Positions 1-38,590 of a DNA stretch of 38,590 bases are shown piece by piece (within the stretch, counting starts at the first letter, position 1; the number at the start of each line of letters is the position of its first letter). Location of the stretch: positions 1 through 38,590 of the IMG/VR virus record IMGVR_UViG_3300013093_000111; one strand, written 5' to 3'. The DNA is from a virus. The translations under genes were made by a program, and so were the position numbers. A model generated the notes under the pieces. That model saw only the letters and a list, made by a program, of their open reading frames with translations, searched no databases and had not been told where the DNA came from.

Positions 1-156
1 CTTTAATTTTACAGTTTTATAAGTTGTTTTAGAGAATTTTGATAATTTTTTGCCTATGTACATGCGCCCGCTTGTGATATTTGTTATGATATAAACAAAT
101 CCAACACAATCTTCGGGCAATTCTTCTACGATTTCATTATTATAGTACCAGGACAT
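1..156 (-). CDS. GIY-YIG endonuclease-like protein, N-terminal 52 codons (cut by window edge)
   Basis: The reverse strand is open from an ATG at 156 to the window edge, giving 52 residues with no stop. After a short leader the sequence reads GFVYIITNITSGRMYIGKK (residues 19-37). VYI (21-23) and YIG (33-35) sit about ten residues apart, as in the GIY-YIG nuclease core, where the two strands carry the catalytic tyrosines. Proteins of this kind are common in T4-like phages, sometimes as homing endonucleases and sometimes as uncharacterised resident genes. The gene starts 12 nt after the stop of the preceding minus-strand gene, so it probably belongs to the same operon. No strong Shine-Dalgarno sequence is visible before the ATG. 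The arginine, glutamate and asparagine that complete the active site would lie beyond the edge, so activity cannot be judged. Confidence 0.6.
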   Translation of the reverse strand, partial: MSWYYNNEIVEELPEDCVGFVYIITNITSGRMYIGKKLSKFSKTTYKTVKLK

Positions 157-168
157 TAACTATGTATA

Positions 169-438
169 TTATTCTGTCCCAGTATCCTTTGCCTTTTGGT
201 TTGCCTTCTTTTCTGCCTTGTTACGATCGAGCCAAACACGATACTGTTGTACATGTTCACGACGTTCACGTGCTATAATTCTAATTTGTGCAAGCCAGTA
301 ACGCATATGCTCACCAGCTCTACGAGTGCCTTTTGCTTGCCAATCTTGATTTGCCTTGAAGTATTCACGAAAAGCAGACATGAGACGTTCATGGCTTTCT
401 TCATTTTGATACGGACTCGGTTCAACGTGCTTTGACAT
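169..438 (-). CDS. Small basic protein of unknown function
   Basis: This 89-residue protein is highly charged and very likely all-helical. It has aromatic and arginine-rich stretches in the middle (for example RAGEHMRYWLAQIRIIARERREHV, about residues 40-63 in outline) and a lysine/glutamate-rich C-terminus. I see no signal peptide or membrane segment. The reading frame overlaps the end of the upstream nucleotidyltransferase by 17 nt, which suggests translational coupling because its own Shine-Dalgarno sequence is weak. Small proteins of this general look occur beside replication and recombination genes in marine T4-like phages, but I cannot assign a function. Its basic charge would fit nucleic-acid binding; that is inference only. 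Confidence 0.7.
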   Translation of the reverse strand: MSKHVEPSPYQNEESHERLMSAFREYFKANQDWQAKGTRRAGEHMRYWLAQIRIIARERREHVQQYRVWLDRNKAEKKANQKAKDTGTE

Positions 439-835
439 TTTTAGCGTCTGCTACTCTTTGTCTTAATTCTGTTGTACTAAAACTATGTTTACGACTATTA
501 AAATAAGTTCTAATAGGTAAATCGAATCCAGTGAACTGTTTACCTTCATATTCAGCACCGACAATTCTAACATCTATCGGATAAGACAGCAATATATCCA
601 TTAATTCTTTTTCAGTAGCATATGGAATAATCTCATCTACATACTTGCAAGCTGATAACTGTGTAAATCTTTCAAATACTGTTTGTACTGGTTTATTTTT
701 CCAGTCTCTATCGATAGTAGGATCTGTTTGTAACCCTACTATTAAATAATCACATTGTGTTTTTGCTTCCTTAAGCATCATAATATGACCTGCATGAAAC
801 AGATCAAATGTACTACAAGTAAATCCTACTTTCAT
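422..835 (-). CDS. Cytidylyltransferase-like nucleotidyltransferase (HxGH family)
   Basis: This 137-residue protein has the full length of a small single-domain nucleotidyltransferase of the glycerol-3-phosphate cytidylyltransferase type. The nucleotide-binding HxGH motif is H14-A-G-H17, directly after the GFTCSTFDLFHAGH opening. The second signature, S120-T121-T122 followed by R125, matches the ISTTxxR motif at the usual place near the C-terminus. Family members transfer CMP or AMP from CTP/ATP to a phosphorylated small molecule. The substrate here is unknown; a polyol phosphate for a CDP-activated sugar or lipid precursor is the default guess. The start codon overlaps the end of the gp46 gene by 4 nt, so it is co-translated with the recombination genes. 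It could instead serve cofactor or nucleotide metabolism. Confidence 0.85.
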   Translation of the reverse strand: MKVGFTCSTFDLFHAGHIMMLKEAKTQCDYLIVGLQTDPTIDRDWKNKPVQTVFERFTQLSACKYVDEIIPYATEKELMDILLSYPIDVRIVGAEYEGKQFTGFDLPIRTYFNSRKHSFSTTELRQRVADAKNVKAR

Positions 836-2613
836 TCTATTACCTCTAAATCGTTTGCATAGTGTGTAAAACCATTTTCTTTAATAACTTTTAGAACATT
901 ATTAACGCGACCTATAAGTTCATCTTTATGTGATATCAGAAAAATGTTCTTTTTGCGTTCTCTACTCATCTTTTTAAGTACAGCTAGTGCAGATTCTACA
1001 CCACTTGCATCTAGTCCGTTATCAATTAACTCATCTATGAACAATAAATTAATTTGTTGATACAAACTTTCCCATACATCGCGGAAACTCCAGCTTAGGC
1101 CTAAGATTAATCGATTACGCTCACCTCTTGATAAATTATCAAAGTCTAAATCTTGTCCTAATTGTGTAATCTCTACAGTTAAATCGTTCTTAAAAACAAC
1201 TGTATGTGGTAAACCCATCTTATCTAAGTAATAAGTAAGACGGTTATTAAGATATGCTAAGTTTTGATCAATAATCTTTTTACGGATAAAGCTATCTTTG
1301 CTAGTTAAAAGCTTCAATAGAAATTCTTGATGTTCTTTTAAACTAGTAAGCTCGTTGATTTTATCCCAAGAAATCTCTTGCATAGCAGTATTACGTAGTT
1401 CATCTATCTGTTCTTGATAAGGATCTACTTCGCCTGCTTTAATAGTTAACTGTGTTTCTAGTGTTTTAAGATTATTTTGATGTTTTAATGCTTGTTCTAC
1501 TGTATCATAATAGGTATTTGGATGTGCAGATAGTTCTCCTATCTTATCAAGATCGCTATTAATTTTAGTTAAGTCGGTATTGACAGTATTATAGTAAGTA
1601 GTTGCTTCTTCTATATGCTTTTTAGCTTCAGCAGTCATTTCACTATGTTTATGATCGTGTAGTTCTTGTTCACAAGCATGACATTTTTTGTCTTGTAGTT
1701 TAGCAAGTTCATTCTCATATTTTTTTACACTACGGTCTGCTTGTGCAAGTGCAGATTCTAAAGTAGCACGTTCTTTACTTAAACTTTTTAATTTTGATGC
1801 TTTCTCTTCGTAAGATTTTAGTTCTGCATGTTTAGCAATCTCAGATTCGACATCAACACTTTCTAATTCTACAATAGCACGAGCTACTTTTTCTACTTCT
1901 TGACTATGTTGATTATTCCAAGCACTTTGTCTTGTTAATAAATTGTCGATACTTTTTTGAATTCCGTCGTTGCTACGTTTTGTAGCTTCGATATTAGCAG
2001 TTTCTTGTGTAATATCGTCCTTAGTTTGTTTAATAAGCTCTTTAAGAGTTTCTGCTTTTTCACTAAGGATAGTAATACCTAATAATTGTTCAATAATTAC
2101 CCGTTGATCGTTTGCCTTCATGCTTAAAAAAGGCTCGGTGTATGTATTCAATGCTACAATATGCTTAAACATATCGTGACTCATACCGATAAGTTCGTCT
2201 AAATCTTTCTGAGTCTCACGCATATCACCCTGAGCATCGTCTGTTTCTTCTGTTTCCTGTGCTTGGTCGTTAACATAGAACTGTAATACATTTGGTCTAC
2301 GACCGCGCTCGATGCGATAATCGACGCCATTCTTTTCAAATGCTAAGGTAACTAACATATTTTTAGTATTAATCTTGTTAATAAGATTATCTTTTTTAAT
2401 ATTAGTTAGAGCAGTACCGAATAATGCATAACTTAATGCGTTAACAATAGTAGTTTTACCAGTTCCGTTACGACTTCCAGCATCATCTCCGCCTTGATCT
2501 AAGTTTTCACCTAACACAAGTGTTAAATTTTCCTGTGCAAAGTTTACAGCCTGTGTCTGATTACCCACACTCATAAAGTTTTTTACAGTTAATTCTTTTA
2601 AATTCATGCTCAT
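832..2613 (-). CDS. 46: Recombination endonuclease subunit gp46 (SbcC/Rad50-like ATPase)
   Basis: This 593-residue SMC-type ATPase is close in length to T4 gp46 (about 560). The P-loop lysine is K53 in the stretch GSRNGTGKTT (46-55). A long helical, coiled-coil region follows and is interrupted by a zinc-hook C311-H-A-C314. The C-terminal lobe carries the ABC signature LSRGERNR and Walker B LLFIDE with D527-E528, then a D-loop-like NGLD. With gp47 it forms the Mre11/Rad50-like complex that resects DNA ends for phage recombination-dependent replication. It is translationally coupled to gp47 upstream (4-nt overlap) and to the nucleotidyltransferase downstream (4-nt overlap). Compared with T4, about a dozen residues, rich in Gly and Asp, are inserted just before the P-loop glycines. 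Confidence 0.95.
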   Translation of the reverse strand: MSMNLKELTVKNFMSVGNQTQAVNFAQENLTLVLGENLDQGGDDAGSRNGTGKTTIVNALSYALFGTALTNIKKDNLINKINTKNMLVTLAFEKNGVDYRIERGRRPNVLQFYVNDQAQETEETDDAQGDMRETQKDLDELIGMSHDMFKHIVALNTYTEPFLSMKANDQRVIIEQLLGITILSEKAETLKELIKQTKDDITQETANIEATKRSNDGIQKSIDNLLTRQSAWNNQHSQEVEKVARAIVELESVDVESEIAKHAELKSYEEKASKLKSLSKERATLESALAQADRSVKKYENELAKLQDKKCHACEQELHDHKHSEMTAEAKKHIEEATTYYNTVNTDLTKINSDLDKIGELSAHPNTYYDTVEQALKHQNNLKTLETQLTIKAGEVDPYQEQIDELRNTAMQEISWDKINELTSLKEHQEFLLKLLTSKDSFIRKKIIDQNLAYLNNRLTYYLDKMGLPHTVVFKNDLTVEITQLGQDLDFDNLSRGERNRLILGLSWSFRDVWESLYQQINLLFIDELIDNGLDASGVESALAVLKKMSRERKKNIFLISHKDELIGRVNNVLKVIKENGFTHYANDLEVIE

Positions 2614-3623
2614 AGGTTATTATAAATTGACAATAATGTATTTTTGTTATAAGTGTCGCTGTCGATACTAACAATTTGATTGCTAACAATTTGATCAACA
2701 CTCTCAAACGATTGAATATCTATATTAGTATTAATTTCGACTTCTTTCTTTTCTGCAATTAGTGTAAGTTCTCTTAAGTTATATTCATTAATGAATTTTT
2801 CTTTAATAAAACTTGCTTCTTCGAATGTAATATCAATGTCTAAAGCTACACGTAAATGTTGTCGGGGCAATAAAATTTTATCAGCTTCGTCAATTAATCT
2901 ACTTAAGGTAATTGTTCTAAAGGTAGGTTGATGTTCCCATGAGTGATATTCTGGTTTCTTATCCCATTCTAATATCATCATGCCCCGATCATCATCCCAT
3001 GCATCTGCAAAGTTATGTGGAAATGCATTACCAATGTATACTACGTTACCATTATGCTGACGTTTATGAAAGTGTCCACTGAAAACTAAATCAGGTTTAG
3101 ACAAGTCACTACGTTGTAGTTCACCGTGATCTGGCATTTGTACCATGGCATTCATGTAAAAACTCGGAAGCTCAAAGTGACCAAAGACATATTTGCTAGT
3201 TATATCTTTCATTTTCCGCCATTCTTCTCCAACAAGCCATGGACACAAAGTGACATTACCAACAGTGGTAGGCTCGTGAACAACAGTAATGCCAGGGATA
3301 TATTTTCCAAACTCAACTGAGTGAATATCTCGCTTATCTTTATAATACAAGTCGTGATTACCAGGAAAGAAATAAAAATTATCAAACGCTTGACCCAACT
3401 TTTCCAACGCCCTAAGACTATAGTCCATTGTAGTGATATTAAGACTATTGCGATTATGATGCCAGTCTCCCATAAAGATGCCTGTATCACATCCTTCCTC
3501 CTTTGCTTTAGCGATATACCAATCTACAAAGTCCTCACAGTCTTGATTATGTACATTACTATTAGACTTTAATCCAAAGTGTATGTCTGTAAAACAGGCT
3601 ACTTTTTTAAATAAATTACTCAC
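2610..3623 (-). CDS. 47: Recombination endonuclease subunit gp47 (SbcD/Mre11-like)
   Basis: This 337-residue metallophosphoesterase is almost exactly the length of T4 gp47 (339). All the two-metal motifs are present in order: D13-I-H15, G52-D53, G88-N-H-D91, G148-H149, and G183-H-F-H186. These bind two divalent metals, usually Mn, and give the nuclease activity of the Mre11 half of the gp46/gp47 complex. The C-terminal 120 residues are the expected capping and partner-binding part. The gene overlaps gp55 upstream by 8 nt and gp46 downstream by 4 nt. The order 55-47-46 is the same as in T4, which supports both assignments. Confidence 0.95.
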   Translation of the reverse strand: MSNLFKKVACFTDIHFGLKSNSNVHNQDCEDFVDWYIAKAKEEGCDTGIFMGDWHHNRNSLNITTMDYSLRALEKLGQAFDNFYFFPGNHDLYYKDKRDIHSVEFGKYIPGITVVHEPTTVGNVTLCPWLVGEEWRKMKDITSKYVFGHFELPSFYMNAMVQMPDHGELQRSDLSKPDLVFSGHFHKRQHNGNVVYIGNAFPHNFADAWDDDRGMMILEWDKKPEYHSWEHQPTFRTITLSRLIDEADKILLPRQHLRVALDIDITFEEASFIKEKFINEYNLRELTLIAEKKEVEINTNIDIQSFESVDQIVSNQIVSIDSDTYNKNTLLSIYNNL

Positions 3624-4443
3624 TAGATTCCTCGTTACGTTTCATAGCGGCCGCATGTTCTCCAGCGCCAGTTCTACTGTAGCTAGGGTTCATACCATTA
3701 ATTTCTAAGATATCATCTCTGATATTTTGATTACGTTTTTCAATATTAATAACACGAACAAAACTATTAGTCACAGCCGCAGTAAAGTAAGCAAACGGAT
3801 TGTCTGATTTACTTTCGTCAAATTGTAATCCAATTTGTGTTAACTGTAAAATGGCCTGTCCTTTCATTTCGTCATTGTATGTGTACCCGCGAACGTTACC
3901 GCGAGTCGCATATCTCTCACATAATTTTAACATCATACGTGCTAAAGTGTTAGTTATTTGGCCAGCATCTTTGTCAAAATGTCCTTTCTCTAAACTGCCC
4001 TTCCAATGACTTTTACCCACACATACTAGTTCATCGTTATCATTAAATTTCCAGTGTTGGAATGGCGGAAAGTTTACTTTATCTCTGTGATCTGCTAAAC
4101 TCTTTGGATTCTTTTTACGGGTATTGTTTAATGGTATATGATCAAATGTCATGATACGGAATACTAAGTCCGTTTTTGCTATTTTTTTATAGTCGACTTC
4201 GCAATCTGCTTGCTTGACTTTTTCGCCGGCCTTTTTTCGAGTTTGATAGTCCAAGTCTCCTATACGTTTTGCACGATTACGTTTGGCTTCTGCAATAGTA
4301 CGTATGTTAATTTTATCAACACTTGGTAGAATTATATCATACTGGTGGTACTCTGGTTGTTCAAAAACACAATAAGAGCTTTTTGATTTGTGAATTTCAA
4401 GGAGCATGTCCTTGTTATTGAGATAATTTACTTTTACATTCAT
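3616..4443 (-). CDS. 55: Late-transcription sigma factor gp55
   Basis: This 275-residue protein resembles T4 gp55 (185 residues) at both ends. The N-terminus has NYLNNKDMLLEI (6-17). The C-terminal region (about 161-240) carries a helical core followed by RGYTYNDEMKGQAILQL and FDESKSDNPFAYFTAAVTNSF, matching the sigma region-2-like part of gp55 that reads the late promoter. Between them lies roughly 130 residues without a T4 counterpart, so this is the long form. gp55 replaces host sigma70 on RNA polymerase and works with a sliding clamp as activator; neither the clamp nor gp33 is in the window. It is the first gene of the leftward operon. Its promoter at 4467-4495 abuts a late promoter firing the other way. 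The Shine-Dalgarno is GAGGA at 4457-4453, nine nt before the ATG. Confidence 0.93.
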   Translation of the reverse strand: MNVKVNYLNNKDMLLEIHKSKSSYCVFEQPEYHQYDIILPSVDKINIRTIAEAKRNRAKRIGDLDYQTRKKAGEKVKQADCEVDYKKIAKTDLVFRIMTFDHIPLNNTRKKNPKSLADHRDKVNFPPFQHWKFNDNDELVCVGKSHWKGSLEKGHFDKDAGQITNTLARMMLKLCERYATRGNVRGYTYNDEMKGQAILQLTQIGLQFDESKSDNPFAYFTAAVTNSFVRVINIEKRNQNIRDDILEINGMNPSYSRTGAGEHAAAMKRNEESSE

Positions 4444-4446
4444 CCT

Positions 4447-4460
4447 TTAGAGTCCTCTAA
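4447..4460 (-). promoter_or_regulatory. Inverted repeat over the gp55 ribosome-binding site
   Basis: TTAGAG and CTCTAA flank two central bases, forming a 14-bp interrupted palindrome. In the gp55 transcript, which should begin about here, five base pairs could close a GGAC loop that contains part of the GAGGA Shine-Dalgarno. It could be a 5'-terminal RNA hairpin that modulates translation or stability, a protein operator, or chance. The palindrome is plain in the sequence; the function is inferred. Confidence 0.35.
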
Positions 4461-4466
4461 TTGTTA

Positions 4467-4495
4467 ATTATAAACTACGCACTTAACAAAGTCAA
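4467..4495 (-). promoter_or_regulatory. Near-consensus sigma70 promoter for gp55-gp47-gp46 operon
   Basis: On the reverse strand, TTGACT (4495-4490) is followed by a 17-bp spacer and a perfect TATAAT (4472-4467). This is one mismatch from the full bacterial consensus with ideal spacing, in a divergent intergenic region. The predicted start point is near 4460, giving a leader of about 17 nt before the gp55 ATG. It would be read by unmodified or early-modified host RNA polymerase. Its -35 box shares base 4495 with the plus-strand late-promoter octamer. Confidence 0.8.
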
Positions 4496-4502
4496 ATAAA
4501 TA
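4495..4502 (+). promoter_or_regulatory. T4-type late promoter for the baseplate genes
   Basis: AATAAATA differs from the T4 late octamer TATAAATA at the first base only. It lies 22 nt before the ATG at 4525, so transcription would start near 4508. The ribosome-binding site AAAGGAA (4511-4517) sits just inside the transcript. The same octamer type recurs before other structural genes at similar distance. It should be recognised by polymerase carrying the gp55 encoded on the opposite strand. Confidence 0.75.
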
Positions 4503-4524
4503 ATATACCAAAAGGAATATTATT

Positions 4525-5526
4525 ATGGCATTAGGTGATAGTCTTGTACAAAATTTAAATTCTGCGCCTGGGTTAATCAGTAGTGTTGGAAATGGTATAA
4601 ATGTTGCAAACAATTTAAGTTCGGCAATTTCTGCTGGATATGCAAGCGGTAATGTTGCCGGCGCATTACGAATGGCAACAAGTGGATTGCCAGCCGCAGG
4701 AGAAGCGGTAGGTGATATTCTTAGTGCAGTTGCTAGTTTTGGCGGTGATGCCAATGCTAATGACTGGAGAGTTAGATTAAGTTTAGCCAATTGGTCTAGT
4801 TTTAGGAGCAGTCCTGTTTTAAAACCATTAAAAGATGCAGGAGGTCTCATATTTCCATATACTCCACAAATTAATATTGCTAGTAGTTCAAGTTATGCCA
4901 AAGTTGAAACTACACATACTAACTATTCATTTCATGCTTTTAAAAGTAGCGACCCAGGTACGATTAGTATAACTGCTCCTATGTTTGTTGAAGATTCTAC
5001 ACAGGGATTGTACTGGATTGCTATGGTGCATTATTTACGAAGTCTTACCAAAATGTTTGCTGGATCTGATCCAAAAGCAGGTAACCCGCCCCCTATTGTA
5101 TTTTTAAATGGTTATGGTAACTATGTTTTTAAAAATATTCCAGTAGTTGTTACAAGTTTTAGCACAAGTTTAGATGCTAGCTGTGATTATATCGGAGTTA
5201 ATGTTGTCGGTAGTGCTGCCGGAGCAGTAGAAGGAGTAGCCGACAGTATTGGTGGACTTGCTGATTCACTAAGCGGTGCAGGTTTAGGGCTAGGTGGACT
5301 TACAAACACGGTTAGTAGTATTGCTGGAGGGGTAGGACAAGTAGCGGCATTAGCAGGTACATTTGGGCTTGGCGGAACGACTAGCGGCGGTGTAAGTCAT
5401 GTACCTACTAAAAGTAGTTTTAGTGTAACTTTACAACCTATCTATAGTAGAACAAGTGCTCGTAACTTTAGCCTTGACAGATTTGTTACAGGCGGTTACC
5501 TTAATAATAGTTTTGGATATATCTAA
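4525..5526 (+). CDS. Baseplate tail-tube cap/initiator-like protein (gp48/gp54-like)
   Basis: This 333-residue protein is first in the late structural operon. A small-residue-rich N-terminal segment of about 75 residues precedes a folded core (about 80-235) containing IFPYTPQINI, WIAMVHYLRSLTKMFAG and GNPPPIVFLNGYGNYVF. A Gly/Ala/Ser-rich linker follows (about 236-295). The C-terminus reads SFSVTLQPIYSRTSARNFSLDRF. Length, the tail-tube-like core and the position next to gp53- and hub-like genes suggest the baseplate protein on which the tail tube starts. Both T4 gp48 (364) and gp54 (320) are close in size, and I cannot choose between them. The similarity is by pattern, so a hub or other tube-like virion protein is possible. 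The AAAGGAA ribosome site lies 7 nt before the ATG. Confidence 0.55.
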   Translation: MALGDSLVQNLNSAPGLISSVGNGINVANNLSSAISAGYASGNVAGALRMATSGLPAAGEAVGDILSAVASFGGDANANDWRVRLSLANWSSFRSSPVLKPLKDAGGLIFPYTPQINIASSSSYAKVETTHTNYSFHAFKSSDPGTISITAPMFVEDSTQGLYWIAMVHYLRSLTKMFAGSDPKAGNPPPIVFLNGYGNYVFKNIPVVVTSFSTSLDASCDYIGVNVVGSAAGAVEGVADSIGGLADSLSGAGLGLGGLTNTVSSIAGGVGQVAALAGTFGLGGTTSGGVSHVPTKSSFSVTLQPIYSRTSARNFSLDRFVTGGYLNNSFGYI

Positions 5527-5528
5527 TT

Positions 5529-5828
5529 ATGGCTACATATACTAACACAAGTCCTTGGTATACGACACCTGTTAAGAATACTTACTTAGATGTGCTATCG
5601 ATTCGTCCAGTTAGTGCTGAGCCAGATGATTTTTTATTCACTCTAACACCTCAGTATACTTACAGACCTGATCTATTAGCATATGATTTATATGGTGAAG
5701 TTGGACTATGGTGGGTGTTCATGCAAAGGAATTTAGATATTATACAAGATCCTATTTTAGATTTTGTACCAGGTACACAAATTTATATTCCTAAAAATAG
5801 CAGTTTAAGAATAATATTAGGGTTATAA
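5529..5828 (+). CDS. 53: Baseplate wedge protein gp53-like
   Basis: This 99-residue protein contains RPDLLAYDLYGEVGLWWVFM (about residues 47-66), which parallels the T4 gp53 segment RPEELANAIYGNPQLYWVLL. It is followed by a short LysM-like end, VPGTQIYIP. T4 gp53 is 196 residues, so this is a half-length form. gp53 links the wedge to the central hub in the T4 baseplate. The gene starts 2 nt after the preceding stop and ends 1 nt before the next ATG, so it is fully embedded in the baseplate operon. Confidence 0.75.
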   Translation: MATYTNTSPWYTTPVKNTYLDVLSIRPVSAEPDDFLFTLTPQYTYRPDLLAYDLYGEVGLWWVFMQRNLDIIQDPILDFVPGTQIYIPKNSSLRIILGL

Positions 5829-5829
5829 A

Positions 5830-8196
5830 ATGAGTTTAGACGGTCTTTCAGGCGTTATTGATTCTGCAACTGCCAGTATTGAAAGCGGTGCCACAGCTAT
5901 AGGTAATACAGTTTCAAATGCCGCATCTAGTGTTTCAAATTTTTTAAGTCAAGGTCCTGCAAATGCATTAACAAGCATAGGTAATTCAGTGACAGGTGCA
6001 TTAAGTTCTCTTAATAGTTTGTTTACCAAAGTTGATGGAATTAAATTACCTTTACCTAATCCTTTATTTGATTATGCTAGTTATGATTATGTATTAAGCA
6101 TATCAGTATTAACACATGATGATTTAAATTTTCCTGATAAAAGTTATATGGCAGGAAAACAATTACCCATAATTTGTAAAGATGCAAATGCAGATCCAAA
6201 AAATCGAATACAGACAGCATACGGCCAGTTTGACTTTTTTATTGATAATGTTGAATTAAGTTGTAGTGTTGGTATGCAAAACGGCGAAAATTCGAATTTG
6301 CTTACTGGATCGATTACAATTATAGAACCATATAGCATGGGGATGTTTTTGCTTGCACTTCAAGCGGCAGCAGAGCAGGCAAAATGGGTCAACTACCTAC
6401 AAGCCGCATATCTACTAACTATTGAATTTAGAGGAAACACTGAAACAGGACAGATTGTTAACATTCCAAATACAACTAGAAAAATTCCTTTTAAATTTCA
6501 AACTACTGATTTTACGGTTACTGAAAAAGGATCAGAATATAGGTGTGTTATATCTCATATGAGTGCAGAAGCACATGCATCTGACAATAAAAATTTAAAA
6601 ACAGATGTATCTGCAGAAGGTGCAACAGTTCAAGAAGTTTTACAAACTGGTGAGAAAAGTCTTCAAGTTGCCATCAACAAACGTTTGCAATCATTACAAG
6701 CTAACGGAACAGTTGCAGTTGCTGACCAAATTTTAATTTTATTTCCAACAGATTATTCTTCATCTTCAGGTAATACTACTAGTGGTGATACAGAAGATGA
6801 CGCTGGAGCAACTTCGTCTTCGTCTACAGGCAGTTTTGATGATATAGCAAAAAAGTTAAATGTTACAGTAAGTAAAACAAACAAAACATATATCCAGTCA
6901 AACGATGATTGTAATGAAATAGGCAAATCTTCGTTAGGATACGACGATGTTAAAAAAGCATTAACACCTGTCGGTAAAGAAAACATGGTGTATGATAAAA
7001 CTACAAAAACATTTATTCGTGCAAATAATCAAGTAGATCAAAAAGTTAGTGATCATAAATTTAGTCAAGATTCTAGTATTATTAACGCAATTAATCAAGT
7101 TATATTAAACAGTGATTACTCAAAAAATTCTTTAAAAGAAGGTGCAACTACTGAAGAAGGATTTCGAAAATGGTGGAAAATTGACACTCAAGTCTATGTT
7201 CTTGATACGAAAGCAAATGCTGGAAAAACTGGTTCACACCCTAAATTAATTGTTTATAGAGTAATACCATATGAAGCACATAGTGGTGCTGTGCAAGCTC
7301 CTAATACAAAACCAAAAGGTTTGGATAATTTAACAAAACAAGTAGTAAAAAAATACGATTATATCTACACAGGCAAAAATGTTGATATTTTATCTTTAAA
7401 TTTAGCATTTGATTTTACATATGCGGCTGCGGGCGATGCTACACTTGCTACAACTACTCAAGATAATAAAGCTAAAGAAAATCAATCAGTTGCAGAAGAA
7501 CCAGGTTTAATTAATAAAGCAATACCAGACGGTAATGCACCGCAAAATACTCCAGGATCGTTACCTACATCAGTTAAAAATTCTGTCACAGAACGTCGTT
7601 CAGATAGATACGGTGGCGGAGGTATGGAAACTCAAGAAACTAGAGCTGCCAAGGCATTTCATGATGCAGTAACAAATCAAAATGCTATGTTAAAACTTGA
7701 CATGACTATTCTAGGAGATCCGTATTATATTGCACAAAGTGGAACAGGAAACTATACAAGTAAATCTACACAATATAAAAATCTCAATAAAGACATGACA
7801 ATTAACTATCAAAATGGAGAAGTTCATGTTGTTGTTAATTTCAGAACTCCGTTAGACATTAACCAAAGCACCGGTATGTATGATTTTGGATCAAGCTCTT
7901 CTGCTGGCCCAACATTGGCATGGAGCGGTTTATACAAAGTATTTGATATTACCTCAAAATTCTCAAAAGGGCAATTCACACAAGAAATAACAGGTACTAA
8001 AGTGACAGGTGAAGATCTTAAAGGACCGGGAAGCGAAAAAGGTTCTATTACTACTAATAATGATTCTAAAAATCCTAACGATCCGTATGCAACTGGTACA
8101 CCTAATAGCACAATTACTAGTCAAAATACTGGACCACAACCTGGCACACCTGAATGGCAAACTGCTTATAACAACGGTGATATACCACAAGATTAA
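5830..8196 (+). CDS. Large baseplate hub protein (gp27-like)
   Basis: This 788-residue structural protein has no signal or membrane segments. The N-terminal 60 residues are Ser/Ala-rich. A beta-rich domain (about 75-250) follows with SITIIEPYSMGMFLLALQ and YLLTIEFRG. A very Ser/Thr/Asp-rich linker lies at about 309-335. The C-terminal half carries LDMTILGDPYYIAQSG (about 623-638), a motif I associate with hub proteins of the gp27/GpD type, and a KVFDITSKFSKGQFTQEI segment. The last 50 residues look disordered (Pro/Asn/Thr/Gly). It is twice the length of T4 gp27 (391) and lies directly before the spike gene, as expected for the trimeric hub on which the spike sits. The family call rests on context and the ILGDPYYI motif. 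Confidence 0.6.
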   Translation: MSLDGLSGVIDSATASIESGATAIGNTVSNAASSVSNFLSQGPANALTSIGNSVTGALSSLNSLFTKVDGIKLPLPNPLFDYASYDYVLSISVLTHDDLNFPDKSYMAGKQLPIICKDANADPKNRIQTAYGQFDFFIDNVELSCSVGMQNGENSNLLTGSITIIEPYSMGMFLLALQAAAEQAKWVNYLQAAYLLTIEFRGNTETGQIVNIPNTTRKIPFKFQTTDFTVTEKGSEYRCVISHMSAEAHASDNKNLKTDVSAEGATVQEVLQTGEKSLQVAINKRLQSLQANGTVAVADQILILFPTDYSSSSGNTTSGDTEDDAGATSSSSTGSFDDIAKKLNVTVSKTNKTYIQSNDDCNEIGKSSLGYDDVKKALTPVGKENMVYDKTTKTFIRANNQVDQKVSDHKFSQDSSIINAINQVILNSDYSKNSLKEGATTEEGFRKWWKIDTQVYVLDTKANAGKTGSHPKLIVYRVIPYEAHSGAVQAPNTKPKGLDNLTKQVVKKYDYIYTGKNVDILSLNLAFDFTYAAAGDATLATTTQDNKAKENQSVAEEPGLINKAIPDGNAPQNTPGSLPTSVKNSVTERRSDRYGGGGMETQETRAAKAFHDAVTNQNAMLKLDMTILGDPYYIAQSGTGNYTSKSTQYKNLNKDMTINYQNGEVHVVVNFRTPLDINQSTGMYDFGSSSSAGPTLAWSGLYKVFDITSKFSKGQFTQEITGTKVTGEDLKGPGSEKGSITTNNDSKNPNDPYATGTPNSTITSQNTGPQPGTPEWQTAYNNGDIPQD

Positions 8197-8198
8197 TT

Positions 8199-10064
8199 AT
8201 GTCAGATTACAATCCAAATACATTATCATCTAGTGGCGAACCGCAAGTAAGACCAGGTCCATTGATTGCAACAGTGGTTAGCCATTTAGATAAAGAATAC
8301 TCGGGTAAGATAGAAGTTGATATCGGTCGTCCAGGAGGCGGCACCGGATCTTCGAGTCAATTACATCAAGTTAGTTATATGAGTCCATTTTATGGAACTA
8401 CTGCGGCTTCGAACGTTAGAAAAGATCCTAACAATTATGATAGCACACAAAAAAGTTACGGTATGTGGATGATACCTCCGGATGTTGGATCTCGGGTAAT
8501 TGTTATTTTTATTGACGGGAATCCAAAGTATGGTTTTTGGTTAGGTGCCATACAAGATGAAGGTATGAACTTCATGTTGCCTGGTGTCGCGGCTACAGAA
8601 AATGTTGTAGATGGTGCAGGATTTAATGATACTGCCGGACGTCCAGGTAGGATACCTGTCGGAGAATTTAATAGAAAAATTAATACCGGAAATCCTAATG
8701 ATGTTACTAAATGGTTAAAACCTAAGCATCCTTTAGCTGATGCATTAATTAATCAAGGACTTATATTAGATGATGTTAGAGGCATAACGACTAGTAGTGC
8801 AAGAAGAGAAGCTCCTAGTTCTGTATTTGGAATTAGTACGCCTGGTCCATTGGATAAACGACAAGATTCTCCGACAGGTGCCTATGGAAAACCTGAACAT
8901 GAAATTCCTGATTATCCGGCAAGCAGATTAGGCGGTACAACATTTGTCATGGATGATGGTGATGATAAATTTTTACGTAAAACAAAAGCAGGCGAAGGAC
9001 CTCCTGAATATGCTTCGACAGATCAGAAAGATACTAGCGGACTTCCAGAAATTCCAAATAATGAACTAGTAAGACTGCGTACTAGAACCGGGCATCAAAT
9101 TTTATTACACAACAGCGAAGATTTAATTTATATTACTAATAGTCGCGGAACAGCATGGATAGAACTAACTAGTAATGGTAAAATTGACATCTATGCACAA
9201 GATAGTATTAGTATTCATACTGAACAAGATTTTAATTTTTATGCTGGACGCGATTTTAACTTTGAAGCAGGAAGAAACTTTAATCTTAAAGTTGCTAATC
9301 GACATCAAACAGAAGTAGGCGGTAATCAAATCTTAATTGTTGATGAAAATCAAAAAATACAAATTAAACAAGACGTTGATATAACTTACGAACAAAATTA
9401 TAAACATCATGTTATAGAACAAGTTGATTGGAATTTTGACGCAAGTATTAATTGGAATGTGGGCAGTGGAAGCGGCGGAGGAAATGTTAACTCGACCGTA
9501 GGAGGAAATGTAACTAGTAAAGTTACTGGTACAAAAAATGAAACTATAAATGGTAGTGTAATACAAACAATACAAGGTAGTTTAGATCTTAATATTACTG
9601 GACATAATAATCTTACAGCCGGAGGAGATACTAACATTCTTAGCGGCGGACATAATGATTTTACCGCTGGAGGAGATACTAATATTCTTAGCAGTGGGAA
9701 TCATGTTGAGACAGCCGTAAATATTCATATGAACGGTCCTCAAGCAGCCACAGCAGCCACAGCAGCCACAGCAAGTTCTCCAAATAATGCCGAAGAAGCA
9801 GTAGTTCCAGAACCGCTACCAACATACGATAATCCGACTCCTGATAATAGTGCAATACCGGCAGTTCCAGGAGATCCTATTAATAGTATTATGTTACGTA
9901 TACCAACTACCGAACCGTATATTTTACATGAAAATTTAGACCCAGCAAACCTTACACCGACAAATACAGATAGAGAAACAGGTAGTGTTGATTCTGTCCC
10001 CTCAGCATGGCAAACATATTCGACAATTACTGATACATTTAATAGAATCAAAGGAGCAGATTAA
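8199..10064 (+). CDS. 5: gp5-like central spike protein without lysozyme domain
   Basis: This 621-residue protein opens with an OB-fold-like domain (about 20-120) containing GKIEVDIGRPGG, GMWMIPPDVGSRVIVIFIDG and YGFWLGAIQD. A proline/glycine-rich connector spans about 120-285. The gp5/VgrG-type core follows with GGTTFVMDDGDD, RLRTRTGHQILLHN and a long beta-helix needle (about 310-520) of short repeats such as DFNFYAGRDFNFEAGRNFNL. In T4 gp5 a lysozyme domain sits between OB fold and needle; none is visible here. After the needle comes an Ala/Thr-rich repeat and a roughly 90-residue tail with EPYILHENLDP. The protein should trimerise on the hub and puncture the outer membrane. Confidence 0.85.
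   Translation: MSDYNPNTLSSSGEPQVRPGPLIATVVSHLDKEYSGKIEVDIGRPGGGTGSSSQLHQVSYMSPFYGTTAASNVRKDPNNYDSTQKSYGMWMIPPDVGSRVIVIFIDGNPKYGFWLGAIQDEGMNFMLPGVAATENVVDGAGFNDTAGRPGRIPVGEFNRKINTGNPNDVTKWLKPKHPLADALINQGLILDDVRGITTSSARREAPSSVFGISTPGPLDKRQDSPTGAYGKPEHEIPDYPASRLGGTTFVMDDGDDKFLRKTKAGEGPPEYASTDQKDTSGLPEIPNNELVRLRTRTGHQILLHNSEDLIYITNSRGTAWIELTSNGKIDIYAQDSISIHTEQDFNFYAGRDFNFEAGRNFNLKVANRHQTEVGGNQILIVDENQKIQIKQDVDITYEQNYKHHVIEQVDWNFDASINWNVGSGSGGGNVNSTVGGNVTSKVTGTKNETINGSVIQTIQGSLDLNITGHNNLTAGGDTNILSGGHNDFTAGGDTNILSSGNHVETAVNIHMNGPQAATAATAATASSPNNAEEAVVPEPLPTYDNPTPDNSAIPAVPGDPINSIMLRIPTTEPYILHENLDPANLTPTNTDRETGSVDSVPSAWQTYSTITDTFNRIKGAD
9600..9695 (+). repeat. Two 48-bp tandem units in the spike needle
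   Basis: Two in-frame units of 48 bp (9600-9647 and 9648-9695) encode GHNNLTAGGDTNILSG and GHNDFTAGGDTNILSS. Each 16-residue unit fits one or two turns of the beta-helix. The DNA is close but not identical between units, so this is a duplicated segment that has begun to diverge. Confidence 0.85.
9744..9770 (+). repeat. Three perfect 9-bp repeats encoding (AAT)n
   Basis: GCAGCCACA occurs three times in a row without mismatch, encoding an Ala-Ala-Thr tract between the needle and the C-terminal tail of the spike. Perfect short repeats like this can change copy number by slippage, which here would keep the frame. Confidence 0.9.
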
Positions 10065-10066
10065 CA

Positions 10067-10510
10067 ATGGCATCGAATTTATACAATAAAATTACCATAC
10101 CCAAGAAATCTACAGTTGTCAATGCTACTCCTAAAATGTATAGGGGATTTAGTTCAGTTAACAAAACGACTGAGAATTTCTCTTTATATGATTTTGAATT
10201 AATTAAACAAGATTTAATAAATCATTTTCATGTTAGACAAGGAGAAAGATTAATGCAACCTAATTTTGGAACAATCATATGGGACTTAATATTCGAACCA
10301 TTGACGGAAGAAGTTAAAGATCTTGTATTGCAAAATGTTAATCAGATATTAAATTATGACCCTAGAATACAAGCTAGTAATATATTAATTACACCATACG
10401 AAACTGGATTACAGATTCAATGTATATTAAAGTATTTGCCCTATAACATTAGCCAATCTCTTCAGTTAAAATTTGATCAAACAAACGGTTTGTTAACAAC
10501 CTCCCTTTAA
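10067..10510 (+). CDS. 25: Baseplate wedge protein gp25
   Basis: This 147-residue protein is slightly longer than T4 gp25 (132). The signature of the gp25/GPW family is clear: RQGERLMQPNFGTIIWDLIFEPL (about residues 63-85), a helix-strand segment ending in the conserved glutamate-proline. Further on comes a beta segment with GLQIQCILKYLP. gp25 sits where the wedge meets the tube and sheath and helps trigger sheath contraction. The Shine-Dalgarno AAGGAG lies 10 nt before the ATG. The gene follows the spike stop by 2 nt and is followed by a late promoter, so it ends the first late transcription segment. Confidence 0.9.
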   Translation: MASNLYNKITIPKKSTVVNATPKMYRGFSSVNKTTENFSLYDFELIKQDLINHFHVRQGERLMQPNFGTIIWDLIFEPLTEEVKDLVLQNVNQILNYDPRIQASNILITPYETGLQIQCILKYLPYNISQSLQLKFDQTNGLLTTSL

Positions 10511-10530
10511 ATACCCACATAATTTGATCT

Positions 10531-10538
10531 AATAAATA
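10531..10538 (+). promoter_or_regulatory. T4-type late promoter before gp6
   Basis: AATAAATA, identical to the octamer before the first structural gene, lies in the 46-nt gap between gp25 and gp6 and 18 nt before the gp6 ATG. The ribosome-binding site AGGA (10547-10550) falls inside the predicted transcript. Confidence 0.7.
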
Positions 10539-10556
10539 CATTTATTAGGATTCATT

Positions 10557-13500
10557 ATGAGCTCAACGGATAGACAAAATAACCTGCTAGTTAGTGAAGA
10601 TTGGCAGAAAATTTATCAATCATTTAAGAACGCTGATTTCCAAAGCTATGACTTTGATAATTTGCGTCGAACAATGATAGATTATATTCGAACAAACTTT
10701 CCTGAAGATTTCAATGATTATACTGAGTCTAGCGAATACCTTGCTCTAATTGATCTTATTGCGTTTGTTGGTCAAAGTATAGCGTTCCGTGTTGATTTAA
10801 ATGCACGTGAAAACTTTTTAGAACTAGCAGAACGTAGAGATAGTGTGCTAAGGCTAGCACGTATGATTGGCTATAATGCCAGCAGAAATGTACCTGCAAG
10901 TGGTTTATTAAAAGTTACAACAGTTTCTACAACAGAAAATGTATTAGATAGTAATGGAATAAATTTATCTGGGCAAACAATTACATGGAATGACCCTAGT
11001 AATAGTAATTGGTATGACCAGTTTATTAAAATAATTAATGCGGCATTGCCACAGACTCAACAATTTGGAAATCCAGTAGACTCGGCAACAATTTATGGAA
11101 TTCCAACAGCGCAATACAGATTCAATGCTAATAATACTAGCGTTCCGATTTATAGTTTTAGTAAACCAGTTGCTGGTAGAAGCATGGATTTTGAAGTAAC
11201 TAGTACAACATTCGCTGGTGAAACATTTATCTACGAAGAAGCACCTAAAATTGGTAATAATATTGCATGTGTATACCAGGACGATGGATACGGTGCAGGA
11301 AGCCCTACTACAGGTTTCTTTTTTAATTTTAAACAAGGTGTGTTAAATCAAGCAACATTTAATGTTACGCAACCAACTAGCAATCAAACAATCGATATAG
11401 ATACTCAGAACATTAATAATACTGATGTATGGTTATATCAATTAAATCAAAGCAATGGATTAGAAAACACATTATGGACACCTGTACCTGCATTAACTGG
11501 TAATAATATTATCTATAATAGTCTTAATAGTAATGTAAAAACTATTTACAATGTTATTTCAAGAGCAAGCGATGCAATAACATTATCATTTGCAGATGGT
11601 ACATTTGGACAATTGCCATTAGGCAATTTTAGAATTTACTATAGAATAAGCAATGGCCTTTCTTATACTATTAATCCAGGCGATATATTGAATATTAGTA
11701 TTGGTATTCCTTATACATCTGCTAGCGGACAACCTGAAGTACTATCATTAACACTTGGATTAGTTACATCTGTAAGTAATAGTAGCCCATCTGAAACTAA
11801 TGCTAGTGTTAAAACAAATGCACCGCAGACATATTATACACAAAACAGGATGATTACTGGAGAAGACTATAATATTAGTCCTCTTAGTGTTACACAATTA
11901 GTTGCTAAAATAAAATCTGTTAATAGAACTAGTAGTGGTATTAGTCGCTATTTTGACCTAGTGGATCCGACTGGCAAGTATAGTAGCACTAATTTATTTG
12001 CTGATGACGGTATAATTTATCGAGAACCTTATGTTGGTACATCGACATTCTCGTATCTTACAAAGACAGATATTGAAGGTATAATTTACAATCAAATTTT
12101 TCAATTGCTAGACAATCCTGATTTGAGAAATTTTTATTACGATAATTTTATTAATTATATTAATGAAAGTTTAAATATATCTTGGTATAATTATACATCT
12201 GACAGTAATAGTTCGACTGGTTATGTAGGCAACCCATCAACTTCAATACCGTACAAAGTTTCATCTTACACAACAACAGATTTAAAATATTTTACAACTG
12301 GCTCGTTAATAAAATTTACTGCTCCTGCAGGTTATTATTTTGATACTACAAATAGAAATCAATTAGTTACAACTCCGAATATAACTGGAGTTACTAGTTA
12401 TCTATGGGCACAAGTGGTGTCCATTACAGGCGATGGTACTGGTGATGGTGCTGGATATTTTAGTAGTACAGGGCTAGGTTCTATTATTTTAAATAAAATT
12501 GTTCCTAGCAATGCTATCCTTAATCAAATTATTCCAGATTTATCTGTTACAATTGGATCTTCTGTAATAACAACTATGATAGATTTAATCTTTTCAAATA
12601 ATACATTTGGATTAAGATATGATTCAGCAACACAAACTTGGCAAATAGTCTTTGAATCGAATTTAAATGTAGCTAATTCATTTAGTCTTGCTAACCAAGG
12701 TGATACAACAAATACTCAACAAGATTCAAGTTGGATGTTATTGTTTACTACTAATAATGAAATTTATACAGTTAACTCTAGATTGTTGAGATACATATTT
12801 GAGAGCGACAGCGAAATATCTTTTTACTTTGATAGTAATTTAAAAATTTATGATATTGTATCTAGCAGTACAATTACTGATAGCTTAAAAATTTTAAGTA
12901 TTAATCCGCATCCAAAAAGTTTAACCGACACACTAGGAACATATCCTTTTACAACAGATTTAAACTGGCAAATTACTAGCGCATATATTGGGCTGGATGG
13001 TTATGTAGATCCTACAAAAATTGTTGTAACTTTTGCAGATTCTGAAAATAATGGTATTGTTGATAATCCTCAACTATTTTTAGATATTGTAGAGCCTAAT
13101 TATTTGCCTTTAACAAAATACATTATTCAAGAAAAATACTTAATTAGTTTAGGACAGGAAGACTACAGATATGTATACAATGATCCTGCAAATACAATAG
13201 TTGTAATTTTACCTACAGATCCTAAAGTATATTCGTCTTATAATGATGGACAGTATTTTTATTTTGTAGATACACAAGTTGTTAAAAAATATAATGCATC
13301 TACTGCTACTTTAATTCCAACTTTAGATTATAAAGTATATGTAGGACGTGATAAATTAAAATTCCAATATATTCATAATGCAGACTATGATAGTCGTATT
13401 GATCCTGGTGCAAGTAATATCATGGATATATATGTATTAACTGTTGATTATGATACAAAGTTCAGACAATGGCTATCGGGTGCTAATGTTAGCCAACCTT

Positions 13501-14039
13501 TGCCTCCAAGTAGTGCTGAATTAAACAGTATATTAAGTCCTAACTTAAATTTAATTAAATCTATAAGTGACGAAATTATATATCACCCTGTTAGTTATAT
13601 CTTATTATTTGGATCTCAAGCAGATTTAAATTTACAAGCGACATTTAATGTTGTCAAAAATCCAAGTAGTACAGCAAGCGATAATGATATTATTTCAAGA
13701 ATAATTATAGCCTTTAATCAGTTCTTTGCTTTAGAAAATTGGAATTTCGGAGATACATTTTATTTTACAGAATTAGCAACGTATGTAATAAATCAACTTA
13801 CGCCTGATGTTAGTAATTTTGTTATTGTACCTAAGCAAAATAGTTTATATTTCGGAAGTTTATTCGAAATACAATGTCCAAGTAACCAAATATTTGTAAG
13901 CTGTGCACAAGCATCTGATATTGTTATTGTATCTGGGTTGACTAGTGACAACCTTAAAACAACAACAGGACAAAATTTAAGTAATATCATTACTTCACAA
14001 AACATTACATCAGCAACATTCGGGGTAACTAATGGCTAA
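10557..14039 (+). CDS. 6: Baseplate wedge protein gp6
   Basis: This 1160-residue protein has an N-terminus characteristic of gp6 in T4-like phages: YDFDNLRRTMIDYIRTNFPE, then YLALIDLIAFVGQSIAFRVD, NARENFLELAERRDSVLRLA and MIGYNASRNVPASG (residues about 29-122). This is the baseplate-J-type opening. The middle is beta-rich and Ser/Thr/Asn-rich. The last 120 residues hold a second recognisable part with DNDIISRIIIAFNQFFALENWNFGD. T4 gp6 has 660 residues, so this version is much enlarged, mainly in the centre. gp6 forms the ring that ties the baseplate wedges together. The gene has its own late promoter and overlaps the giant gene by 8 nt. Confidence 0.9.
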   Translation: MSSTDRQNNLLVSEDWQKIYQSFKNADFQSYDFDNLRRTMIDYIRTNFPEDFNDYTESSEYLALIDLIAFVGQSIAFRVDLNARENFLELAERRDSVLRLARMIGYNASRNVPASGLLKVTTVSTTENVLDSNGINLSGQTITWNDPSNSNWYDQFIKIINAALPQTQQFGNPVDSATIYGIPTAQYRFNANNTSVPIYSFSKPVAGRSMDFEVTSTTFAGETFIYEEAPKIGNNIACVYQDDGYGAGSPTTGFFFNFKQGVLNQATFNVTQPTSNQTIDIDTQNINNTDVWLYQLNQSNGLENTLWTPVPALTGNNIIYNSLNSNVKTIYNVISRASDAITLSFADGTFGQLPLGNFRIYYRISNGLSYTINPGDILNISIGIPYTSASGQPEVLSLTLGLVTSVSNSSPSETNASVKTNAPQTYYTQNRMITGEDYNISPLSVTQLVAKIKSVNRTSSGISRYFDLVDPTGKYSSTNLFADDGIIYREPYVGTSTFSYLTKTDIEGIIYNQIFQLLDNPDLRNFYYDNFINYINESLNISWYNYTSDSNSSTGYVGNPSTSIPYKVSSYTTTDLKYFTTGSLIKFTAPAGYYFDTTNRNQLVTTPNITGVTSYLWAQVVSITGDGTGDGAGYFSSTGLGSIILNKIVPSNAILNQIIPDLSVTIGSSVITTMIDLIFSNNTFGLRYDSATQTWQIVFESNLNVANSFSLANQGDTTNTQQDSSWMLLFTTNNEIYTVNSRLLRYIFESDSEISFYFDSNLKIYDIVSSSTITDSLKILSINPHPKSLTDTLGTYPFTTDLNWQITSAYIGLDGYVDPTKIVVTFADSENNGIVDNPQLFLDIVEPNYLPLTKYIIQEKYLISLGQEDYRYVYNDPANTIVVILPTDPKVYSSYNDGQYFYFVDTQVVKKYNASTATLIPTLDYKVYVGRDKLKFQYIHNADYDSRIDPGASNIMDIYVLTVDYDTKFRQWLSGANVSQPLPPSSAELNSILSPNLNLIKSISDEIIYHPVSYILLFGSQADLNLQATFNVVKNPSSTASDNDIISRIIIAFNQFFALENWNFGDTFYFTELATYVINQLTPDVSNFVIVPKQNSLYFGSLFEIQCPSNQIFVSCAQASDIVIVSGLTSDNLKTTTGQNLSNIITSQNITSATFGVTNG

Positions 14040-17000
14040 TAGCAATAATCCAATCGGTCGTGACGGGCTAAGTGCAAACTTATTACCTAATTTTTATCAA
14101 ACTATTGCTAATAAAAAGTTTTTACAAGCAACTATTGACCAATTATTTCAAACAGGTACAGTTAAAAAAGTAAATGGTTATATAGGCAGACAAAATGCAA
14201 AATCAGCAAATGGTACTGATATCTACGTAAATGCTGCCGATAGATTTAGACAACATTACCAATTAGAACCTGCAATTACAGTTGAAGATAGTATTGGAAA
14301 TACTACATTTTTTAAAGATTATCAAGACTATATTAATCAAATTAGGGTATTTGGCGGAAATACTAATAATCATGCTAGATTAAATAAACAAGAATTTTAT
14401 TCTTGGGACCCACATATTGATTGGGATAAGTTTGTTAATTTTCAAAATTATTATTGGCAACCATATGGCCCTGAAACTATTGTAATACCAGGACAACAGT
14501 TAGCCATTACTAGTACATATACTGTAGAAATACAATCTGAAATCAACAATAACGAATATTTGTTTACACCAAACGGATTTTCTCTTAATCCTGTATTAAC
14601 ACTATATAGAGGGCAAACATACATTTTTGAAATTAATAGCCCAGGTAATCCTTTTAGTTTTAAAACTGCTAGAAGTACAGGTATCGATGATAGATATATT
14701 ATTTCGACTATTGATAATTATGGTGTAGAAAATGGGACAATTATATTCACAGTACCCTTAGATGCTCCTACAGTTTTATACTATCAAAGCGAAACAGATT
14801 TGAATTTAGGCGGTGCGATTGAAATATTATCTATTGATCAGGATACTTATATTAATGTAGAAAACGATCTATTAGGCAAAAAAACATATACATTACCTGG
14901 CGGTATGGCGTTAAGCAACGGTATGAAAGTTGCATTTAAAGGTAATGTAACACCTGTAGAATATTCTACTGGAGAGTTCTATGTAGAAGGTGTAGGTACA
15001 TCGATTAAATTAATACCTACATCAATTTTAGAAATTATAAATTCTTATACAGTAGAACAAACTGTGCCGTTTGACAGTGAAAACTTTGATAGTAACCCTT
15101 TTAGTGATGCTACAGGTTTTGCTGGCCAATTAGACTATATTGTTATTAACCGTGCTAGTAATGACAGAAATAACTGGAGCAGATATAATCGTTGGTTCCA
15201 TAAAGATGTATTAATTGCTAGTGCAACTTTCAACAATAATATTGCAAGTTTAGATCAATCTGCAAGAGCAGTTAGACCAATTATAGAATTTGAAGCTAAT
15301 TTAAAATTATTTAATTTTGGAACTACTGCAATTCCTGATGTTGATTTGATTGATAGTTTTACAACAGATGCATTTTCAACAATTGAAGGTACATTTGGGT
15401 ACAATGTTGATGGAATACCGTTAGCACAAGGACAACGAATTATTTTTACTGCTGATACAGATCGCTTAGTAAAAAATAAAATATTTGAAGTTACATTTGT
15501 CGATGTATTGCATTTGAATGAAGGTAGTCGTCAAATTCATCTAGTAGAAATAAGTAATCCTGAATTAAATCAGATTGTATTAATTAAGTCGGGTATAACA
15601 AATCAAGGAAAATCTTATTGGTATGATGGTACTACATGGCAGCCAGGACAAATTAAAAATACTGTAAATCAACAACCGTTATTTGATATTGTAGATGAAA
15701 ATAAAATTAGTTACGGAAATAATTTAGTTTATAATGGCTCTACATTTAAAGGAACTAGCCTTTTTTCATATAAAATAGGATCAGGCTCTAAAGACTCATC
15801 ATTGGGATTTTCTCTAAGTTACAAAAATATTAATAACATTGGAGACATTATTTTTAATTTTACACTAGCGACTGATTCATTTCAATACAAACAATCTACA
15901 TCAATTATTACACAAAATATTAATATAGGATATTTAATTAGTCAAGATTATGCTGGTAATTTAATTTATAAAAACGGCTGGCAAACTTGTATAACACCTA
16001 CGGTACAAGCCGCAGTTAGGATTTACAAAAATTCTGGTTTAACGAATAATTTTAATATTGATATTTTTGATGACATTACGCAACTAACTGATTTAGTTGT
16101 TAGAGTTTATGTTAATGGTATTAGATTAGATCCTACATTGTGGACATTAACTACTAATTCTCGTTATAAACAAATTGTATTAACTAATGCAATTGCAAAA
16201 ACTGATGTATTAACAATTAAGGCATTTTCTGCTCAACCTATTAACAATAATGGGTATTATGAAATTCCTGTTAATTTACAAAATAATCCATTGAATAATA
16301 TTATGGGAGATTTCACATTAGGTGAAGTTACCGATCATGTTACTTCAATAGTTGATAATTTAGGATCAGCTTTTGTAGGATCGTTTCCTGGGCCAGGAAA
16401 TCTTAGAGATTTAGGCAATATAACACAATATGGTACAAAATTTGTACAGCATAGCGGTCCTTTAAGCCTAGCATTGTATCATATAACATCAAATTCAAAC
16501 AATATTATTAAATCATTGGAACAAGCAAGAAATGATTATAATAATTTTAAAAGAAATTTTGTTAAAACTGCAAGCAATTTAGGTGTTGAAGGAGATCCAG
16601 TTACACTAGTTAATTTAATCCTTCAAAAAATTAATAAAGATAAACCTAACACAGGGCCTTATTATTTTAGTGATATGATTCCTTACGGTGCTAGTGTTAA
16701 AACTAATTTAACCGTAGTAGATTATCGAATTAAAACTTATCCGTTAAGTGCAGTTTTTACATTGGATTCATTATCGAATAAAGCTGTTGGAATTTATTTA
16801 AACGGAGTTCAATTAATTTTTGGACGTGATTATACATTTAGTACACAAGGATTTGTAGTAATTGATAATAGTGTTGTTATGAATAATGGCGACACTATCA
16901 CCACCTATGAATATGATAGTACAGATGGATGTTTTGTTCCAGAAACTCCTACCAAGTTAGGTATGTGGCCAGCATATGTTCCTCAAATTTATATGGATAC

Positions 17001-20000
17001 ATCGTTGGTTACTCCGCAATTAATGATACAAGGACACGATGGTAGTCAAGTTCTTGCTTACGGTGATTATCGTGATAATTTAATCTTAGAATTAGAAAAA
17101 AGAATTTTTAATAATATTAAAGTTAAGTATGATACTTCTATTTTTGATATCGCTGACATTCTTCCTAGTTATAACAGAAATAATGATTATAGTTTATCAG
17201 AATTTAATCAAGTACTTGCTCCTAGTTTTTATAAATGGACAAGTTTAGCTGGAAGGGATTTTACTAAACCATTAAGTTATGATATAAACAATTCATTTAC
17301 TTACAACTACACTGGAAATTCAGCACCAAACGGCGAAAATGTTCCTGGATATTGGAGAGGAATATATCGTTGGTTACTAGACACTGACCGTCCACATATT
17401 TGCCCATGGGAAATGTTAGGATTCAGTATAATGCCAAGCTGGTGGACTAGTGTGTATGGTCCTGCACCTTATACTAGTGATAATTTGCCATTGTGGCAAG
17501 ATATCAATGATGGTATGGTTCGCGAACCTGGTGTATCTGCTATAAAATTAAACAAATATGCTAAACCGTTTTTAATGAATCATATCCCTGTTGACGAAGG
17601 CGGCAATTTATTAAGCCCTATCGAATGTGGATTAGCAGTAGGCACTATTACTCCGAATGTAGATAGTGATTTTGTATTTGGTGATGTTAGTCCAGTAGAA
17701 GCTGCCTGGCGCCGTAGTAGTCATTATTCTTTTAGTGTAATATTGGCTAGTATGTTATTAACACCTGCAAACACATTTGGATTACTTTTAGATAGAAGTA
17801 GAATTATTAGAAACCTCGCAGGTCAGCTGGTTTATTCTGATACTATGTTAAGAGTAAGACCTGCAGATATTATTTTACCTAGTATCTATTCCAGTACTAC
17901 TAGAATACAAACAGCTGGTATTGTAAATTATATCGTTTCTTATATTCTTAATTTTATATTCAGTAATAATACAAAAATATATTTGAAATATCAAGAAGAT
18001 TTACAAACTATGATACCACAATTATCATATCGAGTAGGTGCATTTACAGGAAAAGATCAATTTAATTTATTATTAGATTCAAAAACTCCATTAAGTACTG
18101 GTAATGTTTTTGTTCCAAGTGAAAATTTTAAAATCATTTTAAACGTTTCTAGCCCAATACAAAAAATAACTTATAGTGGAGTTATTATAACAAAAAAACA
18201 AACTGGATACGAAGTTAAAGGATATAGCAGAACTCAACCTTATTTTGTCTACTACCCTTATACACAATCCGGTAACACTATTAATGTTGGCGGAATAAGT
18301 GATTCGTATAGTGTATGGACTCCTGGTCAGCAATATGCAGTTGGATCTATAGTACAATATAGCAATACTTTTTATCGTTGTACTATAACAAATACAGCAA
18401 CAAATACATTTGACATTACTTATTTTGCGCCTTTGACAAATCTACCAGTTGTAGGTGGAGTAAATGCAATTTTAAGAAAACGTTGGGATACAACTACTCC
18501 TATTGTAGTTCCGTACGGTACTGAATTTTATAAGATCCAAGATGTAGTTGATTTTTTACAAGGCTATGGCGAATATTTAAAACTACAAGGTTTTGTGTTC
18601 GAAGATTTTAATTCAAATCTTCAAGCAGTTTCTAACTGGGATACTAGTGTTAACGAATTCTTATTTTGGACCACACAAAATTGGGGTGCAGGGCAGGATA
18701 AATGGAGTGACTGGACTCCGGATCTTCCAGTCACTTACGGATCTATTGTGAGATATAATGGTGACTATTATAGTGCATTGTTTAATATAGCCGCAACTAA
18801 CGTATTCGATGCTACTAAGTATACAAAATTAGATGGATTATCGGATGTTGGCAATAGTGTTATTAGTTTAAGTCCAAGTGCAAATAAATTAACATTCTTA
18901 ACAAAACTTGCAGTTGTTGATGATATAACAAATGAGTTTTATGATTATGAAATTTCTAAAGTAGATGGAACTCCTTTAAAACCTCAATTCTTAGATAGCT
19001 ATCGATCGGGTAATGTTGTTAGTTACAGTCCAAAGACAAGTGATGGAATTTACGGAGCAACTTTTTATCTAGTACAACATGAGCAAGTTATTACTTTAGA
19101 TAATACTACAATTTTTAATGATTTAATTTACAATCCAGAAAGTGGATATAGACAAGAACGTTTGAAAGTTTCTTCACACGTTAGTTCACATTGGTATGGC
19201 GGATTTGATGTTCCTGGATTTATTTTTGACCAAGCAACTATTCAACAATGGCAACCTTGGCAAGATTATGCATTAGGTGATATTGTAAATTACCAAGGAT
19301 ATTATTATGGTGCTACTACTGCATTAGCAGGTGTCGCTGAATTTAATCCAGCAAACTGGACACAGCTAGCATCTAAACCTACACCTCAGTTAATTCCTAA
19401 TTGGACATATAAAGCTAGTCAGTTTACAGATTTTTATGATTTAAACGGAGATAATTTTGATACTGCTCAACAAGAGATGGCGCAACATCTTATTGGATAT
19501 CAATCGCGTCAATATTTAGATAATATTATTCAAGATCCAGTTAGCGAATTTAAATTTTATCAAGGTATGATCCGAGATAAAGGAACTCAAAATGTTCTTA
19601 ATAATTTATTCAATGTGTTAAGTTCTGATAATTTAGAAAGTTTAGTATTCTATGAAGAATGGGCAGTTAGAAGCGGACAGTACGGTGCTGCCAACGCATT
19701 TGAAAATATTGAATTTATATTAGATGAATCTGCATTTAGAATTAATCCGCAAGGGTTTAATTTAACAAATGTAGTTGATCCTAATTTAAATTTTATTATT
19801 CAACAAACTCCTAATGATGTTTATCTTAAACCTTTAGGATATAATTCTACTCCGTGGCCGATTTTATCTACATATAATCCGTTCTTACGTAGTGCAGGGT
19901 ATGTTAATGCGGCAGATGTTTCTTTAGTATTAAAATCTTTAAGCGATATTGTCAATTCTAATGTTGTATTATCAGAAGGAAACTATGTTTGGGTTACGTT

Positions 20001-23000
20001 TGAAGGACCAAGCTGGAATGTATATAGATTTACTAATCAACATATTAACATTGTATCGTTATCGCTAAACAAAGGAATTATGACATTTAATTCCGATGTA
20101 CTAGTTAAATTGTCAGTGGGTGATTGGATTTATATATCTGGAGTGTCTCTAATTACAGGGTATTATCAGATTAGTACAGTTTCATTAAATCAATTTACAG
20201 TATCTACTTCGATCGGATCGATTCCTAGTCCGTTTACTCAAGCTAGTAGTATAATTGTACATTCTTTTGTGACACAAAAAACATCATCGATAGACACATT
20301 AGATACTATTTTAACTATTAAATTAAATTCAAAAGAATTAATATGGACCGATAATAGTGGTAATGGCGATTGGGCAGTATGGCAGTATAATCCTGTATAT
20401 AATATTGTACCTATTGGTAATACTCTTCCAAGAACAAATTTACAATTTGGTTCATTGGTTGCAATGAGTACTAATGGATTTATAGCCGCAGTAGGATCAT
20501 TGATAGGTGAAATAGTTATCTATGATAAAAACGGTATTGAAATAGAATGGACACAACGTCAAGTTATACAAGATACACAGGGTATTGTAAGTAATAGAAT
20601 TTCTCTTGCAGACGACGGCAGTTATATGCTAGTGAGTAATTGTACTGGACAAGGTACAGTCTTGTTATACAAGAAAGATATTAATAATATTTTTTCATAT
20701 TTTACAACTCTTACTAGTCCAAACACACAGTCCGGCGATGAATTTGGTTATAGTTCTGTGTTTGGAGTTGACGAGAATGGTAACACACCTGTTTATATTT
20801 CGTCCCCTGGCACTACTAATAAAGTATATAAATTTACATATTCTAATTCAGTTCAAGCATCATCGTCTTACAATCCTGTAGGAAGTTTAGGAGTAACATT
20901 AGCTGTTGAATCGACATCTGGTATTTCAGCAGGCATGATTGTATCAGGAATTGGATTTAGTAGTAATCAAACAGTTGTATCTGTTATTGATAGTAAAACT
21001 GTTTTATTAAGTGGCTTACCTGATTCTATTCCTTCAGGAGTTATTAATTTTTCAACATTGGGTTGGACTTCAGATATGTCTGTGGTATTTTCTGCACCGT
21101 CAGGAATTACATCTTTCGGACAGACTATAAAATTAAGCGGGGATGGAAAAACTATTGCAATTTCAGGAATTAATTCTGGTTTATCTAAACATGAAGTTTT
21201 TATATATCAAAATAATGGAACAGAATTTACTGCTCTAACACCAATTCTTGGTCCAGCTAACGATGTAGACTTTGGTAATGGAATTGATATTTCGTATGAC
21301 GGTACTTACATTGTAGTATCAGATGATTCATTAAGCATTAATGGATTAAATCAAAGAGGCGGTGTTACAGTTTATAAATTAATAAATGGTCAATATTCAG
21401 TTCTCCAAAATTTAATACCTCGTACTCCTGAAACTTCTGGACATTTCGGTAATAAAATTTCTTTCATGAATGATTCGCAAACTATCGTAGTTTATAGTCA
21501 ATACGGAGACAACTATATTACTACAACATTCGATGCAACAAATACTGAAACTAAAAACACGCCGACTACATTTGATAACGGTGATACAGTATTAACGGTT
21601 ACTCAAGTAAATAGCGGTAGAGTTGATATATATGACAAATATGTTAATAATTGGATATTCAGTGAAAGTTTACCTAAAGTTAATCCTATTGTTAATGCTG
21701 GTAAATTTGTAACAAATGATGTTTACTCTATTTTAACAATTGGCACAACTGATTTTACTTTAATAGGTGCTAGTGCAAATAAAGTGGGTATAACATTTAC
21801 TGCAACCGGCCCTGGTAAAGGTACAGGTACAGCAACTATCTCTACATTGATATCGGACGGTTATGGTGTCGGATTTGCAGTTGGTAATAATCAAATATTA
21901 ATTGGAGCTCCTACTACAATCGATCAAGGTTTAGTTAGCGGATCGATTTATAACTATGCAAAAACACCAAATTCTTTTACATGGACACAATTACATTCAG
22001 ATATTAATAAACCTGATATTACAAAAGTTAAAAAAGCATTTTTATACAATAAAGCTAATGGTAAATTAATAACTTATTTGGATACTATCGATCCTGCACA
22101 AGGAAAAATTCCAGGCCCAGCAGAGGAAGAAATAAAATATAAAACATTTTATGATCCTGCAACATACTCTGTAGGTAATAATAACATAAATGTAAATGCA
22201 AGTACAGCATGGACTACAGATCAAGTTGGTATGCTGTGGTGGGATTTGAGAACAGCTAAATTTATAAATGCCTACGAAAATGATACATCGTATAGAAATA
22301 CTAATTGGAATACACTAGCTGTAGGTGCAAGTATTGATATTTACGAATGGGTTTCTACAAAGTTAAAACCAAGTCAATGGGACGCTCAGGCAGATACAAC
22401 TGCCGGCAATGCATTAGGAATTAGTGGCCAAAGTTTATATGGTGATACTGCTTATTCAACAAGCCAAAAATATAATAATATAACAAAGACTTATACAAAC
22501 ACATATTATTTCTGGGTTAAAAATAAAAAATTTATTCCTAACATTCCTGGTAGAAATTTGGCAGCTCAAGACGTTTCAAATTTAATTGCTAATCCTAGAG
22601 GTCAAGGGTATACATATTTGGCATTAACTGGATTAGATTCATTTAGTTTAGTAAATGTTAAACCATATTTGACCGGAACAGATATTGTTTTAAGTATTGA
22701 ATACTGGACAGGTAGTAAAACAGATCAAAACATACATAGTCATTGGAATATTATCAGCGATGATCCAACAACTTATATTCCTGCAACTATTGAACAAAAA
22801 TGGATTGATAGTTTATGTGGATGTGACCAAGCAGGACGTCTTGTACCTGATATTGCATTACCACCTAAACTACGATATGGAATTGAAAACAGACCTCGTC
22901 AAAGTATGTTTATTAATAGATTCGAAGCTTTAAAAGAATTTGTAGAATTAACAAATCAAATATTGATACAAAATCAAATAGTAGAAGTTTACAATATTGA

Positions 23001-26000
23001 ACCTTTAGAATCGTATGATGCATACCCTGAAGTAATATCGGGATTATATGATGTAACTTTTGATACTGATTCAGAATTATCTTATGCAAATGTTGCAACT
23101 ATATCTAGACCGTCTATTATTCCTATTCCACCTTCTACTACTAATGGTAAAATTGCCGGAGGGACAATATTATCTCAAGGAAAAGGATTTATTGTTGCAC
23201 CGTATATTACAGTAATTGGAACAGGTGTTGGTGCAGTAGTTAAGGCTATAATTAATACAAAAGGTCAAATTACTGGAGTAGATGTTATATCTTCTGGTGA
23301 AGGATATGATGACACTACTAAATTTATAATTAGAGATTATAGTGCACTAGTAAAGAGTGATAGTCAAGCAAATGGAAATTGGAGCATTTATAGTTACGAT
23401 CCAATACAACAAACTTGGTACAGAACAAAAAATCAAGCATATGATGTAAGAAATTATTGGAATTATGCTGATTGGTATGCTACTGGCTATAGCCAATTTT
23501 CTGTTATAGATTTTTCGGTTGGAACATTTGCTGATTTAAATTCTATTCAACCCAATATTGGAGAAGTAGTTAAAGTTAGATCAGTTAATTCAGGCGGTTG
23601 GATGCTTTTAGAAAAATATGCAGACTCTGCTAGTATTGATTGGACATTAACTTATAAAACTGTTGGATTACAGAATGGAACAATTCAATTAAATTCTGCA
23701 TTATATCAAACTGCGAATACATTGTTAGGATTCGATAATACTATTTTTGATAATGAAGGTTACGATTTAGTTGCCGCAACTGAACTTAGAATTATTTTAA
23801 ATTGTTTAAAAACTAATATTTTTATTAATGATTTAAATGGTTCATATTCTGATTTATTCTTTTCTAGTGTAAGATACGTGCACAGCGAACAACCTTATGT
23901 CGATTGGATTTTTAAAACAAGTTTTGTTAAAGCACAGCATAATGTTGGATCATTAGATCAACCAGTAACATACAAACCTGACAATTTAAGTAATTTTGAA
24001 GATTATGTCAACGAAGTAAAACCGTATAAAACAAAAATACGCGAATATGTAAGTAATTACGATAGCATTGATCCTGCAGAGCTACCGATTACAGATTTTG
24101 ACTTGCAACCGATTTATAAAAACAATCAGTTAACAACTATCAACGCATTTGTTTCTGGTGGAAAAGTATCGGCATATGATGCTTCTATTCAAACTTATCC
24201 TTGGAAATTTTGGCTAGACAATGTTGGATTTGAAGTTACTGAAATTAAATTAATCAATGGAGGCAGCGGATATATAACAGCCCCACAAGTAATCATTTCT
24301 AGTAGCAGTGGATCCGGTGCAACTGCTAGAGCGTTTATTGTTAATGGGTCTGTTAGTAGAATTGTATTATTAACTCCTGGATCTGGCTATTTGTCTGCAC
24401 CTTTAATAGTGTTTAATGGCGGGTTAGCTGCCACAGGCGGAGTATCAGCAGTTGCAAGTACAGTAATTGGAAATAGCGTTGTACGTTCGAATTTTATTGG
24501 AATAAAATTTGATAGAACAGATCAGAATTATTTAATATCTCAAATAAATCATACAGAAACCTTTACAGGATCTGGATCTAAAATACAATTTGCATTAATT
24601 TGGGCACCTGATGGCAGAATTGGTCAAAGTTCTGTAACAATTAATGGTGTGCCAGTATTAAGAGATAGTTATATTTTAAATATTGTCACTAGCACTACTA
24701 AGGGTTATACAACTTATTCAGGAAATATAACTTTTACAACCGCGCCTGCTAACAATGCTTCTATTGTTGTGAACTATATTTTAGATCAATCAGTGCTAGG
24801 AGCAACTGATAGAATACAATATTACTATGATCCGACTACTGGACAATTAGGAAAAGATTTAGCACAGTTAATGACTGGGATAGATTACGGTGGAGTAATT
24901 GTTAATGGTTTAGGATTTCAAATTTCTAACGGTTGGGATAGTGTTCCTTATTATTCTGATAAATGGGATGCCGGAGATACAAATTTCACAGATAATATCT
25001 TGATAGTTGGAAGAAACCCATTAGGTAATCATGTACTTACATTAAATTATACGCCTAATGCGGGGATTCAACTTAATCTTTATAAATTTATTTCTTCTAT
25101 AGATCCAGTTACTGGTAATACAGTTCGAACTACATTAAGATTAGATGATCCTAATTTTAACATACATTCATTTATTAAACAATTAATAACTTCTTCTACA
25201 TATGATATGTTATTTGGAAGTAATTATCAAAGTATTCAAGTCGGCAATGCAATTTTGCAATCGATAACAACTGCCGGATACGATTCGGCAACTACTAATT
25301 TTTCTATAGTTAATCTTATTAAAAGTATTACAAATTTAACATCAGTTGCTTCGAATAATACTGCGGTTGCTGGGCTTAATACAAGTTTATCTATTATTAC
25401 AAATATTATTAATGGCGGCTTGATACCTCCAGTATTGAATCCATCACCAAACAGTATAAATGCAGGTATAACTCATGCTTCTACATTATTGTTTGATAAT
25501 ATTCCATTTATACAAGCAGAAATGATTGCTTATATAACAACCAATTATTCAAGTGTGGTATATAATCAAACTTCATACCGAACTCAATTACAGTATACTA
25601 TTGAGTCTTTAATTTATGATTTATTATATGGCGGTAATAGTCAGTCTTTATATACTGCAAGATCAGCAAGTTCTATAGGATTCACAGTACCTCCGTCAAA
25701 CTTTACAACTTACTACACAGCCATATATAATCATTTGAATAGTTTAGTTCAAAGTATTATTGTTAATACAACAGTTACTCCTTTACAAGGAGTAATACAT
25801 CAATACAAAAATAGTAGTTTAAGTGGTGGATCTGTTGCAAGTACTAGTTTGTCTAATAATATTACTAGTATAAAAAATTACTTGACTAATGTATCAGTTA
25901 CCACAGTGAATCCTACGATTGCATTTGGATCTTCTGCATTACAGGCTGTTGCTAATACTATATTATCGTCTCAGAATACGCTAACACCTAAATATAATTC

Positions 26001-28485
26001 ATCAGCGATTATTAATACATTCTTAGCAGATGGAGTTACTGACACATTCTATATACCTTCATCATATTCTGTGGTAGTGAATGATGAATTCATCATTCGT
26101 CAAACAACTAGCGATGGATCGGTTGCTCCTTCTGATACTGATTACGATACCGCATTAGATGGCGGAAACATGTTAAGCGGAATTTATGCTACAGCAACCG
26201 GATTATTAGCTGAAGATATTATAGTCGATGGCGATGATTTAGTAACACCGACAACCAGCGGTGCTCCTGAAGAAGTAGTTCCTGGACAAATTGTTGATAC
26301 TGTTGCTATCAAAGTATTTGATAAACCAAATAGTGGATCTGCAACAATTAAAGTTAACAATTATGTTGCAAATGGATTAACAACTATATTTGCTTTAACT
26401 CAGCGCCCTAATAGTACAGGTGCAGTAATTGTTAAAGTTAATGGATTAATTAAAACTTTAGGAGTTGACTATACTATTGATTATAAAAATAATAATGTAA
26501 TTTTTATGACTGCACCTTCTATTCAACAAGAAGTTAGTCTTTTTAGTATTGGGTTCAGTGGATCGAATATTTTAGATATTGATTATTTTATAGGAGATGG
26601 TAGTACAACTGAATTTGTTACTAATGCTGAATGGCAAAATCCTGTAACATCTTTAGTATATCTAAACGGCTCGGTAGTTAATCCAGAATTATTTAAAACA
26701 GATGCCACATATGAATTATCGAATGTTATTGGATTAAGATTTAGTGTTGCACCTCCTGTAAATTCTTTAATTAATTTTATTATTGTTTCAGGTTCTGAAC
26801 AAACTTTTGCTATCACTAAGGTAGAAACTGTAGCAACAAATGGTGGTACTACTTATACATTGCAAAATCAAATAGGAAATAGTTTACCAAATGAATCTAA
26901 TATGATTGTTAGAGTAGATCAAAATATTTTATCTGGACCTTCTAACAGTTATTTTACAATCGGTTCGAATAAACTAACTTATTCAATCGATCCGACTAAA
27001 TTTGTTCCGTATTCAGTTGCTAACACTAGTATTGTTTTATTAGTTGAGAATGTTCAATTGAAAGAAGGTACTGATTATACATTGGATTTGAGTGGAATAA
27101 GTGTTAAAATAACTCGTAACATTTATAATACGTATAAAGGTAAGACACTAATTGTTAGTGTTATAGTTGGGGAAGGGTATACTTATAATCCAATTTCGCA
27201 TCAAATTACTTTTACTACAGCATACGATCATACTCACACAGTACAAGTTATTAGTAATTATCAGCACGATATATTAGATATACAACGCACTACAGTTAAT
27301 GTTACAAGTAATGCACAACTTGTGACAAATTCTGCGCAATATTACTATTATCATTCGGTAGCTGGTGGAATAATACAGTTAGATAGACCAGTTATTAGCA
27401 GTTACTATGTTTGGGTAATTAAAAATAATACACTACTCACACCGGTTGTTGATTATATTTTAAATGACGATAATCAAAGTATTACTTTGGCGTTAGCACC
27501 TAATATATCTGATCAGATTACATTGATAACATTTGGCAGCAATATTCTTACTGCTGGAATCGCATATATGCAATTTAAAGATATGCTAAATCGAGTTTCT
27601 TACAAGAGATTAAGTGCTAATAAACAAACTACATTAGCACAAGATTTACATTGGAATGATGTGAATATTGTATTAACTAGTGGTAATAATTTTGATGGAC
27701 CAATTCCGATAGCTAACAGACCTGGTATTATTGAAATTAGAGGTGAACGTATAGAATATTTTACTAAAAATGGAAATATTTTAAGTCAATTAAGAAGAGG
27801 TACTTTAGGTACAGGAGTTTATACAGTACACAAAGCAGGATCGTTTGTTCAAGATATTGGAAATAGTTCAACTATTCCGTATACAGATACACAAAATATA
27901 CAAACACCTACAATTACAAGTAGTACGAATATAGTTCCATTACCTTATACACCATATAGTATTGACGATATAGAAGTGTTTATTAGTGGAACTAGATTGA
28001 GAAAATCTAATTATAGCATTTTTAATATTAATAATGCACCAACTAGTCCAGAAGGTGATGTTAGTTACCCAGCTGATTTTGTAGTTCCTAACGGGATACC
28101 GGTATGGATTAAAAATACAGTCTTTACAACAAATACATATTTGTATTATGGAAATAAATGCTATCTTGTAACCGTAGGCGGTACTACTAGTGCTGATGTT
28201 CCTAAAACAGCAACACAATCGGCTATATTTGCCACTCCACCTACACATACTTCGGGTTCTGCAACTAATGGAACAGTAACATTAGAATTTATTGCAACTT
28301 TTGAAACAACTAATTGTGTGATTTTGTTAAAGTCCATAGCAATAGGAACACAGGTAAACATAGTAAGAAACACCTTAATACCGTGGGACGGTGGCTATGG
28401 TACTACAAATATTATGTATGATAGTGGTAAAATTAGCGAATTCCTTAAAGCAACTCCTGGAATTTGGTATAGAGAATATAGATAA
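14032..28485 (+). CDS. Giant 4817-residue baseplate/fibre-type structural protein in the gene 7 position
   Basis: One unbroken frame of 14.45 kb codes a mosaic protein. Residues 1-150 are an anchoring-type N-terminus (LLPNFYQTIANKKFLQATID). Then follow: a cupredoxin-like domain (about 168-270); three chitin-binding-like modules with W, Y and GxIVxY motifs (about 1427-1468, 1560-1603, 1740-1778); a seven-bladed FG-GAP-like propeller (about 2135-2645) with inserts, one being GTTDFTLIGAS...FTATGPGKGTG; paired G-x-G-Y repeats (about 3044-3095 and 3404-3464); a helical LLYGGN module (about 3715-3890); and repeated DG-TT-F/NG/DYT beta units (about 3998-4530). The C-terminus has GERIEYFTKNGN and RRGTLGTG. 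T4 gp7, the wedge protein encoded after gp6, has 1032 residues; order suggests this replaces it. No catalytic site is visible. It starts inside gp6 (8-nt overlap). Confidence 0.85.
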   Translation: MANSNNPIGRDGLSANLLPNFYQTIANKKFLQATIDQLFQTGTVKKVNGYIGRQNAKSANGTDIYVNAADRFRQHYQLEPAITVEDSIGNTTFFKDYQDYINQIRVFGGNTNNHARLNKQEFYSWDPHIDWDKFVNFQNYYWQPYGPETIVIPGQQLAITSTYTVEIQSEINNNEYLFTPNGFSLNPVLTLYRGQTYIFEINSPGNPFSFKTARSTGIDDRYIISTIDNYGVENGTIIFTVPLDAPTVLYYQSETDLNLGGAIEILSIDQDTYINVENDLLGKKTYTLPGGMALSNGMKVAFKGNVTPVEYSTGEFYVEGVGTSIKLIPTSILEIINSYTVEQTVPFDSENFDSNPFSDATGFAGQLDYIVINRASNDRNNWSRYNRWFHKDVLIASATFNNNIASLDQSARAVRPIIEFEANLKLFNFGTTAIPDVDLIDSFTTDAFSTIEGTFGYNVDGIPLAQGQRIIFTADTDRLVKNKIFEVTFVDVLHLNEGSRQIHLVEISNPELNQIVLIKSGITNQGKSYWYDGTTWQPGQIKNTVNQQPLFDIVDENKISYGNNLVYNGSTFKGTSLFSYKIGSGSKDSSLGFSLSYKNINNIGDIIFNFTLATDSFQYKQSTSIITQNINIGYLISQDYAGNLIYKNGWQTCITPTVQAAVRIYKNSGLTNNFNIDIFDDITQLTDLVVRVYVNGIRLDPTLWTLTTNSRYKQIVLTNAIAKTDVLTIKAFSAQPINNNGYYEIPVNLQNNPLNNIMGDFTLGEVTDHVTSIVDNLGSAFVGSFPGPGNLRDLGNITQYGTKFVQHSGPLSLALYHITSNSNNIIKSLEQARNDYNNFKRNFVKTASNLGVEGDPVTLVNLILQKINKDKPNTGPYYFSDMIPYGASVKTNLTVVDYRIKTYPLSAVFTLDSLSNKAVGIYLNGVQLIFGRDYTFSTQGFVVIDNSVVMNNGDTITTYEYDSTDGCFVPETPTKLGMWPAYVPQIYMDTSLVTPQLMIQGHDGSQVLAYGDYRDNLILELEKRIFNNIKVKYDTSIFDIADILPSYNRNNDYSLSEFNQVLAPSFYKWTSLAGRDFTKPLSYDINNSFTYNYTGNSAPNGENVPGYWRGIYRWLLDTDRPHICPWEMLGFSIMPSWWTSVYGPAPYTSDNLPLWQDINDGMVREPGVSAIKLNKYAKPFLMNHIPVDEGGNLLSPIECGLAVGTITPNVDSDFVFGDVSPVEAAWRRSSHYSFSVILASMLLTPANTFGLLLDRSRIIRNLAGQLVYSDTMLRVRPADIILPSIYSSTTRIQTAGIVNYIVSYILNFIFSNNTKIYLKYQEDLQTMIPQLSYRVGAFTGKDQFNLLLDSKTPLSTGNVFVPSENFKIILNVSSPIQKITYSGVIITKKQTGYEVKGYSRTQPYFVYYPYTQSGNTINVGGISDSYSVWTPGQQYAVGSIVQYSNTFYRCTITNTATNTFDITYFAPLTNLPVVGGVNAILRKRWDTTTPIVVPYGTEFYKIQDVVDFLQGYGEYLKLQGFVFEDFNSNLQAVSNWDTSVNEFLFWTTQNWGAGQDKWSDWTPDLPVTYGSIVRYNGDYYSALFNIAATNVFDATKYTKLDGLSDVGNSVISLSPSANKLTFLTKLAVVDDITNEFYDYEISKVDGTPLKPQFLDSYRSGNVVSYSPKTSDGIYGATFYLVQHEQVITLDNTTIFNDLIYNPESGYRQERLKVSSHVSSHWYGGFDVPGFIFDQATIQQWQPWQDYALGDIVNYQGYYYGATTALAGVAEFNPANWTQLASKPTPQLIPNWTYKASQFTDFYDLNGDNFDTAQQEMAQHLIGYQSRQYLDNIIQDPVSEFKFYQGMIRDKGTQNVLNNLFNVLSSDNLESLVFYEEWAVRSGQYGAANAFENIEFILDESAFRINPQGFNLTNVVDPNLNFIIQQTPNDVYLKPLGYNSTPWPILSTYNPFLRSAGYVNAADVSLVLKSLSDIVNSNVVLSEGNYVWVTFEGPSWNVYRFTNQHINIVSLSLNKGIMTFNSDVLVKLSVGDWIYISGVSLITGYYQISTVSLNQFTVSTSIGSIPSPFTQASSIIVHSFVTQKTSSIDTLDTILTIKLNSKELIWTDNSGNGDWAVWQYNPVYNIVPIGNTLPRTNLQFGSLVAMSTNGFIAAVGSLIGEIVIYDKNGIEIEWTQRQVIQDTQGIVSNRISLADDGSYMLVSNCTGQGTVLLYKKDINNIFSYFTTLTSPNTQSGDEFGYSSVFGVDENGNTPVYISSPGTTNKVYKFTYSNSVQASSSYNPVGSLGVTLAVESTSGISAGMIVSGIGFSSNQTVVSVIDSKTVLLSGLPDSIPSGVINFSTLGWTSDMSVVFSAPSGITSFGQTIKLSGDGKTIAISGINSGLSKHEVFIYQNNGTEFTALTPILGPANDVDFGNGIDISYDGTYIVVSDDSLSINGLNQRGGVTVYKLINGQYSVLQNLIPRTPETSGHFGNKISFMNDSQTIVVYSQYGDNYITTTFDATNTETKNTPTTFDNGDTVLTVTQVNSGRVDIYDKYVNNWIFSESLPKVNPIVNAGKFVTNDVYSILTIGTTDFTLIGASANKVGITFTATGPGKGTGTATISTLISDGYGVGFAVGNNQILIGAPTTIDQGLVSGSIYNYAKTPNSFTWTQLHSDINKPDITKVKKAFLYNKANGKLITYLDTIDPAQGKIPGPAEEEIKYKTFYDPATYSVGNNNINVNASTAWTTDQVGMLWWDLRTAKFINAYENDTSYRNTNWNTLAVGASIDIYEWVSTKLKPSQWDAQADTTAGNALGISGQSLYGDTAYSTSQKYNNITKTYTNTYYFWVKNKKFIPNIPGRNLAAQDVSNLIANPRGQGYTYLALTGLDSFSLVNVKPYLTGTDIVLSIEYWTGSKTDQNIHSHWNIISDDPTTYIPATIEQKWIDSLCGCDQAGRLVPDIALPPKLRYGIENRPRQSMFINRFEALKEFVELTNQILIQNQIVEVYNIEPLESYDAYPEVISGLYDVTFDTDSELSYANVATISRPSIIPIPPSTTNGKIAGGTILSQGKGFIVAPYITVIGTGVGAVVKAIINTKGQITGVDVISSGEGYDDTTKFIIRDYSALVKSDSQANGNWSIYSYDPIQQTWYRTKNQAYDVRNYWNYADWYATGYSQFSVIDFSVGTFADLNSIQPNIGEVVKVRSVNSGGWMLLEKYADSASIDWTLTYKTVGLQNGTIQLNSALYQTANTLLGFDNTIFDNEGYDLVAATELRIILNCLKTNIFINDLNGSYSDLFFSSVRYVHSEQPYVDWIFKTSFVKAQHNVGSLDQPVTYKPDNLSNFEDYVNEVKPYKTKIREYVSNYDSIDPAELPITDFDLQPIYKNNQLTTINAFVSGGKVSAYDASIQTYPWKFWLDNVGFEVTEIKLINGGSGYITAPQVIISSSSGSGATARAFIVNGSVSRIVLLTPGSGYLSAPLIVFNGGLAATGGVSAVASTVIGNSVVRSNFIGIKFDRTDQNYLISQINHTETFTGSGSKIQFALIWAPDGRIGQSSVTINGVPVLRDSYILNIVTSTTKGYTTYSGNITFTTAPANNASIVVNYILDQSVLGATDRIQYYYDPTTGQLGKDLAQLMTGIDYGGVIVNGLGFQISNGWDSVPYYSDKWDAGDTNFTDNILIVGRNPLGNHVLTLNYTPNAGIQLNLYKFISSIDPVTGNTVRTTLRLDDPNFNIHSFIKQLITSSTYDMLFGSNYQSIQVGNAILQSITTAGYDSATTNFSIVNLIKSITNLTSVASNNTAVAGLNTSLSIITNIINGGLIPPVLNPSPNSINAGITHASTLLFDNIPFIQAEMIAYITTNYSSVVYNQTSYRTQLQYTIESLIYDLLYGGNSQSLYTARSASSIGFTVPPSNFTTYYTAIYNHLNSLVQSIIVNTTVTPLQGVIHQYKNSSLSGGSVASTSLSNNITSIKNYLTNVSVTTVNPTIAFGSSALQAVANTILSSQNTLTPKYNSSAIINTFLADGVTDTFYIPSSYSVVVNDEFIIRQTTSDGSVAPSDTDYDTALDGGNMLSGIYATATGLLAEDIIVDGDDLVTPTTSGAPEEVVPGQIVDTVAIKVFDKPNSGSATIKVNNYVANGLTTIFALTQRPNSTGAVIVKVNGLIKTLGVDYTIDYKNNNVIFMTAPSIQQEVSLFSIGFSGSNILDIDYFIGDGSTTEFVTNAEWQNPVTSLVYLNGSVVNPELFKTDATYELSNVIGLRFSVAPPVNSLINFIIVSGSEQTFAITKVETVATNGGTTYTLQNQIGNSLPNESNMIVRVDQNILSGPSNSYFTIGSNKLTYSIDPTKFVPYSVANTSIVLLVENVQLKEGTDYTLDLSGISVKITRNIYNTYKGKTLIVSVIVGEGYTYNPISHQITFTTAYDHTHTVQVISNYQHDILDIQRTTVNVTSNAQLVTNSAQYYYYHSVAGGIIQLDRPVISSYYVWVIKNNTLLTPVVDYILNDDNQSITLALAPNISDQITLITFGSNILTAGIAYMQFKDMLNRVSYKRLSANKQTTLAQDLHWNDVNIVLTSGNNFDGPIPIANRPGIIEIRGERIEYFTKNGNILSQLRRGTLGTGVYTVHKAGSFVQDIGNSSTIPYTDTQNIQTPTITSSTNIVPLPYTPYSIDDIEVFISGTRLRKSNYSIFNINNAPTSPEGDVSYPADFVVPNGIPVWIKNTVFTTNTYLYYGNKCYLVTVGGTTSADVPKTATQSAIFATPPTHTSGSATNGTVTLEFIATFETTNCVILLKSIAIGTQVNIVRNTLIPWDGGYGTTNIMYDSGKISEFLKATPGIWYREYR

Positions 28486-28513
28486 ATGATTAAAGTATCA
28501 TATTATTATACTT

Positions 28514-28521
28514 GATAAATA
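28514..28521 (+). promoter_or_regulatory. T4-type late promoter after the giant gene
   Basis: GATAAATA lies in the 56-nt gap after the giant gene and 20 nt before the ATG at 28542. It is one base from TATAAATA and matches the copy at 32525. An AT-only inverted repeat (AAGTAT 28493-28498, ATACTT 28508-28513) lies just before it but is too weak to call a terminator. Confidence 0.65.
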
Positions 28522-28541
28522 TTAGATAAAGAGAGATTGAA

Positions 28542-29150
28542 ATGCAGACTAAAGACCAAACAGGAATTCACATTGAAGGGCACATTAAAATATATGACCC
28601 GGTATCGAATGAAATTTATATCGATAAACGTAATGCTATTCATTATGAAAACATAAGTGTAGCATTAGCTGAAAGTTTAGCCGATAGCGGTAATGGTTTT
28701 GTTTATCAAATGGGATTTGGTAATGGCGGAACAAGCATCGACCCTACAGGTATTATTACTTATTTGACACCTAACACAAGTGGAACTAACGCAAGTTTAT
28801 ATAATCAAACTTATGTGAAAGTCGTTAATCAAAATTCAAGTAACAATCTTGATCCAACTCGAAATTTCATTGAAACACGCCACGTAACCGGAACAAATTA
28901 TACAGATTTATTTGTAACTTGTTTATTAGATTATGGCGAGCCAGGTGGTCAAAGCGCATACGATACTACGAATGCGGGTGAAAGTGCATATGTTTTTGAT
29001 GAATTAGGTCTGCAAAGTTACAATTCTAACGGTACTAGTTTATTATTAACTCATGTGGTTTTCCATCCAGTCTTAAAAAGTCTTAATAGATTAATTCAAA
29101 TTGATTATACAGTAAGAATTCAAAGTTTAACTGGCCTAGTGTCAGTTTAA
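28542..29150 (+). CDS. Virion structural protein of unknown role (202 aa)
   Basis: This is a mostly beta protein without signal or membrane segments. Visible landmarks are HIEGHIKIYDPVSNEIYIDK and NAIHYENISVALAESLADS (about residues 10-48), then FVYQMGFGNGGTSIDPTG and a Thr/Asn-rich middle. The C-terminal half ends VFHPVLKSLNRLIQIDYTVRI. I recognise the general look (NAIHYEN, GFGNGGTS) from structural gene clusters of large T4-like phages, but I know no function. Its place between the giant gene-7-position protein and the fibres is where T4 has gene 8, although I see no gp8 similarity. An adaptor between baseplate and fibres is a guess. It begins a new late transcript. Confidence 0.75.
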   Translation: MQTKDQTGIHIEGHIKIYDPVSNEIYIDKRNAIHYENISVALAESLADSGNGFVYQMGFGNGGTSIDPTGIITYLTPNTSGTNASLYNQTYVKVVNQNSSNNLDPTRNFIETRHVTGTNYTDLFVTCLLDYGEPGGQSAYDTTNAGESAYVFDELGLQSYNSNGTSLLLTHVVFHPVLKSLNRLIQIDYTVRIQSLTGLVSV

Positions 29151-29162
29151 GGAGTCTAATAA

Positions 29163-31451
29163 ATGTCTTATCAGATTCAATACACTGAAACTACAAATCC
29201 AGATAAACCGGCAATTTTAGTACCAGATGGCACAGTAGACACTACAACAAGTTTACAATTTGTTGGAAAAAATTACTCAGGATACGCTCCTATTATTGCT
29301 AATAATTTTTTACATTTATTAGAAAATTTTGCATCTCCTGAAAGTTCACTTAATATTCCTAGTAGTACTGCTTTAAGTAATCCAGTACAAGGACAGTTAT
29401 GGTACAATACAACTACTAGTACACTTAACGTATATGACGGAACCAATTGGACTCCTGCAGGTAGTCTTAAAAAGGGTAATTCATTCCCTTCTGTTGCAAC
29501 AGCCGGTGATTTATTTGTTAACACTACTACTAGTCAACTGTATTTGTATTCTGGATCGAGCTATGTTTTAGTTGGTCCTCAATTCAGTTCTGGCTTACAA
29601 ACCGGACCTATTGTCGAATCGATAGTAGATACATTAAACGTAACCCATAGTGTAGTTACATTTTATGCATCAAAAAGTTCTGACACTACTACAGGTTATA
29701 GAATGGCTATTATTAGTAAAGATTCATTTACTCCTAAAGCTATTATTGCCGGGTTTCAAACAATTAACGAAGGGATGAATTTAAGTACAGTTGATTCTGT
29801 ATATAATTCGTCTTCTAATCAAACTCCAACTAGATTTTGGGGAACTGCAAGCTCTGCAGACGCATTATTAATTGGTAATACTTCGATTCCAGCAGCCAAT
29901 TTTTTAAGAACAGATATTGCTAGTACTACTAATTATGCTCTTAATGTACAAAATGATAGTGGTCTTACTATTGGAAGCGCATTAGGATTTAATATCGGAG
30001 CTAATGGTGTTAATACTGTTTTAACTTCTAAAAATAGCGATGCATCTATTAGTATTTCTACTAATAATGCCGGTACATATATAACTGGATTAACCCTTAC
30101 TGCGGCAGCAAGAGTTGGATTAGGTACTAACAATGTTAATCCTATGTCAACATTAGATGTATTAGGTCAGTCTACTATTAACAATGATACTGTAAATAGC
30201 ATTCCTGGTCGATTAATGGTTAATGGTACGGCTGATGTTGGAACTACCAGTACAGGCTCAGGAGATATTGGTGGAGCAAGCATACAAACATTAGGCGGAT
30301 TAAGCGTAACTAAAAAATCTTCTTTCGGAGATGATGTTACTACATACGGTCAGAACTATATTAATTATTTAGACTCTAACAACAATCCAATTGCCGCATC
30401 GGTTATATTACCTGGATATTCAAAAAATTCTACAGAAGCATCTACTTTAAATATTCCTTTAGTAACAAGTGGAAAATATGATATAGGATCATCGACTAGA
30501 CCTTTTAGAAACATATTTGCTGAAAACTTTAGCGGTAATTTTAGCGGAACAGTTGTTGGTGCAGATTTATCAGGTAGTACAGGTATTGCCGCAGAAGCTA
30601 CAAAGCTTCAATCGACTACTAATTTCTTGTTAGCAGGAGATGTATCTAGCCAAGCTGTACCATTTAACGGACAAACTCTTACAGGTACAGTGACATTTAA
30701 TACTACAATTAATGGTGGTATTATATCGACAAAAACTTCTGCATTAGATTCTGCATTAAACGACCAATTTTTAGTTTATCAAGCCAGTTCATCTAGTTTA
30801 GTTAGTATGACTAAACAGGTATTATTTAATCATATAGCAACAGTTCCAGTTGGTGCTATATTTCCATTTGCAGGATTGCCTACAAATATACCAACCGGAT
30901 ACTTATTATGTGATGGTAGTGAAATACAAATTTCAAAATATCCAACATTATTTGCCGCAATTCAATATGCTTATAAGCCCTCTAGTCAGTTGCAAGGTTT
31001 AAGTACATTTGCTTTACCAGATCTAAGAGGTAGATTCCCACTAGGTGCAGACAATATGAATAATAATTTGACTGTACCTAGCAAAGATGGTTCAGGCGTA
31101 TTAATATCAGCGGGTGGAGGATCGGCAGGCAATGTTTCAAATGTAACTGCTGATACAGTTGGTGCAAGTTCAGGTAGTCAAAATATTACTTTGGCAACAT
31201 CTAACTTGCCAGATCATCGACATAATCTTAATGATGGTTCTGCTCAATATTATGCTGTGGGTGTACCTAATGCAGTTACAGATCCTGCCGCAACACCTGG
31301 AGTAGGCTTGACACAACAAAATCAAACTGGTCAAGGTTACGGTCTTTCAAATAGTGGTAGTGTAAGCAATAACGCGGCAACATCGACGCCAGTTACAATA
31401 ATGAATCCGTATACTACTATTAATTACATAATTTTTACTGGTAATCTATAA
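29163..31451 (+). CDS. Tail fibre protein with phage collar domain (gp12-like tip)
   Basis: This 762-residue fibre has three parts. The N-terminal head (about 21-140) is shared with the next two genes: GKNYSGY, NNFLHLLENFAS, GQLWYNTTTSTLNVYDGTNW, then a second GDLFVNTTTSQLYLYSGSSY unit. A long Ser/Thr/Gly/Asn beta shaft follows. The C-terminal tip (about 560-632) is a classic tail-collar domain, PVGAIFPFAG...GYLLCDGSEI...LPDLRGRFPLG, then SNLPDHRHN and the terminal NPYTTINYIIFTG. In T4 gp12 this type of tip binds the receptor. It is the only one of the three fibres with this tip, so it is the best receptor-binding candidate. The Shine-Dalgarno AAGGAG lies 8 nt before the ATG. Confidence 0.88.
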   Translation: MSYQIQYTETTNPDKPAILVPDGTVDTTTSLQFVGKNYSGYAPIIANNFLHLLENFASPESSLNIPSSTALSNPVQGQLWYNTTTSTLNVYDGTNWTPAGSLKKGNSFPSVATAGDLFVNTTTSQLYLYSGSSYVLVGPQFSSGLQTGPIVESIVDTLNVTHSVVTFYASKSSDTTTGYRMAIISKDSFTPKAIIAGFQTINEGMNLSTVDSVYNSSSNQTPTRFWGTASSADALLIGNTSIPAANFLRTDIASTTNYALNVQNDSGLTIGSALGFNIGANGVNTVLTSKNSDASISISTNNAGTYITGLTLTAAARVGLGTNNVNPMSTLDVLGQSTINNDTVNSIPGRLMVNGTADVGTTSTGSGDIGGASIQTLGGLSVTKKSSFGDDVTTYGQNYINYLDSNNNPIAASVILPGYSKNSTEASTLNIPLVTSGKYDIGSSTRPFRNIFAENFSGNFSGTVVGADLSGSTGIAAEATKLQSTTNFLLAGDVSSQAVPFNGQTLTGTVTFNTTINGGIISTKTSALDSALNDQFLVYQASSSSLVSMTKQVLFNHIATVPVGAIFPFAGLPTNIPTGYLLCDGSEIQISKYPTLFAAIQYAYKPSSQLQGLSTFALPDLRGRFPLGADNMNNNLTVPSKDGSGVLISAGGGSAGNVSNVTADTVGASSGSQNITLATSNLPDHRHNLNDGSAQYYAVGVPNAVTDPAATPGVGLTQQNQTGQGYGLSNSGSVSNNAATSTPVTIMNPYTTINYIIFTGNL

Positions 31452-32518
31452 TGAGTTATACTATAAATTTAACAAACGGCTCGGTATTAACACAAATTGT
31501 TGATGGACAACTTGATCAAACAACTACAGATTTGACGTTGATAGGAAAAAATGCTACAGGGTACGGGTTATATGTTAATGATAACTTTGTACATATGCTA
31601 GAAAACTTTGCTAATACTACTCAACCACCAAATCCAGTAACAGGACAGTTATGGTTTGATACTACTCAAAACAGATTAAAAGTTTACAACGGAAGTCAAT
31701 TTGTTGTTTCTGGTGGAACATTAGTAGGATCAACAGTTCCGAGTAGTTTAACTATCGGTGACATTTGGATTAACACAGCAACAAGTCAGCTTTATTTTAA
31801 CGATGGTCAATCTAATAAAGTTGCAGGGCCTATATATACATCGGCACAAGGTCAAAGTGGTTTTATAGTCGACGATGTGCTAGATATCAATAATATTAAC
31901 CACACAATTGTATTGTTAAAAGTTGCCGGGCAATTACTTGGTATCTTTAGTAAAGATGCATTTACTCCTGCAGGTGTAGTAGATGCAAATTATACAGGCA
32001 ATATTGCAATTGGATTTAATGTTAGCACACTTTTGGGGGTAACATTTAATGTTCCTGTTGTAACTGCTAGTAAATTATTGGCAGCAGATGGTGTTACATT
32101 GCATACTGCTGAAGATTTTGTATCAACAATATCGGATTCTTCTATTACAGGAACATTAACTATACAAGATTCTGTTCCATTAATTTTAGGACCAAGCGCA
32201 AACAATGAACTCAATGTTAGTTCGACATTATTTCAAATATCATCTAATACAGCAAATCAGAATTTTCAAATTACTACATTAAAAGGTTCTACAACCTACT
32301 CTGCTTTATATATTAATGGTAGTAGTAATCAAACAGGTATATTTACTTCATCGCCGCAGGCTACTTTAGATGTAAATGGAACTTTTAGAATATCAAGTTC
32401 AGCTCCTGCAACTTCAACTAGCCCTGGAGTCGCAGGGCAAATTGCATGGGATTCTACTCATTTTTATGTTTGTGTTGCAACAAACTCTTGGGTTAGAACT
32501 ACACTTGCAACTTGGTAA
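31451..32518 (+). CDS. Second tail fibre paralogue, short form
   Basis: This 355-residue protein repeats the head of the preceding fibre: GKNATGYGLYVNDNFVHMLENFAN (about 32-54), GQLWFDTTQNRLKVYNGSQF, then GDIWINTATSQLYFNDGQS. The shaft is short and beta-rich. The C-terminus reads GVAGQIAWDSTHFYVCVATNSWVRTTLATW, a small terminal module common at the end of phage fibre and virion proteins. It starts on the last base of the preceding stop codon (TAATG), so translation is coupled. It probably forms a trimeric fibre or whisker sharing an attachment site with its neighbours, or a mixed assembly with them. Confidence 0.8.
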   Translation: MSYTINLTNGSVLTQIVDGQLDQTTTDLTLIGKNATGYGLYVNDNFVHMLENFANTTQPPNPVTGQLWFDTTQNRLKVYNGSQFVVSGGTLVGSTVPSSLTIGDIWINTATSQLYFNDGQSNKVAGPIYTSAQGQSGFIVDDVLDINNINHTIVLLKVAGQLLGIFSKDAFTPAGVVDANYTGNIAIGFNVSTLLGVTFNVPVVTASKLLAADGVTLHTAEDFVSTISDSSITGTLTIQDSVPLILGPSANNELNVSSTLFQISSNTANQNFQITTLKGSTTYSALYINGSSNQTGIFTSSPQATLDVNGTFRISSSAPATSTSPGVAGQIAWDSTHFYVCVATNSWVRTTLATW

Positions 32519-32524
32519 AACAAT

Positions 32525-32532
32525 GATAAATA
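32525..32532 (+). promoter_or_regulatory. T4-type late promoter before the third fibre gene
   Basis: GATAAATA is the same octamer as at 28514. It lies in the 38-nt gap after the second fibre gene and 24 nt before the ATG at 32557. The ribosome site AAGGA (32543-32546 region) follows it. Confidence 0.65.
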
Positions 32533-32556
32533 CTCAAGAATAAGGAAACAGGGGCG

Positions 32557-34035
32557 ATGGCATATACTATCAATCATTATAATAATTCGTTGATTACAAC
32601 GGTAGCAGACGGTACAGTCGATGCTACTCTTAGTATTAAACTAATTGGAAAAAATTACGCAGGTTACGGTCAGATTCAGAATGAAAATTTTGTCTATTTA
32701 CTAGAAAATTTTGCATCATCAACAGGCCCAAGTAATCCAACTGCGGGTCAAATTTGGTTTGATAGCGGTAACAGCAAATTAAAATTTTGGGATGGTAGCA
32801 AATATCGTAGTACTGGTGGAGCTGAGATTGCTCCTACATCGAGCCCCCCAGCTGGTTTAACAATCGGCGATTTATGGTATAATTCAGATACAAGTCAAAT
32901 ATCTGTTTGGAACGGTACAAGTTATACATTGATTGGCCCACAAGCAGTTAAAGGTTCTGGACTGACAGAAATGTTGAGTACTAGTGTTCTTGATACAGCT
33001 TCTACCCCGCATACTGTTATTGAAGCAATCGATAACGGCCAAGTAGTTTTTATTATTAGTCCTGATGCTAAATTTACACTTGATTCTACGTCAAATGCCG
33101 CATTAATTGCTGGCGGTTTTACTGATATTCAACAAGGTATTACACTAGCATATACTAATAATAGCGCACAACCTGGTCAAACTCAGAATAATTTTAGATT
33201 TTGGGGAACTGCTAGTAATGCAGATAAATTAGGTGGTTTACCTGCATCGGGATTTGTTCAAGTAGGCAATGCAAACTTTAGCACAACTGTTAACTTTGCG
33301 GATGTTGGTTATACAGTAGGTAACCCTACTGCTAAATTAGCAGTTTTTAATGCATCTAATACAACACCTACCATTCAAAATATCTATAATAACACTATTG
33401 TATTTTCAACTACAGTAGGGGGTGTAACTGTAACACCAATGAAATTAGTAGGGCAAGATGTATTGCCAGGAGTTACTAGTGTAAGTAATCTAGGCAATTC
33501 AAGTTACCAATGGGCAAATGTTTGGGCTACAACTTTTAATGGTACAGCTACTCAAGCAAGTACTATTTTATATAATAATACTGCAATTAGTCCTGCTGTT
33601 TCTCCAACACCGAGTACAGTTGCTATTAGAGATACAAGTGGCAATTTAAATGCAGTCACATTTAATGGTGCAAGTACTAGTAGTTATTATGCTGACTTAG
33701 CAGAAAAATATTTAACTGATAAAGAGTATGAAGTTGGTACAGTAGTATCAGTAGGCGGTACAAAAGAAGTTACAGCAAGCACAACTGGAGATTACGCAAT
33801 CGGTGTAGTCAGCGGACAACCAGCATATATGATGAATTCAGATCTAGTAGGTGGAACTTATATTGCACTTAAAGGTCGTGTACCAGTTAAAATTACAGGT
33901 GTTGTACATAAAGGTGACCGAATTGTTGCTAGTGATAACGGAACCGGTATTGTAGGTATCGGGTCAGTATTTGCCATCGCATTAGAAGGAAATGAAGATT
34001 CTGGTGTAAAACTTGTCGAATGCGTAGTACTTTAA
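32557..34035 (+). CDS. Third tail fibre paralogue with ADLAEKY-type C-terminal domain
   Basis: This 492-residue protein has the shared head again: GKNYAGYGQIQNENFVYLLENFAS (about 31-54), GQIWFDSGNSKLKFWDGSKY, and GDLWYNSDTSQISVWNGTSY. A middle region has FWGTASNADKLGGLPASGF and LGNSSYQWANVWATTFNG, repeats typical of fibre shafts. The last 110 residues begin YYADLAEKYLTDKEYEVGTVVSVGG and continue with AIGVVSGQPAYMMN and KGRVPVKITG. This is a terminal domain found on other phage fibre proteins and somewhat like intramolecular-chaperone (peptidase G2) ends. Whether it cleaves itself off is unknown. It has its own late promoter, so its dose may differ from the first two fibres. Confidence 0.82.
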   Translation: MAYTINHYNNSLITTVADGTVDATLSIKLIGKNYAGYGQIQNENFVYLLENFASSTGPSNPTAGQIWFDSGNSKLKFWDGSKYRSTGGAEIAPTSSPPAGLTIGDLWYNSDTSQISVWNGTSYTLIGPQAVKGSGLTEMLSTSVLDTASTPHTVIEAIDNGQVVFIISPDAKFTLDSTSNAALIAGGFTDIQQGITLAYTNNSAQPGQTQNNFRFWGTASNADKLGGLPASGFVQVGNANFSTTVNFADVGYTVGNPTAKLAVFNASNTTPTIQNIYNNTIVFSTTVGGVTVTPMKLVGQDVLPGVTSVSNLGNSSYQWANVWATTFNGTATQASTILYNNTAISPAVSPTPSTVAIRDTSGNLNAVTFNGASTSSYYADLAEKYLTDKEYEVGTVVSVGGTKEVTASTTGDYAIGVVSGQPAYMMNSDLVGGTYIALKGRVPVKITGVVHKGDRIVASDNGTGIVGIGSVFAIALEGNEDSGVKLVECVVL

Positions 34036-34055
34036 AAGATTAAAAAGGATAAAAA

Positions 34056-34979
34056 ATGGCTGGACAAGGCACAAAGATTCTCGCTAGTGATTTTAATCAA
34101 ATACAAACAATTATCTCTAACGTATTAGGTACTGGCTCGGGACAACTAGGTTACGGACAAACTGTAACTAGCAGCCAGGTAACAATTGGATCAAAAATCA
34201 CTGCTTCAGGTTGGGTAGCATTATGCAACGATTTATTAAAAGCTAGACAACACCAGACTGGTATTGATGAAAGTGGAAATCTTACGTTAGTAAACACAAG
34301 TACTATTGTTACAGAAGCTAATCGAGCCGCATATTTGGCTTATGCAAACACAGTTCAATCTAATTCATTGACCATTGCTTCATCTGGACAATCGTCGACA
34401 CAAGTGTTAAGTAATCCTAGTAAAACTACCCCGTGGACTAATACCATTACACATACTGTAAATTTAAATTTTGGTACTTCTGATAAAGCAAGATATTATT
34501 TTAATTCTGGTAGTTCTATTCAATTTTATGCAAGTTTAAATAATACAAGCACTCAATTGAATACTGATTGGAATCATTTATTAGGAGCGATGGGTATTAT
34601 TAGTATGAATTACAATAGTACATCTCAAGTTCCAAATTCTGCATCTTATCCTTCAGCAGGGTCTTCACCAACTGGAACATCTGCAAGTAGTATTGGATAT
34701 TATCAACTTACAACTACACCGCAATTAATTTTTACAAAAACAGCAAGTACATATTCGGGCGATCAATATCAAATATTTGCTAGTGTAAATGCCGGTAGAA
34801 CAGTTCTTACATTTAGTATAAGGTTTGAAGCACCTTCATACGGACCCGGTGGCGGAACACATGAATCAGTTACCGGTACATTGACAAGTGTAGTTCAAGC
34901 TAACTATGCGTCTGGTTCAAATGTTTCAATGACAACTCCTGTTAACTACCTTCCTAGTGTAACACAGTCAGGACCTTAA
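34056..34979 (+). CDS. Virion structural protein of unknown role (307 aa)
   Basis: The N-terminus is a short module, ILASDFNQIQTIISNVLGTG, then GYGQTVTSS and WVALCNDLLKARQHQTG (about residues 8-70). I associate this with a structural protein family of marine T4-like phages. The rest is Ser/Thr-rich, with a beta-sheet look and a glycine/proline-containing SYGPGGGTHESVTG segment near the end. No enzyme motif, signal or membrane segment is seen. It follows the third fibre by 20 nt with a good AAGGAT ribosome site, so it is probably co-expressed with the fibres. A fibre accessory or head decoration role is possible. Confidence 0.75.
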   Translation: MAGQGTKILASDFNQIQTIISNVLGTGSGQLGYGQTVTSSQVTIGSKITASGWVALCNDLLKARQHQTGIDESGNLTLVNTSTIVTEANRAAYLAYANTVQSNSLTIASSGQSSTQVLSNPSKTTPWTNTITHTVNLNFGTSDKARYYFNSGSSIQFYASLNNTSTQLNTDWNHLLGAMGIISMNYNSTSQVPNSASYPSAGSSPTGTSASSIGYYQLTTTPQLIFTKTASTYSGDQYQIFASVNAGRTVLTFSIRFEAPSYGPGGGTHESVTGTLTSVVQANYASGSNVSMTTPVNYLPSVTQSGP

Positions 34980-35014
34980 ACTTCTATTTTATCGATAAGA
35001 TAATTATAGTAGTG

Positions 35015-35020
35015 TATAAT
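35015..35020 (+). promoter_or_regulatory. Possible sigma70-type -10 box before the glycosyltransferase cassette
   Basis: A perfect TATAAT preceded by TG stands in the 58-nt gap, 17 nt before the ATG at 35038. No good -35 box is present at the usual distance, and the late octamer is absent. If used, the start would be near 35027, giving a very short leader that still holds GGAG (35028-35031). This would give the cassette an expression class different from the fibres. Confidence 0.35.
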
Positions 35021-35037
35021 ACATTACGGAGTTATCT

Positions 35038-35388
35038 ATGGATGAAAAAATTGAAAAAGCTTTTGCAGTAGTTAATTACATGTCTACGCTATCCAACCAG
35101 CGTAGAATTATTCTAGAAGAATACAATCAAAGTTTACTTTATTATAAAAACGGATCTACATTTCGAGTAACTCCTGATTTAATTAGTTTGACTAAAATTT
35201 GTTTAGATTCGGGAAAAACTACAGATGTACCATTTGTAGATTTAAATAACCTTCCAGTAATAATTCCTTCTGTCCAAGATTTTTTTAACGATATCACTGA
35301 TTTGTATTTTAAAGCAACTGCTGTATATGCTGAAAAATATAAAAATATCAAGTCAAAACGTAAAATTGCTGATTTGTTTGAGCTATGA
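35038..35388 (+). CDS. Small protein of unknown function heading the glycosyltransferase cassette
   Basis: This 116-residue, mainly helical protein has an N-terminal segment KIEKAFAVVNYMSTLSNQRRIILEEYNQSL, then a short beta hairpin YYKNGSTFRVTPDLISL. The C-terminal helix is lysine-rich (YFKATAVYAEKYKNIKSKRKIADLFEL). I see no known motif. It overlaps the next gene by 4 nt (ATGA), so it is coupled to the first glycosyltransferase and may be a partner or regulator. Similar small proteins beside glycosyltransferases occur in marine T4-like phages as far as I recall, with no known role. Confidence 0.75.
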   Translation: MDEKIEKAFAVVNYMSTLSNQRRIILEEYNQSLLYYKNGSTFRVTPDLISLTKICLDSGKTTDVPFVDLNNLPVIIPSVQDFFNDITDLYFKATAVYAEKYKNIKSKRKIADLFEL

Positions 35389-36230
35389 ACGGTGCAGTAA
35401 TATTTGCTCAAAATAATGCAAGAGTTGATTATGTCAAACTGGCAGTATTCGCCGCCGAACGAGTAAAACAATATTTAAATATTCCTGTTAGTATAATAAC
35501 AGATAGTAGAGAATGGTTAGAAAAAACATACCCAGATCATGTATTTGATCAAATTATAGATATTGACTTTAGTAATGAACAACAAAGAAAACGATTTAAT
35601 GATGGATCTTTATATAAAACAACTTTAGAATGGAAAAACAAAAGTCGTACAAGCGTATATCATTTATCTCCATATGATAAAACTTTAGTAATTGACAGCG
35701 ATTACATTATTAATTCTGATAATTTAAAATCAGTATTTGATAACGATTACGATTTTCAAATTTATCGTAACAGTTTAGATTTAGCAGGTTGGAGAGATAC
35801 TCAGGAATTTACTAGGATTAATCCATATAGTATTCCGTTTTATTGGGCTACTGTATTTGTATTTCAAAAAAATTTAGTAATGGAAAAGTTTTTTGATTTA
35901 ATTGATTATATAAAAAATAATTGGGATTATTTTAAACTTTTATATAATATTAATTCAGATACTTATAGAAATGATTATTCTTTTAGTATTGCCATACACA
36001 TATTAAACAGTAAAACTGAAGATAATTTTACAGTAGATTTGCCTGGAAAAATGATTTATATTTTAGATAGAGATTTTTTAGTAAATTCAAAAGATAATAT
36101 TATGAATTTTTTAGTTGAAAAAGAAAAATATCTTGGAGAATATACACTAGTAAAAACTACAGGATTAGACGTTCACATTATGAATAAATCAAGTTTGAAT
36201 AGATATATCGATGGAGGTATAGGTGTCTAA
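35385..36230 (+). CDS. GT8-like glycosyltransferase A
   Basis: This 281-residue protein has the layout of a nucleotide-sugar transferase of the GT-A fold. The first strand is GAVIFAQNNARVDYVKLAVFAA (2-24), followed by VSIITD (35-40). The metal-binding D104-S-D106 lies in YDKTLVIDSDYIIN. The C-terminal part has paired tyrosines and tryptophans and VDLPGKMIYILDRDF. There is no signal peptide, so it works in the host cytoplasm. The donor and acceptor sugars cannot be read. It is a paralogue of the next gene and is coupled to both neighbours (4-nt and 8-nt overlaps). Confidence 0.68.
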   Translation: MNGAVIFAQNNARVDYVKLAVFAAERVKQYLNIPVSIITDSREWLEKTYPDHVFDQIIDIDFSNEQQRKRFNDGSLYKTTLEWKNKSRTSVYHLSPYDKTLVIDSDYIINSDNLKSVFDNDYDFQIYRNSLDLAGWRDTQEFTRINPYSIPFYWATVFVFQKNLVMEKFFDLIDYIKNNWDYFKLLYNINSDTYRNDYSFSIAIHILNSKTEDNFTVDLPGKMIYILDRDFLVNSKDNIMNFLVEKEKYLGEYTLVKTTGLDVHIMNKSSLNRYIDGGIGV

Positions 36231-37065
36231 AGGATTTGTAGTATTTGCTCAAAATACATCTGACGTTGATTACGTTCAACAAGCTTATGCTTTGGCATTA
36301 AGCATAAAATATAGTCAAACCGATATTAATAATATTTCATTAATCACCGATGATCCGGTGCCAAATTTTTATAAATCAGTTTTTGATCAAATTATTTCTA
36401 TACCGTGGGTCGACAAGACTACTCAAATTTCTGATTTAAAAGCTGAACATCGTTGGAAAATTTATCATGCTAGTCCGTATGAAGAAACAATAGTACTCGA
36501 TACTGATATGTTATTATTAGCAGATATCAGTGCATGGTGGGATTATTGTAGCAATTATAATTTAAGATTTTGTAATCAAATTTTAAATTATAAACTAGAA
36601 CCAGTTGTAGATACTATCCATAGAAAAGCATTTGCTTCTAATAAACTTACTAATCCATATTTTGCATTGCATTATTTTAAAAAGTCTGAAGTATCTTTAG
36701 AATTTTATCGCGTACTAGAATTCGTTATTAATAATTGGGAATTATGTTGGGATAAATTTGCTCCTAATAATTATCAAAAATGGTTAAGCATGGATTTAGC
36801 AGTAGCAGTTGCAATTGAATTAGCTATGATGCACGATGAAGTTTTAGATAATACTGGCATTTTAAAATTTGTACATATGAAACCTCCTATTCAAGGTTGG
36901 GTCACACAGCATGAAAAATGGACAGATACTATACATTATATGTTGAATTCTCAAGGAGAATTTTTAGTGGGCAATATTAAACAACCGTCTTTATTTCATT
37001 ATGTAGAAAAAGATTTTATAACTGACGATATTTTGCACACATTGGAGTCATTACAACATGGCTAA
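36223..37065 (+). CDS. GT8-like glycosyltransferase B (GTG start)
   Basis: This 280-residue paralogue of the preceding protein has the same opening (KGFVVFAQNTSDVDYVQQAY) and the same metal site, D93-T-D95 in ETIVLDTDMLLL. The start is GTG at 36223, chosen because GGAGG (36213-36217) lies 5 nt before it and no ATG fits. The gene overlaps gene A by 8 nt and the next gene by 8 nt. The C-terminal half has YFALHYFKKS and a helical SMDLAVAVAIELAMMHDEV segment. Two tandem relatives suggest duplication followed by specialisation on different sugars. Confidence 0.7.
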   Translation: MSKGFVVFAQNTSDVDYVQQAYALALSIKYSQTDINNISLITDDPVPNFYKSVFDQIISIPWVDKTTQISDLKAEHRWKIYHASPYEETIVLDTDMLLLADISAWWDYCSNYNLRFCNQILNYKLEPVVDTIHRKAFASNKLTNPYFALHYFKKSEVSLEFYRVLEFVINNWELCWDKFAPNNYQKWLSMDLAVAVAIELAMMHDEVLDNTGILKFVHMKPPIQGWVTQHEKWTDTIHYMLNSQGEFLVGNIKQPSLFHYVEKDFITDDILHTLESLQHG

Positions 37066-37627
37066 AAAGAAAAAAGTAATATTACCCAATCCGCCTTCGG
37101 TTTGGAATCCTAGTTTTTATGCTCATTATGATGAAGAGACTGGAAATATTTTATCAGTATCGAACGAAAAATTAGAAATACATACACATTCTCTAGAAAT
37201 TACATTCACTGCATATGAAAATTTTGTACTTAATAGACATAAATTATCAGATTTTAAAGTTGAAAATAATGAATTAGTTTCAACTATTATTGAACAACCT
37301 AAAATAAAAATTAATAAATTAAGAGAAATATATACTAGCATTGATGCTGATATAGAAATTTATTACGGAAAAGAATGGATATTTCTTTTAAATGATAACA
37401 CACGACAAAAGTATTATGATAAAAAAATTCTCGGGGACGATATTACTATATTTTTTACGTCTGCCGATGATAGAAATTATTTAATTAAAAGTTTTAAATT
37501 AAGTTTTAAAGATTTAATATTAGATAAAATTGTTATTCCTCTTGAAGATGAAACTAAGTATACTAATTTTTCTTTATTAACTAATTCTGAACTAACATAC
37601 AACCTAAATAAGTCAATACATGAGTAA
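37058..37627 (+). CDS. Protein of unknown function in the glycosyltransferase cassette (189 aa)
   Basis: The N-terminus is lysine-rich (MAKKKKVILPNPPSVWNPSFYAHYDEETGNILSV in outline), and the remainder is a mix of beta strands and charged loops with LREIYTSIDADIEIYYG and WIFLLND. No catalytic motif, signal or membrane segment is visible. The Shine-Dalgarno GGAG at 37044-37047 lies 10 nt before the ATG. It overlaps glycosyltransferase B by 8 nt and the GT2-like gene by 8 nt, so it is part of the same translation unit. Involvement in the same surface or fibre modification is inferred only from position. Confidence 0.7.
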   Translation: MAKKKKVILPNPPSVWNPSFYAHYDEETGNILSVSNEKLEIHTHSLEITFTAYENFVLNRHKLSDFKVENNELVSTIIEQPKIKINKLREIYTSIDADIEIYYGKEWIFLLNDNTRQKYYDKKILGDDITIFFTSADDRNYLIKSFKLSFKDLILDKIVIPLEDETKYTNFSLLTNSELTYNLNKSIHE

Positions 37628-38522
37628 TATAATAAAAGTAATCGAACAAGATATTATTTTTCTCAGCTACAACGAGCCTAATGCTGAAAAAAATTATGCA
37701 GATTTATTAACTAAAGTGCCATGGGCAAAGCGTGTGCATGGAGTTAAAGGTAGTGATGCCGCACATAAAGCTTGTGCCGCTCAATGTGAAACAGAATATT
37801 TTGTTACAGTAGATGGTGATAATATTATTGATCCTCGTTTTTTAGAAGTTGAAATAGATTTAGACAAGTTATTACTAACAAAAGATCATGTATTCAGTTG
37901 GTGCGGTCGAGTACATGTTAACGGATTAATGTACGGCAATGGCGGACTTAAAATGTGGACACCTAAATTTGTTAATAGTATGCGTACACATGAAAATTCA
38001 GATCCTAATGACACAAAAGGATTAGTTGAATTTTGTTTTGATGACAAATATTATCAATTTACTGAAAACTATAGTGAAAGTTTTACTAATGCAACTCCTG
38101 AACAAGCATGGAGAGCTGGATTTCGTGAAGGTGTTAAAATGAGTTTAGATCAAGGTGCTAAAGTTAGCGATCTTAAAAAAATACATTGGCAAAATTACAA
38201 TAGATTATTAATTTGGTGTAGTGTAGGTGTTGATGTGGAAAACGGTATATGGAGTATATTAGGAGCAAGAGAAGGTGCATATTTGACCAATTGTACTGAT
38301 TGGGATTATAGCAATGTTAGAGATTTTGATTATCTAGCAGATCATTGGAAATCTGAACACGAAGGTAAAGATTCTAGTGTAACTTCTAATTATATTAATT
38401 TTTTAGGTAAGAAATTAATGGATGAATGCGGATTAGAAATTGCCAATTTAGATCCTGCCGGAAGTTTATTTCATAAAACTGTTTATACTAATGCACCGAG
38501 AAGGATCAAATCAAATGTATGA
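37620..38522 (+). CDS. GT2-like glycosyltransferase
   Basis: This 300-residue protein begins DIIFLSYNEPNAEKNYADLL and continues PWAKRVHGVKGSDAAHKACA, then FVTVDGDNIIDP, with D65-G-D67 as the metal-binding DxD site. This is the GT-A/GT2-type order. I recall the SYNEPNAE...VHGVKG opening from glycosyltransferases of marine T4-like phages. The C-terminal half has Trp-rich GLKMWTPKFVNSM and an ILGAREGAYLTNCTDW segment. It starts inside the preceding gene and contains the start of the next one. Sugar and acceptor are unknown. Confidence 0.7.
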   Translation: MSNIIKVIEQDIIFLSYNEPNAEKNYADLLTKVPWAKRVHGVKGSDAAHKACAAQCETEYFVTVDGDNIIDPRFLEVEIDLDKLLLTKDHVFSWCGRVHVNGLMYGNGGLKMWTPKFVNSMRTHENSDPNDTKGLVEFCFDDKYYQFTENYSESFTNATPEQAWRAGFREGVKMSLDQGAKVSDLKKIHWQNYNRLLIWCSVGVDVENGIWSILGAREGAYLTNCTDWDYSNVRDFDYLADHWKSEHEGKDSSVTSNYINFLGKKLMDECGLEIANLDPAGSLFHKTVYTNAPRRIKSNV

Positions 38523-38590
38523 TATTGTGTTTATTTCTTTTGATGAAAAAATAGCTAATAATAGATATTTTGAATTTGTGACGAGTTTTA
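38515..38590 (+). CDS. Second GT2-like glycosyltransferase, N-terminus only (cut by window edge)
   Basis: An ATG at 38515 opens a frame that runs to the window end without a stop. It encodes 25 residues starting MYDIVFISFDEKIANNRYFE. The opening IVFISFDE matches IIFLSYNE of the preceding glycosyltransferase, so it is probably a paralogue. AAGGA (38501-38505) lies 9 nt before the ATG, and the gene overlaps the preceding stop by 8 nt. Only the first strand and helix are visible, so the call is provisional. Confidence 0.5.
   Translation, partial: MYDIVFISFDEKIANNRYFEFVTSF

Follow-up and report, generated by a model that had tools for sequence, protein, structure and literature searches.

The window analysed here, i.e., the whole stretch of viral DNA, is a linear IMG/VR record of 38,590 bases, 37% of which (the share already given in the initial annotation) is taken up by a single giant ORF on the plus strand. 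This ORF encompasses 4,817 codons with an ATG start and no internal stop, and its ATG shares 8 bases with the end of the ORF of a gp6 homologue. The gene order on the plus strand is gp53 - structural protein - gp5 - gp25 - gp6 - giant, with another structural protein gene preceding gp53 on the same strand. Downstream of the giant come genes for a conserved protein of 202 aa, a collar protein resembling gp10 (two genes downstream) and further fibre-type proteins. The minus strand upstream encodes a late sigma factor as well as SbcC- and SbcD-like subunits of the gp46/gp47 type. The genes of the locus are as follows:

5529..5828, plus strand, gp53-type wedge subunit (phrog_7145 “baseplate wedge subunit”, 2.1e-25; the name gp53 is taken from RaK2-type counterparts)
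8199..10064, plus strand, gp5-type hub/lysozyme protein (phrog_13211, 4.5e-50; Gp5_trimer_C, 8.9e-8)
10067..10510, plus strand, gp25 homologue (PF04965, 2.3e-9; phrog_261)
10557..14039, plus strand, gp6-type baseplate wedge protein, 1,160 aa (phrog_10646, 1.5e-290; phrog_219, 6e-18)
14032..28485, plus strand, giant virion protein at the gene-7 position, phrog_10938 family (ORF; PHROGs match; homologues adjoin gp6)
28542..29150, plus strand, 202-aa conserved downstream partner at the gp8 position (phrog_11259, 5.5e-65)
29163..31451, plus strand, gp10-like protein with a collar domain (PF07484, 3.7e-15; Gp10_C, 0.012, under the cut-off)

The gp6 homologue of the window is itself enlarged (1,160 aa vs. 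660 aa in T4), and in SCTP-2, a Salicola phage, the gene just before that of the giant encodes 3,096 aa (locus L008, 2609-11899). Towards the end of the window, a fibre-type protein (32557-34035) weakly matches the Peptidase_G2 IMC autoproteolytic domain (2.6e-4, under the curated cut-off), and 34056-38522 holds a run of six ORFs (116-307 aa) that have no match in PHROGs, one of them with a sub-threshold Pfam match.

The gene order in the PA5oct record is identical to that in the window, and in 218 of the 220 IMG/VR relatives with enough upstream sequence, the gene immediately before the giant is gp6. The phrog_11259 protein is encoded downstream of the giant in 42 of the 57 testable loci; in the RaK2 group, it is not adjacent to the giant. 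The window giant thus has the gene order, gp25-gp6-gp7, by which gp7 in the wide sense (T4, cyanophages, phiM12) is recognised. It had been proposed from the sequence that this gene takes over the gene 7 position; the position stands, given the gene order and the near-invariant place of gp6 before the giant among the relatives, whereas “taking over” applies only in the sense that the gene sits where gene 7 sits.

The first IMG/VR scan yielded 80 loci, and later scans yielded several hundred contigs encoding the core. In one relative (L067), the giant ORF (7127-15220) breaks off after 2,697 codons and the matches resume just downstream (15235-17508), the candidate causes being a sequencing error, a split gene or a frameshift. 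Among the 234 relatives with loci fetched from public contigs, a few of which come from one same contig, 140 contain ORFs of at least 4,000 aa. The ORFs that are complete in the fetched DNA (n = 88) range from 2,503 to 4,863 aa, and the shortest of them may represent pieces of broken genes. In all 400-codon blocks open to comparison, dN is lower than dS, although dS is saturated, and the final few hundred codons are beyond the fetched flank in most relatives, so that selection is less well tested there. The giant gene is under purifying selection wherever compared. Together with the ORF lengths in the relatives and the linkage to gp6, this makes it a real, selected, single coding frame of a size typical of its family, in agreement with the initial annotation, which had deduced selection from the unbroken frame. 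A chance ORF or an assembly artefact is ruled out by the long ORFs of the relatives combined with dN < dS, and a frameshift is rejected as well.

In PHROGs, the giant protein hits phrog_10938, annotated as “virion structural protein”, in five stretches (1028.6 bits, E 0), and a tblastn search retrieves matches in 82 phage records, mostly homologues. Annotated homologues of 3,326-4,555 aa are encoded directly after gp6 in jumbo phages of the RaK2, 121Q, PA5oct and Atu_ph07 types (PA5oct, 3,857 aa; Atu_ph07, 4,449 aa; RaK2, 3,326 aa; Phosso, 4,555 aa; SCTP-2, 3,807 aa; Vibrio phage 2.275, 3,771 aa), and homologues after gp6 are found also in PBECO4, Munch, CBB, XaC1 and Hallingskeid. The window giant is therefore a further member of a jumbo-phage family already represented in PHROGs and by many GenBank entries, and the implied novelty of the gene falls away, given that both the family and giant genes at the gene-7 position are already public. 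The giants of phrog_10938 (PA5oct gp355, Atu_ph07 gp180, RaK2 ORF070, CBB_236, phAPEC6 gp245 and SCTP-2 gp140) are homologous to the window protein at residues 16-155, ~350-2000 and 2640-3400, and like it are modular and encoded after gp6. The window protein is longer than those of the cultured phages (4,817 vs. 3,326-4,555 aa), has its own set of inserts and shows only about 21-34% identity to them over the long matches.

Several of these homologues are virion proteins. The record of PA5oct gp355 carries an ESI-MS/MS note, and CBB_236 appears in the published CBB virion proteome (PMC5259590; 21 peptides, 7.7% coverage). In phAPEC6, the 382 kDa gp245 was detected in the virion with 17 peptides and 7.6% coverage, and adjoins the 131-kDa wedge protein gp244 (PMC7247149); judging from its size and position, gp245 appears to be a homologue of the giant. 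Presence in the virion is thus the homologues' evidence and, with coverage below 8% in CBB and phAPEC6, speaks to part of the chain.

Alignment of the window protein to eleven homologues defines three conserved blocks (residues ~16-155, ~350-2000 and ~2650-3400), with lineage-variable inserts between them and a variable C-terminus. Neither tandem repeats nor an internal self-match were found in the giant protein, and the earlier description of it as a chain of modules rather than one long repeat holds. The parts of the protein are encoded as follows:

14077..14496, plus strand, conserved N-terminal block, residues ~16-155 (alignment; no gp7 similarity detected)
14551..14889, plus strand, mobile module, residues ~174-286, common to cyanophage tail-fibre proteins
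15079..20031, plus strand, main conserved block, residues ~350-2000, holding the PWEM[LF]GF block and the gp7-like core
18316..19416, plus strand, three CBM5/12-like (chitin-binding type 3 fold) modules (Pfam, profile and model matches)
19489..19626, plus strand, probable gp7-type “KGT” wedge core, residues ~1820-1865 (LIGYQSRQYL...FYQGMIRDKGTQNVLNNLFNVL; hhalign against non-T4 gp7 cores)
20059..21948, plus strand, insert with FG-GAP-type repeats, residues ~2010-2639 (Pfam FG-GAP_2, 1.8e-5)
21949..24231, plus strand, second conserved block, residues 2640-3400 (alignment; AlphaFold model)
24232..28482, plus strand, variable C-terminal region with fibre-type modules, residues 3401-4817 (low occupancy and identity among homologues)

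The module at residues ~174-286 is missing from most of the jumbo homologues; by eye it is cupredoxin/YHYH-like, and similar database proteins are named “YHYH domain”. The PWEM[LF]GF block sits near residue 1125. The CBM5/12-like modules begin near residues 1429, 1561 and 1740 (exact starts from reading the sequence); Pfam PF02839 matches the giant in two stretches (4.2e-6), and both the profile and the predicted model of this span resemble CBM5/12 domains. The FG-GAP-type stretch, probably a beta-propeller, is lineage-variable and occurs in fewer than half of the aligned homologues. For residues 2640-3400, the AlphaFold model is confident over most of its length, and no PDB structure exceeded Z 2.8 when a second comparison was confined to the candidates supplied by Foldseek, which is no proof of a new fold. 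A PDB sequence search with the whole giant protein returned no match.

The link between the giant and gp7 at the sequence level comes from the segment at residues ~1820-1865. In hhalign comparisons with deep alignments on both sides, where the gp7 alignment was deepened with a loose motif filter, this segment matches non-T4 gp7 cores with scores of 28-34 (p 6e-5 to 5e-4), whereas the best of 100 column-shuffled decoys scores 18.9, other slices of the giant score below 20, and the positive control, T4-type vs. other gp7, scores about 90. The match is short (about 48 columns), and the hhalign probability of 30-65% is under the usual level for a firm call; on this profile evidence, it is a weak but specific, probable match to the gp7 “KGT” core. 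The same segment gives no match to T4-type gp7 alone with a deep alignment, shallow profile comparisons of the giant with T4 gp7 yield no signal, and phrog_964, the T4 gp7 profile, matches neither the window protein nor any of eight jumbo relatives. Two regions had been proposed for comparison with T4 gp7: for residues 1840-1930, the weak specific match fits the proposal, whereas the first 150 residues show no similarity to gp7.

An NCBIfam scan of the core region detects no TIGR02242-type domains in the window protein (Pfam coverage of this slice came from the whole-protein scan); phiM12 gp7 matches TIGR02242 under its cut-off. The AlphaFold model of residues 1560-2015 places helices around the core with a confidence of only about 55-75, and a fold search with this region returned mainly CBM domains and jumbo homologues. 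A gp7-core HMM recovers gp7 of T4 (3e-10), F86, S-CRM01 and Bellamy. In a HMMER search of eight jumbo phage records, it detects no separate gp7. The same HMM fails to recognise the giant itself, so the missing separate gp7 is consistent with replacement and does not prove it.

Taken together, the position of the giant speaks for gp7, and the sequence probably does so as well, and we consider it likely that the giant is the jumbo-phage counterpart of T4 gp7. The proteins already characterised in this role differ greatly in size. The T4 gp7 (1,032 aa) is a six-copy monomer that contacts gp6, gp8, gp9 and gp10, forms together with gp8 a platform for the gp6 dimer, and swivels in the hexagon-to-star change (PMC3004832). 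In XM1, two gp6-like chains and the gp7 orthologue gp17 (242 aa) build the core bundle, and flexible parts of gp17 hold the tail spikes (PMC10457771). That gp7 orthologues of such different sizes carry peripheral parts supports the assignment of the giant to gp7. The phrog_10938 membership, the mass-spectrometric detection of homologues and the giant cyanophage genes annotated gp7 in P-SSM2 and P-SSM4 also count in its favour. In the available part of the CBB report, the table of T4-core homologues includes gp6, gp25 and gp53, and gp7 is absent from that part of the table (PMC5259590).

There are two other readings to be weighed, of which the better one is that the giant is a baseplate-attached side fibre or host-binding arm that lies behind gp6 by happenstance, outside the gp7 slot. 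The CBM5/12 modules resemble those in phage tail spikes, the module at residues ~174-286 is shared with cyanophage tail-fibre genes, the C-terminus is variable, and RaK2 has ramified fibres (PMC3622015), all of which would suit a fibre. Against it stand the strict linkage to gp6 (218/220) and about 2,400 core residues conserved across phages of very different hosts; in addition, the match to the KGT core is specific, and no other gp7 was found in the eight jumbo records. Given the gp6 linkage and the conserved core, we regard a giant side fibre, which the initial annotation had offered as an option, as rather unlikely.

Even less probable, in our estimate, is a fusion in which one chain combines the functions of gp7 with those of gp8, gp9, gp10 or gp11, notwithstanding the large size of the giant and the fact that no gp8, gp9 or gp11 homologue is recognised nearby. 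A separate gp10-like protein is encoded at 29163-31451, and profile scans of the giant for gp8, gp9, gp10 and gp11 produced nothing convincing, albeit at low power because gp9-gp11 are represented by single T4 sequences. The gp8 profile does match a slice near residue 2340 with a probability of 59%, which most likely reflects a mobile module common to non-T4 gp8. Hence the suggestion that the giant has absorbed domains of separate proteins finds no support for gp8-gp11 in these low-power scans; by sequence, the inserts look like mobile phage-fibre modules instead.

For the giant as a gp7 equivalent, we infer both the core assignment and the steps of the following mechanism. The giant would act as a scaffold in each of the six baseplate wedges, where it would bind a gp6 dimer and carry the peripheral parts. 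The region of residues 1820-1865 would be the gp6-binding wedge core, while the conserved blocks outside it (from the N-terminus to ~2000, and 2640-3400) could make up a wedge arm of the jumbo type. The variable inserts, i.e., the CBM5/12, propeller, cupredoxin-like and fibre modules, might decorate the baseplate rim, where they could assist in holding fibres or in contacting the surface of the host. By analogy with T4 gp7, movement of the arm may relay fibre contact to the gp6 ring and so lead to sheath contraction. Under the simplest reading, the small wedge core was kept, and a large conserved arm and replaceable host-contact modules have grown onto it.

Somewhat more tentatively, we favour the possibility that the giant of the RaK2/PA5oct/Atu_ph07 type is a true orthologue of gp7, a subunit whose length would then run from 242 aa in XM1 to more than 7,000 aa, host-contact modules having been inserted repeatedly around a core that is small and helical. 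If the gp7 assignment is correct, a function is provided for a giant gene of many jumbo phages that the annotations covered here give only as “structural” or “hypothetical”, and the baseplate wedge itself, besides the fibres, would be a site where phages build in host-contact modules.

The T4 gp7 and the window giant both lie between gp6 and the gp10 region and show a weak resemblance in the core motif, whereas their sizes are very different (1,032 vs. 4,817 aa) and there is no significant direct sequence match. In cyanophages as well, giant proteins are encoded directly after gp25-gp6, namely in P-SSM2 (5,195 aa), P-SSM4 (7,312 aa), Bellamy (4,067 aa) and S-CAM22 (6,273 aa). The P-SSM2 and P-SSM4 proteins are annotated as gp7; taken together with that of Bellamy, the label is gp7 or wedge initiator, and the S-CAM22 protein is listed as a virion structural protein. 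Beyond the mobile modules and the weak core match, no sequence homology was found between the cyanophage giants and the window giant, and the KGT core is located near residue 200-700 in the former, vs. 1840 for the probable core of the latter. The position after gp25-gp6, the mobile modules and the weakly matching KGT core are common to both.
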